Notes: generated from the sequence alone by a model not told the origin. 64,000 nucleotides of DNA from an uncultured Thiothrix sp. (GCF_937873765.1 NZ_CALMZC010000014.1:1-64000), one strand, 5' to 3'. Shown: positions 1 through 64,000, numbered from the stretch's first letter. Translations and numbers: made by a program.

Positions 1-44
1 AGGGCTGATTAATCGAATGGTGACTCACTCTTGACTTTCGCTAG

Positions 45-311
45 AGGTCTATTGAGTTAAGAGCAGAGATTAGCTATACAGCAAACATCAGCGGCCCAGA
101 TTATGATAATTCAATATGGGATAGTGAAGATAAAGAATATATCTTTATGGAATATTTTAATGGGAATTTTGATTTCGATGACACTTACAATGTTTCAATG
201 AATATATTTTTTGATGAAGAACAAAATGAACTAACAGAGATAGATGGCGTTCTGTTCGATGGCAGTACTGAGGTTGAGCTTAATTATGATGATGGATACC
301 CATACAAATAA
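45..311 (+). CDS. Cassette ORF without clear start, acidic C-terminus
   Basis: An open frame of 88 codons begins directly after a TAG at 42-44 and ends with TAA at 309-311, immediately in front of the first attC site. No ATG occurs near its beginning; the first in-frame ATG is about a third of the way in, without a good ribosome site. The product is strongly acidic (many Asp, Glu and Asn) and matches no family I recognise. Because the frame is blocked upstream, this is either the 3' part of a frameshifted cassette gene or a gene starting at a non-ATG codon. Its position against attC is what a cassette gene should show. Confidence 0.35.
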   Translation, partial: RSIELRAEISYTANISGPDYDNSIWDSEDKEYIFMEYFNGNFDFDDTYNVSMNIFFDEEQNELTEIDGVLFDGSTEVELNYDDGYPYK

Positions 312-401
312 TCTAACAAGATTCTCGACGACGGACGCGGTGACAGCCCGCGACTCCGACCATTCTACTCCCCGCCGCGCCCGTCAGATTTGACGTTGGG
401 C
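311..401 (+). repeat. attC site 1 (integron cassette recombination site)
   Basis: The left end ATCTAAC (311-317) fits R'' (RYYYAAC) and the right end GTTGGGC (395-401) fits R' (GTTRRRY). Between them the arms GACGGACGCGG and CCGCCGCGCCCGTC can pair imperfectly, as in the folded single-stranded attC. Near-identical internal sequence recurs at 1255, 3644 and 4389, which defines one chromosomal-integron attC family. It closes the cassette with the ORF at 45-311. Confidence 0.85.
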
Positions 402-451
402 TACAATAGAAACCGACATTTCCACATCAATAACAAAATAAAGGCGTAATT

Positions 452-1252
452 ATGAATGACATAGCAACACAAATAACAACACAAATTTTTCATTCAATAG
501 GACAGATATTTGTAAGTTTTTGGATTTTAATTCTCATATTGATAATAGCTATTTTCCTAAAGTCTTCGTACTTTAAAGGAAAATTAGGAGAAGCTATAGT
601 AAGTCGATCAATAACTAACAAACTTGACCCAAACATATACCATATAATAAATAATGTTACATTGCCTTCGTTTGATGGCACTACACAGATTGATCATATC
701 ATAGTATCTATATACGGCATTTTCGTGATAGAGACAAAAAACATGAAGGGCTGGATATTTGGTGACAAAAACAATAAAACATGGACACAAACCATATATA
801 AAAAATCACATAAATTTCAAAATCCAATTCATCAAAATTATAAACACATAAAAACATTGACTAAAATCACGGGCATTGAAGAAGAAAAAATTCATTCAGT
901 TATAGTTTTTACTGGCGACAGCAAATTCAAAACCACAATGCCTGACAATGTTTTAAATAAAGGTTGGGTTGATTATGTGCTTTCAAAAAATGATTTACTT
1001 TTATCATATGATCTAGTTCAAGATACTATAGAGTGCATTAACTCACAAAAATTTGAGGCATCATTCAAAACTAATCAAGAACATATTAATCAACTAAAAG
1101 TCAAACAAAGAATTATCAGCTCAAGTCATAATTGTCCAAAATGCGGCTCTACTTTAACAAAAAGAGTCGCTAAAACAGGGGCTAATATTGGTCGTGAGTT
1201 TTACGGCTGCTCTCAGTTCCCACAATGTAGATACACCAGAGCTATCAATTAA
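452..1252 (+). CDS. NERD-domain membrane protein with C-terminal zinc finger
   Basis: 266 residues. A hydrophobic helix lies at about residues 17-38. It is followed by a NERD (nuclease-related) domain whose core shows GKLGE, TQIDHIIVS and FVIETKNMKG, the Glu/Asp/Lys pattern shared with restriction-like nucleases. The C-terminus is a topoisomerase-type four-Cys zinc finger (CPKC ... YGCSQFPQC). NERD proteins are thought to process nucleic acid; the function here is inferred from family only. The gene starts at ATG 452 behind AAAGGCG and is flanked by attC sites, so it is a mobile cassette. Its base composition is markedly AT-rich compared with the chromosomal genes downstream, consistent with separate origin. 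Confidence 0.8.
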   Translation: MNDIATQITTQIFHSIGQIFVSFWILILILIIAIFLKSSYFKGKLGEAIVSRSITNKLDPNIYHIINNVTLPSFDGTTQIDHIIVSIYGIFVIETKNMKGWIFGDKNNKTWTQTIYKKSHKFQNPIHQNYKHIKTLTKITGIEEEKIHSVIVFTGDSKFKTTMPDNVLNKGWVDYVLSKNDLLLSYDLVQDTIECINSQKFEASFKTNQEHINQLKVKQRIISSSHNCPKCGSTLTKRVAKTGANIGREFYGCSQFPQCRYTRAIN

Positions 1253-1254
1253 AA

Positions 1255-1335
1255 GCCCAACAAGTTGCTCGACGACGGACGCGGTGACAGCCCCCAATCA
1301 ACTTCCCGCCGCGCCCGTCAGCCTTGACGTTATGC
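1255..1335 (+). repeat. attC site 2
   Basis: R'' is GCCCAAC (1255-1261) and the right core is GTTATGC (1329-1335). The internal arms match attC site 1 almost base for base (GACGACGGACGCGGTGACAGC and CCGCCGCGCCCGTCA regions). It closes the NERD cassette. Confidence 0.85.
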
Positions 1336-1365
1336 ACTAAACCAAGTATGAGGCAGATTCGAAAC

Positions 1366-2813
1366 ATGACTGAGCCAAAGCTATTCATTTCCTATTGTTG
1401 GTCGAGTCCTGATCATGAAGATTGGGTTCTCCGACTTGGCACTGAGCTTCGAGAAAATGGAGTGGATGTAATATTAGATAAATGGGATCTGAAAGAAGGG
1501 AATGATGCAAACGCATTTATGGAGAAAATGGTTTCAGATGAAGAAATCAAAAAAGTTATCTTGGTTATAGATGAGCAATATAGCGATAGAGCTAACGCGA
1601 GAAAAGGTGGTGTCGGGACAGAGACTCAGATTATCTCAGCCGAGGTTTATGAGAGCGTCGATCAAAATAAGTTTGTTACCGTGGTAGCGAGCAGAGACTC
1701 GGAGGGAAAGGCAAAACCTCCTGTATTTTATAAGTCGAGAATATACATTGATTTATCAGATGAAGAGCTTTATGGAAAAAACTTTGAGCAGCTATTGAGA
1801 TGGATTTACGATAAGCATTTAAATGTAAAACCTGAAATTGGAAAAAACCCGCATTCTTAGATGAGGAGGAGCAAGTCTCTTTAGGGACTTCGGTTGCTTT
1901 TCGAAGATTAGTTGAAGCAATAAAGAATAATCGTTCACATGCTAACGGAGCATTGGTTGAGTATCTGAACTTATTCTCAGAGAACTTTTCACGACTTAGA
2001 CTAGAGCCAAGCAATGGAGTTAGTGATTTTGATCAAACAGTAGTTGATAGCATTAACCAATTTATCCCAGCTAGGAATGAGCTGATAGAGGTGTTTGGTG
2101 TTATTGCTCAATATGATCAAACGACAAAGTCAGCTCCAGTTGTACATAAATTCTTCGAATCTCTGATTCCATTTCTTGATAGGCCAGAGGGAGTTACCTC
2201 TTATCATAAGTGGGACTGGGACAATTTAAAGTTTATTATTCATGAATCTTTCATTCTATGCGTTTCAATTTTTCTTAAATATGAAAGATTCGATATTGTT
2301 TCTTACTTGTTGAATCAGAGGTATTACATTGCAAATGATGCTCGTTATGGGCGTAGTACAATGGAATCCTTCGGAGTATTTCGAAACTATCTTGAATCGC
2401 TTAACCATCGAAATAGCTGATTGAAACTCCAACGACTATCAGTTCACGCAGATATGCTCAAGGAGAGATGTACAGATTCAGGCGTTTCATTCAATACAAT
2501 GATGCAAGCAGATTTTGTTTTGTACCTAGCAGAGGCACTGCGAGGCGTTAAGGAAGGTCGGAGGCAAGAGTGGTGGCCAAAAACTCTTGTTTTCAAGTCC
2601 TTTCATGGCGGAACGTTTGAAATTTTCCTTAGGTCTGAGTCCGTTGAGTACTTTAGCCGCCTTGCTTCGGTTTTGGGTATAAGTAAGAAAACAGAACTGG
2701 AGCCATTTGTTCAAGGCATAAAAAATGACTCTATATACGTTCCAAAATGGCAGTTTGATAGGATCGCTCCTTTAGAATTAATGAATTATGAAAATCTGTG
2801 CACGCGTGCATAA
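1366..2813 (+). pseudogene. SEFIR/TIR-like domain protein, broken by frameshift and nonsense codon
   Basis: One ancestral gene of about 482 codons is spread over two frames. It starts at ATG 1366 (product begins MTEPKLFISYCWSS), the SEFIR-type opening seen in TIR-related signalling proteins. The first frame ends at TAG 1858-1860. The -1 frame is open from before that point to TGA 2418-2420, and the same frame resumes at once to TAA 2811-2813. Adding one A to the A run at 1842-1847, or slipping back one base there, joins the parts; changing TGA 2418 to CGA would restore the rest. The middle and C-terminal parts look like the helical tail often attached to bacterial SEFIR domains. Two independent lesions argue for decay. 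A 165-residue SEFIR-only fragment could still be made. The attC flanks make it a cassette gene. Confidence 0.75.
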
Positions 2814-2876
2814 CAAAGTGCTGCTAGGGACAAACCTACGCTGCGCTTCGGCTTGCCCCAGAGCACGGCGTTATCT
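2808..2876 (+). repeat. attC site 3, different family
   Basis: GCATAAC (2808-2814) and GTTATCT (2870-2876) bound a 69-bp element with the paired arms GTGCTG/CAGAGCAC and GGGACAA.../...TTGCCCC. Its internal sequence is unlike attC sites 1, 2, 4 and 5 and resembles attC sites of marine or other chromosomal integrons. The stop codon of the SEFIR pseudogene lies inside it, as is common in cassettes. It suggests that cassette was imported from another integron. Confidence 0.7.
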
Positions 2877-2897
2877 GCACATAGATTCGCCATCATC

Positions 2898-2926
2898 TTG
2901 ACAAGATTCATAAAAGAAAATACTGT
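2898..2926 (+). promoter_or_regulatory. Promoter of the phd-vapC cassette
   Basis: TTGACA (2898-2903), a 17-bp spacer and TACTGT (2921-2926) form a near-consensus sigma70 promoter 33 bp before the antitoxin ATG. The -10 region overlaps a direct repeat of TGTCTAG (about 2924-2939), a plausible operator for autoregulation by the antitoxin. Toxin-antitoxin cassettes usually carry their own promoter. Confidence 0.65.
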
Positions 2927-2959
2927 CTAGTCTGTCTAGTTTAATTTGAGGTTATAGCT

Positions 2960-3214
2960 ATGGAACAGAACACATGGCAGCTCCAAGATGCAAAAAGCAA
3001 ATTTAGTCAATTAGTTGACAACGCAATGCATCACAGACCCCAGTTTGTGACTAAGCATGGTAGCAATGCGGTTGTTATCATTTCATTTGAAGAGTACGCA
3101 AATTTTATCAAGCCAAAAGGTGATTTGGTGACATTTCTAAGAAGCTCTCCTTTGGCAGACAGTGACCTTGATTTCACAAGAAATAAAGATATGACAAGAG
3201 ATATTGAGCTGTGA
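2960..3214 (+). CDS. Phd/YefM-family antitoxin
   Basis: 84 residues, with the Phd/YefM N-terminal DNA-binding fold: WQLQDAKSKFSQLVDNA, then FVTKHGSNAVVIISFEEY. The divergent C-terminal tail (PLADSDLDFTRNKDM) is where such antitoxins bind their toxin. It starts at ATG 2960 behind GAGG and overlaps the toxin start by four bases (GTGA), so the pair is translationally coupled. It is expected to neutralise the PIN toxin and repress its own promoter. It occupies a mobile integron cassette, where such pairs stabilise the array. Confidence 0.88.
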   Translation: MEQNTWQLQDAKSKFSQLVDNAMHHRPQFVTKHGSNAVVIISFEEYANFIKPKGDLVTFLRSSPLADSDLDFTRNKDMTRDIEL

Positions 3215-3639
3215 ACTACCTGCTAGATACTTGCGTTATCTCTGAGGTGATCAAGAGAGAACCAAACAAAAATGTGATTTCATGGCTCCAGGCTCAAGAT
3301 GAAGCCAATTTATTTTTAAGCATATTGATATTCGGTGAGATACACAAAGGCATTCAAAAAGACCCCGATCAAACCAGAAAGAAAAAACTAAAAATTTGGC
3401 TCGAAGAAGACTTAAAAAAGCGTTTTGCTAATCGCATTATTCCCATTGACTTAAAGGTTTTGACTAACTGGGGTTCTATCCAAGGTTCAGCAGAATTAAT
3501 AGGCAGACCAATGGCTACCATTGATGGACTAATAGCTGTATCAGGACTCACATATAATTGTACTGTAGCCACAAGAAATATTTCAGACATGGAGCAAAGC
3601 ACAGCAGAATTATTTAATCCTTGGGAATATAAAGAATAA
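3211..3639 (+). CDS. VapC-like PIN-domain ribonuclease toxin
   Basis: 142 residues. PIN-domain acidic residues are visible: LLDTCVISE (Asp6), FGEIHKG (Glu), TIDGLIA (Asp) and VATRNISDME (Asp). PIN toxins of this class cut tRNA or rRNA with Mg2+/Mn2+. The start is GTG 3211, inside the last codon of the antitoxin gene; no ATG start fits. The length and motif order are normal, so the toxin looks intact. The attC follows five bases after the stop. Confidence 0.88.
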   Translation: MNYLLDTCVISEVIKREPNKNVISWLQAQDEANLFLSILIFGEIHKGIQKDPDQTRKKKLKIWLEEDLKKRFANRIIPIDLKVLTNWGSIQGSAELIGRPMATIDGLIAVSGLTYNCTVATRNISDMEQSTAELFNPWEYKE

Positions 3640-3643
3640 TACA

Positions 3644-3733
3644 AATTAACGATGTGTTTGGCGACGGACGCAGTGACAGCCCACAACTCTGATTTGATTA
3701 CTCCCCACCGCGCCCGTCATATTGACGTTGGCA
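3644..3733 (+). repeat. attC site 4
   Basis: The internal arms match sites 1 and 2 (GCGACGGACGCAGTGACAGC, CCACCGCGCCCGTCA). The ends are weaker: AATTAAC (3644-3650) and GTTGGCA (3727-3733), so R'' and the last base of R' deviate from consensus. It closes the phd-vapC cassette. Confidence 0.8.
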
Positions 3734-3826
3734 TATTTCTGAACACCTTCGCCCTTCCCATCATATATCTAAGTAATTTAAGATGAAGACAGTAGGCACA
3801 CAAACAAATATGATACCGTCGATAGT

Positions 3827-4115
3827 ATGAAGCCTATCATACTGGAATCCGATCAAAAATCAGGTGCTTGTCGAAAAACGGAATGTTTCGTTCGAGGATG
3901 TGATCTTTTCTCTACAATCAGGCGGCTTACTGGATGACATGGCTCACCCTAACACGGAGAAATATCCCCATCAGCGAATGTTCGTTATATCCATTGACGA
4001 GTATGTATACTTAGTACCATATATCGAGAATGAGGAAGAAATATTCTTAAAAACCATCATTCCAAGTAGAAAGGCAACTAAACATTACCTTGGAGATAAA
4101 AATGAAAGAATCTAA
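3827..4115 (+). pseudogene. brnT: BrnT-family toxin with N-terminal +1 frameshift
   Basis: The frame from GTG 3864 to TAA 4115 encodes VEKRNVSFEDVIFSLQSGG..., ending IIPSRKATKHYL, the BrnT (RelE-like ribonuclease) pattern. Upstream, the in-frame codons read YWNPIKNQ, the expected BrnT beginning, but a TGA lies just before and no start is available. ATG 3827 reads MKPII in another frame; removing one base near C3842 would join MKPII to WNPIKNQ and give a normal N-terminus. The toxin therefore appears disabled, or made from GTG 3864 without its first strand. The downstream antitoxin overlaps its end. Confidence 0.7.
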
Positions 4116-4389
4116 ATTAGATACAGAAGAACAAGACATCTTAGATGCCTTTGATGCTAATGAGTTTCAGTCAGATATATCACCATCTCGTCGGGATTTC
4201 ATTAAAAAATCTGCGCTCCAAACATCAAAGAAAGACAAAAGAATAAACATAAGAATATCAAGTCGCGATCTTGTCGTTCTTCGACGAAGGGCTTTGGCAG
4301 AGGGGATACCCTATCAAACACTTTTATCAAGCATCTTACATAAATATGCGTCAGGTACTCTTCACGATATTTTTGTAGCAAATAAATAG
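4102..4389 (+). CDS. brnA: BrnA-like ribbon-helix-helix antitoxin
   Basis: 95 residues from ATG 4102 (Shine-Dalgarno GGAG at 4092); the alternative TTG 4090 adds four residues and is less likely. The C-terminal half shows KDKRINIRISSRDLVVLRRRALAEGIPYQTLLSSILHKY in overlapping pieces, the CopG/BrnA-type DNA-binding and dimerisation region with its 'EGIPYQTL' signature. It overlaps the toxin gene by 14 bp. It probably binds and represses its own promoter. It is intact even though its toxin partner carries an N-terminal lesion. Confidence 0.8.
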   Translation: MKESKLDTEEQDILDAFDANEFQSDISPSRRDFIKKSALQTSKKDKRINIRISSRDLVVLRRRALAEGIPYQTLLSSILHKYASGTLHDIFVANK

Positions 4390-4477
4390 CCAAAAGTTAT
4401 TCGACGACAGACGCGGTGACAGCTCATTACTCCGATCAACATACTCCCCGCCACGTCCGTCAATTCAGACGAAAAGG
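4389..4477 (+). repeat. attC site 5, degenerate terminal site
   Basis: The core arms (GACGACAGACGCGGTGACAGC and CCCGCCACGTCCGTCA) match the local attC family. The left end reads GCCAAAAG in place of RYYYAAC, and the right end reads GAAAAGG where GTTRRRY is expected. Losing the GTT triplet should abolish integrase recombination at this site. It is the last attC, so it marks the fixed distal end of the array. Confidence 0.7.
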
Positions 4478-4489
4478 TGGGGTATTTTG

Positions 4490-4528
4490 TTTGAAGAGTT
4501 GATAATTTCTCTACAATTGGGAGGCTGA
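4490..4528 (+). pseudogene. Relic of a second brnT-like gene
   Basis: TTT GAA GAG ... GGC TGA reads FEELIISLQLGG-stop, matching FEDVIFSLQSGG of the brnT product at 8 of 12 positions. Nothing recognisable continues after the stop. It appears to be a scar of a paralogous cassette beyond the dead attC. The stretch from here to 4706 holds no other gene that I can support. Confidence 0.55.
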
Positions 4529-4706
4529 TTTTTTTGAGAGAGCAACAAACCCAACGAAATAGCAGGTTGAATAACTTTACCGTACTCTATAAGCCATATT
4601 AGGCAAATTAACGATACGCCACTCAAAAGCCGCTGTAAAAAAGCTCCAGTTTGTCTCCCATCTCATTCCATGCTAAACCTGCCTTTTTAGTGTTAGGACT
4701 ATAGCC

Positions 4707-5393
4707 GTGCTTAGCGCCCATCATCTCCATTATGCTTATCCCGAAGCTGGACAGTGGCATACCGTGCTCAAGGATGTGAGTCTTGAATTAGCCCTCGGTG
4801 AACAGGTGGCTTTAGTGGGAAGTAGTGGTTCGGGCAAGTCGACTTTATTGAATTTGCTAGGTGGCATTGATAAGCCAGCGTCTGGGCGGATTTTCCTAAA
4901 AAATCAAGAACTCACTGCTTTAAAAGAGCCAGCTTTAACTCTATTTCGGCGCCAACAGATTGGTTTTATTTATCAGCAATTTAATCTGATTCCGACTTTA
5001 ACCGTGGCAGAAAATATCTTGCTGCCCTTGGGTTTATTGAGGGTAGCTGCCAAAGAACAACAAGAGCGTTTGGCGCAGTGGCTAGCCGCGATTCAATTAC
5101 CGACGCGTGCTAATGCTTTTCCTGATCAACTTTCGGGTGGGGAGCAGCAGCGGGTGGCAATTGCGCGTGCTTTGATTCATCAACCCGCTTTAGTGCTTGC
5201 TGATGAGCCAACCGGTAATTTAGATGCAAAAACGGGACAGTTGATTCTGGATTTATTATTCAATCTGGCTGCGCAAGCCCAGCAAACTTTATTAGTGGTT
5301 ACCCATAGCAAGGCAGTGGCAGAACGCGCCGAACGCATCCTAGTTTTACAAGAGGGTGTCTTAGAAAACAGTTCATCGACACTGGCTTGGTAA
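4707..5393 (+). CDS. ABC transporter ATPase (LolD/AttE-like)
   Basis: 228 residues. Walker A is GSSGSGKST (about residue 38), the signature is LSGGEQQRVAIARAL, and Walker B is LVLADEPTGNLD with its following TH switch (VVTHS). The 'DEPTGNLD' form and the partner permease place it in the LolD/MacB/AttE group, which powers mechanotransmission or lipoprotein release rather than import. The start is GTG 4707; no ATG fits before the family N-terminus. The stop TAA overlaps the next gene's ATG (TAATG), so it is the first gene of a three-gene operon. The substrate is unknown. Confidence 0.85.
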   Translation: MLSAHHLHYAYPEAGQWHTVLKDVSLELALGEQVALVGSSGSGKSTLLNLLGGIDKPASGRIFLKNQELTALKEPALTLFRRQQIGFIYQQFNLIPTLTVAENILLPLGLLRVAAKEQQERLAQWLAAIQLPTRANAFPDQLSGGEQQRVAIARALIHQPALVLADEPTGNLDAKTGQLILDLLFNLAAQAQQTLLVVTHSKAVAERAERILVLQEGVLENSSSTLAW

Positions 5394-7888
5394 TGCTCAT
5401 GCCGAGTTTATTATTACGTTCCAGTTGGCGATTTTTTACTCGACACCCGTGGCAACTCTGGCTGACCTTATTGAGTATTGCCTTAGGCACGGCCGTGATG
5501 ATTGCGGTCGATCTAGCGAATCACAGCGCTGCACAATCTTTCCAGCAGTCGGTCAATACGCTGTCTAGCCCGATGACACATGAACTCAAAGCGGTGCATG
5601 GGCAAATACCCGATGAGTTTTATCGACAGTTGCGGGTGGAGTGGGGCTATCGAGACAGTCTACCTGAAGTCGAGTTATCCCTAAGCTTTAAGGGCCTGCA
5701 TTACAGTTTATTAGGCTTAGATCCTTTCGCAACCAGCTTACCCGCTAGCAGTTTAGGCTCGCTAAATTCAGGTGTACTCACCCGCTTACTCACGGAGGCG
5801 AATACACTGATTGCACCCAAGGACTCAGGTTTACAAGTGGGTCAAGTATTGCCAGCGGGGGAGCGTGAGTTTACGGTGATTGGTCTGGCTGATTTAGCAC
5901 GTAGTGATTTACTGTTGGCGGATATTTCGACTGTGCAGAGCAATGCAACGGGTTTAACTCGGATTCAATTGAAGTTGACTGAGGCCGAAGCACAAGCTTT
6001 ACAAGCCCGTTTGCCGCCGGAGTTGAAGCTAGAATCCTTTGCGAATCAGCAAGCGGTGTTCGGGCAAATGACAGGCGCGTTTAGCACTAATCTGTTAGCG
6101 ATGAGTTTATTAGCGATCTTGGTAGGTGCCTTCTTGGTCTACAACACCATGACTTTTTCGGTGTTACAGCGGCGTTCAAGTTTTGCGGTAGCGCGTATGT
6201 TAGGTGTTACTGCAGGGCAATTGTTTCGGAGTTTGCTGCTGGAGGCTTGTGTTTTAGGCTTAATCGGTAGTGCTTTAGGTGTACTCCTTGGTGTACTTTT
6301 AGGTCAGGGCTTATTAGTGCTAGTGACTCAAACGATTAGCGATTTATACGTGAGTGTTGCACCCACTGATTTATTAATTACCCCCGCGATTGCCTTGAAA
6401 GGTGTCGGTGTGACTTTAGCGGCAGTGTTGCTTGCCACGCTAGCGCCTGCTCTTGAAGCAGCGCGTGTTGCTCCCGTACAAGTACAGCGCCGTTCGAGGT
6501 TAGAGCAAACTAATCAGAACTTAAGTTTCAAGCTAGTGAGCGCGGGTTTAGTACTCATGCTGGGTAGTGCGCTCCTGATTAGCAGTTCAGGGAAGCAATT
6601 GGTGTTAGGCTTTGTAGGGCTGTTTATGCTGATTGTGGGGTATAGCCTGCTGATTCCTTGGGTACTGCGCAAGCTCTTAAAGTTGCTTCAACAAGCCACT
6701 GCAAAACTTACGCATAGGCAGTTATTAAGTTCGATGGCTTTGCGTAATTTAGAAGCCGGTTTAAGTCGTACTAGTTTAGCTATTATTGCCTTGACAGTGG
6801 CGGTGTCTGCCACGATTGGTGTGAGTATGATGATCGGCTCTTTCCGTTCCAGTGTCGCGGATTGGTTGAATATGACTTTACCCAGTGATTTATATGTTTC
6901 AGCTTTAAGTGAAGATGCTTCACGAGTCGAAGGTTCTTTGACACTCGTTTGGTTGGATCGGATAAAAACTTTGCCCGAAGTAGCAAGTATCAGTACCGGT
7001 TTATCCACGCGATTAACCGTTGAAGGCATGCCGCTACCCACTTTAGTTTTGCAGCCAGCAGCACATAGTGAACGCGGGTTTGAGTTCTTACAAAATACAC
7101 CAACGGATGCTTGGCAGCGCTTTGAAAAAGCCGAAGGTGTCCTCGTTTCTGAGCCGTTTGCTTATCATTATAACCGAGGAGTTGGGGCGAGTTTGCAGCT
7201 TAATACTGAAGCAGCCGGTGTGCTGAAGCTACCGATTCTGGGGGTATTTCGCGATTATAGTGCAACTCAAGGTATGTTGGTGTTACCGCGTGGTTTGTAT
7301 GAGCGCTATTGGCAAGATCGCAATATTTCCTCCATTGGCTTAACTTTAAAGCAGGGCGTAGATACACCTTTAGTTCAACAGCAGCTACAAGCGTGGGCGA
7401 AAGATTTGCAGCCCGTGAATCAATCCTTAGTCATTCGCTCGAACACCGAGATTCGTGAAAATTCCTTACAAGTCTTTGATCGTACTTTTGCCATAACCCA
7501 TGTACTGCGCGTTTTGGTGCTGATCGTCGCCTTTGTCGGCGTGTTCAGCGCTTTAATGGCTTTATTTTTAGAAAAGGGACGTGAATTCGCGATTCTGCGC
7601 TCGACAGGTTTTACCCCTAAACAAGTGCAAATTTTAGTGCTAAGCCAAGCGGCTTTATTAGGTTTGCTTGCTGGACTCTTCGCGTTGCCTTTGGGCTGGC
7701 TGATGTCGGTGGTACTGATTGACATTATCAACCAACGTTCCTTTGGTTGGACGATGCACAGTTATTTCTTCGCTGACACTCCACTGCAAGCGCTGTTGTT
7801 AGCTGTAGTTGCTGCGCTCTTAGCCAGTCTGTATCCAGTACGCCGGATTGGACAGCTCTCGATTCGGGAGGGTTTATATGGTCGCTAG
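5393..7888 (+). CDS. FtsX-like ABC permease (AttFG-type)
   Basis: 831 residues from ATG 5393. An N-terminal helix (about 20-40) is followed by a large periplasmic MacB_PCD domain. Three helices with the FtsX motif (around 'LRRRSSFAVARMLGVT') follow, and the second half repeats the layout with 'ILRSTGFTPKQVQ'. So there are two fused FtsX units, ten helices in all, as in AttF/AttG-type or YbbP permeases. It works with the ATPase encoded just before it. The next gene starts inside its last codons. The role is inferred as lipid, lipoprotein or hydrophobic-substrate export. Confidence 0.82.
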   Translation: MLMPSLLLRSSWRFFTRHPWQLWLTLLSIALGTAVMIAVDLANHSAAQSFQQSVNTLSSPMTHELKAVHGQIPDEFYRQLRVEWGYRDSLPEVELSLSFKGLHYSLLGLDPFATSLPASSLGSLNSGVLTRLLTEANTLIAPKDSGLQVGQVLPAGEREFTVIGLADLARSDLLLADISTVQSNATGLTRIQLKLTEAEAQALQARLPPELKLESFANQQAVFGQMTGAFSTNLLAMSLLAILVGAFLVYNTMTFSVLQRRSSFAVARMLGVTAGQLFRSLLLEACVLGLIGSALGVLLGVLLGQGLLVLVTQTISDLYVSVAPTDLLITPAIALKGVGVTLAAVLLATLAPALEAARVAPVQVQRRSRLEQTNQNLSFKLVSAGLVLMLGSALLISSSGKQLVLGFVGLFMLIVGYSLLIPWVLRKLLKLLQQATAKLTHRQLLSSMALRNLEAGLSRTSLAIIALTVAVSATIGVSMMIGSFRSSVADWLNMTLPSDLYVSALSEDASRVEGSLTLVWLDRIKTLPEVASISTGLSTRLTVEGMPLPTLVLQPAAHSERGFEFLQNTPTDAWQRFEKAEGVLVSEPFAYHYNRGVGASLQLNTEAAGVLKLPILGVFRDYSATQGMLVLPRGLYERYWQDRNISSIGLTLKQGVDTPLVQQQLQAWAKDLQPVNQSLVIRSNTEIRENSLQVFDRTFAITHVLRVLVLIVAFVGVFSALMALFLEKGREFAILRSTGFTPKQVQILVLSQAALLGLLAGLFALPLGWLMSVVLIDIINQRSFGWTMHSYFFADTPLQALLLAVVAALLASLYPVRRIGQLSIREGLYGR

Positions 7889-8990
7889 ATTATTGTTACT
7901 GGGTTTATTACTGCTACTAAGCGCTTGTGAGAAACAATCTGACTCAGGCAGTATCAACTTGAATGCTGCCTTGGGTGGCATTCCGGCGGATGGCTTTGCA
8001 CGAGCCGTCGAACCACGTCCCTTTACGTTTCCGCAAGAACATGCCGCTCATCCTGAGTTTCGCAATGAATGGTGGTATATCACCGGCAATTTACAGACTG
8101 AAAGGGGGCGACAATTTGGTTATCAAGTGACTTTCTTTCGGATCGCACTTAGCCCTAATTCCCCCCAGACTGTATCGAATTGGGCGACTAATCAGGTATG
8201 GATGGCGCACATTGCGCTAACCGATGTCGAAGGCCAGAAGCATTTGCATGACCAACGCTTTGCACGGGGTGCAGCAGGTTTGGCAGGGCAGAAAATACAG
8301 CCCTTTAAAGTTTGGTTAGAGGATTGGCAAATACTCGGTCAAGCGAATGGCGATTTTCCGTGGACGGTACAGGTTGCCAATACAGACTTTAGTCTCAAAT
8401 TAACTCTGCAACCTGAAAAGCCAGCCGTGTTGCAAGGCAAGCAAGGTTTAAGCCAAAAAAGCAGTGAAGCGGGGAATGCATCCTACTATTACTCTTTCAC
8501 CCGTTTAGCCAGTACTGGTTCGATTCATTATCAGAATCAAGATTTCCAAGTGACGGGTTCTTCATGGTTAGACCGTGAATGGAGCACGAGCGCTTTGGGC
8601 AAGGATCAAGCGGGTTGGGATTGGTTCTCGCTGCAGTTTAAGGCTGGACAGGAGTTGATGTTCTATCAATTACATAAAACTTCAGGGGAAGCGGATCAAG
8701 CCTATAGTCAAGGCAAATGGATTGCAGCAGATGCGAGCACCCGCAATTTAAGCCTGAAGGATGTGGAGCTACAACCCCTTCAGTATTGGCAAGCAACGAA
8801 TGGGACACAATATCCGATTGTTTGGGAGCTGAACTATCCAGCCATTAAAGGCCGTTGGCGAGTTGAGGCTGTAGTCGATGATCAGTTGATGGAAACGAGT
8901 GTACTGTACTGGGAAGGAGCAGTGCGAGTGCTGGACTTAGAAAAGAATCAAGTAGTCGGGCAGGGATATTTAGAGTTATCGGGGTATTAG
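7878..8990 (+). CDS. AttH/CrtC-like lipocalin-type lipoprotein
   Basis: 370 residues from ATG 7878 (RBS GGGAGGG), overlapping the permease by 11 bp. A lipoprotein signal ends LLLLSAC (lipobox Cys about residue 17). The mature part carries the AttH/CrtC hallmarks: FPQEHAAHPEFRNEWWYITG near the N-terminus and SSWLDREWST near the middle. The family includes carotenoid hydratase, but those with ABC partners are named AttH and have no proven reaction. No carotenoid genes are nearby. Probably a membrane-anchored partner of the transporter. Confidence 0.8.
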   Translation: MVARLLLLGLLLLLSACEKQSDSGSINLNAALGGIPADGFARAVEPRPFTFPQEHAAHPEFRNEWWYITGNLQTERGRQFGYQVTFFRIALSPNSPQTVSNWATNQVWMAHIALTDVEGQKHLHDQRFARGAAGLAGQKIQPFKVWLEDWQILGQANGDFPWTVQVANTDFSLKLTLQPEKPAVLQGKQGLSQKSSEAGNASYYYSFTRLASTGSIHYQNQDFQVTGSSWLDREWSTSALGKDQAGWDWFSLQFKAGQELMFYQLHKTSGEADQAYSQGKWIAADASTRNLSLKDVELQPLQYWQATNGTQYPIVWELNYPAIKGRWRVEAVVDDQLMETSVLYWEGAVRVLDLEKNQVVGQGYLELSGY

Positions 8991-9069
8991 TCTTTTAGTT
9001 TTCATTCGTTTTTCTATTAAATTGTTATTAAGAAATATAATGCAATTCATTGCTTGAATGAGTTCTCTA

Positions 9070-9093
9070 ATTTATGCATAATAATGCATAAAT
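9070..9093. promoter_or_regulatory. Perfect inverted repeat upstream of boxA
   Basis: ATTTATGCAT, 4-bp spacer, ATGCATAAAT: 10-bp arms located 32 bp before the boxA start. It contains TGCA-N6-TGCA; TGCA half-sites in palindromes are described for the BzdR/BoxR repressors of benzoyl-CoA pathways (my recollection, not checked). It is likely an operator. No BoxR homologue is present in the window. Confidence 0.5.
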
Positions 9094-9125
9094 CCAATCA
9101 TAAGCCACACGTCGGAGGAGCCATT

Positions 9126-10412
9126 GTGGATACAGTCTCATCTGCGCTGCTAAATCAGCATTTAATCGATCCTGAGATTTGCATACGTTGCAATACTTGC
9201 GAGGCGACTTGCCCCGTCGCTGCAATTACCCACGATTCCCGCAATTATGTGGTGGACGCGAGCAAATGTAATTTTTGTATGGCCTGTGTGCCACCTTGTC
9301 CAACGGGTTCGATTGATAATTGGCGCGCCGTTCCAGCCAGTCGCCCGTATACAATTGAAGAGCAATTTAGTTGGGATGATTTACCCGCTGAATTAAGCGC
9401 TGAACAATTAGCTGAGGCCGGTGTTGCTGCTGACGCTGCTACTGTCGAAGTTCTAGCGGCTGTGCCTAGTACTAATGTAGCGACCTCTGATGGTGAAGCG
9501 CCTTTCAATAGTGCGCAATACAATGCGACTTTACCACCTTGGTCAGCCGCGCATGCTTATACCAATTTATATGGGGCAAAAGCCGCTGAAAAGTTTGTGA
9601 CTGCAACGGTGGTTGGGAATGTGCGTGTCACTGAAGTAGGGCGCGAGTACGATACCCATCACATTATGCTCGACTTCGGCTCGATGCCTTTCCCTGTCTT
9701 AGAAGGTCAGTCGATCGGGATTATTCCGCCCGGTGTGGATGAAAACGGCAAGCCGCATTATGCGCGCCAATATTCCATTGCTAGCCCACGGAATGGCGAA
9801 CGCCCCGGTTATAACAATGTCTCGCTAACCATCAAACGTGTCTTAGAAGATCATCAAGGCCGCCCCGTGCGTGGGGTGGCTTCTAATTACATGTGCGACC
9901 TGAAAGTAGGTGATAAGGTGCAAGTAATTGGGCCTTTTGGTACCAGCTTCTTGATGCCGAATCATCCGCGTTCCCATATTGTGATGATCTGTACCGGCAC
10001 AGGGAGTGCGCCGATGCGGGCGATGACTGAGTGGCGCAGACGCTTACGGGCGAGTGGCAAGTTTGAAGGTGGCAAATTAATGCTGTTCTTTGGTGCACGT
10101 ACTAAAGAAGAGTTACCTTACTTTGGCCCTTTACAAAGTTTACCAAAAGACTTTATCGATATTAATTTCGCTTTCTCACGCATTCCGGGGCAACCGAAAC
10201 GCTATGTTCAGGATCTAATGCGGGAGCGGGCGACTGATTTGATAGAGCTACTGAAAAGTAACGACACGCATTTTTATGTCTGCGGCTTAAAGAGTATGGA
10301 AGAAGGAGTAGTCTTGGCTCTGCGTGATATTGCCAAACAAGGTAATTTAGAGTGGGAGAGCTTGGGAATGAACCTGAAGCAAACGGGACGTTTACACTTA
10401 GAAACTTATTAA
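9126..10412 (+). CDS. boxA: Benzoyl-CoA 2,3-epoxidase reductase subunit BoxA
   Basis: 428 residues from GTG 9126, chosen because GGAGGAG lies five bases upstream. Two 4Fe-4S clusters are shown by Cys19/22/25/29 and Cys48/51/54/58. A linker of about 110 residues leads to a ferredoxin-NADP reductase module with [13 protein letters not shown] (FAD) and [10 protein letters not shown] (NADPH). This is the BoxA layout: it passes electrons from NADPH to the di-iron epoxidase BoxB, giving 2,3-epoxybenzoyl-CoA. BoxB and BoxC are absent here, so it is an orphan subunit in the window. Its neighbours could process the adipyl-CoA-level products of the box pathway. It could also serve another oxygenase. 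Confidence 0.85.
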
Positions 10413-10454
10413 GAGTGGTGCAGGCTACTGTGAGATAAGGAATATTCCATTTTG

Positions 10455-10505
10455 AAGTGATACTAATAAATATATTTTGACTAAAAAAATGTATCACTTT
10501 AACAT
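10455..10505 (+). promoter_or_regulatory. Promoter and inverted repeat before the lower-pathway operon
   Basis: AAGTGATAC (10455-10463) and GTATCACTT (10491-10499) form a perfect 9-bp inverted repeat. TTGACT (10477-10482), 17 bp and TAACAT (10500-10505) form a sigma70-like promoter that overlaps the right arm. A repressor bound to the repeat would block it. The RBS AAGGAGGA lies just before ATG 10554. Confidence 0.45.
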
Positions 10506-10553
10506 GCTCTCTCAATAAAGCTTGGCAGGCCGCCTTGCGGAGAAGGAGGAAAA

Positions 10554-11348
10554 ATGAACACATTTAGTACCATAAAAATTAGTACACGTGCAGCGGGTGT
10601 CGCACAAGTGACTATGGCACGCCCTCAGGTATTTAATGCCTTTGATGAAACGATGGTGGGTGAGTTGGATGAAGCTTTCAGCCAACTGATCGCTGATCCT
10701 GCAGTGCGTGTCATTGTACTCGCGGGTGAAGGCAAGCATTTTAGTGCAGGTGCTGATCTGCAATGGATGCAACGTGCGAGTACTGCAACCCTAGAATGGA
10801 ATTTGGCGGATGCCCGCCGTTTTGCTGGTGTATTTAGCAAAATCGAAACTTGCCCTAAACCGACCGTTGCGCGTGTCAATGGTGCGGCTTTAGGTGGTGG
10901 TGTCGGTTTACTCTGTGCCTGTGATATTGCGATTGCTGCTGATAATGCGAGCTTCTCAGTGAGTGAAGCTAAGTTTGGGATTATTCCTTCCGTGATTGGT
11001 CCCTATGTCACCAATGCAGTGGGCAAGCGTCATGCACGCCGCTTAGCCTTAACTACAACCCGCATTAAAGCGGATGAAGCTTTACGCATGGGTTTAGTCC
11101 ACCAAGTGACGAGTTTGGAAGACTTGGATGCTGCCATTGATGCAACTGTAACGGAGCTTTTGGCAGGCGGCCCTGAAGCACAACGTGAAATCAAAGAGCT
11201 CTTTGCACAATTAGCCGTAGGGGCAATTACTGAAGAAGTGCGTGATTTAACAGCTCGCACCATTAGCCGGATTCGTGGCTCGGATGAAGCCCGAGAAGGT
11301 TTCGCTGCCTTCCTTGAAAAACGCCCTGCCAAGTGGATTCCAGTATGA
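10554..11348 (+). CDS. Enoyl-CoA hydratase/isomerase (crotonase family)
   Basis: 264 residues. The crotonase oxyanion-hole segments are present: GEGKHFSAGADLQWM (about 62-76) and NGAALGGGVGLLCACD (about 106-121). A Glu in 'SVSEAKFG' supplies one catalytic acid. It hydrates a 2,3-enoyl-CoA. Place and neighbours suggest 2,3-dehydroadipyl-CoA hydration (PaaF-like); similarity to methylglutaconyl-CoA hydratases leaves a leucine-pathway role possible. The RBS AAGGAGGA is strong. The next gene starts inside its stop codon (ATGA). Confidence 0.83.
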   Translation: MNTFSTIKISTRAAGVAQVTMARPQVFNAFDETMVGELDEAFSQLIADPAVRVIVLAGEGKHFSAGADLQWMQRASTATLEWNLADARRFAGVFSKIETCPKPTVARVNGAALGGGVGLLCACDIAIAADNASFSVSEAKFGIIPSVIGPYVTNAVGKRHARRLALTTTRIKADEALRMGLVHQVTSLEDLDAAIDATVTELLAGGPEAQREIKELFAQLAVGAITEEVRDLTARTISRIRGSDEAREGFAAFLEKRPAKWIPV

Positions 11349-12847
11349 GTATGATTAGCAAAGAAACCGCCGTTTTAGTCGTAGGTGCTGGGATTATGGG
11401 GGCTGGGATTGCCCAAATCGCTGCACAGGCTGGCCATACCGTATTTTTATACGATACCAAAGCGGGTGCTGCTGCTGATGCAAAAGCTAAGTTAGCCAAA
11501 ACCCTAGATGGACTCGTTAGCAAAGGTAAACTGGATGCTACTGCGGCTGAACAAGCTGTAGGACGTATTCAAGCGCTCTCTGAACTAGATGCAGCCAGTA
11601 GCGCTGGTTTAGTGGTCGAAGCAATTATTGAAAATTTAGAAGTGAAACGTGGTTTATTCAAGCAGCTTGAGGTGCTTTTGGGTAAAGATGCGATTTTAGC
11701 GACTAATACTTCATCAATTTCTGTCACAGCTATCGCCAATGGCCTGCAACACCCAGAACGTTTGGTGGGGATGCATTTCTTCAATCCTGTGCCGCTCATG
11801 AAGTTGGTAGAGGTAGTTTCAGGTTTACAAACCAAGCCAGAAGTTGCTGAAGCTATTTTTGAGTTATCTAAAGCTTGGGGAAAAGTGCCAGTACATGCAC
11901 GTTCTACTCCCGGTTTTATTGTCAATCGGATTGCACGTCCTTATTACGCGGAAAATTTAGCGCTTTTACACGAACAAGCTATACAGCCACATGTATTAGA
12001 TGCTTGTTTGCGTGCAGTAGGGTTTCGCATGGGGCCTTGCGAGCTGATGGATTTGATTGGTTTAGATACTAATTATTCAGTGACGCGCTCAGTCTACGAA
12101 GCCAATTTCTTTGATAAGCGCTATGTACCTTCAGCCGTACAACGTGATTTGGTAGATGGTGGTTTGTTTGGGCGCAAGACTGGTCAAGGTTTCTATGATT
12201 ATCGAGAAGGCGCTGTAAAGCCTGAGATTGCAAGCTTTACGCCAGCGGATGTACCGGCTGCGAATGAGGTTCAAGTTCATGGCAACTGTGCGCTAGCTAA
12301 GCGTTTGGCTGAGGCCTTGACGGCTGCCAAAGTAAGTTTTACTCATGCCACTGAGTCAGCTTGGACGGGCTTAAGTATTGATCATATACAGTTACGTTTA
12401 ACGGATGGTCGGCCCGCTTCGCAGATTGGTAAAGAAGTTGCCGTATTTGATTTACCCATTTCTAAAGAATCCGGTCAAGCATTAGCCTTTGCCGTCTCGA
12501 ATCGTGCTTCGGCTGAAGCGGCGGACTATGCAGCAGCTTGGTTGCGAGTATTAGGTTTTAACCCACAGCAAATGGCGGATTCTCCCGCTTTAATCGTTGC
12601 ACGCACTTTATCGATGTTGATTAATGAAGCAGCCGATGCGGTACAGCAAGGTGTCTGTTCAGAAGCAGGTGCGGATGCGGCGATGAAGTTGGGTGTGAAT
12701 TATCCAGCAGGTCCCTTTGAATGGTTGGCAAACTGGGATGCAGGCAAAGTTGTGCAAATTTTAGATCATTTGGATACCTTCTATCGAGGTGAGCGCTATC
12801 GCGTTAGCCCGTGGTTACGCTTGAAAGCGTGGCAGGAGGGGATATGA
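11345..12847 (+). CDS. paaH: 3-hydroxyacyl-CoA (3-hydroxyadipyl-CoA) dehydrogenase, PaaH-like
   Basis: 500 residues from ATG 11345 (ATGA overlap). A Rossmann motif GAGIMGAGIAQIAAQ lies near residue 14, followed by NTSSISVTAIA and HFFNPVPLMKLVEVV with the catalytic His. Two C-terminal helical 3HCDH domains follow, the duplicated layout and 500-residue length typical of PaaH/PaaC 3-hydroxyadipyl-CoA dehydrogenases rather than the 280-residue butyryl enzyme. It oxidises (3S)-hydroxyadipyl-CoA to 3-oxoadipyl-CoA with NAD+. The operon order hydratase-dehydrogenase-MaoC-thiolase supports this. Confidence 0.85.
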   Translation: MSMISKETAVLVVGAGIMGAGIAQIAAQAGHTVFLYDTKAGAAADAKAKLAKTLDGLVSKGKLDATAAEQAVGRIQALSELDAASSAGLVVEAIIENLEVKRGLFKQLEVLLGKDAILATNTSSISVTAIANGLQHPERLVGMHFFNPVPLMKLVEVVSGLQTKPEVAEAIFELSKAWGKVPVHARSTPGFIVNRIARPYYAENLALLHEQAIQPHVLDACLRAVGFRMGPCELMDLIGLDTNYSVTRSVYEANFFDKRYVPSAVQRDLVDGGLFGRKTGQGFYDYREGAVKPEIASFTPADVPAANEVQVHGNCALAKRLAEALTAAKVSFTHATESAWTGLSIDHIQLRLTDGRPASQIGKEVAVFDLPISKESGQALAFAVSNRASAEAADYAAAWLRVLGFNPQQMADSPALIVARTLSMLINEAADAVQQGVCSEAGADAAMKLGVNYPAGPFEWLANWDAGKVVQILDHLDTFYRGERYRVSPWLRLKAWQEGI

Positions 12848-13278
12848 AATTCGCCGAATTTTATAATGGACAGGTGATTGAGACGGGTTTGTATAAAGTC
12901 TCTGAAGAGGAAATTTTACAATTTGCGCAAGCCTATGATCCACAATGGTTTCATGTCGATCCTGAGGCCTCTAAACAAGGGCGTTTTGGTAGTTTAATCG
13001 CTAGCGGTTGGCATACCTGCGGGATTGCCATGAAATTATTAGTACCTGCAGCCTTAGCTGGTTCTGAGTCCTTTGCATCACCGGGTTTGAAGTATGTGAA
13101 ATGGCCGAATCCCGTTCGCCCGAATGATGAATTGTCTTTGCAAGCGACCGTGCTTGATGTACGGCGTTCTAGTAGTCGTCCAAGCATGGGGATTCTGCAT
13201 TGGCGTTGGCAGTTATTTAATCAGGATGGTGCCGAGGTGCTTGATCTCGAAGCGACCAGTTTGTTTGATCTTTCCTAA
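12844..13278 (+). CDS. MaoC-family dehydratase
   Basis: 144 residues from ATG 12844, RBS GGAGGG, overlapping the previous gene by four bases. A hot-dog fold hydratase with FAQAYDPQWFHVDPEAS, the MaoC/NodN motif with catalytic Asp and His, then FGSLIASGWHTCG. It acts on enoyl-CoA esters, possibly hydrating ring-cleavage enoyl-CoA intermediates in the same operon. The exact substrate cannot be read from the sequence. Confidence 0.8.
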   Translation: MKFAEFYNGQVIETGLYKVSEEEILQFAQAYDPQWFHVDPEASKQGRFGSLIASGWHTCGIAMKLLVPAALAGSESFASPGLKYVKWPNPVRPNDELSLQATVLDVRRSSSRPSMGILHWRWQLFNQDGAEVLDLEATSLFDLS

Positions 13279-14492
13279 TGGTGACTTCTATGACTCAAGC
13301 TTTTATTTGTGATGCGATTCGTACGCCTTTCGGGCGCTATGCGGGTGCTCTATCCGGGGTGCGTACTGATGATCTCGGTGCAGTACCGATTAAAGCCTTA
13401 ATCGAGCGTAACCCGCAAGTCGATTGGAGTGCCATTGATGATGTGATTTATGGCTGTGCGAATCAGGCGGGTGAGGATAATCGCAATGTCGCGCGCATGT
13501 CCGCTTTATTGGCTGGATTGCCGCAGGATGTACCGGGAACTACGGTGAATCGTTTATGCGGTTCTGGCATGGATGCGGTGGGGATTGCTGCACGTGCGAT
13601 TAAAAGTGGCGAGACCCAACTTATGATCGCAGGCGGTGTAGAAAGCATGAGCCGCGCTCCGTTTGTCATGCCGAAAGCAGAGTCAGCTTTTAGCCGAGCG
13701 AATGCGGTTTACGACACGACGATTGGTTGGCGCTTCATTAACCCACTGATGAAAGCGCAGTATGGCGTTGATTCAATGCCAGAGACTGCCGAGAATGTAG
13801 CGGTCAATTTCAAGATTGAGCGGGCAGCCCAAGATTTAATGGCACTACGTTCACAAACCAATGCTTTAAAAGCACAACAAGCGGGTTATTTCGATAAAGA
13901 AATTACGCCGGTCATTATCCCGCAGAAAAAGGGTGATCCTACCGTCGTTAGCAAGGATGAGCACCCCCGCGAAACCTCCTTAGAGGCTTTAGCTAAATTG
14001 AAGGGCGTTGTCCGTGTTGATGGCTCAGTAACGGCTGGCAATGCTTCAGGTGTCAATGATGGTGCTTGTGCTTTATTAATCGCTAGTGAAGCTGCTGCTA
14101 AGCGTTATGGTTTAACGCCACGGGCGCGTGTGGTTGGTATGGCAACTGCTGGTTTAGCACCACGCATTATGGGTTTTGGCCCTGCACCTGCTACCCGTAA
14201 AGTTTTAGCTTTAACGGGCTTGAACTTAGCAGATATGGATGTGATCGAGCTGAATGAAGCCTTTGCTGCGCAAGGTTTAGCAGTCTTGCGCGATTTAGGC
14301 TTGGCGGATGATGATGCACGGGTGAATCCGAATGGTGGGGCAATTGCTTTAGGTCATCCTTTAGGGGCGAGTGGTGCGCGTTTGATTACGACTGCGATTA
14401 ATCAATTGGAACGCATCAATGGCCGTTATGCACTTTGCACCATGTGTATTGGTGTTGGTCAAGGCATTGCTTTAATTGTTGAACGTGTTTAA
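13278..14492 (+). CDS. pcaF: 3-oxoadipyl-CoA thiolase
   Basis: 404 residues from ATG 13278 (TAATG coupling); ATG 13290 is an equally possible start. The nucleophile is in NRLCGSGMDAV (about residue 93). The C-terminal [10 protein letters not shown] and CMCIGVGQG carry the catalytic His and second Cys. The stretch 'RNVARMSALLAGLP' and 'PFVMPKAESAFSR' is characteristic of PcaF/PaaJ. It cleaves 3-oxoadipyl-CoA to succinyl-CoA and acetyl-CoA, the last step of the box, paa and beta-ketoadipate pathways. It is the final gene of this operon before a hairpin. Confidence 0.88.
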   Translation: MVTSMTQAFICDAIRTPFGRYAGALSGVRTDDLGAVPIKALIERNPQVDWSAIDDVIYGCANQAGEDNRNVARMSALLAGLPQDVPGTTVNRLCGSGMDAVGIAARAIKSGETQLMIAGGVESMSRAPFVMPKAESAFSRANAVYDTTIGWRFINPLMKAQYGVDSMPETAENVAVNFKIERAAQDLMALRSQTNALKAQQAGYFDKEITPVIIPQKKGDPTVVSKDEHPRETSLEALAKLKGVVRVDGSVTAGNASGVNDGACALLIASEAAAKRYGLTPRARVVGMATAGLAPRIMGFGPAPATRKVLALTGLNLADMDVIELNEAFAAQGLAVLRDLGLADDDARVNPNGGAIALGHPLGASGARLITTAINQLERINGRYALCTMCIGVGQGIALIVERV

Positions 14493-14507
14493 TTAGTCCA
14501 ACTCTCT

Positions 14508-14539
14508 AAAACGGGAGAAGCTAGCTTTCATCCCGTTTT
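14508..14539 (+). terminator. Stem-loop after pcaF
   Basis: AAAACGGGA and TCCCGTTTT form a perfect 9-bp stem with a 14-base loop, 16 bases after the thiolase stop. The T run is part of the stem. Likely terminator of the boxA-side operon. Confidence 0.55.
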
Positions 14540-14662
14540 CAGCCCATCTCTCTTGAACACCCTATTGAAAAAGTACAATAAGATGCTTTCTTAATCCCTA
14601 GACTTCAACTAAGTGCTCCTGAATACTGCGTTTTCTAGGGGCGGAATGTATTTACTTTTATA

Positions 14663-14699
14663 CCTATCAATACTTCAAAAGTAGCATAGTATTGATAGG
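14663..14699. promoter_or_regulatory. 12-bp inverted repeat upstream of dctP
   Basis: CCTATCAATACT and AGTATTGATAGG are perfect inverted arms with a 13-base spacer, ending 28 bp before the dctP start. It could be an operator for a regulator of this TRAP operon or a leader hairpin. The arms differ from the boxA and 10455 repeats, so a different regulator is likely. Confidence 0.45.
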
Positions 14700-14727
14700 G
14701 TCGGTCATTAAACTGGAGGAGAGTAGT

Positions 14728-15756
14728 ATGAAACCATTACGTTGGTTAGGAAGCGCTTTATTAATCACTTGTTTGTCTACGACTGCTGCTTTCGCAGAAG
14801 AGGTCACTTTAACTGTCCACCACTTCTTATCACCCAAGTCGAATGCGCATACCAAGATGATTCAGGCTTGGACGGATAAAGTTGCTAAAGAAAGCAATGG
14901 TAAACTTAAGTTTGAGTTATTCCCAGCGATGGCAATGGGAGGTAAGCCTTCCGAGTTATACGGCCAAGTGCGTGATGGCACTGCAGATATTGTCTGGACT
15001 TTATTAGGTTATACACCCGGCGTGTTCCCGCGTTCTGAAGTCTATGAGTTGCCTTTGGTACATACAGGTTCAGCCGCAGCTACCACCATCGCTTTAAATG
15101 CGACGATGGACATGCTGGCGGATGATTTTAAGGATGTGAAAGTCCTCTTCTTGCATGCGAATGATGGCAATGTGATTCACTCGGCCACTAAACCAGTACG
15201 TACCTTTGAAGATGCCAAAGGCATGAAATTACGGACGCCTTCGCGGACGGGTTCGTGGGTGATTGAAGGAATGGGCGCAGAAGCCGTCGGTTTGCCAGTA
15301 CCGGAACTGCCTGAGGCTATGTCTAAAGGCGCCATTGATGGAGCTTTAACTACTTTAGAAATCGTGCCTGCGCTTAAGCTCCAAGAGTTGGATAAATACG
15401 TGACCGAATTGCCGGACGGTGATCGTTTTGGCACGGCTATCTTCATGTTCACTATGAATAAAGATAGCTACAACAATCTTTCCGATGATCTAAAGAAAAT
15501 CATTGATGATAACTCGGGTATGAAAGTAGCGGTTGAGATCGGCAAAATGTGGGAAGAGTTCGAGAAAACCGGCGATGAAGCTTTAGCTTCAGCAAAGGTT
15601 GAGCGTATTGTTTTATCAGCCGATGAAGCTGCTAAATTCAAAGCTGCTAATGAAAAAGTGGTTGCACGTTGGATTGAAGAATCCAAAACTAAAGGTTTTG
15701 ATGGTGCTGCTTTAGTTGAAAAAGCGCGTGCTGCGATTGCCGAAGCCGCTAAATAA
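14728..15756 (+). CDS. TRAP transporter substrate-binding protein DctP
   Basis: 342 residues from ATG 14728, RBS GGAGGAG. A signal peptide ends TAAFA-EE (about residue 23). The DctP-type domain contains the conserved substrate-carboxylate Arg in MKLRTPSRTG and 'EAMSKGAIDGALT'. It captures a carboxylate in the periplasm for the DctQM permease encoded next. Sitting between the box-type operon and the hydroxycinnamate operon, it probably binds an aromatic or related acid. A hairpin separates it from dctQ, which should raise binding-protein levels. Confidence 0.85.
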   Translation: MKPLRWLGSALLITCLSTTAAFAEEVTLTVHHFLSPKSNAHTKMIQAWTDKVAKESNGKLKFELFPAMAMGGKPSELYGQVRDGTADIVWTLLGYTPGVFPRSEVYELPLVHTGSAAATTIALNATMDMLADDFKDVKVLFLHANDGNVIHSATKPVRTFEDAKGMKLRTPSRTGSWVIEGMGAEAVGLPVPELPEAMSKGAIDGALTTLEIVPALKLQELDKYVTELPDGDRFGTAIFMFTMNKDSYNNLSDDLKKIIDDNSGMKVAVEIGKMWEEFEKTGDEALASAKVERIVLSADEAAKFKAANEKVVARWIEESKTKGFDGAALVEKARAAIAEAAK

Positions 15757-15772
15757 TCTTTCCTAGTCTCCA

Positions 15773-15795
15773 AGGGCTACTCATTCAGTAGCCCT
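15773..15795 (+). terminator. Intercistronic hairpin dctP-dctQ
   Basis: AGGGCTACT-cattc-AGTAGCCCT, a 9-bp perfect stem with no long T run. It fits an mRNA-stabilising or attenuating hairpin after a binding-protein gene. Confidence 0.6.
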
Positions 15796-15833
15796 CCTTA
15801 ATAATTATTCAAGTTCCGCAGGAGATTCTATCC

Positions 15834-16343
15834 ATGCGCAATTTCTTATATCGCTTAGCTGATTATTTCGCCTTAGGGGGCGGGTTAATCATTATGACGA
15901 TTGTGTTTGTCACCACCGCCAATGTCAGTGCTTTTACCCTAAATCGCATCGCGAGTATGTTTGGCGGGCAAGTTGCCGGTCTATCGGGCTATGAAGACTT
16001 TGTGCGCTTAGCGATGAGTTCAGCAGCTCTAATGTTTTTCCCACTGGCGCAAGTTAAGCATGGGCATGTAGCCGTCGATATTTTCATGAATAAAGCACCG
16101 GTTTGGTTGCAGCGATTGACTGATAAATGTTGGTCAGTACTCATTTTTTTGATGGCTTTATTCTTGATGTACTGGATGATTATTGGTCTATTTGAAAAGC
16201 GAGCAGATCATGTGGTAGTTGGTGTCTTGAACTGGGTGGAGTGGCCCTTTTATATCCCCGGTATCTTGTCGCTAATACTGTGGGCAGCGATAGCCTCCTT
16301 GCAGCTTTTTGATGATGAGCCTACGGAGGTCAGCCATGTTTAG
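15834..16343 (+). CDS. TRAP transporter small permease DctQ
   Basis: 169 residues, ATG 15834 behind AGGAG. Four hydrophobic helices, at about residues 12-32, 61-76, 93-119 and 138-158, match the DctQ layout. It forms the small membrane subunit bridging DctP and DctM. Its last bases overlap dctM by eight. Confidence 0.82.
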   Translation: MRNFLYRLADYFALGGGLIIMTIVFVTTANVSAFTLNRIASMFGGQVAGLSGYEDFVRLAMSSAALMFFPLAQVKHGHVAVDIFMNKAPVWLQRLTDKCWSVLIFLMALFLMYWMIIGLFEKRADHVVVGVLNWVEWPFYIPGILSLILWAAIASLQLFDDEPTEVSHV

Positions 16344-17727
16344 CCCAGAAATGATTGGCATCCTCGGCTTAGTGGTGCTCTTCCTGTTATTGATGCTACG
16401 TATGCCTGTTGGGATCTCGATGGTGCTGGTTGGAATTGGTGGCACGTTTGCTTTAAGCCTTGCTGTTAAGCATGTGCGTTTTGAACCTTATATCAAGCAA
16501 TTCAAGTCGTTATTGTGGTCAACTATGGCCAATTACGATTTGTCGGTAGTACCGCTATTTGTTTTGATGGGTTATCTAGCCAGTCAATCCAATCTCAGTC
16601 GAGATTTATTTCGTGGTTTAGAGGCTCTTATGAGCAAGCGGCGTGGTGGTGTTGCGATGGCTGCCATTGCTGCTTGCGGCGGTTTTGGTGCGGTGTGTGG
16701 TTCATCCTTAGCGACTGCTTCAACCATGGGTCGAGTAGCGTTACCGGAGTTGAAGAGGTTGGGCTATTCCCCCCGTTTAGCGACAGGGGCATTAGCTGCC
16801 GGCGGTACTTTAGGCATTTTAATTCCACCTTCAGTCGCTTTGGTTATTTATGCGATTATTGTTGAAGCCTCGATTTTACAGATGTTTCAAGCAGCTTTGA
16901 TTCCGGGTTTATTAGCCGTATTAGGCTTCATTATCGTGATTGCTTTGCAGGTACGGATTAATCCAGCGCTCGCGCCTGAACCAAGACCGATGCCAGCAGA
17001 GGAAAAGCGTGAAGCTTATCGCCGCTTGATTCCCGTTTTAGTGATCTTTGGCAGCATAATTTTAGGCTTGGGTTTTGGCCTGTTTACCCCAACTCCGGCG
17101 GCTAGTGTGGGCGTGTTTGTGATCTTTGTTTATGGAATCTTTATGCGCTGGCGTACGGGTAAAGGCTTAACCATGGCTGGGATGCTGCAAGCTTTTCGTG
17201 ATACCGCAGTGACTTCAGCGATGATCTATGTGATCTTATTCGGTGCTGAAGTATTAAAAGGATTCTTCACTCGCGCAGGTTTACCTTCGGCGATGGCTGA
17301 GTGGGCGGCCACGAGTAGTTTAGATCCTTGGATGATTCTGATTGCTATGCTAGTGCTCTTAATCATTTTAGGCTGCTTTATGGAGTCCTTAGCAATGATT
17401 TTGGTAGTTCTGCCGTTTTTCTGGCCGACGCTTATTGCTCTCAATGGTGGGGATCATGTCACTGCAGCCGATGCCGCTTATGGTCTAGACACTGATAATC
17501 TAAAAATTTGGTTCGGTATTCTGGCCTTAATTGTCGTAGAGCTGGGGCTAATTACGCCGCCAGTGGGTTTGAACGTGTTTATTATTGCATCCTTATCCGA
17601 TGGCACACCGATGGCTGAAACCTTTAAAGGGGTTATGCCTTTCTTAGCGGCTGAGTTTGTGCGCATTGGGATTTTGATGTTGATTCCAGCATTATGTCTA
17701 TTCTTGCCGCATTTACTGGCGGGCTAG
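16336..17727 (+). CDS. TRAP transporter large permease DctM
   Basis: 463 residues from ATG 16336, RBS CGGAGGT inside dctQ. About twelve hydrophobic helices. DctM hallmarks are visible: 'MGYLASQSNLSRDLF', 'AACGGFGAVCGSSLATASTM' and 'GTLGILIPPSVALVIYAI'. It is the Na+-coupled transport channel. It ends at a bidirectional terminator facing the minus-strand acyl-CoA dehydrogenase gene. Confidence 0.85.
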   Translation: MFSPEMIGILGLVVLFLLLMLRMPVGISMVLVGIGGTFALSLAVKHVRFEPYIKQFKSLLWSTMANYDLSVVPLFVLMGYLASQSNLSRDLFRGLEALMSKRRGGVAMAAIAACGGFGAVCGSSLATASTMGRVALPELKRLGYSPRLATGALAAGGTLGILIPPSVALVIYAIIVEASILQMFQAALIPGLLAVLGFIIVIALQVRINPALAPEPRPMPAEEKREAYRRLIPVLVIFGSIILGLGFGLFTPTPAASVGVFVIFVYGIFMRWRTGKGLTMAGMLQAFRDTAVTSAMIYVILFGAEVLKGFFTRAGLPSAMAEWAATSSLDPWMILIAMLVLLIILGCFMESLAMILVVLPFFWPTLIALNGGDHVTAADAAYGLDTDNLKIWFGILALIVVELGLITPPVGLNVFIIASLSDGTPMAETFKGVMPFLAAEFVRIGILMLIPALCLFLPHLLAG

Positions 17728-17736
17728 TTAAAACCA

Positions 17737-17765
17737 AAAGGGGTTAATAGAATATTAGCCCCTTT
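17737..17765. terminator. Bidirectional terminator between dctM and the acyl-CoA dehydrogenase gene
   Basis: AAAGGGG...CCCCTTT with inner TAATA/TATTA pairing and a short loop. T and A tracts on either side suit both convergent operons. Confidence 0.75.
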
Positions 17766-17781
17766 AGGCTTACTAAGAGTC

Positions 17782-19569
17782 TTAAGCTTGAGTGAAATCG
17801 AAGGCAGTTAAGCTATTGCCAGCGTCCTTAACGGTTGCAGCATAAGCGGCTACTTGTACTCCAAAAGTATGGAAATAAAAGCGGGTTAGCTCAATTAAGC
17901 TGTGCGCGTAATTGGTATCAATAGCAGGATCAGCCTTGTTCGTTGCTGCGGCTAGGGCTAAGCGAGCTAATTGCCAAGCACCACAGGCAGTGCCCAATAA
18001 ATATAGGAAGGGAGTTGCAGCCGCTAATACTTGTGCTTGATGATCTTTATCCTGTCCTAAAAGCCAATCACTTGCTGTTTGCAAAGAGTCTAAAATGCTT
18101 TGGAACTGTCCAGTTAAATTATTTAATTTTGCTGATAGAGCCAAGGCTTGTTGAGTTTGCTGCATCTCTGCCATCAACTCAGATAAGGTTGCTCCTTGCT
18201 CCCGTAAGATTTTGCGCCCAACGAGATCATTAGCTTGAATGCCCGTCGTACCTTCGTAAATGGTAATAATGCGGGCATCACGGAAATATTGAGCAATACC
18301 CGTTTCTTCGACAAAACCCATCCCGCCGAAGATTTGAATGGCATCATCACACACTTCATTACCCACTTCGGTGCACCAACCTTTAGCTACTGGCATCAGT
18401 AAATCAACATAGCGGCGGTATTTATCCGCAACGGCTGGCTCAGGATGGTGATGAGCTAAATCAAACCAGCCGGCTGCGGTATAAAGTAGCGAGCGCATCG
18501 CCATGACGCGAGCGCGCATGGATAAAATGGCGCGTTGCACATCAGGATGGCAGATTATCAGTTGTCTCGTTGCACCTGTCAGGGCATCTCGACCTTGCAC
18601 GCGGGTGCGGGCATAATTCAGCGCATATTGATAAGCGCGTTCCGCTAAACCCACCCCTTGCACGCCGACGCCGAAGCGCGCTTCGTTCATCATAATAAAC
18701 ATGGTTTCCAAGCCGCGATTGGCTTGCCCCACTAGATAACCGATAGCTCCCCCCTCATCCCCAAAGCTGAGGGTACAAGTCGGGCTGCCATGAATCCCCA
18801 TTTTGTGCTCAATTGAAATACAACGTACATCATTACGAGTACTGGGGTTGCCTTCTGTATCCAATAAGTATTTCGGGACGATAAATAAGGATAAGCCTTT
18901 AACCCCAGCAGGCGCATCGGGTAAGCGGGCTAGTACTAAGTGCACAATATTCGGTGTTAGTTCATGCTCACCATAGGAGATGAAAATCTTTTGCCCAAAT
19001 AACTTATATGTGCCATCGGCTTGCGGAACCGCTTTCGTGCGCGTCGCGGCTAAGTCGGAGCCTGCCTGTGGTTCGGTGAGATTCATGGTGCTGCCCCATT
19101 CGCCACTCACCACTTTATGCAGCCAAATCTGCTTTTGCTCTTCACTAGCGGCGATTTGCAAAGCTTCCGCTTGCCCCACGTTCAATTGTGGAAGCATGGC
19201 AAAAGCCATATTCGTAGAGAACCACATTTCCCAAACCGGTGTAGAAACCAGCTTAGGCAGACCTTGGCCACCATATTCTTGGGGTAGCGCTAAGCCTACC
19301 CAGCCTGCATCACAGAATTGCTCATAAGCCTGTTGCCAACCGTCTGGCGTATGTACGACACCATCCTCTAAGCGACAACCTTGTAAATCACCGACTTGAT
19401 TTAAAGGGGCTAATACACCGGCTGCAAATTTGCCAGCTTCTTCTAAAACAGCGCTAACTAGGTCAGAGGATGCTTCTTCGCAATGGGGTAAAGCTGCAAT
19501 CTCGTCTAAACCTGCAATCGTGCTGAGAATAAATTGCATATCCCGCAAAGGGGCTTGATAATCGTACAT
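17782..19569 (-). CDS. Acyl-CoA dehydrogenase (large, DmdC/FadE-type)
   Basis: 595 residues, RBS GGAGGA before ATG 19569. The N-terminal FAD-ACAD domains show 'MNLTEPQAGSDLAATRTKA' and 'FGQKIFISYGEHE'. The catalytic Glu lies in 'ARIITIYEGTTGIQANDLVGRK'. The extra C-terminal helical domain gives the roughly 600-residue length of 3-methylmercaptopropionyl- or long-chain type enzymes. It would oxidise an acyl-CoA to an enoyl-CoA using FAD. As the last gene of the minus-strand operon with a CoA ligase, hydratase and thiolase, its likely substrate is a phenylpropanoyl-CoA, which would let saturated side chains enter the same path. Confidence 0.85.
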   Translation of the reverse strand: MYDYQAPLRDMQFILSTIAGLDEIAALPHCEEASSDLVSAVLEEAGKFAAGVLAPLNQVGDLQGCRLEDGVVHTPDGWQQAYEQFCDAGWVGLALPQEYGGQGLPKLVSTPVWEMWFSTNMAFAMLPQLNVGQAEALQIAASEEQKQIWLHKVVSGEWGSTMNLTEPQAGSDLAATRTKAVPQADGTYKLFGQKIFISYGEHELTPNIVHLVLARLPDAPAGVKGLSLFIVPKYLLDTEGNPSTRNDVRCISIEHKMGIHGSPTCTLSFGDEGGAIGYLVGQANRGLETMFIMMNEARFGVGVQGVGLAERAYQYALNYARTRVQGRDALTGATRQLIICHPDVQRAILSMRARVMAMRSLLYTAAGWFDLAHHHPEPAVADKYRRYVDLLMPVAKGWCTEVGNEVCDDAIQIFGGMGFVEETGIAQYFRDARIITIYEGTTGIQANDLVGRKILREQGATLSELMAEMQQTQQALALSAKLNNLTGQFQSILDSLQTASDWLLGQDKDHQAQVLAAATPFLYLLGTACGAWQLARLALAAATNKADPAIDTNYAHSLIELTRFYFHTFGVQVAAYAATVKDAGNSLTAFDFTQA

Positions 19570-19584
19570 CAGTTTCCTCCTTAT

Positions 19585-20004
19585 TTACTCGCAGGCAGCA
19601 CGAATATCCTCAGGGATAGGCAAGGCTTTAATCCGTAGGGTATTGTCGGGGTCTTGCATCGCAAAGACACGCACTTCGCGGCCTTCACAGAGCACTGTGC
19701 CATCTCGCCGTGCTATATGCTTCATCACGAAGCTTTTGCCGCGCCATTCCTCAATCCATGATTCGATTTCAATATCTTCGCCATAGGTGGCGGAGCTTTT
19801 GAAGCTAGCTTGAGCATCAACCAAGGGCGTACCAATAATGCCACGTTCACGAGCGGTATCACGCCAGCTTGGAATACCACAAGCAGTGAAGAATTCGCGG
19901 CTTGCGGTGTCAAACCATTTGAAATAGTTGGCAAAAAAAACAATTTGTGCAGGGTCACAGTCGCTAAAGGCAATCCGATAGCGATAAAAATTCGTGCGTG
20001 CCAT
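19585..20004 (-). CDS. 4-hydroxybenzoyl-CoA-type thioesterase
   Basis: 139 residues from ATG 20004; longer upstream frames overlap the SDR gene and are unlikely. Hot-dog fold with FSDCDPAQIVFFANYFKWFD: Asp17 sits where the catalytic Asp of Pseudomonas 4-hydroxybenzoyl-CoA thioesterase lies. It would free an aromatic acid, such as 4-hydroxybenzoate or vanillate, from its CoA ester after thiolysis of a 3-oxo-phenylpropanoyl-CoA. It lies eight bases after the SDR gene. Substrate is inferred from motif and context. Confidence 0.8.
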   Translation of the reverse strand: MARTNFYRYRIAFSDCDPAQIVFFANYFKWFDTASREFFTACGIPSWRDTARERGIIGTPLVDAQASFKSSATYGEDIEIESWIEEWRGKSFVMKHIARRDGTVLCEGREVRVFAMQDPDNTLRIKALPIPEDIRAACE

Positions 20005-20012
20005 GTATGCTC

Positions 20013-20780
20013 CTAGCGCGGTGCCATGCGTAGCGCACCATCTAAGCGGATGGTTTCGCCATTTAGCATAATATTGCTCACAATCGTGCACACCATATTC
20101 GCAAATTCAGCCGGATAACCTAAGCGTGGCGGGAAGGGCACGGATTCACCTAAAGACTGCTGGATTTCTGGCGGTAAAGCAGCCATCATTGGAGTCATGA
20201 ACAGGCCGGGAGCAATGGTCACGACACGAATCCCCGTTTTGGCTAATTCACGCGCCATCGGCAGTGTCATCGCAATCACCCCACCTTTTGAAGCGGAATA
20301 AGCGGCTTGCCCGATTTGTCCATCATAGGCAGCAATAGACGCGGTATTAATAATTACACCCCGTTCACCGTCGGCTAGTGGCTCTAAGCTCGCCATGGCC
20401 GCTGCGGCTAAGCGTGCCATATTAAAACTACCAACCAGATTCACTTGAATAGTACGATTAAATTCAGCTAAAGGGTGTGGGCCATTTTTACCTAAAACTT
20501 TGGCGGCATTACCAATCCCTGCGCAATTGACTAAGCCACGTAATTGCCCAAATTTGGACACAGCTAAATTCACGGTAGTTTGTGCATCGGTTTCATCAGC
20601 GACATTGGTGCGACTGAAAACGGTACGTTCGCCTAGTTCTTTAGCTAAAGCTTCACCTTGCTCAGTATTCAAATCTGCGATAACGATATTCGCAGCTTGC
20701 GCATGTAAAGCACGTACCGTGGCCTCACCTAAACCTGAGGCACCACCCGTGACGATAAATGTATGATTAGTAAACTCCAT
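20013..20780 (-). CDS. SDR-family 3-hydroxyacyl-CoA dehydrogenase
   Basis: 255 residues. NAD-binding [11 protein letters not shown] near residue 12, NCAG, catalytic Ser in '[10 protein letters not shown]' and YSASKGG. Close in pattern to HSD10-type 3-hydroxyacyl-CoA dehydrogenases. In this operon it would oxidise 3-hydroxy-3-arylpropanoyl-CoA to the 3-oxo form. The RBS GGAGGAG precedes ATG 20780. Confidence 0.83.
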
Positions 20781-20791
20781 AACTCCTCCCT

Positions 20792-22057
20792 TTATACGTT
20801 CTCAAGCAAAATTGCGACACCTTGACCACCACCCGCACAGGCAGAAGCCACGCTGTATTTTAAACCGGCTTGCTGCGCTGCGCGCGCTGCCGTGAGGCTT
20901 AAACGTACTCCAGAAGCCCCTAAAGGATGCCCAATCGCAATCGCACCTCCATGCACATTTGACTTGGAACGCTCTAAACCCAGTTCTCGTTCGCAGGCTA
21001 AATACTGTGCGCCAAAAGCTTCGTTAATCTCGATGCGGTCAATATCACTGACTTGAATACCAGCTCTTTTCGCTGCAGCACGAATCGCTGGAGCAGGGCC
21101 AATCCCCATAATTTCCGGTGGAACCGCAACCGCTGCGCCATTTACAATGCGTGCAATGGGTTTTAAGCCGTGGGCGCGTACCCAATCGCCCTGCGCAACT
21201 AAGACTGCTGCAGCACCATCAACAATCGCAGAGCTATTGCCACCGGTTTGTACGCCACCAAAAGCGGGCTTGAGTTTTTGTAAAGTTTCAAAGCTAGTAG
21301 CGCGTACATGACTATCGCGTTCAAAGCGCTGAGCGCGATCAGCGAGTTTTAGGCTGCGTGGTTGGTAGCCGTCTAATTCCCATTGGCTATTCACTACGGC
21401 ACTGACTTCAGGCGCGAAATAACCGCTATCCCAAGCAGCCACAGCGCGTGCAAAGCTTTCTTCGGCAAAACGGTCAACTTCTTCACGGCTGATGTTATAG
21501 CGCTTCGCCAGATTTTCAGCGGTGTCACCCATGCCAATACCGGGGGCGGTATCTTTAGTGGCTTCCCACAGAAAATCTTTAAAATCTAATTGTCCCATGC
21601 GGAAACCCGAGCGATGCGTATAAGCCGCAATCGGGTTGCGTGACATCGATTCAGTACCGACGCAAAGCACTACTTTGGCTTTCCCTAAAGTAATTTGGTC
21701 AGCCGCAGTGAGAATAGTCTCAAAGCCGGTACAGCATAAACGCTGGACTAATAAAGCGGGCGCATTCGGATTCACACCGGCATATAAACCGATATGCCGG
21801 GGCAGGAAATAAGCATCGAAACTGGCTTGCGCCATATTGCCAGCAATAATCGCATTGACTTCACTGGCGGGAATGCCGCTGTTCTCAAATAAGCTACGTG
21901 CTGCATAAATGCCTAAATCCGTGGGAGCAATATCGCGCAGCACGCTGTTGTAATCAGCAAACGGGGTACGTTGGCCTGCAACTAACCAAATATCATCGTA
22001 GCTTGCCGTGAGGGCTGCTGCTTCGGAATCAGCGAAAGGATTAGTCTTGGTATTCAT
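20792..22057 (-). CDS. Thiolase (acetyl-CoA acyltransferase)
   Basis: 421 residues. The nucleophile region reads [10 protein letters not shown], an unusual variant of NRxCxSG with two adjacent Cys; [10 protein letters not shown] and CAGGGQG complete the active site. An N-terminal extension of about 18 residues precedes the fold. It should cleave a 3-oxoacyl-CoA, here likely 3-oxo-3-arylpropanoyl-CoA to aroyl-CoA and acetyl-CoA. Its start overlaps the crotonase stop by four bases. It differs clearly from the PcaF-like thiolase at 13278, so it has its own substrate. Confidence 0.83.
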
Positions 22058-22824
22058 TTTCGAGGACCTTTTTCAGTACGATTCAGGAAATGCCCGATAC
22101 GCTCTACAACTTCAGGGCTAGTTTGGGTGAGGGCTGCAGTCAGGGATTCCACAAATAAGCCATCATCGGAAGCCATATTGCTAATCCGTGAAATCGCCGA
22201 AACCATCGCCCAATTCGCCATGGGAGCATTCTCGGCAATCCGTTTAGCCAGTTGTTGCGCTTTGGCTAAGCTTTCACCTTCACCCACTAAGTAATGCGCT
22301 AAACCTAAGCCTAAGCCTTCATTCGCATCGAGAATCCGTCCGGTGAGCATCATTTCACACATGCGCCCTGCACCAATAATGCTGGCTACACGCACCGAGG
22401 CTCCACCACCGACGAAAATCCCATGACGACCTTCAGGCAGTTGATAGATCGTATTGGGTTCAGAAATCCGTACATGCGTCGCGGTGGCTAATTCTAAGCC
22501 GCCACCGATAACTGCACCTTGCATGGCGGTAACGACGGGAATGCCACCATTTTGAATCCGATCAAAAATTCGATGCCAGCCCCGCGAATGTTGCATAACC
22601 CCAAAAGGTTCACGGTGTTGATGCTCAGATAAATCTAAGCCCGCGCAGAAATGCTTACCTTCACCGGCGAGAATAATCACCCGCGTCCCTTCAGGAGTAG
22701 CGATTAAGGCTTGCTCTAAGGCGGCGAGTAGATGGTCACTAACGGCATTGCGTTTTTCGGGTCGCGCTAGTGTCACCGTATAAATAGTCTCCTCAAACGA
22801 GGTTTTGACCAGTTGTTCGCTCAT
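22054..22824 (-). CDS. Enoyl-CoA hydratase (crotonase family)
   Basis: 256 residues. Oxyanion-hole segments are GEGKHFCAGLDLSEHQ (about 55-70) and QGAVIGGGLELATATHV, with Glu in 'YQLPEGRHG'. It lies right after the CoA ligase gene and before the thiolase. It probably hydrates a cinnamoyl-type CoA ester to the 3-hydroxy form. A feruloyl-CoA hydratase-lyase route (aldehyde-forming) is the alternative. The presence of a dehydrogenase and thiolase and the lack of a vanillin dehydrogenase favour beta-oxidation. Confidence 0.8.
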   Translation of the reverse strand: MSEQLVKTSFEETIYTVTLARPEKRNAVSDHLLAALEQALIATPEGTRVIILAGEGKHFCAGLDLSEHQHREPFGVMQHSRGWHRIFDRIQNGGIPVVTAMQGAVIGGGLELATATHVRISEPNTIYQLPEGRHGIFVGGGASVRVASIIGAGRMCEMMLTGRILDANEGLGLGLAHYLVGEGESLAKAQQLAKRIAENAPMANWAMVSAISRISNMASDDGLFVESLTAALTQTSPEVVERIGHFLNRTEKGPRK

Positions 22825-22843
22825 GGGCGTATCCTTTGGGGCT

Positions 22844-24712
22844 TCAGCCTTCTAGTGTTAATTGAATGAGGTTTTGATCGGGCTGTTCTGCATACAGAGT
22901 CTTTACCAGATCGGCACGGCGGCTTAAAACCAAACGCTGATTGATATAGCCTTTATCGGTAATTTCTCCAGCCTCTACGGAGGGTGGCTCAGCCATCAGC
23001 AGTGCAGTAGAGGCAAACATGGAGGAGCCGCTGCCATTCGCCCGCATCGAGCGTAAACCTTGTTCGACACAAGCACGCACGGCTGGATGCACTAATACTT
23101 CCTCCACTGTCGCTTCGGCAGGTAGGTCAGGACAAAGGCGGCGGCATTCTGGCAGATTGGGGAACACTAAAAACCCCACTTTGCTGCGATCATGGCCTGT
23201 GACTACAATGTCTTGAGCGACCGGTTTGAGTGCATCAATGCCGGCCACACGAATAGCTCCGACATGCACCCAAGTTCCTGTGAGAAGTTTAAAGTCTTCA
23301 CTCACACGGCCATCAAACAGTAAACCGAGTTCTGGTCGATGGGGGTCAACAAACTTCATTGCATCGCCAATCATATAGAAGCCCTCTTCGTCGAAGGCTT
23401 TTGCAGTCGCTTCAGGGTTTTTCCAATAACCGGGGAAAACATTGGGGCCTTGGACGCGTACTTCGAGTTTGCCCGCATTCGGCACTAATTTCAGAGTCGT
23501 TCCCGGTACGGGTACACCCACAACTCCAGAGCGCTCGGCTTGGAAATGACAATCAGTCGCCATCGGTGCTGTTTCAGTCGAACCCCACGAAGATACCAAC
23601 ATTGTTTGGCAACCCGGAACGCTCGCGGCTAGTGCCTGCATTGCAGTCCATAAGTGTTGGGGTAGGGCAGCACCCGCATAAAAGATATAGCGTAAGTTAC
23701 GGAAGAAGTTTTCCCGTAACACCTGATCTTCACGCAGCAGCGGAATCAGCATGTCATAAGCGCGTGGCACACTGAAGTAAACGGTTGGGGAAATTTCACG
23801 TAGATTCTTGACCGTTTTCGCCAATAAGCCGGGAACCGGTTTACCCTCATCTAAATACAGCGTACCCCCCCAAGACAGCACCATATTGAAGTTATGATTG
23901 CTACCAAAGGTATGACTCCACGGCAACCAATCCACTAACACAGGTTTTTCATCTTTCAGGAAAGGCCAAGCTTGCGCCTTGGCTTGCTGATTCGAGCAGA
24001 GCATGCGTTGGGTATTAATCACCGCTTTGGGTACACCCGTTGAGCCAGAAGTAAACAGGAATTTAGCAATCGTATCGGGTGTGACTTGCTGAAAAGCAGT
24101 CATCACTGCTGCTGGATCGGTTTCCACTAGTGCATCAGCAAACGATACTACGCTTTTAGGTAACACGGCACTATTGCCACCCGCCAAAATCACCCCATTA
24201 TGGAGTTCAGTAATATGATTTAGAGCAGGTACAAAATGATCAATCGGGTCGGCGTAAATCACCCCCGGATTCATCAATTTAATATTTTCTTTCAGCTTGG
24301 CATGATCTTGGGAGAGCAGAGAATAACCCTGTGAAATCGCACAAGAAGGCACACCAATATGCATGGAGGCGAGCATTAATAAAGCATGCTCAATCGAGTT
24401 ATCGGACAGAATCACCACGGGGCGTTCTGCCGACAAATTTTGCTTTAAGAGCCAAGTGGCGAGCGCTATAACCCGCTCACGCACTTCGCCATAATTCAGC
24501 TTGACCCATTCGCCACTAGCGTCACGCTGGGCAAGAAACAGTTGCTCGGGAGTTGCCTTGGCCCAATGCTCCAGCCAATCACCCACACAACGGGCATAGT
24601 TTTCATCAAAGGGAATTCCGGAACGCAGCCATTGCGTACCATCTTCCCGCACTTCCTGTTGTACACTGGGCGTTGCATAAATCTGCCCAGTCGCTTGAGT
24701 TTGAACGGTCAT
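22844..24712 (-). CDS. Feruloyl-CoA synthetase-like AMP-forming ligase
   Basis: 622 residues, RBS GGAGGAG. Adenylation motifs are [13 protein letters not shown] (A3), [21 protein letters not shown] (A5), [17 protein letters not shown] (A7-A8) and [14 protein letters not shown] with the A10 Lys. The '[15 protein letters not shown]' and 'VHVGAIR' segments are those of bacterial feruloyl-CoA synthases. It activates a hydroxycinnamic or arylpropanoic acid with ATP and CoA, the entry step for the genes downstream. A Liv-type importer lies immediately upstream in the operon. Confidence 0.82.
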
Positions 24713-24758
24713 CGCAACTCCTCCTTTGCGTCTGTTTCTTGCGGTTTAAAGCAGATAG

Positions 24759-25901
24759 TTAGGGCTGAATTAACTTAAATTCGCCGCCTTGTACTTGAAT
24801 CAGTACCCGTCCACGATTATCCAAACCGAAATGATTTTCAGGCGTCATGGTATAAACACCGTGCACACCGACGACATCTTTGGTGGCCTCAAGCGCGTCC
24901 CGCAAACCTTGGCGGAATTCAGCAGTGCCCGGTTTACCGGCTTTCAGTGCAGTCGGTACAGCAGCTTCTAATAAGCGGAAGGCATCATTGGCGTGGCCTG
25001 CAAATGAGGTGAAGCTCTTCTCACCATATTTTTCGTTGTATTGCTTAGTTAATTCCTGACCCGCTTTTTTGGAAGGATGATCCTCTGGAATTTGATCGAC
25101 GACCACGACTGGGCCAATCGGCATAATCACGTTCTCAGCCGCTTTTTGTGCCACTTTCATGAAGGCGGGGCTAGCCGCAGCATGCGTTTGATAGATTTGG
25201 CCTTTATAGCCGCGCTCCACTAAACCCAATTGGGGTAAAGCTGCGGGGCTGCCTGAACCTACTACTAAAACTGCATCTGGGTTGGCACTGGTGAGCTTCA
25301 GAATTTGCCCAGTGACCGAAGTATCGGTGCGGTTGTAACGCTCAATCGGGTCAAGTTTAATGCCTGCCCCTTCTAAAGGCCTTTTCAGAGCGGTTAGCCA
25401 GTCTTCACCATAGGCATCAGAGAAGCCAATGAAGCCCAAAGTTTTCACACCCTTAGCTTTCATGTGTTCAGCCAGAGCGCTTGCCATGACATCGTTATGC
25501 TGTGGCGTGCGGAATACCCAAGCATTCTTTTCTGCGGGTAAATTGGTCGGAGCTAAAGAAATTTGTGGGGTTTTGGTTTCAATCGCTACTTCTGTGACGG
25601 CTAATGAAGTGGGGGTCACTGATGAACCAATCAGGATGTCCACTTTATCTTCTGAGGTTAATTTGCGTGCATTTTTACTGGCAGCAGTGGGGTCAGTGGC
25701 ATCATCTAAGACAATGTAATTGATTTTTTCACCGGCAATTTCGGTCGGCATAATGGCTAAAGCATTCTTTTCAGGAATCCCTAAAGCAGCACCAGGGCCG
25801 GTGGTCGATAAGCTCACCCCAACATTAATATCCGCAAAGGCTAGGGGCGTCGATAAAGCGAAAGCGGCTGAGCAGATTAAAGCTAATTGGGTTAATTTCA
25901 T
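24759..25901 (-). CDS. Liv-type ABC substrate-binding protein
   Basis: 380 residues with signal peptide ending PLAFA-DI. A Peripla_BP_6 type I fold, as in LivK; 'GVSLSTTGPGAALGIPEKNAL' at the N-terminus and 'DDATDPTAASKNARKLTSEDKVD' are typical. Relatives near aromatic genes (for example CouP in p-coumarate use) bind aromatic acids, so that is the inferred ligand. It lies between the ABC ATPase and the CoA ligase, which ties uptake to activation. Confidence 0.83.
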   Translation of the reverse strand: MKLTQLALICSAAFALSTPLAFADINVGVSLSTTGPGAALGIPEKNALAIMPTEIAGEKINYIVLDDATDPTAASKNARKLTSEDKVDILIGSSVTPTSLAVTEVAIETKTPQISLAPTNLPAEKNAWVFRTPQHNDVMASALAEHMKAKGVKTLGFIGFSDAYGEDWLTALKRPLEGAGIKLDPIERYNRTDTSVTGQILKLTSANPDAVLVVGSGSPAALPQLGLVERGYKGQIYQTHAAASPAFMKVAQKAAENVIMPIGPVVVVDQIPEDHPSKKAGQELTKQYNEKYGEKSFTSFAGHANDAFRLLEAAVPTALKAGKPGTAEFRQGLRDALEATKDVVGVHGVYTMTPENHFGLDNRGRVLIQVQGGEFKLIQP

Positions 25902-25924
25902 GGTTTCTCCTCCAAATGAAAAAG

Positions 25925-26674
25925 CTAGGTCGATAACAGATCTTGGTGTTTGCCACCTAGACCTAAATAGGTTTCGATCACGCGTGGATCATCGCGTAAT
26001 TGACTCGCAGGGTCTTCCATTGCGGTACGCCCGTTTTCCAATACATAGGCATAATCAGCTACTTGCAAAGCAGCGCGTGCATTCTGTTCAACTAATAAAA
26101 TGGACACACCGCGACGGCGTAATTCGGCGATAATGCGGAAAATCTCCCGCACAATCAGTGGTGCTAACCCGAGGCTGGGTTCGTCGAGCATTAATAAGCG
26201 TGGTTTTGCCATTAAAGCGCGGCCAACCGCGAGCATTTGGCGCTCACCACCCGACAGTGTGCCTGCTTGTTGGTTACGGCGTTCTTTAAGACGTGGGAAT
26301 AAGTCATACACCTCCGTCATGGTCGTTTGCTCATCCCGATGCCCTGCCCGATGGCGCTGGAAAGCACCTAAAATTAGGTTGTCTTCCACCGACATTTCAC
26401 TGAAGAGTTCGCGTTTTTCAGGTACTAGAATTAAGCCACGTCCAACTAGATGCTCTACTTCAGGCTCGGCTTCAAGCACCCCATCAAATTGAACCTCGCC
26501 TTTAGAGGCTAATAAGCCAATCGCAGCGGAAAGTAGAGTGGTTTTGCCTGCGCCGTTTGGGCCAATCACGGTGACAATTTGACCTTCACCAACGCTCAGA
26601 TTAATGCCGCTTAAAGCTTCGACTTTGCCGTAAGAGGCGGAGAGATTGCGAATAGCTAAGACTGGCTCGCTCAT
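25925..26674 (-). CDS. livF: Liv-type ABC ATPase LivF
   Basis: 249 residues. Walker A GPNGAGKTT, signature LSGGERQMLAVGRALM, Walker B LLMLDEPSLGLAP: the last is the LivF form. It pairs with the LivG-like domain fused to LivM just upstream and shares one base with that gene's stop. It powers import. Confidence 0.87.
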   Translation of the reverse strand: MSEPVLAIRNLSASYGKVEALSGINLSVGEGQIVTVIGPNGAGKTTLLSAAIGLLASKGEVQFDGVLEAEPEVEHLVGRGLILVPEKRELFSEMSVEDNLILGAFQRHRAGHRDEQTTMTEVYDLFPRLKERRNQQAGTLSGGERQMLAVGRALMAKPRLLMLDEPSLGLAPLIVREIFRIIAELRRRGVSILLVEQNARAALQVADYAYVLENGRTAMEDPASQLRDDPRVIETYLGLGGKHQDLLST

Positions 26675-28449
26675 TATTCCACTCCCCCTAAGTAAGCTTC
26701 CAAGACAGCCGGATCTTTTTGCACCTCTTCGGGTAAACCTTCTGCGATTTTCTCGCCGAACTCCATCACCACGACCCGATCCACTAAGCCCATGACAAAA
26801 TCCATATCGTGCTCAACCAGTAGAATCGCCATGCCTTCCGCTTTAAGCTTTTGCATTAACTCACCCAGTGCTTGCTTCTCGCGATAACGTAAACCAGCCG
26901 CTGGTTCGTCGAGCAGTAATAAGCAAGGATCAGAACAGAGCGCACGAGCAATTTCTAAAATACGTTGCTGGCCTAAAGCGAGGCTGCCAGCTTCCACATG
27001 CAAATAGTCACCTAAACCGACTCGGTTTAATTGGTAGGCTGCTTCAGCGAGTAAACTAGCTTCTTCGTGGCGTTCAGTATGTGCAGCAGCGGCAAACACA
27101 CCTTTAGAACCGCGCCTATGTGCACCAATCGCGACATTCTCTAGCACCGTCATGGTGGGGAGTAATTTCACATGCTGGAAGGTGCGGCTCATGCCCATGC
27201 CTGCAATTGCCCGTGAATTCATGCCCGTCACATTCTGCCCAAGGAAACGAATCTCCCCTGAGGTGGGGGTATCTACCCCCGAAATCTGATTAAACATCGT
27301 GCTTTTACCTGCGCCATTCGGGCCAATCAGTGCCAGAATTTCACCCGCATGCACGCTTAGATTCATTTTATTATTCGCAACTAGCCCCCCGAATTTACGG
27401 GTCACGTCTTTAGCATCCAGAATCACTTCACCCTTGTTGGGTAGTTCACGGCGTGCTAGAGCTTCAGCATTAGCATCAATCACTTTTGGCTGTTTTTTAA
27501 CAGGAACTAATTTAGTTAAAAACGACCAGATTCCATCGCGCGCATATTGCAGCATCAGAATCATCATGATGCCGAAGATAATGGTCTCAAAATTGCCGGA
27601 TTGGCCTAAGAGCTGTGGCAACCAATCTTGTAGCCATTGCTTGAGGATGGTGATGACACCAGCCCCCAGTAATGCTCCCCAAACACTGGCTGCACCGCCT
27701 ACAACGGCCATGAATAAATATTCAATCCCGCTATGTAAACCAAAGGGTGTGGGATTCACTAAGCGCTGCATATGCGCATACAGCCAGCCTGAAACACAGG
27801 CGAACAGGGCAGCGATTAAAAAGATCGTCATGCGTGAGCGTATGGTATTCACGCCCATTGCCTCCGCCATGACTCGTCCACCTTTCAGGGCGCGAATGGC
27901 GCGGCCTTCACGGGAGTCCAGAAGGTTGCTGGTAGCCAACATGGCAAGTAGCAAGAAGAACAGGATGAGATAGAAAATTTCCTGACCTTCATCTAAAGCC
28001 CAACCAAAAATCGAAATCGGTGGGATGCCCGATAAGCCAGTATGTCCGCCTAAAGTTTCCATCGTGCCAAATAGAAAGTAGAGGCTAATCCCCCAAGCAA
28101 TTGTGCCAAGGGGCAAATAGTGACCAGAAAGCCGCAGAGTGAGAGCACCCAAAATAAAGGCTACGCCCAGCGTAATTACAATGCCTGCAATCAGACCTAA
28201 CCACGGTGAAGCATTAAATTGGGTCGTTAAAACTGCCGTGGCATAAGCACCCAAGCCTACAAAAGCCGCTTGGCCGAAACTAGTTAAACCACCGACCCCT
28301 GTCAACAGCACTAAGCCCAAAGCCACTAAGGCATAGAGGCCAATATAGTTCATTAAAGTGATATGGAAAGCAGGTAGTACTAAGGGTGCTGCCACCGCTA
28401 ACACGAGGAAAATACCAACTAGCATCCGTGGAGAAAGTGCAAGTTTCAT
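26674..28449 (-). CDS. Fused LivM permease-LivG ATPase
   Basis: 591 residues. Residues 1 to about 320 form a LivM permease with roughly nine helices and '[17 protein letters not shown]'. After a linker rich in charged residues comes a LivG ATPase with Walker [10 protein letters not shown], an [14 protein letters not shown] signature and DEPAAGL. The fusion keeps both units intact, so one chain supplies two subunits of the importer. It overlaps livH by four bases (ATGA). Confidence 0.88.
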
Positions 28450-29483
28450 TCTTCATCCTCCACATGCGTGCTTTTCAGTGAACGCCAGAGCAAGACTGGA
28501 ATAATCAGGGTAAACACAATCACTTCTTTATATTCACTGGCCCAGAAGGAAGAGAACGCTTCCAGCAAACCGACCAGTAAAGCACCTAGAGCTGCAAGTG
28601 GATAGCTGGCCAGACCACCAATAATCGCTGCAACGAAACCTTTCAGGCCAATTAGAAAGCCAGTGTCGTAGTAGATGGTGGTGATGGGGGCTATCAATAC
28701 GCCGGAGAAAGCGCCAATGAGCGTGGCGACTAAAAAGGTGATCTTGCCCGCTAAGGCTGGGCGAATCCCCATCAAGCGTGCACCGACTCGATTGATGGCA
28801 GTGGCACGTAAGGCTTTACCGTAAAGAGTGCGCTCAAAGAAGAAATACAAAGCAGCAATACAAGCTAACGAAGTGAAAACCACCACTAAAGTTTGCCCGG
28901 AAACGGTTAAAGCACCTAAGTCCAAACTAGCATCACTAAACGCAGGAGTGCGTTGGCCTTCTGCTCCAAAGAAGAGTAGACCTAAACCCACCATCGATAA
29001 ATGTAAAGCGACTGACAGAATCAACAGAATCAAGACTGAGGCATCCGCTAAAGGCTGATATACCAAGCGATACAGCATTGGCCCCATCGGTACGATCACT
29101 GCTAAGGTTAGAACCATTTGCACGAGCATGGGTAGTTTCGCCAAGGGCAATAAGAACAGAATAGCGAGCAGCATCAGCGGGTAGGCCAAATTCCATAATA
29201 AAGTTTTGATGAGTTTGTCATTACGCTTCATGCGTATTGCTTGAATCCCATCTAATAAGGAAACCGTAATACCTAAGACAACGAGTAACCAAATCGTAGC
29301 GGGAGCAGTACCTGTTTGCAGGGTAGCCATGGTCAAAGCGCCATAAGCGACAAATTCACCTTGAGGGATAAAGATAACTCGTGTCACAGCGAACACGAGT
29401 ACGAGGGCAAGCGCGAGTAGCGCATAAATTGCACCGTTGGTGATGCCATCTTGCCCGAGAATTAATGCTATCTGTAAATCCAC
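28446..29483 (-). CDS. livH: Liv-type ABC permease LivH
   Basis: 345 residues. LivH pattern '[37 protein letters not shown]' (read in pieces) at the N-terminus and '[23 protein letters not shown]' near the C-terminus; eight or nine helices. It is longer than the usual 290-310 residues because of an inserted segment at about 75-130. First gene of the minus-strand operon; RBS GGAGGAGG precedes ATG 29483. Confidence 0.87.
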
Positions 29484-29534
29484 CTAGACCTCCTCCTGTC
29501 GTATGGATTGCGTAGCGCAGTATTGAATGATTCG

Positions 29535-29588
29535 CAAACTAACAGTTAAAAACTAACTTGTCAAACAGTTGTTTTATTAATTAGTTTG
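29535..29588. promoter_or_regulatory. Divergent regulatory region with CAAACTAA/TTAGTTTG repeats
   Basis: CAAACTAA (29535-29542) and TTAGTTTG (29581-29588) are inverted arms. AACTAAC and TAGTT half-sites recur between and after them. They lie in the 246-bp AT-rich gap between livH (minus) and the TetR gene (plus), the expected place for TetR operators. No gene was seen in the gap. Confidence 0.5.
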
Positions 29589-29729
29589 TACTAATTTAGT
29601 TATTCCCTAGGGTGTTGCTACTAACGAGAGAACCACAGACTTGTGGTGCAAAGCTGCGCTTAGGTATGCTGTTAGGACGTTTGCGCTGAAGTAAAAAGCT
29701 TTAGTTGTCTAAACTGAGGATAAAACATC

Positions 29730-30656
29730 ATGAATCAGGCAGAAAACCAGCCTGTGTTAGCCATTGAGCAAGTCAATGCCGTTGAGGCTGAAATTTTACG
29801 TTTAGCCCGTGAGTGGCCTGAATTAGGCCAAGCAGCGGTGGCAACCCGTCTGCAACGGGCGGGCTTACAAATTTCGGCTTCGGGCGTGCGTTATATTTGG
29901 CAAAAATATGGCTTAGAAACGGCCGTGAAACGCTTACAAGCTTTGGCTGCAGAAAATGATGGCTGTTTAGAAAACCTGACTTTAAATCAACGCCGTTATT
30001 TAGAACGTGGCTTATTGAGCACCCGCTTAGCTCAAGGTGAGCAGGCGGATGATGAGCTGGCTAATCTACCTGAAGCTGAGTTGGAGCCTTTAGATCGACA
30101 GCGGATTATTCTGAATGCAGCGGCTGAACTGTTTTCGACCCAAGGTTTTGATCGCACGACTATTCGAGATATTGCTAGCCAAGCCGGTTTATTGCCGGGG
30201 TCGGTTTATCATTATTTCTCTTCCAAAGAAGAACTCTATATGGCAGTGCACCAAGAGGGTTTCCGCTCAGTTATGCTACAAATGCGAATCGCTACGAATG
30301 AAGTGAGTGATCCTTGGGAGCGTTTAAAGCGTGCTTTCACGGTGCATATTAATAGCATGGTGGGTGGTTCTGCGATTGATCGATTAACTGGGCATAGCCT
30401 TGCACTGACTGGACATCCCCGCTTATTGGATATGATTCGTGCCGATCGCGATGCTTATGAAGATGTCATAAAAGCGCTGATCGTTCAGTTACCGCTAAAG
30501 CCTGCAGTAAATCGTACTTTATTACGTTTGCAGCTTTTGGGGGCGATGAACTGGGTCTATGTTTGGTATCACGAAGGTAAACTCAGTCCTGAGCAAATTG
30601 CTGAGCAGATGATTGATATGCTGCGTTTAGGAGTGGAAAGCACGGCGGCGCATTAG
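29730..30656 (+). CDS. TetR-family regulator with extra N-terminal transposase-like HTH
   Basis: 308 residues, longer than the usual 190-220. Residues about 122-170 are a normal TetR DNA-binding domain (ILNAAAELFSTQGFDRTTIRDIASQAGL...VYHYFSSKEELY). Residues about 14-70 form a second helix-turn-helix of the integrase/IS-transposase N-terminal type: 'ELGQAAVATRLQRAGLQISASGV' then 'YIWQKYGL'. A charged linker joins them. It is transcribed away from the Liv/ligase operon and probably represses it until an aromatic acyl-CoA or acid is bound. ATG 29730 follows GAGGATAA. Confidence 0.82.
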   Translation: MNQAENQPVLAIEQVNAVEAEILRLAREWPELGQAAVATRLQRAGLQISASGVRYIWQKYGLETAVKRLQALAAENDGCLENLTLNQRRYLERGLLSTRLAQGEQADDELANLPEAELEPLDRQRIILNAAAELFSTQGFDRTTIRDIASQAGLLPGSVYHYFSSKEELYMAVHQEGFRSVMLQMRIATNEVSDPWERLKRAFTVHINSMVGGSAIDRLTGHSLALTGHPRLLDMIRADRDAYEDVIKALIVQLPLKPAVNRTLLRLQLLGAMNWVYVWYHEGKLSPEQIAEQMIDMLRLGVESTAAH

Positions 30657-30788
30657 CTTAGCACAACATCGTTTTGCCCTAAGATTCAGACTAAAGTCCT
30701 ATACAAAATCCGCCTATAGTCCGTTGTGGCAGTTCCTCTAGTTTTTAGACAATAACTAAAGATGATTACTCTACTAAGGACAATTGAT

Positions 30789-31493
30789 ATGAATAACGGA
30801 TTAGATACGATTAAACCCGGTTTGCTGATGGTGCTGCTGGGTCTGCTCTTCGGGGTCGGAATGGGCATTGTGTTTGGCATTAATGAGCGGTTTTTAAGGC
30901 GCATTGGCTCAGATTTACATGATGGCCCGGCGCAATTGCTCAGTGTGGCGCTATTACGTCTAGATGGGGTCAAACCTGCTAAAGCTACTAATAACGAGCA
31001 GCAAAATCTTAAAACTATCCACCGTGCTTTAAATGATGCTTTGCGTGATATTCGCTATTTATGTCATGGCTTAATTTTACCTGAACTGGACAAGCTCAGT
31101 CTGCGTGAAGCTTTAATGAAAGCTATTAATACCCATCAACAAATTTCTCCCACTAAAATCGAATATATTTTTGACGACTATTTACCTAAGCAGCTAGATA
31201 AGCCGATTAAAACCAGTCTCTATCGTTTAGTCCAAGAAGGCTTAAATAATGCGTATCGACATGCGCCAAATAGTTGTCGTTTGGTAAGGGTAAAATGCAG
31301 CTCTCAAGGCAGCTTATTAGTTAGTGTGCAAGACTCTGGCCCGGGTTTTGATCTAGCTCAAGTTGACCATTCGCAGTTGGGTTTAGCCGGTTTGCGCGAG
31401 CGGATTGAAAGTATTGGCGGTACTTTTACCATTCATAGTTCTGTAGAACAAGGCACGCTGCTAATGGCCTGCTTTCAACTCACAAAGTATTAG
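30789..31493 (+). CDS. Small NarX-type sensor histidine kinase
   Basis: 234 residues from ATG 30789 (AAGGACA upstream); ATG 30762 is an alternative. One N-terminal helix (about 10-32) leads directly into HisKA_3 with RIGSDLHDGPAQLLS (phospho-His) and a HATPase with 'VQEGLNNAYRHA' and 'DSGPGFD'. No periplasmic sensor domain is present, so the signal must come through the membrane or a partner. The LuxR regulator gene follows nine bases later. Confidence 0.85.
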   Translation: MNNGLDTIKPGLLMVLLGLLFGVGMGIVFGINERFLRRIGSDLHDGPAQLLSVALLRLDGVKPAKATNNEQQNLKTIHRALNDALRDIRYLCHGLILPELDKLSLREALMKAINTHQQISPTKIEYIFDDYLPKQLDKPIKTSLYRLVQEGLNNAYRHAPNSCRLVRVKCSSQGSLLVSVQDSGPGFDLAQVDHSQLGLAGLRERIESIGGTFTIHSSVEQGTLLMACFQLTKY

Positions 31494-31502
31494 AGGCTAG
31501 GG

Positions 31503-32141
31503 ATGGAAACAGTCATCCAAATTGCGATTGTCGATGATCACCCAATGTTTCGGGACGGTGTTGTTTATACCGTGAATCAAGCCGTGGGGATGACTGTTGT
31601 CGGTGAGGGGGCAAGTGCACAGGATGCCCTTAAGCTAGCGGGGGAGCTATTGCCAGATATTTTATTACTCGATTTGGATATGCCCGGTCAAGGTTTAGAG
31701 GCGCTAAAACAGATTAGTGCTAACTATCCAGTGATTAAGTTAGTGGTGCTGACAGCTTCCGATCAAGGTGATGATATTTTAGAAGCTTTAGATAATGGCG
31801 CACGCGGTTATATTCTCAAGGGCATTAGCGGTTCGGACTTAATTCAAGTGCTTAGAGATATACAACTTGGCCTATCCTATGTGCCACCCAGTTTAGCAGC
31901 GCGGTTATTAGCGAGTAATCGGCAAGAACCTAGTAGCCCAGTACCACATACCGAGCTAACCAAGCGTGAAGAGCAGATTTTGACTCTAGTCGCAGAAGGG
32001 CATAGCAATAAAGAAATCGGGCAAAAACTCTTTATTGCTGAAAAAACGGTGAAGCACTATATGACGAATATCTTGCAAAAATTGCAAGTGCGTAATCGTG
32101 TCGAAGCGGTACTAAGACATAAAGAATGGCAGGTCAAATAG
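31503..32141 (+). CDS. LuxR/NarL-type response regulator
   Basis: 212 residues. Receiver domain with VDDHPMF and phospho-acceptor Asp in LLLDLDMPG; C-terminal LuxR HTH 'LTKREEQILTLVAEGHSNKEIGQKLFIAEKTVKHYMTNIL' (read in pieces). It pairs with the kinase before it. Such kinase-LuxR pairs (ExaDE, PedS2/PedR2, AgmR/ErbR) control PQQ alcohol dehydrogenases in pseudomonads. The PQQ genes start 1.9 kb downstream, so it is the best local candidate to bind the CCAACC repeats. That link is inference. Confidence 0.85.
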   Translation: METVIQIAIVDDHPMFRDGVVYTVNQAVGMTVVGEGASAQDALKLAGELLPDILLLDLDMPGQGLEALKQISANYPVIKLVVLTASDQGDDILEALDNGARGYILKGISGSDLIQVLRDIQLGLSYVPPSLAARLLASNRQEPSSPVPHTELTKREEQILTLVAEGHSNKEIGQKLFIAEKTVKHYMTNILQKLQVRNRVEAVLRHKEWQVK

Positions 32142-32145
32142 CCAG

Positions 32146-32172
32146 CTAGCCAAGTTGGTGTGACTTGGCTAG
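32146..32172. terminator. Stem-loop after the response-regulator gene
   Basis: CTAGCCAAGT-ttggtgtg-ACTTGGCTAG region: a 10-bp perfect stem with a 7-base loop between convergent genes. Confidence 0.65.
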
Positions 32173-32187
32173 AGCATAAAAATTCAG

Positions 32188-32568
32188 TTACTTGGCTTGA
32201 TTAGCCTGCCACTCACTAATCACTTCCTGCGCTGCCCGAAACGCCTCTTGGGTCGCAGGAACACCGCAATAAACCGCTGAGTGCAGCAGTACTTCGCGAA
32301 TTTCCTCGACGCTACAGCCATTAGTCAAAGCACCGCGCACATGACCTTTTAATTCAGTAGTGCATTTCAGGGCAGTGAGCATGGCAATAGTCACTAAAGA
32401 GCGGGTTTGGCGTGGTAAACCTTGACGTTGCCAGACCGAACCCCAAGCATGAGTGTTAATCCAGTCTTGTAAAGGCGCATTGAATTCATTGGTATTGTTT
32501 AAAGCACGCTCTATAAAAGCAGCACCCATCACTTCAGTACGTGTTTGTAAACCTTGCTCAGCACTCAT
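32188..32568 (-). CDS. pcaC: 4-carboxymuconolactone decarboxylase-like protein (PcaC/CMD family)
   Basis: 126 residues from ATG 32568. The PcaC pattern is strong: 'HAWGSVWQRQGLPRQTRSLVTIAMLTAL', then 'EIREVLLHSAVYCGVPATQEAF' (read in pieces). PcaC decarboxylates 4-carboxymuconolactone to 3-oxoadipate enol-lactone in the protocatechuate branch, which would feed the PcaF-like thiolase. The other pca ring-cleavage genes are not in the window, so the assignment rests on sequence. It follows the CoA-transferase gene on the same strand. Confidence 0.72.
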   Translation of the reverse strand: MSAEQGLQTRTEVMGAAFIERALNNTNEFNAPLQDWINTHAWGSVWQRQGLPRQTRSLVTIAMLTALKCTTELKGHVRGALTNGCSVEEIREVLLHSAVYCGVPATQEAFRAAQEVISEWQANQAK

Positions 32569-32623
32569 CAAGAAGACTCCAACGCTTAAAAAGCCCTAGT
32601 TTAAAACGAGCGATAGCTTTTAT

Positions 32624-33778
32624 TTAAATTTTCTGTTTCAAGGAAGCTAATACTTCAGCGGTGTGCTCACCAATCGCTGGTAGGTCAGGATTGATAGGTA
32701 ACAGCGGTTTACCATCCACTTCAAATGGCAAACCTGGTGCACGATAGGCTTGACCGGTTTCACCATCGACTGAAGTGATTAAACCATTCGGGCGATTTAC
32801 ATGCGGATCAGCATACATTTCCACAGGACGGGACACAGGGCCAAACGGAATACCTTGCTGCTCTAAAATCGGCGTGAGGTCTGCATAATTAAAGGTAGCA
32901 ACGGCGGCTTCTACAAGGGGAATCGTCCATTCGCGGTTATTGATTTGCTCCATGCGTGTTTGCAAGCGCGGATCAGTCAGTAACTGTTCTAAGCCTAACA
33001 GCCGACAAACGATTTCCCAATGGCCGCCTGTGATCGCACCAATGAAAATCGAGCGTCCATCTTGAGTGGTGAAAATGTCATAAATCGGCCATGAAAATTC
33101 ACGGTTGGGCATAGGAGGGGATTCAGTGCCCTCTAAATCAAATTGCACCATGTGCTGCATGACTAGCAATAAGCAGCTTTCAAATAAACCGGTACGGATT
33201 TGATGACCTTGCCCATCTTGTTGGCGTTTGAATAGGGCGGCTAACACGGCAAAAGCAGTGAACAAACCGCCAGTAATGTCCACAGTTGATGAGCCAATGC
33301 GCAGTGGACGACCTTTAGGCCCAGTCATATAAGCCATACCCGTCATCATTTGCACTACTTCATCCATTGCTGTGCGATTCTCATAAGGTCCCTTCAGGAA
33401 ACCTTTGCAGGAGGCAATAATCAGCGCCGGATATTTAGCTTGTAGTTGTTCTGGTGATAAGCCGATCTTGTCCATCGAACCATCACGGAAGTTTTCGAGG
33501 AAAACGTCAGCGGTACTCATAATTTCATGTAAAGCCGCTAAACCCTCAGGGGTTTTAGTGTCTAAAGCCACCGATTTTTTACCGCGATTGAAACTAGGGA
33601 AAAAGCCACGCCCCATGCCCGTCAGTAAGCGGGTTTTGTCACCATCGGGCGGCTCGATTTTGATGACTTCAGCACCTAAGGTAGCTAAGAAAAATCCAGC
33701 CGAAGGCCCCATAATCATGTGACTAATTTCTACGACGCGAATACCAGCTAAGGGTTGGTAAGTTTGTACTGAACTCAT
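32624..33778 (-). CDS. Family III (CaiB/BaiF) CoA-transferase
   Basis: 384 residues, RBS GGAGGA. Family motifs are 'GIRVVEISHMIMGPSAGFFLATLGAEVIKIEPP' (read in pieces), 'FNRGKKSVALDTKTPEG' and the catalytic Asp in TAMDEVVQ. It moves CoA between carboxylic acids without ATP. In this setting it may activate an aromatic or dicarboxylic acid, but the substrate is not readable. It diverges from the pqq promoter region. Confidence 0.83.
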   Translation of the reverse strand: MSSVQTYQPLAGIRVVEISHMIMGPSAGFFLATLGAEVIKIEPPDGDKTRLLTGMGRGFFPSFNRGKKSVALDTKTPEGLAALHEIMSTADVFLENFRDGSMDKIGLSPEQLQAKYPALIIASCKGFLKGPYENRTAMDEVVQMMTGMAYMTGPKGRPLRIGSSTVDITGGLFTAFAVLAALFKRQQDGQGHQIRTGLFESCLLLVMQHMVQFDLEGTESPPMPNREFSWPIYDIFTTQDGRSIFIGAITGGHWEIVCRLLGLEQLLTDPRLQTRMEQINNREWTIPLVEAAVATFNYADLTPILEQQGIPFGPVSRPVEMYADPHVNRPNGLITSVDGETGQAYRAPGLPFEVDGKPLLPINPDLPAIGEHTAEVLASLKQKI

Positions 33779-33952
33779 CTTGGTTCCTCCTGTGCTAGAT
33801 GCAGCTTAACATTGGCTCAGGTGTTTTAGAATTTTAAGTGCATAAACGCCTACAGGAATTGATACATCTTGTCGGCATATTTTTTAAGTGGAAAGATGCA
33901 GTTAGGCGGCTCTTATTACCTTTGATTAAGCAACTGCTCAACTTAAAATTTC

Positions 33953-33984
33953 CCAACCTTTCACCAACCTAGCTTGTTTATAGT
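33953..33984 (+). promoter_or_regulatory. PQQ-regulon direct repeat and -10 box before pqqA1
   Basis: CCAACC (33953-33958) and CCAACC (33964-33969) have an 11-bp period. Nine bases later comes TATAGT (33979-33984). The repeat occupies the -35 position, with no good TTGACA, as for an activator-dependent promoter. The same layout occurs before pqqC and the PQQ dehydrogenase gene. Confidence 0.7.
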
Positions 33985-34016
33985 AGAGCATCCAAACAAC
34001 CGACGAGGAGATTCTG

Positions 34017-34097
34017 ATGAAAAAGTCATGGACTAAGCCATCTTTCAAAGATATGCGTTATGGGTTTGAAATCAACCTGTATATTCTGAATCGCTAA
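34017..34097 (+). CDS. pqqA: PQQ precursor peptide PqqA, copy 1
   Basis: 26-residue peptide with the conserved Glu18-x3-Tyr22 pair (FEINLYI), whose side chains are cross-linked by PqqE and become PQQ. RBS GAGGAG precedes ATG 34017. It was found by reading the sequence because it is too short for ordinary ORF finding. The copy at 34160 differs at three residues: Asp12/Asn, Ile23/Val and Leu24/Met. Confidence 0.93.
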   Translation: MKKSWTKPSFKDMRYGFEINLYILNR

Positions 34098-34159
34098 GCC
34101 TAAGCTTCCTTAGCGGCTAGTCATTTGCAAAACATTTATTCTGTTTAGAGGAGAGCATC

Positions 34160-34240
34160 ATGAAAAAATCTTGGACAAAACCATCTTTTAAAAATATGCG
34201 TTATGGATTTGAAATCAATCTGTATGTAATGAATCGCTAA
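34160..34240 (+). CDS. pqqA: PQQ precursor peptide PqqA, copy 2
   Basis: 26 residues with the same Glu18-x3-Tyr22 pair. It has its own RBS (GAGGAGAG) and lies 62 bases after copy 1. Against copy 1 there are seven silent changes and three mild amino-acid changes, so both copies look selected and functional. pqqB starts four bases after its stop. Confidence 0.93.
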
Positions 34241-34244
34241 GCGA

Positions 34245-35162
34245 TTGTACGCCCTAGTGCTGGGTTCTGCTGCGGGCGGTGGATTTCCGCAGTGGAACTG
34301 TAATTGTCCAATGTGTGCAGGGGTGCGTAATGGCACAGTCCTAGCCCATGCACGCACGCAATCATCGATTGCGATTTCCACCGATAAAATTCACTGGCTC
34401 TTAGTGAACGCGTCTCCCGATATTCGTACCCAAGTCAATACCCTGCATCAATACCTACAACCGGCACGTGCTTTGCGTGATACAGGCATTAGTGCGGTAT
34501 TACTTGCGGATAGCCAAATTGACCATACCACGGGTCTATTAATTCTGCGTGAAAGCAAGCAGCCCTTGGAGTTGTATTGTACTAATAGTGTTTACGAAGA
34601 TTTAACGACTGGCTTTCCGGTATTGAATATGCTCTCGTATTATTGTGGGGTGAATCGACATGTTTTACCGTTGGATGGTTCGGCCTTAAGTATTCCTAAG
34701 CTCGAAAATCTACGTATCACACCTGTGCCACTTCACAGTAAAGCTCCACCCTATTCACCACACCGCAATCATCCTAGCGAGGATGATAATCTTGGCTTTT
34801 GGTTTGAGGATACACAAAGTGGTGGTAAATTATTCTATGCTCCCGGTTTAGGTGAAATTGAAGCGCATTTGCGCCCTTATTTTGAAAATGCTGATTGTGT
34901 ATTAGTCGATGGTACCTGCTGGACGGATGACGAAATGTCGCGGCGTCAAGTTGGCTATAAGCTTGCACGTGAAATGGGACATTTATCACAATCGGGTGAG
35001 GGTGGCATGATTGAATGGCTCGCGAATTTCCCCGATACCCGCAAGATTCTTATCCATATTAATAATACTAATCCAATTTTAGATGAAAACTCCGCAGAAC
35101 GTGCAGAGCTGACGGCGGCTGGGATTGAAATGTCGTTTGATGGGATGCTTTTAGAGCTGTAA
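34245..35162 (+). CDS. pqqB: PqqB, metallo-beta-lactamase-fold PQQ biosynthesis protein
   Basis: 305 residues from TTG 34245, the only start that gives the family N-terminus ([20 protein letters not shown]). A CxCxxC-type zinc site (NCNCPMC) and 'ASPDIRTQ', '[15 protein letters not shown]' are PqqB hallmarks. It is now thought to hydroxylate the cross-linked PqqA tyrosine. Overlapping operon position after pqqA2; a terminator follows. Confidence 0.92.
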
Positions 35163-35164
35163 GT

Positions 35165-35193
35165 AAGCCATTATACATTGTCAATAATGGCTT
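35165..35193. terminator. Terminator after pqqB
   Basis: AAGCCATTAT and ATAATGGCTT form a 10-bp perfect stem with a 9-base loop, followed by a T-rich run (ATTTTTTATT). It separates pqqAAB from the convergent RDD gene. Confidence 0.8.
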
Positions 35194-35202
35194 AAGTATT
35201 TT

Positions 35203-35673
35203 TTATTTATTCTTGTAACATACTTGTGTGCTAGTCCATTTGTCATGCCAGCCATGACTGTTTTTACCCAAAAATGAAAATGGCTCGAAGGGTATTGCAC
35301 GGGCGAGTGAGCGTAAGAAAATCTGCTTAAAAGTCGGCTTAGAACCATCCATACTTACTACATAAGTCTTGGTTAGTAATTTGCCTAGGCTACGACTAGT
35401 GTAATATTCCATAGGTGCGTAGTATAAAACCATAATTTCTATTGCAAATGACCAGCCACCCACAGTATGGTCAATAAATGCCAATACATCTACTTGAGTC
35501 AAATAGCCTAGAATACTGATTAAGAAGCTAAGTGCAAACACTAAAATATAGTAAGCCAGTGTATCTATTAATAAATTTGTAAAGCGTCGGCTTTTATCAG
35601 CAGGAGTCAGACCAGTCTGAGTAGCATTCAAAGTTAGGTCTTGAATATGACTTTTGGGTGGGGCATAGCTCAT
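35203..35673 (-). CDS. RDD-family membrane protein
   Basis: 156 residues. 'RRFTNLLIDTLAYYILVFALSFL' carries the R..D..D-type motif at the first helix; two further hydrophobic segments and 'TSRSLGKLLTKTYVVSMDG' followed by 'FLRSLARAIPFEPFSFL' are typical of RDD proteins. Function unknown; some relatives are Na+ or Li+/H+ transporters. It sits alone between pqqB and the ribose operon. Confidence 0.8.
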   Translation of the reverse strand: MSYAPPKSHIQDLTLNATQTGLTPADKSRRFTNLLIDTLAYYILVFALSFLISILGYLTQVDVLAFIDHTVGGWSFAIEIMVLYYAPMEYYTSRSLGKLLTKTYVVSMDGSKPTFKQIFLRSLARAIPFEPFSFLGKNSHGWHDKWTSTQVCYKNK

Positions 35674-35895
35674 AGGTCAAGTAAGAATCTTATGAAGCTG
35701 CTTAGGCTCGCAGGGTATAAATGTGTAAGTTTTGACCGCTACAAATCCCACGTGCTTCATGCTTAAGCATCCTTGTTTTTCTGGCTGATGGAATCAGCAG
35801 ATCAGTCAGTATGTACCGATACAAACTCCAAGTTTTTTATAAATTATTTCAGAGGAATTAATCGGTTTTATCTTTTGTAATTTGGGTCTATTTTG

Positions 35896-35927
35896 CGAAA
35901 AAAACGTTTGCGCAAACGTTTTTTTCG
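35896..35927. promoter_or_regulatory. rbsO: 32-bp perfect palindrome, LacI-type operator before rbsB
   Basis: CGAAAAAAACGTTTGC and its exact complement GCAAACGTTTTTTTCG meet at a central CG. The core ACGTTTGCGCAAACGT has the shape of LacI/GalR-family operators. It ends 52 bp before rbsB, and the operon's own LacI-type regulator is the obvious binder. The rest of the 306-base gap (35674-35979) holds only a small palindrome (35759-35770) and a GCTGAT/ATCAGC repeat (35784-35798). Confidence 0.75.
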
Positions 35928-35979
35928 AGTAATCTGTAAAAAGTGCAAGAAAATCAATTGTCATCTGGAGGAGATCAAT

Positions 35980-36939
35980 ATGACTATTTCACGTCGTCAA
36001 TTCGCATTCACTATGCTAGCTAGCTTAGGTTTAATGAGTAGTATCTGGACTAATCCAGTGTTTGCTGAAGATGCCCCTAAAGTAGCTTTAATCATGAAGT
36101 CCCTCGCCAATGAGTTCTTCCAATCCATGGAAGAAGGTGCAAAAGCGCATCAAAAGGAAAATGCTGCTCAATACAGTTTGGTCACGAATGGGATTAAGGA
36201 TGAAACTGATACAGCAGCACAAATCAAAATCCTCGAGCAGATGGTAGCGCAAAAAGTTAATGCTATTATGATTGCGCCTGCGGATTCAAAAGCCTTAGTA
36301 CCCGCGATCAAAGCTGCAGTCGATAAAGGTGTATTAGTAGTCAATATTGATAATCAACTTGATCAGGATGCTTTGAAAGATAAAGGTTTAGTTGTGCCTT
36401 TTGTCGGGCCTGACAATCGTGCAGGTGCTAAGTTGGTAGGGGATTATGTCGCCAAACAACTAAAGGAAGGTGATAAAGTCGCTATCATTGAAGGTGTGTC
36501 TACCACGTTCAATGCTCAGCAACGTACTGCTGGTTATAAAGATGCTATGGAGGCCGCTAAGATCACTGTGGTTGGTGTGCAATCGGGCAATTGGGAAATT
36601 GATGGCGGCAATAAAGTCACTTCTGCTTTCCTACGCGAGAATCCTGATCTCAAAGCCGTATTAGCGGGCAATGATAGTATGGCGATTGGTGCGGTGGCTG
36701 CGATTAAAGCAGCCGGTAAAGTAGGTACTGTTTTAGTCGGTGGTTACGATAATATTAGTGCGGTAAAACCTTTATTAACTGATGGCAGCTTACTAGCTAC
36801 CGCTGATCAATTTGGTTCTAAACAAGCGGTATTTGGCATTGAAGTAGCCTTAAAAGCGATTGCTGACAAGCAATCGCAAAATGATATGCAGGCTCAAGTT
36901 AAAACTGATGTGGTTTTAGTTACCAAAGACTCTAAGTAA
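35980..36939 (+). CDS. rbsB: Ribose ABC transporter substrate-binding protein
   Basis: 319 residues from ATG 35980, RBS GGAGGAG; a longer frame upstream runs through the operator and is rejected. Signal peptide begins MTISRRQFAFTMLA and ends VFA-ED; the twin Arg hints at Tat-like export but lacks the full motif. Peripla_BP_4 fold with 'LANEFFQSMEEGAKA', 'IAPADSKALVPAIKAA' and 'GYDNISAVKPLLTDG'. RbsD at the end of the operon supports ribose as the ligand. Confidence 0.85.
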   Translation: MTISRRQFAFTMLASLGLMSSIWTNPVFAEDAPKVALIMKSLANEFFQSMEEGAKAHQKENAAQYSLVTNGIKDETDTAAQIKILEQMVAQKVNAIMIAPADSKALVPAIKAAVDKGVLVVNIDNQLDQDALKDKGLVVPFVGPDNRAGAKLVGDYVAKQLKEGDKVAIIEGVSTTFNAQQRTAGYKDAMEAAKITVVGVQSGNWEIDGGNKVTSAFLRENPDLKAVLAGNDSMAIGAVAAIKAAGKVGTVLVGGYDNISAVKPLLTDGSLLATADQFGSKQAVFGIEVALKAIADKQSQNDMQAQVKTDVVLVTKDSK

Positions 36940-36957
36940 TTAATCCCAACTGTTAAA

Positions 36958-36983
36958 CTACCTTCGTTAATGAATGAAGGTAG
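36958..36983 (+). terminator. Intercistronic hairpin rbsB-rbsA
   Basis: CTACCTTC and GAAGGTAG form an 8-bp stem with a 10-base loop. No T tract follows. It probably protects or limits transcripts so that rbsB exceeds rbsA. Confidence 0.55.
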
Positions 36984-37017
36984 TGCTTGCTTCTTCAGTT
37001 TAGTGTTTGAGCTTACT

Positions 37018-38565
37018 ATGAGTGTTAGTCCTGTGTCATCCACTACCAGCCATGCTACCACGCCAGTCCTGCAATTAAATGCCCTTAGCAAAGCTTATGC
37101 GCAAACGATGGTCTTGCAGGATATTACCTTGAGTTTACACCGAGGCGAAGTCTTGGCACTGACTGGCGAAAATGGTGCAGGTAAGAGTACCGTTTCCAAA
37201 ATTATTTGTGGTTTGACACCTCCCTCTAGTGGTTCGCTGTTACTCAATGGGCAAACCTATAATCCTGCCTCGCGGCGTGAGGCCGAGGCGCAGGGTGTGC
37301 GTATGGTGTTGCAAGAATTGGGTTTAATTCCAACTTTGACTGTGGCCGAGAATTTGCTCATGGGGCATTTACCCCATCGCCTAGGCTGGTTAACGAGATC
37401 CGAATTACGTGCGCGTGCGCTGCAACAGTTGCGTAAAATGGGCTTAGATCAGATGAATCCTGATACCCTTGTGTCAGAGTTAGGCATTGGTCAACAGCAA
37501 ATGGTGGAGATTGCCCGCAATTTGCAAGACAACCTGCAAGTGCTAATCTTGGATGAGCCAACTGCTATGCTGACACCACGCGAATCCTCGCATTTGTTTC
37601 AGCAAATCGCTGAGTTAACAGCGAAAGGCGTCGCTATTATTTATGTGTCGCATCGCTTAGAAGAATTACAGAGGATTTCTGATACTGTCGCAGTTTTGCG
37701 CGATGGACAATTGGTCGATTTGCGCCCAATGGCCGGTGTGCAAGAAAAGGAATTAGTTCAGCGCATGGTCGGGCGTGCAGTTGAGGATTTGAATGACCAG
37801 CCCGTGCGTCCTCGAGGTAGGATTGCCTTAAAAGTCGCGCAACTTTCCCGTGCAAAAGCGGTTAAAGCGGTGAGTTTCGATTTACATCATGGTGAAATTT
37901 TAGGAATTGCCGGTCTAGTTGGCTCGGGTCGAACTGAGCTGTTACGCTTATTATTTGGGGCGGACAAAGCGGATAGTGGCAAGCTTGAAGTTTATCGCAA
38001 GGATCAGCCTCCACTCAGCATCACGCCTAATTGGTCTAGTCCCTTAGCTGCGATTGAAGCTGGTTTAGGTTTAGTGACGGAAGATCGTAAATCCCAAGGG
38101 TTATTACTCCCACAATCTATTGCTCACAATATTAGCCTTGGGAATATCGCACGTCTTGCTATGAAGGGCTTTCTCTCGCGCCTGCGTGAAAAAACCTTAG
38201 CTGTAAAATGGATTCAAGCACTAGGTATTCGTTCTTTCAGTGCAGACCAAGCCGTTGGTACTTTATCCGGTGGTAATCAACAGAAAGTGGTATTTGCACG
38301 CTGGTTGGAGAAAAACTGCGACATTTTGCTGCTAGATGAACCAACACGTGGCGTTGATGTGGGAGCGCGCTCGGATATTTATGCACAAATTAATCAGATG
38401 GCAGCAGAAGGAAAAGCGATTGTGATGGTGTCGAGCGATTTGCGGGAGTTAATGGCAGTGAGTGATCGCATTGGTGTAATGAGTATGGGGTGTCTAGTGG
38501 CTCTATTTGAGCGCGGCGAGTGGACAGAACAGACAATCTTAGAAGCAGCTTTCACCCAAAACTAG
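37018..38565 (+). CDS. rbsA: Ribose ABC transporter ATPase (two ABC domains)
   Basis: 515 residues from ATG 37018; ATG 36970 lies inside the hairpin and would add 16 unlikely residues. Domain 1 has Walker A TGENGAGKST, signature LGIGQQQMVEIARNL and LILDEPTAML. Domain 2 has the usual degenerate Walker A (AGLVGSGRTE), LSGGNQQKVVFARWL and LLLDEPTRGVDVGA. This is the normal RbsA/MglA layout; it energises ribose uptake. Confidence 0.88.
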   Translation: MSVSPVSSTTSHATTPVLQLNALSKAYAQTMVLQDITLSLHRGEVLALTGENGAGKSTVSKIICGLTPPSSGSLLLNGQTYNPASRREAEAQGVRMVLQELGLIPTLTVAENLLMGHLPHRLGWLTRSELRARALQQLRKMGLDQMNPDTLVSELGIGQQQMVEIARNLQDNLQVLILDEPTAMLTPRESSHLFQQIAELTAKGVAIIYVSHRLEELQRISDTVAVLRDGQLVDLRPMAGVQEKELVQRMVGRAVEDLNDQPVRPRGRIALKVAQLSRAKAVKAVSFDLHHGEILGIAGLVGSGRTELLRLLFGADKADSGKLEVYRKDQPPLSITPNWSSPLAAIEAGLGLVTEDRKSQGLLLPQSIAHNISLGNIARLAMKGFLSRLREKTLAVKWIQALGIRSFSADQAVGTLSGGNQQKVVFARWLEKNCDILLLDEPTRGVDVGARSDIYAQINQMAAEGKAIVMVSSDLRELMAVSDRIGVMSMGCLVALFERGEWTEQTILEAAFTQN

Positions 38566-38608
38566 CTAAAAACTTTTTGATCAGTATTTAAAAGCGATAG
38601 GTATTCTT

Positions 38609-39610
38609 ATGCAAGCAACCCAGACCTTGTCTGCCGGCAGTGAACTTGTTAAACATAAAAGCTCTTTCTGGCAATCGCCTTGGGCGACTTATTTGGGCTT
38701 ATTGTTGGTGTTGCTTGGATTGATTGCATTTTTTAGCTTAAAAAGTGAGTATTTCTGGAGTTCAGATACCTTTGTCACGATTGCCAATGATATCCCGGGC
38801 TTAGCAGTAATGGCAGTCGGCATGACCTTTGTGTTAATTATTGCAGGGATTGATTTATCGGTTGGCTCGGTGCTTGCCCTTAGTGCTGCAGTGAGTGCAG
38901 TGGCTATTTTACAGTGGGGTTGGTCCCCCCTATTTGCAGGCTTATTGGCTTTGCTGGTTGGTTTGTTCTGTGGTACGGCTAATGGTGCGATTAGCGTGAT
39001 CTGGAGAATCCCTTCATTTATTGTGTCGCTGGGTTTATTAGAAGCGATTCGTGGTAGTGCTTATCTGGTCACTGACTCACGTACTCAATATGTAGGGAGT
39101 GCGATGGGTGGCTTAGCACAACCACTGGCAGGCGGTATTTCAAGTGCGTTTATCGTCGCTATTGTGGTGGTGGTGATTGGTCATATTTTGCTAACGCGTA
39201 CCATTTTTGGGCGTTATGTGATTGGTATTGGTACTAATGAAGAAGCAATGCGCTTAGCAGGGATTGATCCACGCCTGATTCGCATTAGTGTCTTCGCTGC
39301 CATGGGGTTGTTGGCTGCTTTAGCAGGTTTAATGCAAGCCGCGCGTTTAGAGGCTGCAGATCCGAATGCGGGCGTCGGAATTGAGTTAAAAGTAATTGCT
39401 GCAGTGGTCATTGGTGGTACTAGTTTAATGGGGGGGCGTGGTTCAGTGATTGCCACTTTCTTTGGCGTATTAATTATTGCAGTCTTAGAAGCGGGTTTAG
39501 CGCAAATTGGTGCGAGTGAGCCGAGTAAGCGTATTATTACCGGTGCAGTAATTGTGATTGCTGTGATTATTGATACACTGCGTCAACGTCGCTTCCAGCT
39601 TGCACACTAA
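38609..39610 (+). CDS. rbsC: Ribose ABC transporter permease
   Basis: 333 residues with about eight to ten helices. RbsC-type signature 'GIDLSVGSVLALSAAV' and 'VIGGTSLMGGRGSVIATFFGVLII' (read in pieces) are clear. It forms the membrane channel with RbsA. The LacI regulator gene follows within eight bases. Confidence 0.88.
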   Translation: MQATQTLSAGSELVKHKSSFWQSPWATYLGLLLVLLGLIAFFSLKSEYFWSSDTFVTIANDIPGLAVMAVGMTFVLIIAGIDLSVGSVLALSAAVSAVAILQWGWSPLFAGLLALLVGLFCGTANGAISVIWRIPSFIVSLGLLEAIRGSAYLVTDSRTQYVGSAMGGLAQPLAGGISSAFIVAIVVVVIGHILLTRTIFGRYVIGIGTNEEAMRLAGIDPRLIRISVFAAMGLLAALAGLMQAARLEAADPNAGVGIELKVIAAVVIGGTSLMGGRGSVIATFFGVLIIAVLEAGLAQIGASEPSKRIITGAVIVIAVIIDTLRQRRFQLAH

Positions 39611-39617
39611 TGACCCT

Positions 39618-40634
39618 ATGACCTCCTCTATTAAAGACGTGGCTAAGCACGCTCAAGTATCTATCTCCACCGTGTCTCATGTGGTGAATGGTACGCGTTT
39701 TGTTGGAGCTCAGGCTACGGAGCGCGTGCAGATGGCGATTAAAGAGTTGTCCTATGTGCCTAGTAGTGTTGCCCGTAGCCTAAAAAGCCAAAATACTCAT
39801 ACTTTAGGTATGTTGGTTCCTAATTGCTCGAATCCTTACTTTAGCGAGATTATGCGCAGCATTGAGGAACGCTGTTTTGAGCTGGGTTACAACCTAATTT
39901 TGTGTAATACCTATGATCGACCGGAGCGTCAAACCAAGTATTTACAAATCTTAATGGAAAAGCGTGTTGATGGTTTGATTCTAATTACTGCTAGTAAGCC
40001 GGATCAATGGAGGCTACCTGCTAAGTTGAAGATGCCGGTGGTGCTAGTTGATCGGGAGGTCAACAACCATTATTGCGATTTGGTAGAAACGGCTCATGAA
40101 CATGGTACTAAACTAGCTACCCAGCATTTATTGGACTTGGGGCACCGCCATATAGCCTGTATGGCGGGACCGAAAGGTTTGAGTCCTAGTGATCAACGCA
40201 TTAAAGGTTGGCAAGCGGCCTTGCAACAAGCTTCGTTACACTCTTCTGTATTAGTACACGGGGATTTCACTAGCCAAGGTGGCTATGAAACCATGCTTGA
40301 GCTATTAGCAGCTTGGCAAAACCATCAGCAGGCTAAACCTAGTGCAGTGGTGATTTGTAATGATTTAATGGCTATCGGTGCTTTATGTGCTGTGCATGAA
40401 CAAGGCTTGCAAGTACCACGTGATTTATCGATTGTTGGGTTTGATGATATTGAATTATCACGCTTTACTAATCCACCTTTGACCACTGTGCGCCAGCCAA
40501 AACAAGCGATGGGTATTCATGCGGTAGAGATGCTGGTGGAGCGGATTAAAGGTAAGCGTAGTGCTACCCAAACTTTATTATTGACCCCCGAATTATGTGT
40601 GCGGGGTTCCACAGCAAAGTTAATGGCTGACTAG
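39618..40634 (+). CDS. rbsR: LacI-family regulator of the ribose operon
   Basis: 338 residues from ATG 39618. The N-terminal HTH reads SSIKDVAKHAQVSISTVSHV with the hinge 'YVPSSVARSLKSQNTHTLG', and a Peripla_BP_3 sugar-binding domain follows. It is co-transcribed after rbsC and should bind the 32-bp palindrome upstream of rbsB, releasing it with ribose. A ribokinase gene is not present in the cluster. Confidence 0.87.
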   Translation: MTSSIKDVAKHAQVSISTVSHVVNGTRFVGAQATERVQMAIKELSYVPSSVARSLKSQNTHTLGMLVPNCSNPYFSEIMRSIEERCFELGYNLILCNTYDRPERQTKYLQILMEKRVDGLILITASKPDQWRLPAKLKMPVVLVDREVNNHYCDLVETAHEHGTKLATQHLLDLGHRHIACMAGPKGLSPSDQRIKGWQAALQQASLHSSVLVHGDFTSQGGYETMLELLAAWQNHQQAKPSAVVICNDLMAIGALCAVHEQGLQVPRDLSIVGFDDIELSRFTNPPLTTVRQPKQAMGIHAVEMLVERIKGKRSATQTLLLTPELCVRGSTAKLMAD

Positions 40635-40646
40635 CCAAGGGCTAAG

Positions 40647-41048
40647 ATGAAAAAAAACTTATTACTGCATGCCGAGTTATCTCATTGTCTAGCCACTTTA
40701 GGTCATGGCGATAGACTGATTATTGCTGATGCTGGTTTACCGATTCCGCCTCAAGTACAACGCATTGATTTAGCTGTTAGCCTTGGAATACCAAGTTTGC
40801 AAGCTGTATTGAAAGCGGTACTAAGTGAAATGCAAGTGGAGCGTGCTATTGTGGCTCAGGAGGCACTGGTCAATGATATGCTTCCAGACTGGTATCAAAT
40901 TTTTATCGGTCACGGCTTGCCTAAAGCAGTTGAATCGGTTTCGCATGAAAATTTTAAAAAGCTAAGTCAGCAAGCCAAAGCTATTGTTCGTACTGGTGAG
41001 GCTACACCTTACGCTAATATCATGCTCTGTTCAGGTGTTTGTTTCTGA
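40647..41048 (+). CDS. rbsD: D-ribose pyranase
   Basis: 133 residues. RbsD features: 'HAELSHCLATLGHGDRLIIADAGLPIP' (read in pieces) with the catalytic His and Asp, 'DLAVSLGIPSL', and C-terminal 'IVRTGEATPYANIMLCSGV'. It interconverts pyranose and furanose forms of ribose, which identifies the sugar of the operon. Confidence 0.9.
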   Translation: MKKNLLLHAELSHCLATLGHGDRLIIADAGLPIPPQVQRIDLAVSLGIPSLQAVLKAVLSEMQVERAIVAQEALVNDMLPDWYQIFIGHGLPKAVESVSHENFKKLSQQAKAIVRTGEATPYANIMLCSGVCF

Positions 41049-41144
41049 GAATTACGTAAAAACCTGCTAAATATTAGTAAGCTAGCGCCTTAAACCCGTT
41101 AGATTCATCGGGAGTTATTAGTTGTAAAGAGAGCGGTAAATTTT

Positions 41145-41176
41145 CCAACCTTTCCCCAACCCTAATACTTTATACT
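41145..41176 (+). promoter_or_regulatory. PQQ-regulon direct repeat and -10 box before pqqC
   Basis: CCAACC (41145-41150) and CCAACC (41156-41161) are spaced by 11 bp; nine bases later is TATACT (41171-41176). The spacing is identical to that before pqqA1. Confidence 0.7.
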
Positions 41177-41209
41177 TCCCTTAATGCCTTAAGAAGAGGA
41201 GCTTAGTGC

Positions 41210-41947
41210 ATGACTGTCGATTGGACCCCCGTTGAATTTGAACAGCAATTACGCACTTTAGGGCGTTATTACCATATTCACCACCCCTTTCAAGTCCTGA
41301 TGTATGAAGGCAAACTCAATGCTGAACAGTTACGTGGCTGGGTAGCGAATCGCTTTTATTATCAAGTCACTATTCCGCGTAAAGATGCGGCGCTATTGTT
41401 TAATTGTCCTGATCGGGAAGTACGACGCCAATGGATTCAGCGTATTCTCGATCACGATGGTGGCCCAAGTGCAGGGCATATTTCTGATGGTGGCATCGAA
41501 GCGTGGATTCGTTTAGGTGAAGCTTGTGGTGTACCACGTGAAGAGTTACTCGATCAGCGTCATGTATTACCGGGGGTGCGCTTTGCGGTCGATGCTTATA
41601 TTAATTTTGTGCATCACGCTGATTGGCGCGAGGGTGTTTGTTCGTCTTTAACCGAGTTATTTGCTCCCACCGCGCATAAGCAGCGGCTGCAAAGTTGGCC
41701 GGATCATTATCCGTGGATTGACAATGCTGGTTTGCAATATTTCCGTAATCGTTTAACAGAAGCACATCGCGATGTAGACCATGGTTTAGCTTTGACCTTG
41801 CAGCATTTTACTACATATGAGCAGCAGCAACGTGCCTTACAGATTTTAAAATTTAAGCTCGATGTACTCTGGTCAATGCTGGATGCCATTTATCTCGCCT
41901 ACGTGCAAAACATGCCGCCGTATTTCAATGTGGAGGAGCCTGCATGA
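41210..41947 (+). CDS. pqqC: PqqC, pyrroloquinoline-quinone synthase
   Basis: 245 residues, RBS AGAGGAG. The family stretch '[33 protein letters not shown]' (read in pieces), 'RILDHDG', 'DAYINFV' and '[11 protein letters not shown]' show the conserved active-site His, Tyr and Arg. It performs the last ring closure and eight-electron oxidation by O2 that yields PQQ. Overlaps pqqD by four bases. Confidence 0.95.
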
Positions 41948-42216
41948 GTGTTGATTTCAAAGCTGTACCGCGTTTAGCAACGGGCTATCGGTTTCAATGG
42001 GAAGAAGCGCAGCAAAATCATGTACTGCTCTATCCCGAAGGCATGGTGCAATTGAGTGATACGGCTGCGGCAGTGCTATCTTTATGTGATGGTAAGCGCA
42101 CAGTGGAAGCGATTGTGGCAGAGTTGGAAGAGGATTATGAAACTGAGGGCTTGGATGAAGATGTCACTCAATTTTTAACCGAAGCCGAAGCTCAAGGCTG
42201 GGTTAAGTATGGCTAA
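41944..42216 (+). CDS. pqqD: PqqD, PqqA-binding chaperone
   Basis: 90 residues with the RRE (RiPP recognition element) fold: '[33 protein letters not shown]' (read in pieces). It presents the PqqA peptide to the radical-SAM enzyme PqqE. It overlaps pqqC and pqqE, which ensures joint translation. Confidence 0.93.
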
Positions 42217-43315
42217 GATTCCACCGCCATTGTGGCTCTTGGCTGAAGTCACCCATTCTTGCCCGTTGCAATGCCCGTATTGTAGTAATCCACTTGATTT
42301 AGTACCGAAAAAAGATGAGCTAGATACCGAAGGCTGGCTCAAGGTTTTGCATCAAGCCCGCAAAATGGGTGCAGCCCAACTGGGCTTTTCCGGCGGTGAG
42401 CCTTTAGTGCGTAAAGATTTAGAAGTGCTAATTGCTGAGGCGCGCAAACTTGGTTATTACAGCAATCTGATTACCTCAGGCGTGGGCATGGATGCAGCAC
42501 GGGTAGAGAAATTTCGCGAGCTGGGTTTAGATCATATTCAAGTGAGCTTCCAAGCGGACGATGCGACTTTAAATGATTATTTGGCAGGCACGAATGCTTT
42601 CCAGCATAAATTGGAGATGGCACGTGCCGTGAAAGCGAGCGGTTACCCGATGGTATTGTGCTTTGTAATTCATCGCCAAAATACTGATCGAGTGGCGCAA
42701 ATGCTGGATTTAGCTGCTGAATTACAAGCCGATTATGTGGAGTTGGCGACCACCCAATTTGAAGGTTGGGCGCTAGCAAATCGCGATCATTTATTACCAA
42801 GTTTAGATCAAGTCCGCGAAGCAGAGCGCATCGCCCATGCTTGTCAAGAAACATACAAAGGCAAAATGAAGATTTATTATGTCGTGCCTGATTATTACGA
42901 AAAGCGCCCAAAAGCTTGTGTTGCGGGTTGGGGGAGAGTGTTTTTAGCAGTTGCACCGGATGGTTTAGTGCTGCCGTGTCACTCTGCACGTAGTTTACCC
43001 AATTTAGAATTACATAACGTGCGTGACCACGATTTAGAGTGGATTTGGTATGAATCTAAAGCTTTTAATTATTTCCGTGGCGAAGACTGGATGAAGGAGC
43101 CTTGCCGCACTTGTGATGAGCGTGAGAAGGATTTTGGCGGTTGCCATTGTCAGGCGTTTAAGCTCACCGGTGATCCAACTAATGCTGATCCAACTTGTGC
43201 AAAATCGCCGCATCATCATTTGATTGAGCAAGCGATTGATACCACTCGTCTTAACCCTAGCAATTCTAAGCCCTTGCTGTTTAGAAAAAGGCAGAATAAT
43301 ACCAATTTAAGTTGA
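42209..43315 (+). CDS. pqqE: PqqE, radical SAM PqqA cross-linking enzyme
   Basis: 368 residues. Radical-SAM Cys18-x3-Cys22-x2-Cys25 (HSCPLQCPYC) and FSGGEPL. The SPASM region with auxiliary cluster Cys residues is 'CVAGWGRVFLAVAPDGLVLPCHSA', then 'CRTCDEREKDFGGCHCQAF' and a late Cys. It forms the C-C bond between Glu and Tyr of PqqA. No pqqF protease gene is in the window. Confidence 0.95.
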   Translation: MAKIPPPLWLLAEVTHSCPLQCPYCSNPLDLVPKKDELDTEGWLKVLHQARKMGAAQLGFSGGEPLVRKDLEVLIAEARKLGYYSNLITSGVGMDAARVEKFRELGLDHIQVSFQADDATLNDYLAGTNAFQHKLEMARAVKASGYPMVLCFVIHRQNTDRVAQMLDLAAELQADYVELATTQFEGWALANRDHLLPSLDQVREAERIAHACQETYKGKMKIYYVVPDYYEKRPKACVAGWGRVFLAVAPDGLVLPCHSARSLPNLELHNVRDHDLEWIWYESKAFNYFRGEDWMKEPCRTCDEREKDFGGCHCQAFKLTGDPTNADPTCAKSPHHHLIEQAIDTTRLNPSNSKPLLFRKRQNNTNLS

Positions 43316-43454
43316 CTGTCGACCTGAATCATGGCTTATTCTAGCGTCTATCTCTACACGAATTTGCAAAGTCAGAGTTAGAGGTTCACTCTGCTTATAG
43401 TAAAAATGATTGAGTAGGGAATAGACTGTATGCTTACAACGCAGGAGGAGGCGT

Positions 43455-44645
43455 ATGGGGCAGGCACTTAATGTTTTAGGGGTAGGTTCAGAGTCGTTGT
43501 TAAAGCGGCGAAGTCTATTAGATAGTCAGTGGAATCGTTTTGTGTCGGGCGTGAGTGCAGGTGCGCCGCTGCCGGTGCGCGATGATATTGTTTCTTCTTG
43601 GCAGCGCAGTGCGCAATATACTCAGCCCCGTCATGGCTCTGCACCCGCAGATGATCTGTATGTCACCCAACAAATGTGGAAAGACTCCATTCTGAGTCAG
43701 GCCGTCCAACGCGAACAAGAACAAATTACGCAATTAGCCAAAGAAGGTGAGTTAGTAGCAGGTATTGCGGATACTCAAGGTCGCTTGCTGTGGACGCTAG
43801 CCAGTCGGCATATGCGCAGTCGAGCAGAGTCAGTGAATTTTACCGCCGGTGGTTGGTGGGATGAGCGCTCGGTTGGCACGAATGCGGTAGGCTTATCTTT
43901 AAATCTTAAGCGCCCAGTGACAGTATTTTCATCCGAGCATTATCAACCTTTTGTGCATGATTGGGTTTGTTATGCTGCGCCGATTCTGCATCCACAGTCG
44001 GGTGAATTAGTCGGTGTACTAGATATGTCCACCACATGGCGGCGGCATACGCCTTTAGGCCAAGCAGCCGTGACTGAAATTGCGCGCTCTATTGCTCAAG
44101 GTCTGCCACAGAGCTTGCCTAAAGCCGAATTGGAGATTTATGCTTTAGGTCAAGCGCGCGTAATCTTCCGTGGCAAAGCGCTACACTTACCGCTACGCCA
44201 AGTAGAGATTTTAGCTTTACTCGCGTTGAATCCGCAGGGTTTGAGCTTAGAGGGATTGCATGCAGCTTTATACGGTGAGCAGTCGGTTTCTTTGTCTACT
44301 TTAAAAGCAGAGCTTTCGCATTTGCGACGTATTTTAGATGGGCAAATCGGTTCGCGCCCCTATCGTCTGCAAATTTCAGTTTGGGCAGACTTTGTTCAGG
44401 TCTGGCAAGCGCTGCATCATAATCAAACTAGTTCAGCATTTAGTCTCTATCAGGGTAGCTTGTTGGTGCAGTCCAATTCCCCAGAACTAGAAGAGTGGCG
44501 GCATTGCATTGATGCAGTGATGGATAAAGCATTGGGTTCTTGTGAGGATCCCACCCTCTTAATGGATAAGCTATGTAAGAGCACCGGCGGTAGCGAATTA
44601 GTCCGTGAGCGTCTCGCTGAGTTAGTCGACAAACCTAAATGGTAA
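43455..44645 (+). CDS. GAF-domain regulator with C-terminal winged-helix DNA-binding domain
   Basis: 396 residues, RBS AGGAGGAGG. The N-terminal half resembles the sensory part of AcoR-type activators: 'LLDSQWNRFVSG', 'IVSSWQRSAQY', a GAF domain ending 'GGWWDERSVGTNAVGLSL' and 'VHDWVCYAAPILHP'. The sigma54 AAA+ domain of AcoR is absent. Instead residues about 225-310 look like a SARP/OmpR-type winged helix ('LHLPLRQVEILALLAL...'). It lies between pqqE and the PQQ dehydrogenase gene and is probably a local activator. Alternative: it controls other alcohol/aldehyde genes. Confidence 0.78.
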   Translation: MGQALNVLGVGSESLLKRRSLLDSQWNRFVSGVSAGAPLPVRDDIVSSWQRSAQYTQPRHGSAPADDLYVTQQMWKDSILSQAVQREQEQITQLAKEGELVAGIADTQGRLLWTLASRHMRSRAESVNFTAGGWWDERSVGTNAVGLSLNLKRPVTVFSSEHYQPFVHDWVCYAAPILHPQSGELVGVLDMSTTWRRHTPLGQAAVTEIARSIAQGLPQSLPKAELEIYALGQARVIFRGKALHLPLRQVEILALLALNPQGLSLEGLHAALYGEQSVSLSTLKAELSHLRRILDGQIGSRPYRLQISVWADFVQVWQALHHNQTSSAFSLYQGSLLVQSNSPELEEWRHCIDAVMDKALGSCEDPTLLMDKLCKSTGGSELVRERLAELVDKPKW

Positions 44646-44711
44646 GCAGAGACTAGCTTATTGAAGATAAGCCAGTGTACTGAATAATAATTAAAAAATA
44701 ACAAATCTCGC

Positions 44712-44744
44712 CCAACCTTTTCCCAACCAAAGACTGGTTATGAT
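44712..44744 (+). promoter_or_regulatory. PQQ-regulon direct repeat and -10 box before the dehydrogenase gene
   Basis: CCAACC (44712-44717) and CCAACC (44723-44728), again 11 bp apart, then TATGAT (44739-44744) after ten bases. It is the third copy of the layout seen before pqqA1 and pqqC. Confidence 0.7.
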
Positions 44745-44823
44745 CGCCGCTAGATGGCCGTAATGTCATGGGAGTTACATTGCGGTTTCTTTAGACAATT
44801 ACCATTGGAGAGGAGACTCGAGT

Positions 44824-46581
44824 ATGAAGTCTGGTGATTTATTTCGTAAGGTATTATTAGCATCTGCGATTAGCTTCGCTTTAACATCCGCACCATTAAT
44901 GGCGGCAGTCACTGATCAAGATATTGCTAATGATGCCACCACGCCTAATGATGTAGTGAGTTATGGTTTAGGTTTGCAAGGCCAGCGTTTTAGCCCGTTA
45001 GATAAACTCAATACTGACACGGTTAAAAACTTAATACCTGCCTTTGTATTATCTTATGGTGATGAAAAGCAACGTGGTCAAGAAGCTCAACCTTTAGTTC
45101 ACAATGGTAAAATTTTCGTAACTGCTTCGTATTCACGGGTATTTACTGTTGATGCGAAAACAGGTGAAGAATTATGGCAATATGATCACCGCTTACCTGA
45201 TGGTATTTTACCTTGCTGCGATGTAGTTAATCGTGGTGGTGCGCTTTATGATAATCTCTTTATTTTCTCAACCCTCGATGCTCAGTTAGTTGCTCTTGAC
45301 CAAGATACCGGCAAGGTGGTTTGGAAAGAGAAAATGGAAGATTATAAAGCAGGCTATTCAAATACAGCCGCTCCGATTGTTGTCAATGGCAAAGTTATTA
45401 CCGGTGTCTCTGGTGGTGAATTCGGTATCGTCGGTAAGGTCGAAGCACGTGATGCGAAAACGGGTAAATTAATTTGGATGCGCCCTACTGTTGAAGGCCA
45501 TATGGGCACGTTAGACGGTAAAGATAATGGCATCACTGGCGAAACTAATAAATCATGGCCGGGTGATTTATGGAAAACGGGTGGTGCTGCTACTTGGTTA
45601 GGTGGTACTTATGATGCTGAAACGAATACACTTTTCTTCGGTACAGGTAATCCAGCTCCGTGGAATTCACATTTACGTCCCGGCGATAACTTATACTCAT
45701 CTTCTGTCTTAGCGATTAATCCCGATGACGGCAAAATTAAATGGAGCTATCAATGGACTCCACACGATGGTTGGGATTTTGACGGTGTAAATGAGTTTGT
45801 CTCCTTTGATTTAAAACAAGCTGATGGCAAAGTTATTAAAGCGGGTGGCCACGCAGATCGGAATGGCTTCTTCTATGTATTAGATCGTACTAACGGTCAA
45901 TTAATCAGTGCTAATCCTTTTGTTAATAAAATTACTTGGGCTAAAGGAATTGATCTAAAAACAGGTCGTCCTGAATATGATGATGCTAATCGCCCAGGTG
46001 CTCCAAGTGCTGCTGAGAAAGGTCAATCGGTGTTTTCTGCCCCTTCCTTCCTAGGTGGTAAAAACTGGATGCCCATGGCCTATAATCCGAACACCGATTT
46101 ATTCTATGTACCTTCTAACGAATGGGGTATGGATATTTGGAACGAGCCGATTAGTTATAAGAAAGGTGCTGCTTATTTGGGTGCTGGCTTTACGATTAAA
46201 CCTTTGAATGAAGATTACATTGGTGCTTTACGGGCGATGGATCCAAAGACTGGGAAAGTTGTTTGGGAAGCAAAAAATAAAGCACCATTATGGGGTGGGG
46301 TATTAACAACGGCTGGTAATTTAGTATTTACCGGTACACCCGAAGGCTATTTAAAAGCCTTTGATGCTAAAACGGGTCAAGAACTATGGAAATTCCAAAC
46401 AGGTTCTGGGGTAGTAGGTTGTCCTATTACTTGGGAACAGGATGGTGAGCAATTCGTTGCTGTACCTTCTGGCTGGGGTGGTGCTGTTCCATTATGGGGT
46501 GGTGAAGTTGCAAAAAGCGTTAAGCATTTAAATCAAGGTGGTAGTTTATGGGTATTTAAATTACCTAAAACTCCTTCTTAA
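44824..46581 (+). CDS. pedH: PQQ-dependent alcohol dehydrogenase, lanthanide-type
   Basis: 585 residues. Signal peptide ends PLMAA; eight-bladed propeller tryptophan motifs recur (for example 'AKTGEELWQ', 'PDDGKIKWS', 'PKTGKVVWE', '[10 protein letters not shown]'). The adjacent-Cys disulfide is Cys131-Cys132. The metal-site residues appear as Glu199, Asn276 and the catalytic Asp318, with a second Asp at 320 (GWDFDG). That extra Asp is diagnostic of XoxF/PedH-type lanthanide enzymes; calcium enzymes have Ser, Ala or Thr there. It oxidises ethanol or other alcohols in the periplasm and passes electrons to cytochrome c. No second, calcium-type paralogue is in the window. Confidence 0.88.
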
Positions 46582-46592
46582 TTTTAGTTTAA

Positions 46593-46619
46593 AAAAGAGG
46601 CAGCATGCCTGCCTCTTTT
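46593..46619 (+). terminator. Terminator or attenuator after the dehydrogenase gene
   Basis: AAAAGAGGCAG and CTGCCTCTTTT form an 11-bp perfect stem with a 5-base loop ending in a T run. It should leave most transcripts monocistronic and lower the downstream accessory genes. Confidence 0.8.
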
Positions 46620-46653
46620 AGCTATCAATCCAATGATTTGAGGTTTTTATCCA

Positions 46654-47484
46654 ATGCAACGCACACTTCTTTTAACACGGATTTGTGGTGCTCTTTTGTT
46701 AGCAAGTACCATGCAAGTTTGGGCTCACGGTGATGTTACTCCACAGGCCATTGATATTACTGGTTTAGAGCCGATTAAGGATTCTGATACGACTTGGGTG
46801 GATACTAACCCTTACTCAGGTAATGAAAAAGCCATTGAAATTGGTAAGCATGCTTTTGCGCAAAACTGTGCACGTTGCCACGGTATTGATGCCATTTCGG
46901 GTGGGATTGCGCCTGATTTGCGTGAAAGGTTACCATTAGGTCAAGAAGGCGATGATATTTTTAAAGAACGGATGATCAATGGTGCTATTCGTAATGGCGT
47001 TACTTATATGCCAAAGTTTGATGGCATTGTAAAGCAAGAAGGTCTATGGGCTATTCGTGCTTGGTTGGAAACGGTGTCTGTAGATGCACCAGTAAAAACA
47101 GCCGTTCCAGCGACTACCACTCCAGCCGCAGCCGCTCCTGTGGCAAGTGTCGCTCCTGCAGTGGCACGTGCGGGTGAAGAGGTTTTTAATACTGTGTGCA
47201 CGGCTTGCCATACGGCAGGTATTTTAAATGCGCCTAAAATTGGTGATAAAGCCGCTTGGGAGCCACGTGCAGCTAAAGGTCTATCGGGTTTATTAGCTTC
47301 AAGTGTGAATGGTTTAAATCAGATGCCTGCCAAAGGTGGTAATCCTAGTTTGACTGAACAAGAATTAAGTAATGCTATTATTTATATGCTAGGGAAAGCT
47401 GACATTGAATTAGATAAGGCGGCTAGCACCGCAGATGCCACAACTCCAACTGCAGTGGATACCGCTAAACCGGCAACAAATTAA
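46654..47484 (+). CDS. Two-domain cytochrome c: PedF-like c550 fused to a c5-type domain
   Basis: 276 residues with a signal peptide ending VWA-HG. The first heme motif, CARCH (Cys72-His76), sits in the PedF/cytochrome c550 pattern 'HGDVTPQAIDITGLE' and 'ISGGIAPDLRE', with Met119 (YMP) as sixth ligand. An Ala/Pro/Thr-rich linker of about 30 residues follows. The second motif, CTACH (Cys182-His186), with Met224, is a cytochrome c5-type domain ('APKIGDKAAWEPRAAKGL'). Usual PedF proteins have one domain. It probably takes electrons from the PQQ dehydrogenase and hands them on. Confidence 0.85.
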   Translation: MQRTLLLTRICGALLLASTMQVWAHGDVTPQAIDITGLEPIKDSDTTWVDTNPYSGNEKAIEIGKHAFAQNCARCHGIDAISGGIAPDLRERLPLGQEGDDIFKERMINGAIRNGVTYMPKFDGIVKQEGLWAIRAWLETVSVDAPVKTAVPATTTPAAAAPVASVAPAVARAGEEVFNTVCTACHTAGILNAPKIGDKAAWEPRAAKGLSGLLASSVNGLNQMPAKGGNPSLTEQELSNAIIYMLGKADIELDKAASTADATTPTAVDTAKPATN

Positions 47485-47504
47485 TTTAACTAGTGTTTTT
47501 GGTT

Positions 47505-47531
47505 GCCATTGTCTTGCACAGTGGCCTTTTT
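47505..47531 (+). terminator. Terminator after the cytochrome gene
   Basis: GCCATTGT and ACAGTGGC pair (one G-U) with a 5-base loop, followed by CTTTTT. Confidence 0.7.
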
Positions 47532-47556
47532 AAAGTATTTATAGTTAGGAGAGACT

Positions 47557-48420
47557 ATGAATATGAGAGTGTTAGCGAGTGTAACTTTAAGCTTAAGTCT
47601 GGTGGCTTCGAGCTTATTCGCAGCGGGCTTAGATGATATTAAAAATAAAGGTGTACTAAGCGTCTCTTTATATAAAGATTTCCCCCCTTATTCTTATGTG
47701 GCTGACGGCAAGCAAACGGGTATTGATGTCGATATTGCTAATGCTTTAGCCGCCAAGCTAGGTGTTAGTAGCCAAATTCGCTTAGTCGGGGCGGATGAAA
47801 ATGTCGAAGATGATTTACGCAATAATGTCTGGAAGGGCCATTATTTGGGCGGTGGTGTCACTGACTTAATGTTGCATATGCCAGTCGATAATGCCTTCGC
47901 GGAAAAAGTGGACAAAGTAAAGTTCATTGCGCCTTATCAATTGGAACAAGTGGCTTTTGCGTTTGATACCAATAAAGTCGGTAAGCAGCCCACTTTAGCC
48001 AATTTTATGAGTGATTCGATTGGGGTTGAAATCGATACTCTCAGCGATGTGTATTTGTTAGAAGCGATGCAGGGGCAAATTAGTAAAAATATACGCCACT
48101 TTGAAAATCTCAGTAAAGCGACTACTGCTTTGAAAGCGGGTGAGATAGCCGGTGTAATGGGGCCACGTGGTGAGCTAGAAGGTTTATTAGCAGAACACCC
48201 CGATACCATTCAAATTCAATCTTTAGTCACACCGGGGTTAGCGCGTTCTAATTGGGCGATGGGTATTGCAGTCAAAGCGGATAATGAAGAGTTAGTAAAG
48301 GCTATTAACGAGAGCATGGCAGCTTTAGTAAAAGATGGCACGGTGAAAAAGATTTTTGAACAATATAAGGTCACCTATACTCCCCCTGCAATTGCACCCG
48401 AGGTGACTGCTAAAAACTGA
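47557..48420 (+). CDS. MoxJ/XoxJ-like periplasmic binding protein of quinoprotein systems
   Basis: 287 residues, signal peptide ending LFAA. SBP_bac_3 fold: 'GVLSVSLYKDFPPYSYV', 'GIDVDIANALAAKLG'. The insert 'NNVWKGHYLGGGVTDLMLHMPVD' is shared by the binding proteins that accompany PQQ dehydrogenases and is not found in amino-acid importers. No ABC permease is nearby. It is thought to aid maturation of the dehydrogenase rather than transport. Confidence 0.83.
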   Translation: MNMRVLASVTLSLSLVASSLFAAGLDDIKNKGVLSVSLYKDFPPYSYVADGKQTGIDVDIANALAAKLGVSSQIRLVGADENVEDDLRNNVWKGHYLGGGVTDLMLHMPVDNAFAEKVDKVKFIAPYQLEQVAFAFDTNKVGKQPTLANFMSDSIGVEIDTLSDVYLLEAMQGQISKNIRHFENLSKATTALKAGEIAGVMGPRGELEGLLAEHPDTIQIQSLVTPGLARSNWAMGIAVKADNEELVKAINESMAALVKDGTVKKIFEQYKVTYTPPAIAPEVTAKN

Positions 48421-48427
48421 GGTAGCT

Positions 48428-49177
48428 ATGCGCCCCTTATTTGTGTTCCTCCTAACATCACTGCTCAGTCCATTAGGCTGGGCAGTTGATTCTGATCCTT
48501 TAAACTCGCCACAATGGGAGTTTGTGCATCAGCGTTTTCTAAAAGGTGAGTCTTATCAGTTTGACGGTAAAGTCAAAGTTGAAGCGCCTGCGGATGCCGA
48601 AGATTCCTTAAATGTACCCATTTCTTTCCAAGTCGATGATTTAGAAAACATACAAGAAGTTGTGGTGGTTGCTGATCTCAATCCCATTCCACAAGTTCTA
48701 CGCTTTCGCCCTAAAGCAATGCGCCCACATTTAGGTTTTCGTATGAAGTTGCAACAAGGTAGCCCGATTCATGTGGCCGCTAAAACTGCAGATGGGCTTT
48801 GGCATGTGGGTGGAGTGTGGGTTAATGCTGCGGGTGGTGGTTGTACCTTACCGAGTGTCGGGACAGCTTCAGGGGATTGGACGAAAACCTTAGGGAAGGT
48901 ATCTGCCAATGTTTGGCAACGTCCAGATGGTTCGAGTCGCTTGCGGGTACGGGTGATGCATCCGATGGATACCGGCTTAGCATCAGGCATTCCAACTTTT
49001 CATATTGAGAATCTGAATGTTTTGGGTGAAGACGGTCAGCTCCTCGCTGAGTTGGATTTATTCGAGCCGATTAGCGAAAACCCGATGCTTAGTTTTGATG
49101 TACACCAGCAAAAGCAATTCAAATTAGAAGGCCGTGATAATAATGGCAATAAGATTCAAGCTGAGGTGGTGCAATGA
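48428..49177 (+). CDS. Quinoprotein-associated SoxYZ-like carrier
   Basis: 249 residues with signal peptide (LGWAV). N-terminal part SoxY-like, ending AAGGGCTLPS with a single Cys139, which stands where SoxY carries its covalent substrate. C-terminal part SoxZ-like ('VMHPMDTGL'). The fused arrangement matches the family found only next to PQQ alcohol dehydrogenases. Possible carrier of a reactive intermediate for the metallohydrolase that follows with a 4-base overlap. Confidence 0.85.
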   Translation: MRPLFVFLLTSLLSPLGWAVDSDPLNSPQWEFVHQRFLKGESYQFDGKVKVEAPADAEDSLNVPISFQVDDLENIQEVVVVADLNPIPQVLRFRPKAMRPHLGFRMKLQQGSPIHVAAKTADGLWHVGGVWVNAAGGGCTLPSVGTASGDWTKTLGKVSANVWQRPDGSSRLRVRVMHPMDTGLASGIPTFHIENLNVLGEDGQLLAELDLFEPISENPMLSFDVHQQKQFKLEGRDNNGNKIQAEVVQ

Positions 49178-50109
49178 AGCGGTTTTGGTGGCTCGGCTTA
49201 TTCGCTGCAAGCACACAGTTAACGGCTGCCAGTTTTGAATATCCACTGCAACCGCAAGCCATCGCGCCAGATACCTTCGTTTTGGAAGGCAAAACTGCAG
49301 ATTTCAGCAAGGAAAACGGTGGTTATATTGTCAATGCAGCTTATATCGTTACTAACGATGGCGTCGTTGTAATTGATACTGGCCCTTCTCGGCGGTTTGG
49401 CGAACAGCAACGCGCTTTGATCGAGCAAACAACGGGGAAAAAAGTGATTCGGGTGTATATTACCCATCATCATCCTGACCATTTCTTGGGTAATCAAGCC
49501 TTCACGGATTTGCCGATCTATGCGCTACCAGCAACGATCCAAGGTGTACAGCGTGAAGGCGAGACATTCAGCAATAATATGTATCGGCTGATTGGCGATT
49601 GGATGCGTGATACCAGTGTGATCGCACCCAATCAAGAGGCTAAACTGGGTCGTGAAGTGATTGGTGGGCATGAACTAGAGCTCTTAGCCTTTAAAGGGCA
49701 TACACACGCCGATTTAGTGATGTTTGACCATACGACGGGTGTACTGTTTGCGGGTGATTTGGTATTTAATCAACGTGCGGCCACCACGCCGCATGCGAAT
49801 ATTATCGACTGGCTAGCTTCGCTTGAGCAGCTCTTAAAACTACCATTTAAGGTCTTAGTACCGGGTCATGGTAAAGTCACTCAAGATGATCAGCCGATTG
49901 CACAAACACGTGCTTATTTAGTGTGGCTGCAAACGCTACTCCAGCAAGCGGCTGCCAATGGTTTAGATATGAATGAAGTGATGGCAACACCGATTCCGGC
50001 TGATTTCAAGGATATTGCTTTAGCCCAAAATGAGCTACGCCGTTCGGTCGCACATTTATACCCAGCTTTAGAAGCCGAGCAACTTAAACCAACTAAGCAG
50101 GCGGAATGA
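49174..50109 (+). CDS. Quinoprotein relay system zinc metallohydrolase
   Basis: 311 residues with signal peptide. Metallo-beta-lactamase motif His98-x-His100-x-Asp102-His103 (THHHPDH), further ligands in FKGHTHAD and FAGDLVF, and VPGHG. Related to SoxH. In such operons it accompanies the SoxYZ-like carrier and may release its cargo by hydrolysis. Reaction unproven. Confidence 0.85.
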   Translation: MKRFWWLGLFAASTQLTAASFEYPLQPQAIAPDTFVLEGKTADFSKENGGYIVNAAYIVTNDGVVVIDTGPSRRFGEQQRALIEQTTGKKVIRVYITHHHPDHFLGNQAFTDLPIYALPATIQGVQREGETFSNNMYRLIGDWMRDTSVIAPNQEAKLGREVIGGHELELLAFKGHTHADLVMFDHTTGVLFAGDLVFNQRAATTPHANIIDWLASLEQLLKLPFKVLVPGHGKVTQDDQPIAQTRAYLVWLQTLLQQAAANGLDMNEVMATPIPADFKDIALAQNELRRSVAHLYPALEAEQLKPTKQAE

Positions 50110-50663
50110 GAGTTTGGCTATTACTGATACTAAGTTGGAGTATTTTCAGTTGTCAGGCTGAAGACTGTGTGCGTACCCCACAAATGCCTGAGGGTTTAAA
50201 ACAAGAGCATTATCGTAGCCCCACCCCTGCTTGTGTACCCAATGGTATTACTCTGAAAACAGCAGAGTTACAAAAGCTGATTGAAACCAAGCAGCCCATT
50301 CTCATTGATGTCATGGCAGTTTTCTTGCGGGAAGATGAAGGTTTCCCAGCAACTTGGTTAGTGAATGAACCCCATGAGAGTTTGCCGAATAGTATCTGGC
50401 TGCCTAATGTCGGCTATGGTGTGTTAGAGCCAAAAATCGAAGCTTGGTTTAAAGCACAATTAGCTAGCCTCACTAAAAATGATCTCCATCAAGCCTTAGT
50501 CTTTTATTGCGTTGCCGATTGTTGGATGTCGTGGAATGCCGTGCAGCGCGTGCGTGAGTATGGTTATACGCGAGTGTATTGGTACAAAGATGGGATTGAT
50601 GGCTGGAAAGAAGCTGGTTTGCCAACGGTTAAAACTGAACCTCAAACCTTTACCTCAAACTAA
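50106..50663 (+). CDS. PQQ-dependent catabolism-associated CXXCW-type rhodanese protein
   Basis: 185 residues, N-terminal signal ending FSCQAED. Rhodanese-like fold with the hallmark 'YCVADCWMSWNAV' (Cys135, Cys139, Trp140). The family occurs with PQQ alcohol catabolism and probably handles a sulfur or redox step with the SoxYZ-like carrier. It overlaps the metallohydrolase gene by four bases. Confidence 0.85.
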   Translation: MRVWLLLILSWSIFSCQAEDCVRTPQMPEGLKQEHYRSPTPACVPNGITLKTAELQKLIETKQPILIDVMAVFLREDEGFPATWLVNEPHESLPNSIWLPNVGYGVLEPKIEAWFKAQLASLTKNDLHQALVFYCVADCWMSWNAVQRVREYGYTRVYWYKDGIDGWKEAGLPTVKTEPQTFTSN

Positions 50664-50684
50664 GACCACTCACAGGGAGAAACC

Positions 50685-51368
50685 ATGAGCAAACAAGCTT
50701 GGATCTTGCCGCTACAATGGTTATGGCTGTTTGGCCTGTTGCTGGTGAGTTTAGGACTGCTTTGGGATAATGGGATTCTGCAAGTGATGTTTGCCACCGA
50801 TAACACCTATCTGTGCCCTTTGATGGTGTGGGTATTTCTGTTGACTTGTTTACATTGTGGTTACCGTAGTCTATTTCTAGCCCGACAAGCTAAGGTCGTA
50901 CATGCTTGGCCGCATACCGGTGTTCTAGACGATAAGATCCTAATTAAGCGCTACCTCAACGAGTTGCAGACCATTCCCAATCCACAAGATAAACAGCTAA
51001 CGGCTGAGTTATTAGCGGAGGAATTACGTGGTCAGCACCAAGTCGGCTGGTTTGTCACTGGTTTGCTGATCAAGTTAGGTTTGCTCGGAACGGTAGTCGG
51101 CTTCGTGATTATGCTCGGCTCCATGACTCATCTATCTTCCCTTGATATTGCTGAAGTCCAAACGCTGATGCAGCAAATGACTCAAGGGATGAAGATTGCG
51201 CTGAATACCACCATCATTGGTTTGGTTGGCAGCATCTTTTTAGGTTTGCAATATTTACTGCTCGACCGTGCGGCGGATCAGCTCCTAGTCGCTGCGGTAC
51301 AAGCTAGCCAATTGCCAGCAGTAAACAGTGTAGACACGAGTGCTGAGGTGGCACATGGCACTGTTTAA
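50685..51368 (+). CDS. MotA/TolQ/ExbB-family proton-channel protein
   Basis: 227 residues, RBS GGGAG. Four hydrophobic helices at about 9-28, 42-60, 120-148 and 175-200. The last two carry the family pattern 'VGWFVTGLLIKLGLLGTVVGFVIML' and 'MTQGMKIALNTTIIGLVGSIFLGLQ' (read in pieces), with the conserved Gly-Thr-Val-Gly and TxxG residues of TolQ/ExbB channels. It should form a proton-driven motor with the next protein. It is encoded 21 bases after the CXXCW gene, so it appears to belong to the PQQ accessory operon. Confidence 0.8.
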   Translation: MSKQAWILPLQWLWLFGLLLVSLGLLWDNGILQVMFATDNTYLCPLMVWVFLLTCLHCGYRSLFLARQAKVVHAWPHTGVLDDKILIKRYLNELQTIPNPQDKQLTAELLAEELRGQHQVGWFVTGLLIKLGLLGTVVGFVIMLGSMTHLSSLDIAEVQTLMQQMTQGMKIALNTTIIGLVGSIFLGLQYLLLDRAADQLLVAAVQASQLPAVNSVDTSAEVAHGTV

Positions 51369-51966
51369 ACAGCGCGAGAATCTACTCGATGTTGACCCTT
51401 TTACTGATCTGCTATTCAACGCACTGTTAACCTTTACCTTTCTGTTTCTGATTGCATTATTGCTAATGAATCCCACTGCCAAGAGCGGGATTATTAATCC
51501 GAAAGCGGAGTTGATGATCACTGTTAGTTGGCCAGACAATAGCCCTGATGATATTGATACTTGGGTAGAAGGGCCAAAAGGGCAAATGATTTGGTTTAAG
51601 CGTCCGCAAGAGGGCTTGATGCATTTAGATCGGGATGATCGTGGGGCTGTGAATGATATGCAACTGATTGATGGCAAGGAAATTATTAATCCGCTCAATC
51701 AGGAAATTGTCACGATACGCGGACGTCCTCCGGGCGAATTCACCGTGAATATCCATTATTATCGTAGCCAAACCTTAAAAGCAGTACCTGTCACCGTTTA
51801 TCTCGCCGAAGTCAATCCCACGCTCAAAGTCTTACACTATGCAACGACCACTTTGCAGCGCGAAAGTGAGGAACGTACCGCCGTGCGTTTTAGTATTACT
51901 CCGAATGGTCAAGTCACGGATATTAATACCCTACAAAAATCCCTCGTTCTGGGAGGTAAAATATGA
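51355..51966 (+). CDS. TolR/ExbD-like protein with YfaP/DUF2135-like periplasmic domain
   Basis: 203 residues from ATG 51355, overlapping the channel gene by 14 bp. One helix (about 20-40) is preceded by 'VDPFTDLLFNALLTF' with Asp18 where TolR/ExbD/MotB have their proton-carrying Asp. The periplasmic part starts 'ITVSWPDNSPDDIDTWVEGPKG', then 'LDRDDRGAV' and 'PPGEFTVNIHYYRS', a pattern like the DUF2135/YfaP beta-sandwich. Ordinary TolR and ExbD have no such domain. A specialised energy-transducing stator is the best reading. Confidence 0.72.
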   Translation: MALFKQRENLLDVDPFTDLLFNALLTFTFLFLIALLLMNPTAKSGIINPKAELMITVSWPDNSPDDIDTWVEGPKGQMIWFKRPQEGLMHLDRDDRGAVNDMQLIDGKEIINPLNQEIVTIRGRPPGEFTVNIHYYRSQTLKAVPVTVYLAEVNPTLKVLHYATTTLQRESEERTAVRFSITPNGQVTDINTLQKSLVLGGKI

Positions 51967-52481
51967 ATGAACTACTCATGCTCTTAGTGGTAGCCTATAT
52001 TTTTCTTGCAGCCCTTTTAGTCTTGGTCTTGTTGTATGGACGGCTTCCTTGGCTACTGAAATTACTGTTGGTGTTGATCACAACAGGCTTGTATTGGGTC
52101 AGTTATCAAGGTTGGAAAGAAGTACAAGGTTGGCCTAGTCAAGTCGAGTTACCTACAAAGTTTTTGCTGCATGCTTCGGTGATTGAAGAACCGAATCAGG
52201 AAGCAGGGACGACAGGGCGAATTTTTATCTGGGCCTCAAATTTAAAAGGCAATAAACCAGCAGGCGAGCCACGTGCCTATATCATCCCCTATGACCGCGA
52301 AGTGCATTCATCCTTACAGGATGCGCTGCGCAATCAGCGTAATGGCAATGTGCAAATCGGCGTGAAAGAGCGTAATAAAAATGTGCAAAACGAAGCACCC
52401 GTCAATGTACGCCAGTTGGGGCAAATTCATGAAAAACTCAAATTTATTGAGTTACCTGACCCTGCTTTACCTGAGAAATAA
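51963..52481 (+). CDS. Membrane protein of the TolQR-like module, unknown function
   Basis: 172 residues. Two hydrophobic helices (about 4-24 and 30-46), then a soluble, probably periplasmic region with no family I recognise ('IFIWASNLKGNKPAGEPRAYIIPYDREVH'; a long Asn/Arg-rich stretch at about 120-145). It starts inside the previous stop (ATGA) and ends two bases before the lipoprotein gene, so it is a fixed member of the four-gene set. Confidence 0.7.
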   Translation: MNELLMLLVVAYIFLAALLVLVLLYGRLPWLLKLLLVLITTGLYWVSYQGWKEVQGWPSQVELPTKFLLHASVIEEPNQEAGTTGRIFIWASNLKGNKPAGEPRAYIIPYDREVHSSLQDALRNQRNGNVQIGVKERNKNVQNEAPVNVRQLGQIHEKLKFIELPDPALPEK

Positions 52482-52483
52482 TC

Positions 52484-53188
52484 ATGGGGCGCTTAACCCT
52501 TATTTTATTTTGCCTGAGTGTGTTAGCTGCCTGTGATAAGCCTGCTAGCGATGATTATTTTCCTTTGCATCAAGGCTTGCATTGGGAATATCAAGTAACC
52601 ATTGAGCATCCTGAACGCTTAGATACCAAGCAGCTTATAATTGAAAGCATCGGGCAAACGAGTTTAAAAGAAGAAACCGTTAGCATTCGCACGACTAGCG
52701 ATGGTACGGATTATTATCTTGCCCAGCGTACTGATGGCATTTATCGTTTGGCTAAACGTACCTTGGTGGAAAGTGAACCACGTTTAGACGCTAGCCCACG
52801 CATGGTCTTACCGCTGCCGATTGCACAAGCGGAAGGCAAAACGTGGTCGACGATTTCCCAGCCTTATTTAATTGAGCGTGTGTATGAGGGCATGGACGTG
52901 ATGACGGCTGACATGCTGCAATTCCCGATGACCTATTCGGTGTTGAGTTTGGATGAAACGGTTGAGGTCAGCGCAGGTCGTTTCAGTTATTGCATTTTAG
53001 TGGAAGGGCAAACCGATTTATCGTTATATGCGGATGCGCGCACGGGCAATACGACCGTACCGATCACTACCCGTGAATGGTATGCACCGGGTGTCGGCTT
53101 GGTGAAATTAGAGCGCGAAGAGCCTTTGAATACCGATGTGTATAAGGGTGGGAAGATTACGATGGAATTGGTGAGGTTTGAGGATTAG
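52484..53188 (+). CDS. Putative lipoprotein of the TolQR-like module
   Basis: 234 residues. Signal peptide with lipobox VLAAC (Cys about 16); the residues after Cys are Asp-Lys, and Asp at +2 favours inner-membrane retention. The mature part begins 'YFPLHQGLHWEYQV' and is beta-rich, like DUF3108-type lipoproteins. It may be the periplasmic partner or sensor of the proton-channel proteins. Last gene before a terminator. Confidence 0.68.
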   Translation: MGRLTLILFCLSVLAACDKPASDDYFPLHQGLHWEYQVTIEHPERLDTKQLIIESIGQTSLKEETVSIRTTSDGTDYYLAQRTDGIYRLAKRTLVESEPRLDASPRMVLPLPIAQAEGKTWSTISQPYLIERVYEGMDVMTADMLQFPMTYSVLSLDETVEVSAGRFSYCILVEGQTDLSLYADARTGNTTVPITTREWYAPGVGLVKLEREEPLNTDVYKGGKITMELVRFED

Positions 53189-53199
53189 CTGATAAGAGC

Positions 53200-53223
53200 A
53201 AGAGGCAAGATAACCTGCCTCTT
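53200..53223. terminator. Bidirectional terminator
   Basis: AAGAGGCA and TGCCTCTT form an 8-bp stem with an 8-base loop, between the convergent lipoprotein and dctM genes. Confidence 0.7.
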
Positions 53224-53235
53224 CAATGAAGCTAG

Positions 53236-54495
53236 TCAGTACAAAGTTAACGCGGGCACATACGACATCAATAACAGCACACTAAAGCCCACGAGATAAA
53301 ATGGCCAGAGTTCGCGTACGATTTTCCCTACGGGTTCCCGCGAGATCGCCGCTGCAACAAACAAGGTAGTTCCCACGGGTGGAGTAAAGAGGCCAATACT
53401 TAAATTCACCACCATCATAATGCCAAGTTGCACAGGATCTAAGCCAATCGCTGTACCAATCGACACAAACGTAGGACCTAATAGCAAAATAGCAGCGGGT
53501 AAATCTAGGAACATCCCGACCACTAACATAATGAGATTCATCATCAGGATAATCAGAACCGCATCTTTTAAAACAGTCGTAGCCCAAGTGGCGACTGCGG
53601 TGGGGATGGCGTCAACCGTTAATACATAGCCCACCAGATTAGAGGCTGCAATCACGAGCATGACCACCCCAGTGGTTAAGGTGGTATGCACCAACGCTTT
53701 ATACAGCTTCTGCACACTCATATCCCGATAAATCAAGGTACTCACGATCAAGCCATAAGTCACGGCCATCACGCTCACTTCGGTCGGAGTTGCAATCCCT
53801 GCTCGTAACAAAATTACGATAAACAGAGGCATGGCTAAAGCAGGTGAAGCTGCTAAGGTCGCTTTACCTAAATCCCGCAGAGTGAGTTTTTGGCTTAAGC
53901 GTGGAAAATTCCTTAAGCGCCCTGATAAGTAACAGATCAGCATAAAGCCTGTACAGAGCAAAATCCCCGGTAAGATACCTGCCATAAATAAGGAAGCAAT
54001 CGATTGATTCGAGACTAAAGCATATAAAATCAGCGGAATCGACGGTGGAATTAATCCGGCAATAATAGCCGAAGAGGCAGTGGCTGCAGCCGCAAAGGCG
54101 CCCGGGTAACCTTCACGTTTTTGCCAAGGAATCAGCATTGAACCTAAAGCTGACGCTTCTGCGACCGCTGAACCAGAAACACCGCCGAAAATAGTCGATC
54201 CCACCACCGTTACCTGCCCCAAACCACCGTAATAGCGTCCTACTAGCGCTGTAGCGAATTGAATGAGTTTTTGCCCTAAAGCGCCACCCATCATCAGATT
54301 GCCCGATAGCACAAAGAAGGGGATGGCGAGCAGTGGAAAGCTTTGGGTGGGTTGGAATATTTTCACTACAGCAGTCACGCTGGGCATACCACCGACCCAG
54401 ACAGCCGCTAGCCCAGAGCTAATCACTAAGGCATAGCCTACGGGCAGCGCCAAAATTAGTAAGATGGCGAAGATAATCAGCATGGCTAAGGTCAT
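53236..54495 (-). CDS. TRAP transporter large permease DctM (second system)
   Basis: 419 residues, about twelve helices. 'GSTIFGGVSGSAVAEASALGSMLIP' and 'GLIPPSIPLILYALVSNQSIASLF' (read in pieces) are DctM hallmarks. It is shorter than and distinct from the DctM at 16336. It overlaps dctQ by four bases. Transport of a sugar acid or polyol is inferred from the neighbouring transketolase and SDR genes. Confidence 0.85.
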   Translation of the reverse strand: MTLAMLIIFAILLILALPVGYALVISSGLAAVWVGGMPSVTAVVKIFQPTQSFPLLAIPFFVLSGNLMMGGALGQKLIQFATALVGRYYGGLGQVTVVGSTIFGGVSGSAVAEASALGSMLIPWQKREGYPGAFAAAATASSAIIAGLIPPSIPLILYALVSNQSIASLFMAGILPGILLCTGFMLICYLSGRLRNFPRLSQKLTLRDLGKATLAASPALAMPLFIVILLRAGIATPTEVSVMAVTYGLIVSTLIYRDMSVQKLYKALVHTTLTTGVVMLVIAASNLVGYVLTVDAIPTAVATWATTVLKDAVLIILMMNLIMLVVGMFLDLPAAILLLGPTFVSIGTAIGLDPVQLGIMMVVNLSIGLFTPPVGTTLFVAAAISREPVGKIVRELWPFYLVGFSVLLLMSYVPALTLY

Positions 54496-55049
54496 AAGGA
54501 CTCCTCAAGTGCTGGCTCACGCACACTGAAGGGATTAGGAGCAAACCACAATTTGACAAAAGTCGTGCTAGCCGTTATGCCTAAGCCTATAAAGCACACA
54601 ATCAGTGCTAAATACGCCCAGCGTGCGCTAATACCCGTGGCTGGATAAACTTCAGCCCCAGTAATTTCGACCACTTGCAAACCCACCCAAGCCAAATAGT
54701 AAAAGGTAACGGCGGTGATCACTTGCAAGAGTAAAAATAAGCGGCGTGCATGGGCTGTTTTTAAAATACTGGGTAGTGCGGCGACAGCAATATGTTGCCC
54801 TTGTTGTGCGGCTAAGACGACACCTGCTGCCACTAACCAAGGAAATAAAATACTAGGTAATTCCGTGGGCCAGCCTAAACCTTGGCTGGAGAAATAGCGG
54901 ATAATCACTTCCAGTAGTAAGGTGGTGAACATTACGCTGATCGTGGTAATCGCAATGGCAATAGACGCCATCACGATACCGTTATCCACTACATTCACCA
55001 CAGACACAAGCTTAGAGAGTTTGAGTTCAGAGGTGGATTGAGTGTCCAT
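54492..55049 (-). CDS. TRAP transporter small permease DctQ (second system)
   Basis: 185 residues with four helices and the DctQ-type 'VIIRYFSSQGLGWPTELPSILFPWLVAAG' (read in pieces). It links the binding protein and DctM, and begins two bases after the dctP stop. Confidence 0.82.
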   Translation of the reverse strand: MDTQSTSELKLSKLVSVVNVVDNGIVMASIAIAITTISVMFTTLLLEVIIRYFSSQGLGWPTELPSILFPWLVAAGVVLAAQQGQHIAVAALPSILKTAHARRLFLLLQVITAVTFYYLAWVGLQVVEITGAEVYPATGISARWAYLALIVCFIGLGITASTTFVKLWFAPNPFSVREPALEESL

Positions 55050-55051
55050 GA

Positions 55052-56020
55052 TTACTTGGCTGCTTCAGAGGTGATAAGTTTGACTAGATCAGGATAATCT
55101 TTAGACCATTTGTCATAGACCGATTTAGTCTGTTCAGCGAAAGGGGCTTGATCCACTTCATTAATGGTGACACCCGCCGCCGTCATTTTTTCGCGTAACT
55201 CTTTATCCGCTTTAAGTGAGAGTTCACGATTGAATTGACCGGCTTCAAGTGCTGCTTCTTTCAGTGCTTTTTTGTCATCATCCGATAAACCCGCCCAGAC
55301 CATTTTGCTGGCAAATACGGGAGTGGTTTCGTATTTATGCCCCGTCAAGGAAATGAATTTCTGCACCTCATACAATTTGGAGGAGTAGATATTCATTAAC
55401 GGGTTTTCCTGCCCATCGAATACGCCTTGTTGTAAGGCGACATACAGTTCAGAGAAGGGTAAAGCGCCCGGACTTGCACCTAAAGCATTGAAAATATCCA
55501 AGGTCATAGGGTCTGGGGGAGTACGTAATTTAATGCCTTTTAGGTCTTCAGGCTTCGTGACGGCATGCTTATTATTACTCACATGACGGATGCCATTATC
55601 CCACAGTGCCAGTAATACCAAGCCTTTCTCATCCGCATGTTTAGTCAATTCCTCACTGACAGAACCATCCACCACTTTGTAGGCTTGCTCCAAACTTTTG
55701 AATAAGAACGGCAAACCAATCACCCCAAACTGCGGAACTACACCAGAGGTAGTACCTTGTGAGTTCGCACTTAAAGCTAAAGTACCGAGGCGTAGATTGG
55801 TTAAGGATTCGGTATCATCGCCGTATTGGGAACTAGCACCCACTTCGATCTTGACGCGGCCTTGCGTTTTGGCAGCGACTAATTCGGCGAATTTAGTAGA
55901 GGCTTCAGCTTTGGGGTTGCCGGGGGCAGCGCTGTGGGACAGACGTAGAACTTGTTCAGCCCAGGCTGAAGAGGTAAACAAAGCCATAGCAGTGGCTACA
56001 GCAATTAGTGCTTTTTTCAT
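55052..56020 (-). CDS. TRAP transporter substrate-binding protein DctP (second system)
   Basis: 322 residues from ATG 56020, RBS GGAGGAG; an upstream in-frame start at 56041 is not used. Signal peptide ends SAWA-EQ. DctP motifs 'LRLSHSAAPGNPKAEAS', 'GIKLRTPPDP' with the carboxylate-binding Arg, and 'YVALQQGVFDGQENP'. It resembles the DctP group that binds sugar acids (gluconate, galactonate, rhamnonate type). Confidence 0.85.
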   Translation of the reverse strand: MKKALIAVATAMALFTSSAWAEQVLRLSHSAAPGNPKAEASTKFAELVAAKTQGRVKIEVGASSQYGDDTESLTNLRLGTLALSANSQGTTSGVVPQFGVIGLPFLFKSLEQAYKVVDGSVSEELTKHADEKGLVLLALWDNGIRHVSNNKHAVTKPEDLKGIKLRTPPDPMTLDIFNALGASPGALPFSELYVALQQGVFDGQENPLMNIYSSKLYEVQKFISLTGHKYETTPVFASKMVWAGLSDDDKKALKEAALEAGQFNRELSLKADKELREKMTAAGVTINEVDQAPFAEQTKSVYDKWSKDYPDLVKLITSEAAK

Positions 56021-56042
56021 AACTCCTCCAATTGTTATCAAG

Positions 56043-56064
56043 CAACAAGCCTATAGGCTTGTTG
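56043..56064. repeat. 22-bp perfect palindrome between transketolase and dctP genes
   Basis: CAACAAGCCTA followed by its complement TAGGCTTGTTG. It lies in the 80-base gap of the minus-strand operon. It could be an intercistronic hairpin or an internal operator. No T run follows. Confidence 0.55.
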
Positions 56065-56100
56065 TCGGGTTGCCCTAAGGCAGAAAGAAACTCAATCTAA

Positions 56101-57099
56101 TCACAACCAGCTTTTAATCTTGCTCGCCATGACGCTCGTCGAAATGCCATAACGATCATGCAAGGTCGGCAAAGCGCCCGCATCCAAAAACGCATCTGGT
56201 AACGCTATTTGACGGAAAGCAGGGGTCACACTGGAGCGCAATAACAAACTTGCTACTGCTTCGCCTAAGCCTCCAATCACCGAATGATTTTCCGCCACAA
56301 TCACCAAGCGCCCACTCTTACTGGCTTCTTGCAGAATAGTCGTTTCATCTAAAGGTTTAATGGTAGGCACATGCAGAACCGCAACCTCTACTTGATCTTT
56401 TGCCAAGGCATCAGATGTTTCTAAGGCACGCATGGTCATAATGCCGCTGGCAATAATCAGTACATCTTTACCATCACGTAGCCGCTTAGCCTTACCTAGC
56501 TCAAACTGATAATCATATTCGTCTAAGACTAAAGGCACATTGCCACGCAATAAGCGCATATACACAGGACCTTGGTGTGCTGCAATGGCAGGAACGGCTT
56601 GTTCAATATCTAAGGCGTCGCAAGGATCAACAATCGTCAAGCCCGGAATACCACGCATCATGGCAATATCTTCGGTAGCTTGATGGCTAGGACCATAGCC
56701 GGTAGTTAAGCCAGGGAGTGCTGCGCAGATTTTCACATTCAAATCTTCTTCACAAATGACTTGATGAATAAAGTCATAAGCGCGGCGCGTAGCAAACACG
56801 GCATAACTGGTAGCAAACGGCATCAAGCCGGTCTTTGCCATCCCACCCGCTGCCGCTAGCAATAGTTGCTCCGCCATGCCCATTTGATAAAAACGCTCTG
56901 GATGTGCTTGGGCAAAGATATGCAAATCAGTGTATTTACTTAAATCCGCACTCATACCCACTAAATCAGGGCGCTCTTTAGCCAGTTCGACTAAGGCATG
57001 TCCGAAGGGTGCAGCTTTTACGCGTTGGCCTTCAGCGGCAATCGAGGCAATCATCGCTGAGGTGGTTAAGCGCGGTTTCTTTTCAACAGTCACATTCAT
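56101..57099 (-). CDS. Transketolase C-terminal subunit (split transketolase)
   Basis: 332 residues covering the pyrimidine-binding and C-terminal domains: 'DLSKYTDLHIFAQAHPERFYQMGMAEQ' (read in pieces) with the Glu that activates thiamine diphosphate, 'PFATSYAVFATRRAYDFI' and 'AENHSVIGGLG'. It pairs with the N-terminal subunit encoded just before it with a 4-base overlap. A dedicated catabolic transketolase rather than the housekeeping one is likely. Confidence 0.85.
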   Translation of the reverse strand: MNVTVEKKPRLTTSAMIASIAAEGQRVKAAPFGHALVELAKERPDLVGMSADLSKYTDLHIFAQAHPERFYQMGMAEQLLLAAAGGMAKTGLMPFATSYAVFATRRAYDFIHQVICEEDLNVKICAALPGLTTGYGPSHQATEDIAMMRGIPGLTIVDPCDALDIEQAVPAIAAHQGPVYMRLLRGNVPLVLDEYDYQFELGKAKRLRDGKDVLIIASGIMTMRALETSDALAKDQVEVAVLHVPTIKPLDETTILQEASKSGRLVIVAENHSVIGGLGEAVASLLLRSSVTPAFRQIALPDAFLDAGALPTLHDRYGISTSVMASKIKSWL

Positions 57100-57947
57100 G
57101 CTTGTGCTCCTGAGTTAAATGCAGCATCCAGAATAGCGATGGCTTGTTGCCATTCGGCAGCATCTACACGAATAAAGTGATTCTTATCGCGCTGCTCCAA
57201 AAACGGCACACCTTTACCCATTAAAGTATCGCAGAGTATCACGCGCGGTTGTGCGGCCTCTAAGTGGCGTGCTGTATCAAAGGCTTGCTTCACGGCTGCT
57301 AGGTCATTGCCATTCACCCGCTGCACATGCCAGCCAAAGGCTTGCCATTTATCCGCTAAGGGTTCAAAACTTAAAATCTTGCTGGAATGTCCATCCGCTT
57401 GCTGATTATTAATATCGACCAAGCAAATCAGATTACTCAAGCTATAATGTGCCGCCGACATCGCGGCTTCCCATGTAGCACCTTCATCTAACTCCCCATC
57501 AGACATGGAGTTATAGACAAAGGCTGGGTTATTTTGATGGCGCAAACCTAACGCTATCCCAACACCAATAGCTAAGCCTTGTCCTAAAGAGCCGCCCGAA
57601 ATTTCCATCCCCGGTGTATAAGCGGCCATGCCTGACATGGGTAAGCGGCTATCATCACAGCCATAAGTTTCTAATTCCTCAGCCGGAATAATCCCTGCTT
57701 CAATCAACGCCGCATAATGCGCAATCGCATAATGCCCGTGTGAGAGTAGAAAACGGTCGCGTTGCTGCCAATCAGGATCAGCCGCTTTAAATTGCATAGC
57801 ATGGCAATAGGCGGTGGCTAAAACATCGGCATAACCCAAAGCTTGACCGATATAGCCTTGGCCTTGGATTTCACCCATCTGTAGGGCATAACGTCGAATA
57901 TGATAAGCGTGTTCGGCAAGTGGGTTTAAATTGCTAGCTGTGTGCAT
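57096..57947 (-). CDS. Transketolase N-terminal subunit (split transketolase)
   Basis: 283 residues forming the TPP-diphosphate-binding domain: 'FLLSHGHYAIAHYAALIEAGIIP', 'ISGGSLGQGLAIGVGIALG', 'SDGELDEGATWEAAMSAAHY' and 'LVDINNQQADG' (Asp/Asn for Mg2+). Together with the partner it transfers two-carbon ketol units. It comes after the SDR gene, so the SDR may supply a ketose. Confidence 0.85.
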   Translation of the reverse strand: MHTASNLNPLAEHAYHIRRYALQMGEIQGQGYIGQALGYADVLATAYCHAMQFKAADPDWQQRDRFLLSHGHYAIAHYAALIEAGIIPAEELETYGCDDSRLPMSGMAAYTPGMEISGGSLGQGLAIGVGIALGLRHQNNPAFVYNSMSDGELDEGATWEAAMSAAHYSLSNLICLVDINNQQADGHSSKILSFEPLADKWQAFGWHVQRVNGNDLAAVKQAFDTARHLEAAQPRVILCDTLMGKGVPFLEQRDKNHFIRVDAAEWQQAIAILDAAFNSGAQA

Positions 57948-57958
57948 TTTTTATTCCT

Positions 57959-58708
57959 TTAGTGAATCAACATGCCGCCATTGACATCCAAAGTAATACC
58001 CGTGAGGTAAGTGGATAAGTTACTGGCTAGGAATAAACAGGCATTGCCCACATCGGCTGCGTCACCTAAACGATTCAAAGGAATGCCTTTAAGAATATCG
58101 GTACGCATCTGATCAGTGAGCTTGCCCGAGGTAATATCGGTTTGAATTAAGCCGGGAGTGATTGAGTTAACCCGAATATTATCAGCACCCAATTCACGCG
58201 CCATCGCTTTGGCAAGGCCTAATACCCCAGCTTTTGCCGCTGAATAATGTGGGCCACCAAAGATACCGCCACCGCGCTGTGCAGAAACCGAAGACATGCA
58301 GATAATGCTGCCACTTCGACGACTGCGGAAATGGGGGACGAGGGCTTGACTCATGTACAGCGTACCGCGTAAAGATACGTCGGTAATCGCTTCGTAATCG
58401 CGCGGTTGAATGTCCATGAATTTGACAGGCTGAGTGATACCCGCGTTATTGACCAGAATATCGACTTGCCCAAAGGCAGCTAGGACTTGTTCGGCTGCTG
58501 CCAAGCAGGATTCGCGATGAGTCACATTGCAAGCTAAGCCAATATGCCCTTCACCTAAACTTGCTGCTGCATCGCTAGCCGCTTGAGCATCTAAATCCAG
58601 AATGGCGACTCGTGCACCGTGCTCGGCAAAAATTTGTGCGGTACGCCGCCCGATTCCACGTAAGGATGCCGCGCCCGTAATGACGGCAGTACGATCTTTT
58701 AACAGCAT
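57959..58708 (-). CDS. SDR-family dehydrogenase (polyol/sugar type)
   Basis: 249 residues from ATG 58708 (RBS AGGAGAGG). The cofactor loop reads TGAASLRGIGRRTA, with an insertion compared with TGxxxGxG; 'DLDAQAA' suggests NAD(H). NNAG, catalytic Ser in MSSVSAQRG and YSAAK complete the site. First gene of the operon; the product would be a ketose or keto acid used by the split transketolase. The exact sugar is unknown. Confidence 0.82.
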   Translation of the reverse strand: MLLKDRTAVITGAASLRGIGRRTAQIFAEHGARVAILDLDAQAASDAAASLGEGHIGLACNVTHRESCLAAAEQVLAAFGQVDILVNNAGITQPVKFMDIQPRDYEAITDVSLRGTLYMSQALVPHFRSRRSGSIICMSSVSAQRGGGIFGGPHYSAAKAGVLGLAKAMARELGADNIRVNSITPGLIQTDITSGKLTDQMRTDILKGIPLNRLGDAADVGNACLFLASNLSTYLTGITLDVNGGMLIH

Positions 58709-58811
58709 AAACACCTCTCCTAGGTTTAGCGGGGTTGATCCCCTTGCTTGATGTGGACTTAAGGTTATATGCTAGGACGCACAAGCTCAAACGAATAAAA
58801 ATGGTAAATAG

Positions 58812-58826
58812 ATGAATCTAATTCAT
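58812..58826. promoter_or_regulatory. LysR-type palindrome in the divergent SDR/LysR promoter
   Basis: ATGAAT-CTA-ATTCAT, containing a T-N11-A type core (TGAATctaATTCA), nine bases before the LysR start and about 100 bases before the SDR gene. Expected place for the regulator's binding site. Confidence 0.5.
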
Positions 58827-58834
58827 GTGAAACG

Positions 58835-59725
58835 ATGCGTAAAATCCCCCCTTTAAAAGCACTGCAAGCCTTTGAAGCTGCGTCTCGTTTAGGTTCTTTT
58901 GCCGCTGCTTCAGATGAATTGCATCTCACCCCTTCAGCGATTAGTCATCAAATACGCTTGCTCGAGCAACAATTAGGCGTGACCTTATTTCATCGGGTGC
59001 ATCGAGCGGTGGAACTAACAGATATTGGGCGGCGTTATGCCGAGGTGATTGCCGAAGCCTTTGGTTTAATTGAGGCTAATACCCGTAGCATCGAACGCAC
59101 GGGTAAAAGCGATATTCTAACCATTCACAGTGTGCCGAGCTTTGCGACGCAGTGGTTGATGCCGCGCTTATCACGCTTCTCGGCGCTTAATCCTGATATT
59201 GATGTGCGCTTGAATGCTTCAGTAGCGACCATTGATTTAGCGGCTGGTGAGGCGGATTTTGATATTCGCTATGGCAGTGTATTTCCCAGTTCTGGTATGG
59301 AGGTGCAGCCCTTTCCTGAAGAAACGATTGTTATCACCTGCTCACCGAAAGTCCTCGTGGGGCAAACACTCAATCTCGCCGAAACGGCTTTAATTCACTC
59401 TGAAATCAATCTGTATACTTGGCGCGAATGGCAGCGTGATCATCCTGAAACCAAGCTGCCTTTGGATCGCGGCTTACGTTTTGACCGCTCGTTTATGGCA
59501 ATTAATGCGGCGGTGGATGGTTTGGGAGTGGCGATTGAAAGTCGCCTGATGATCGAGCGTGAATTAGAGGCAGGTAAGCTGATATTGCCGTTTGGCATGA
59601 TCGGACCGAAGTTAGTATGCCATCGCTTAACTTATTTAAAGACCAAAGCGCATTTTCAGAAAATGAAAGCCTTTCGGCAGTGGTTGTTTGAGGAGTTGAA
59701 TAAGACGATGGCGAATCTTACTTGA
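58835..59725 (+). CDS. LysR-family regulator (GcvA-like)
   Basis: 296 residues. N-terminal HTH 'LKALQAFEAASRLGSFAAASDELHLTPSAISHQIRLLE' (read in pieces) and the effector domain of the GcvA/TrpI group ('DFDIRYG', 'GVAIESRLMIERELEAGKL'). Divergent from the SDR-transketolase-TRAP operon, which it most likely controls in response to the transported sugar or its product. Confidence 0.87.
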   Translation: MRKIPPLKALQAFEAASRLGSFAAASDELHLTPSAISHQIRLLEQQLGVTLFHRVHRAVELTDIGRRYAEVIAEAFGLIEANTRSIERTGKSDILTIHSVPSFATQWLMPRLSRFSALNPDIDVRLNASVATIDLAAGEADFDIRYGSVFPSSGMEVQPFPEETIVITCSPKVLVGQTLNLAETALIHSEINLYTWREWQRDHPETKLPLDRGLRFDRSFMAINAAVDGLGVAIESRLMIERELEAGKLILPFGMIGPKLVCHRLTYLKTKAHFQKMKAFRQWLFEELNKTMANLT

Positions 59726-59798
59726 AACTAGGTGAGCGCAACATCTTCAAGCTCCTATGTTTAACTAATGATGCCCGTTCAGTTATAGGAAGTGAAAT

Positions 59799-60146
59799 AT
59801 GTCTGAATCGCTAGTGAGCTCGAAAGCACTAAACAAAGAGGTATTAGCCGCCGCTTTAGGACAGCTACCTGATTGGCAGATAGTTAGCTCCAACTCACCT
59901 AAATACCCTAGCCAACAGTATCAGGAGCTTTATCGGAGTTTCAAATTTGAGAGTTTCGAGGCGGCGATGGGCTTTATGACGCAAGCCACTCCCATTATTA
60001 GCCAGCTTGATCATCATCTGCGTTGGGAAAATAATTGGCGCACCGTTGCGGTTTGGCTAACCACTTGGGATGCAGGACATCAAATTTCTAGTTTGGATCT
60101 TGAATTGGCTAAGCAATTAACGCTGCTGTACCAGAAACTCTCTTAA
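59799..60146 (+). CDS. Pterin-4a-carbinolamine dehydratase-like protein
   Basis: 115 residues, RBS AGGAAG. PCD-fold pattern 'SQLDHHLRWENNWRTVAVWLTTWDAGHQISSLDLELAK' (read in pieces). The first two catalytic His (72, 73) are present, but the third, normally in 'LTTHD', is Trp90, and the usual HHPEW is HHLRW. It may be weakly active or have another role. No phenylalanine hydroxylase gene is nearby. It overlaps the convergent AlaX gene by four bases. Confidence 0.75.
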   Translation: MSESLVSSKALNKEVLAAALGQLPDWQIVSSNSPKYPSQQYQELYRSFKFESFEAAMGFMTQATPIISQLDHHLRWENNWRTVAVWLTTWDAGHQISSLDLELAKQLTLLYQKLS

Positions 60147-60859
60147 ACCAAAGCCAACCGCACCCGCCGATTCAATTTGCCTTTCTTTTCAATTTTCGTA
60201 ATCGTGACTTGGCCGATTTCACCAGTATGTTTTAAATGTGTGCCACCACAAGGTTGTAAATCCACGCCTTGCACATTAATTAAACGCACTCGACCCGAAC
60301 CACGGGGCGGCTGCACTGACATAGTTTTCACCAGTTCAGGATTAGCGTCCAATTCAGCATCCGTGATCCAACTTTCACTCACGGGTAAATCTTGGTCGAT
60401 TAAGGCTTGCAGTTGTGTGGTAATCTGATCTTTATCGAGAATCGAATCGGGAATGTCAAAATCCAAACGGCCTTCGCCTGCACTAATTGAGCCACCCGTG
60501 ACCGCATAAGGCAGCACCACTGACAGTAAATGTAAAGCGGTGTGCACCCGCATGTGGCTATAACGAGTTGCCCAATCGAGCTGCATCTCGATTCTATCAC
60601 CAACACTTGGCAGCGCATTATTTTCAGTGGGCAGATGCACCACGCGTGTATGGCTAGCATCCTCCCAAACGGTCGTGGCGATCATGATTTCTCGACCACT
60701 ACTTAAGCGTAAAATACCTTTATCGCCGGGTTGCCCGCCACCAGTGGGATAAAACAGCGTGCGATCTAAAATGATCCCACCTTGTTCCGAGAGTGCGAGC
60801 ACGTGAGCTTGGGCCGTGGTTTGATAGGCATCGAGGCGGAAGAGTAATTCGGTGCTCAT
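60143..60859 (-). CDS. AlaX-type alanyl-tRNA editing protein
   Basis: 238 residues. 'LDRTLFYPTGGGQPGDKGIL' and the zinc site 'HMRVHTALHLL' plus 'QPCGGTHLKHTGEIG' are the AlaX/AlaRS editing-domain signatures. It hydrolyses Ser- or Gly-tRNA(Ala). The length fits the AlaX-M type. No catalytic synthetase domain is attached. Confidence 0.88.
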   Translation of the reverse strand: MSTELLFRLDAYQTTAQAHVLALSEQGGIILDRTLFYPTGGGQPGDKGILRLSSGREIMIATTVWEDASHTRVVHLPTENNALPSVGDRIEMQLDWATRYSHMRVHTALHLLSVVLPYAVTGGSISAGEGRLDFDIPDSILDKDQITTQLQALIDQDLPVSESWITDAELDANPELVKTMSVQPPRGSGRVRLINVQGVDLQPCGGTHLKHTGEIGQVTITKIEKKGKLNRRVRLALV

Positions 60860-61045
60860 AGGGTGGGAGATTCTTGAAATAGAAACAAAGACTAATATGA
60901 CAAATAAAAGCGCCTAAAGAAAGCAAGTCTTGAAGCATTGAGTTATGGTTTGATACTGCGTTAATTATATAAGCTAGTGTGCTCATCAATTGCCCGCACG
61001 CTTGCCCCATGCTTTAATGCTCATCCAACCACAGGGAGAGGCATT

Positions 61046-62953
61046 ATGCTGAATGAACAACAACAAACGCAGTTAGTCATCGATCGTCTGCGTAGCCAAT
61101 GGTTAGCGAAACGTGCAAGTGCAAAAACTAAGGCAGATTGGCAGCCTTTTGAGCAGCGTTTGCAACAATATTTGCCAGCATTAATCAACGAATTAAGCAG
61201 TGTGTACGGCGAACGCGCCGACTTTCTGAGTTTCCTTGAGACCCTATTAAAAGCTGCCTATCACGCATGGCTTGAGCGTGCTCCAGCTTTAAAAGCGCAA
61301 GATGCAGAGCATGAGCATCACCCTGATTGGTTCACGTCCGAAACGATGGTGGGTGGGGTGTGTTATGTGGATTTATTCGCGGGTAATCTACAAGGTATCA
61401 TTGCCAAAATACCGTATTTCCAAGAGCTAGGTTTGACCTATCTGCATCTGATGCCGCTGTTTAAATGTCCCGAAGGGCAGAGCGATGGCGGTTATGCGGT
61501 GAGTAGTTATCGGGAGGTGAATCCCAGCTTGGGTACGATTGAAGATTTGCGCGCGGTGGCGCAAGCGTTGAAAGCGGCAGGCATTACTTTAGTAGTCGAT
61601 TTTATTTTTAATCACACTTCCAACGAGCATCATTGGGCGCAGGAGGCGGTGAAGGGTAATCCACACTATCAGGATTTTTATTATTTTTTCCCTGATCGAC
61701 GTATGCCCGATGCCTATGATCAAACCGTGCGCGAAATCTTCCCTGATCAGCATCCGGGTGCATTTTCGCAGTTGGCGGATGGGCGCTGGGTGTGGACGAC
61801 GTTTAATAGTTTTCAATGGGATTTGAATTACAGCAATCCAGCCACCTTCACCGCGATGGCCGAAGAAATGCTGTTTATTGCCAATCTTGGCGTGGATATT
61901 TTGCGCATGGATGCGGTAGCCTTTATTTGGAAACAACTCGGTACCGATTGTGAAAATCTGCCCCAAGCACATGCCCTGATTCGTGCTTTTAATGCGGTGG
62001 CACGTATTGCTGCTCCGAGCTTATTATTCAAATCTGAAGCGATTGTCCATCCTGATAAAGTGGTGCAATACATCGCCCCGAATGAATGCCAACTTTCCTA
62101 TAACCCCTTACAAATGGCCCTCTTGTGGAATTCACTCGCTACCCGTGAAGTCAATCTGCTCCAACAAGCTTTAGAGCGTCGCCACAATCTGCCTGCACAT
62201 ACCGCTTGGGTGAATTATGTGCGCTGTCATGATGATATTGGCTGGACGTTTGCGGATGAAGATGCTGCCGAGTTTGGTATTAATGGTTTTTTCCATCGCC
62301 AGTTTTTGAATCAGTTTTATGTGAATCGCTTTGCGGGTAGTTTCGCACGTGGTGTGCCTTTTCAAGATAATCCAGTGACTGGGGATTGTCGTATTAGTGG
62401 TATGTGCGCAGCTTTGGTCGGCTTGGAACAGCATGATCCATTAGCGATTGACCGCATTATGTTACTCCATAGCGTGGCCTTGAGTTCGGGGGGGGTACCT
62501 TTGATTTATCTGGGTGATGAAGTGGGCACGCTGAATGATTACGGTTTTGCTCAAGATCTCCATAAAGCTGATGACTCGCGCTGGGTACACCGCCCGCCCG
62601 CCGATTTAGTACGTTATGAACAGCGCCACGATCTACAAACTGATGCAGGTAAGGTGTTTAAGCGCTTACTGCATTTAATTCAACTACGCAAAAACACACC
62701 TGCTTTGGGGGGTACACAGTTAGTGACGTTTAATGCGCGTAACCCGCATGTTTTGGGTTATTGGCGTGGGGAGCAAGAGCGCGTCTTAGTGTTGGCGAAT
62801 TTCAGTGACCATGCCCAAGGGGTGAATGCTTTAACACTTTCCGCCTTACCCAATAGAGTACTTGATCTAATTAGTGGTGAGACGGTCTCGGTGGTAAATG
62901 GTGTAAAGCTTGAGCCCTATCAGTTTATGTGGCTGAGTATGTCGAACAGCTAA
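61046..62953 (+). CDS. Amylosucrase (GH13 subfamily 4)
   Basis: 635 residues from ATG 61046 (RBS GGGAGAGG); an upstream start at 60977 is not needed. The helical N-terminal domain is followed by the GH13 barrel: '[13 protein letters not shown]', nucleophile Asp in '[12 protein letters not shown]', acid/base Glu in '[10 protein letters not shown]' and third Asp in 'VRCHDDIGW'. The '...[15 protein letters not shown]' stretch and total length match amylosucrases, which build alpha-1,4-glucan from sucrose and release fructose. It lacks a signal peptide, so it is cytoplasmic. It could link sucrose to glycogen. No sucrose synthase gene is next to it. Confidence 0.87.
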
Positions 62954-62987
62954 ACTGTCTAGCGTGAGCGAGTCTAAGTTGGGTAAA

Positions 62988-63527
62988 ATGATGCATAACT
63001 ATGCTTTATTATGGATGTTATTTCTGGTCTTACCTGTTTGGGCAGATGACTTTGCTATTGAGAACATTCGCCAAACCTATACGCAAATCCATAGCTCACT
63101 ACCTAGCCTTAAAGCCTCTGAATTTGAGTCAGGATTGCAAAGTACTGAAGGTGTTCAGGCTGTAAAACACCAAGATCAACAAGGAAAAATTAAGCTCATC
63201 AAACTGACTGTGTTTGGTGAAATGGGCAATAACCTTAGCGAATACTATTATCAAGATCAGCAAGTAGTATTTGTTTTAACTAGCGAGCGCCGTTATAACG
63301 CACCTATTTATCTAAATGCTACTAAAGCTAAAGAATTAGGCATAGCAGCGTTTGATCCAAAGAAAACGACTCTCACGGAAAACCGTTATTATTTCAAAGC
63401 AGAGCAATTGCTCCGCTGGTTGGATAATAATAAATATCCTATCAAATCAAGCGAGCCGCGTTTTAAGCGAGAGGCTAAGCGCGTATTGAGTGAAAGTAAA
63501 AAATTATTAACTAAAGCTAAAAATTAA
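62988..63527 (+). CDS. Secreted hypothetical protein
   Basis: About 179 residues. A signal peptide ends PVWA-DD, so ATG 62988 or 62991 is the likely start; GTG 62964 would add eight residues. The mature protein is small, lysine-rich at the C-terminus, with repeated Tyr-Tyr ('SEYYYQDQQVVFVLTSERRY'). I do not recognise a family. It follows the amylosucrase gene by 34 bases on the same strand, but functional linkage is not evident. Confidence 0.6.
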   Translation: MMHNYALLWMLFLVLPVWADDFAIENIRQTYTQIHSSLPSLKASEFESGLQSTEGVQAVKHQDQQGKIKLIKLTVFGEMGNNLSEYYYQDQQVVFVLTSERRYNAPIYLNATKAKELGIAAFDPKKTTLTENRYYFKAEQLLRWLDNNKYPIKSSEPRFKREAKRVLSESKKLLTKAKN

Positions 63528-63559
63528 CAGAAAAAGCAAATTATGAATCCTTTATGTAT

Positions 63560-64000
63560 TTAGCTCCCCAAACTATAAGGCTTCAAATAAAGAATATGCA
63601 GATCTTTTGTTGGGGTGAAGTTGGTCTTTTCCATCACAAAAGTTCTCGCGTCAATCTTTTTTACACCTGAGCCGCAAAAGCTTAGTTTCTCGTTAGGATC
63701 AGATTTTTTCACCGTCAATTTGAATTTGCCGATCGGGCCTTTCCAATTTGCACCGGTGGTAAGGATATATTCGATGACATCAGTGGATACTTTGTAGTTA
63801 GTTTTTTCCAGTTGCTTCATCCAGCTTTGCAAATCCTGATCAATACAGAATTTACCACTGGCTTCATCTTGCATGCCGTATTCGACTGAACCACCTACAC
63901 CCGGTGTATATTCATGCACAACAGAAACGATCTTTTTCGCTGGAAAAGTTTGCATCCAATGATGAGTAATTTTGTGCGCATAAGCTTGCACATCCTTATC
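63560..64000 (-). CDS. DUF4424-family secreted protein, N-terminus outside the window
   Basis: The C-terminal 146 residues of a gene cut by the window end; the frame stays open to base 64000, so the first Met seen is not the start. DUF4424 features are visible: 'WMQTFPAKKIVSVVHEYTPGVGGSV', 'FCIDQDLQSWM', 'YILTTGANWKGPIGKFKL' and 'FCGSGVKKIDARTFV' (read in pieces). The family is periplasmic with unknown function. Confidence 0.75.
   Translation of the reverse strand, partial: DKDVQAYAHKITHHWMQTFPAKKIVSVVHEYTPGVGGSVEYGMQDEASGKFCIDQDLQSWMKQLEKTNYKVSTDVIEYILTTGANWKGPIGKFKLTVKKSDPNEKLSFCGSGVKKIDARTFVMEKTNFTPTKDLHILYLKPYSLGS

Follow-up and report, generated by a model that had tools for sequence, protein, structure and literature searches.

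A predicted proton-channel module linked to PQQ/lanthanide loci, with a three-gene core that is also carried by bacteriophages

Four small, mostly overlapping genes adjacent to a PQQ-dependent (predicted lanthanide-dependent) alcohol-oxidation operon appear to encode an undescribed proton-driven membrane complex, and the three core genes were additionally found to be a common, apparently unreported cassette in bacteriophages. The genes were identified in a 64,000-nucleotide stretch (hereafter the window) of an uncultured Thiothrix sp. (GCF_937873765.1 NZ_CALMZC010000014.1:1-64000), the nearest named relative found being Thiothrix eikelboomii. They are referred to here as TolQ, TolR, g3 and g4, and are listed with the upstream genes of the operon in Table 1.

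The initial annotation had described a four-gene TolQ/TolR-like module attached without a terminator to the PQQ accessory genes, and this observation was confirmed, with two corrections outlined below. All four open reading frames were recovered. Although the start of TolR had been placed at GTG 51340, alignment with homologues supported ATG 51355, where all close homologues start, such that TolQ and TolR overlap by 14 nt, whilst TolR and g3 overlap by 4 nt and g4 starts 2 nt after g3. TolQ starts 21 nt after the PQQ_CXXCW rhodanese gene, with an AGGGAG just upstream, and no terminator-like element was found on the + strand of this gap in a consensus pattern scan.

Table 1. Features of the module and of the adjacent PQQ operon in the window.
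Feature	Coordinates	Strand	Length (aa)	Characteristics and basis
TolQ-like (MotA/TolQ/ExbB) channel subunit	50685..51368	+	227	Hydrophobic stretches near 7-36, 41-59, 126-144 and 171-193; Pfam PF01618 37.3 bits (cut-off 22.9); third PF01618 protein of the genome
TolR-like stator subunit	51355..51966	+	203	One TM helix (15-38) with Asp18; periplasmic beta-sandwich (52-191) of TerD-like predicted fold; invariant W59, D66, D68, D94, D95, G97, E117, G127, E173; AlphaFold model pLDDT 88
g3, two-helix membrane protein	51963..52481	+	172	Helices 3-25 and 30-54; small periplasmic OB-like domain (about 64-135 plus a C-terminal strand), predicted; model pLDDT 81; no Pfam family above cut-off; third gene of the core by synteny
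g4, DUF3108-like lipoprotein	52484..53188	+	234	Lipobox LAAC, Asp at +2; PF21347 24.1 bits (cut-off 27)
PQQ_CXXCW rhodanese-like periplasmic protein	50106..50663	+		TIGR03865 197 bits (cut-off 128)
Quinoprotein relay system zinc metallohydrolase 1	49174..50109	+		TIGR04558 428 bits
Quinoprotein dehydrogenase-associated SoxYZ-like carrier	48428..49177	+		TIGR04557 215 bits
Family 3 periplasmic solute-binding protein (PedG position)	47557..48420	+		PF00497 62.9 bits
Cytochrome c550 PedF with a second cytochrome c domain	46654..47484	+		TIGR04494 182 bits; second domain PF00034
PQQ-dependent alcohol dehydrogenase (predicted lanthanide type)	44824..46581	+		TIGR03075 797 bits; WDFDG motif
pqqB	34245..35162	+		By eye and by homology to relatives in PQQ loci, not by a family scan of this ORF
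pqqC	41210..41947	+		As for pqqB
pqqE	42209..43315	+		As for pqqB

TolQ passed the curated Pfam cut-off for the MotA/TolQ/ExbB superfamily, and its hydrophobic stretches are consistent with four helices. In the Thiothrix-plus-phage alignments, Thr136 and Thr176 of TolQ were invariant in 36 of 36 rows, and Asp18 of TolR, the aspartate of the DPFTDLLFN helix, was invariant in 56 of 56 readable rows. In another TolR alignment Asp18 was retained in 20 of 25 rows, the remaining five being from one alphaproteobacterial family (f49) that has Val at this position, whilst the Burkholderiales-like TolQ described below has Lys at position 136, hence ion flow may not be universal. A sequence search against solved structures returned only a weak MotA match for TolQ (E 0.024).

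The periplasmic half of TolR was modelled as a beta-sandwich. Foldseek searches of the PDB with this model yielded nothing at E<=0.001, and the TerD signal emerged only from a second comparison with VIA-align. The six best matches (Z 9.3-11.3) comprised four TerD-family entries, namely 3ibz, 2qng (SAV2460), 2qz7 and 2kxt (Ca-binding TerD of Klebsiella), along with a GLPD-SCP2 model and a radial-spoke protein. The TerD-like similarity extended over 130-140 residues (Z 11.3, 10.4, 10.1 and 9.3), with a clear drop to 5.9 for the next group; 2qng is titled only as of unknown function and was counted on the basis of its Streptomyces relatives. Sequence homology to TerD was not detected, in that there was no Pfam match (PF02342) and an hhalign comparison with a shallow TerD alignment gave a probability of 0.3%, hence only the fold is claimed. 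The TolR domain shares acidic conserved residues with the Ca2+-binding TerD family of tellurium resistance but, in contrast to it, is membrane-anchored, periplasmic and fused to a stator helix. The residues listed for TolR in Table 1 were invariant across bacterial and phage sequences, and the acidic cluster among them (D66, D68, D94, D95 and E117) suggests, by inference, a divalent or trivalent metal site.

The DUF2135/YfaP-like label of the initial annotation was not upheld, as the weak C-terminal similarity (E 0.001-0.005) remained below the curated cut-off of PF09906 (17.2 versus 22 bits) and only 5 of 22 members matched at E<=1; the domain is better described as TerD-like. A search of solved-structure sequences with TolR returned only an unconvincing phage structural protein (E 0.6). 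The model of g3 is a two-helix hairpin with a small OB-like domain, although Foldseek against the PDB again gave nothing at E<=0.001 and the OB-like matches stayed under Z 8 and may reflect only a common arrangement. For g4, all seven members matched PF21347 (best 1.6e-7), the window protein itself scoring below the cut-off, and DUF3108-type lipoproteins were the solved-structure matches (E about 0.2). The residue following the lipobox cysteine varies amongst g4 homologues, so that the membrane of this lipoprotein is uncertain.

Membership of the established ion-driven systems was examined individually. As claimed in the initial annotation, no TonB, TolA, OmpA or MotB domain was found above cut-off. 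The only trace of a TonB C-terminal domain in the module was at E 0.17 (12.8 versus 24.6 bits), no OmpA-type peptidoglycan-binding domain was matched by Pfam, and TolA, TolB and Pal were not recognised in the gene maps of the window or of either Thiotrichaceae module type described below. The ExbBD, TolQR and AglRS complexes, termed generic ion transporters and of 5:2 stoichiometry (PMC12505986, PMC9389320), share the MotA/TolQ/ExbB subunit with conserved ion-path threonines and an adjacent one-helix subunit with the key Asp, yet the module differs from them in the TerD-like sandwich, the fixed third gene and the absence of TonB, TolA or Pal. The closest named families of TolQ in PADLOC and NCBIfam were ZorA models, which raised the possibility of a Zorya-like anti-phage system. 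However, these matches covered only the MotA core at 20-25 bits, far under cut-off; there was no long ZorA tail, OmpA-like domain, ZorB, ZorC, ZorD or ZorE, and phages themselves carry the core. This identity is therefore very unlikely and largely refuted by gene content.

The distribution of the module was investigated by genome-wide searches, a scan of genome contigs with a single query sequence having returned only two loci. Of 63 Thiotrichaceae genomes, 22 had a TolR match at E<=0.01, one of which was very weak. TolQ, TolR and g3 stood in that order in all loci with enough flanking sequence, as they did in every bacterial locus with enough flank, and conservation of this order across Thiotrichaceae, Burkholderiales-like, alphaproteobacterial and phage loci is far beyond chance. 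Two types were distinguished. Type A (68-92% TolR identity to the window) includes g4 and was present in 8 genomes, whilst type B (40-46%) lacks g4 and was present in 15 genomes, two of which also carry type A. When searched alone, g4 was found in exactly the eight type A genomes of the family, and in a sample of 398 Pseudomonadota genomes in four module genomes, plus two weak, partial matches. Fourteen genomes of this sample have a strong module: that of the window, three of one gammaproteobacterial family (here called Burkholderiales-like) with the four-gene form, and ten of one alphaproteobacterial family with large genomes (inferred to be Bradyrhizobium-like) with the three-gene form, mostly beside a divergent histidine kinase/response regulator (HK/RR) pair.

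The four-gene form was found to track PQQ and lanthanide genes. All 8 type A genomes have a PQQ alcohol dehydrogenase (TIGR03075) over cut-off, compared with 11 of the 55 others (Fisher, 2e-5), and all 8 have PedC (TIGR03861), the permease of the PedA1A2BC lanthanide transporter (PMC12997753), compared with 8 of the 55 others (3e-6). Seven of seven testable type A loci lie within about 16 kb of the dehydrogenase gene, and in the genome of the window pedC lies 18 kb downstream of the module. The arrangements differ, in that the module directly follows the CXXCW gene in the window and in locus L028, lies between pedC and pedA2-pedA1 in loci L029 (by family scan) and L030 (by similarity), and is near exaA and a sulfonate/taurine-like ABC transporter in loci L032-L034. 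In all three Burkholderiales-like genomes the dehydrogenase is within about 31 kb. In one of these (G081) the order is pqqB-pqqC-pqqE-TolQ-TolR-g3-g4, whilst in another (G293) the module is surrounded by a relay metallohydrolase, a PqqU-like TonB receptor (under NCBI's cut-off), a second TonB receptor, an HK/RR pair and exaA. All 14 strong carriers of the Pseudomonadota sample have the dehydrogenase, compared with 81 of the 384 others. Relatedness makes these p-values optimistic, but the link recurs in at least two separate lineages with different gene orders. The outcomes that had been set beforehand as counting against the initial annotation, namely scattered genes or no link to PQQ loci, did not occur for the four-gene form.

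Nonetheless, many genomes of the family with the dehydrogenase or PedC lack the four-gene module (numbered here G039, G043, G049-G053 and G056), indicating that it is an accessory and not a requirement. The dehydrogenases carry WD[FY]DG, inferred to be the position at which PedH has the lanthanide-associated Asp and PedE a Ser (PMC5487730), but as this motif is present in genomes with and without the module, it does not discriminate. The neighbourhood shared with the ped/lut lanthanide systems (PedA1A2BC, LutH-LutAEF) comprises PQQ-ADH, c550, SoxYZ, MBL, rhodanese and pedA1A2BC, yet TolQ and ExbB are not mentioned in a 2026 review of the ped cluster. In Methylomicrobium alcaliphilum the MotA/TolQ/ExbB genes MEALZ_3990/3991, which may or may not belong to the present family, are down in La versus Ca (PMC6277846).

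The three-gene core also occurs without PQQ genes. Type B showed no association with the dehydrogenase (5 of 15 genomes, p=0.5), and Azospirillum megaplasmids carry the trio as well. In several type B loci a periplasmic rhodanese gene is directly upstream of TolQ, as in the window, and in others a DsbH/DUF255 thioredoxin protein is encoded. Together with the SoxYZ-like carrier and metallohydrolase of the window operon, this could point to a periplasmic thiol/sulfur-relay device, in which the motor works with rhodanese/thioredoxin-like partners and, in PQQ loci, with the SoxYZ-MBL-CXXCW relay acting on the disulfide or cofactor of the dehydrogenase. This alternative is considered unlikely, since the type B rhodaneses are only about 30% alike over a third of the CXXCW protein and carry CNGMWC rather than CVADCW, and no rhodanese adjoins the module in the phage, alphaproteobacterial and three Thiotrichaceae PQQ loci (L032-L034).

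A scan of IMG/VR with the TolR profile retrieved 83 related stretches, up to 44-46% identical to the window protein, in about 80 viral contigs, all annotated hypothetical. Of 84 phage-side loci, 76 show TolQ-TolR-g3 in order, and in the others one gene is missing at a contig end or below detection. Neighbours in several loci include the T4-type major head protein, tail tube, DNA polymerase and UvsY, though no universal gene neighbour was found in the viral contigs. Amongst cultured phages, 27 rhizobial records carry the TolR gene without a functional annotation, including the classical phage 16-3, in which TolR is p040 and g3 is p042. A Rhizobium-type prophage has the trio between a trypsin-like protease gene and, further off, an endolysin gene. 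A match to phrog_1735 (E 4e-5) is of unknown function. In a TolR tree the bacterial modules (types A and B, Burkholderiales-like and alphaproteobacterial f49) form one clade (support 0.86) within mostly phage diversity, although the tree was midpoint-rooted and leaves the direction of transfer open, and the four-gene clade itself has support of only 0.55.

These observations speak for a second alternative, that the complex is of phage origin, changes the cell envelope (superinfection exclusion, lysis timing or protection) and merely lies in PQQ loci. This reading remains possible but doubtful, given that the four-gene form keeps its PQQ/lanthanide linkage in two lineages and at least four arrangements, that g4 was not detected in the phage-side loci, and that no integrase or phage gene was noticed beside the module in the window.

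The interpretation offered in the initial annotation, an undescribed energy-transducing envelope system perhaps serving cofactor or metal delivery or protein assembly in lanthanide-PQQ metabolism, was partly supported. A co-conserved TolQ/TolR-like module that is neither TonB, Tol-Pal, Mot nor Zorya, with a real link to PQQ/lanthanide loci, was supported, whilst the view that the module is by nature a PQQ system was not. With moderate confidence, we favour an inner-membrane complex of the ion-driven MotA/TolQ/ExbB kind, in which TolQ-like subunits would form the channel wheel and a dimer of the TolR-like protein the axle, the latter ending not in a peptidoglycan-binding or TolR/ExbD domain but in a TerD-like, acid-rich periplasmic sandwich. 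In this view, protons passing Asp18 and the TolQ threonines would move the axle, g3 would be a membrane partner, and in this clade g4 would give the complex an outer partner. The three-gene core would be a general envelope device shared with phages, of which a four-gene version has been recruited to PQQ/lanthanide alcohol oxidation in Thiotrichaceae and Burkholderiales-like bacteria, most likely to use the proton-motive force in the periplasm to help take up or hand over the metal (Ln3+/Ca2+) or PQQ to the dehydrogenase. The gene set and order, the conserved ion-path residues, the predicted folds and the genomic link to PQQ-ADH, pqq and pedABC genes were established by the analysis, whereas the 5:2 assembly, proton flow, metal binding and delivery role are inferred from sequence, single-chain models and established knowledge of the superfamily.

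No paper describing this module was found in the open-access literature searched, and whilst PMC12505986 mentions unknown domains on generic ion transporters amongst the MotAB relatives, a term search of it for phage and PQQ found no such module. What is new relative to the known Exb/Tol/Mot-type modules is the axle domain, the fixed third gene, the spread amongst phages and the recruitment to PQQ/lanthanide loci. A bolder and more doubtful possibility is that the core constitutes an undescribed family of ion-driven periplasmic machines, spread by phages, in which proton flow moves a metal-binding sandwich, and which bacteria have domesticated with an added lipoprotein as a lanthanide/PQQ delivery device powered by the proton-motive force, possibly the missing energised step of lanthanide entry in bacteria without LutH.

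Only a handful of ion-driven 5:2 type complexes have known functions, these being in flagella, Ton, Tol, gliding, type IX secretion and Zorya, and cultured rhizobial phages such as 16-3 make the present module amenable to testing. The module would add to these a distinct family with a new periplasmic domain and a fixed third partner, would tie one branch of it to lanthanide/PQQ oxidation, where the outer-membrane step of lanthanide uptake is unresolved in P. putida (PMC12997753), and would show that phages carry such machines.

The TolQ-TolR-g3 trio was found in about 80 viral contigs of IMG/VR (loci L103-L186), several with T4-type structural and replication genes nearby, and the TolR gene in 27 rhizobial phage records, none with a functional annotation (loci L105 and L106 are from cultured Rhizobium phages); this occurrence is apparently undescribed. 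A trypsin-like protease gene lies near the trio in phages 16-3 and RHph_N3_13, as in a prophage-like region, L099.

In Thiotrichaceae, the type B trio (loci L035-L049, without PQQ linkage) stands beside a periplasmic rhodanese or DsbH/DUF255 thioredoxin gene, often with BolA-, TusA- and cation-efflux-like genes, the last three of which were named by eye. Genes surrounding the module or lying within the PQQ locus are listed below; the PqqU-like assignment at the module locus L088 rests on an E value of 1e-145, though the match was below NCBI's cut-off. In the literature, MEALZ_3990/3991 (MotA/TolQ/ExbB family) are down with La versus Ca in Methylomicrobium alcaliphilum (PMC6277846).

Coordinates of features in and around module loci
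Locus	Coordinates	Strand	Feature
L099	8810-13329		Prophage-like Rhizobium-type region with a trypsin-like protease gene, TolQ, TolR, g3 and endolysin
L088	1724-14088		Two TonB-dependent receptors, one PqqU-like, flanking the module locus near exaA
Window	35893-40634		Ribose-type ABC transporter operon with a LacI regulator, between pqqB and pqqC (named by eye)
Window	53200-53223		Short inverted repeat separating g4 from the convergent genes
Window	53236-58714	-	Convergent TRAP transporter genes with a split transketolase and a short-chain dehydrogenase (named by eye), ending directly downstream of g4

In the alphaproteobacterial (Bradyrhizobium-like) loci L089-L097 and L100, the trio mostly stands beside a divergent histidine kinase/response regulator pair, and TolR has Val instead of Asp18 and Lys instead of Asn22, hence the ion path may be altered or lost.
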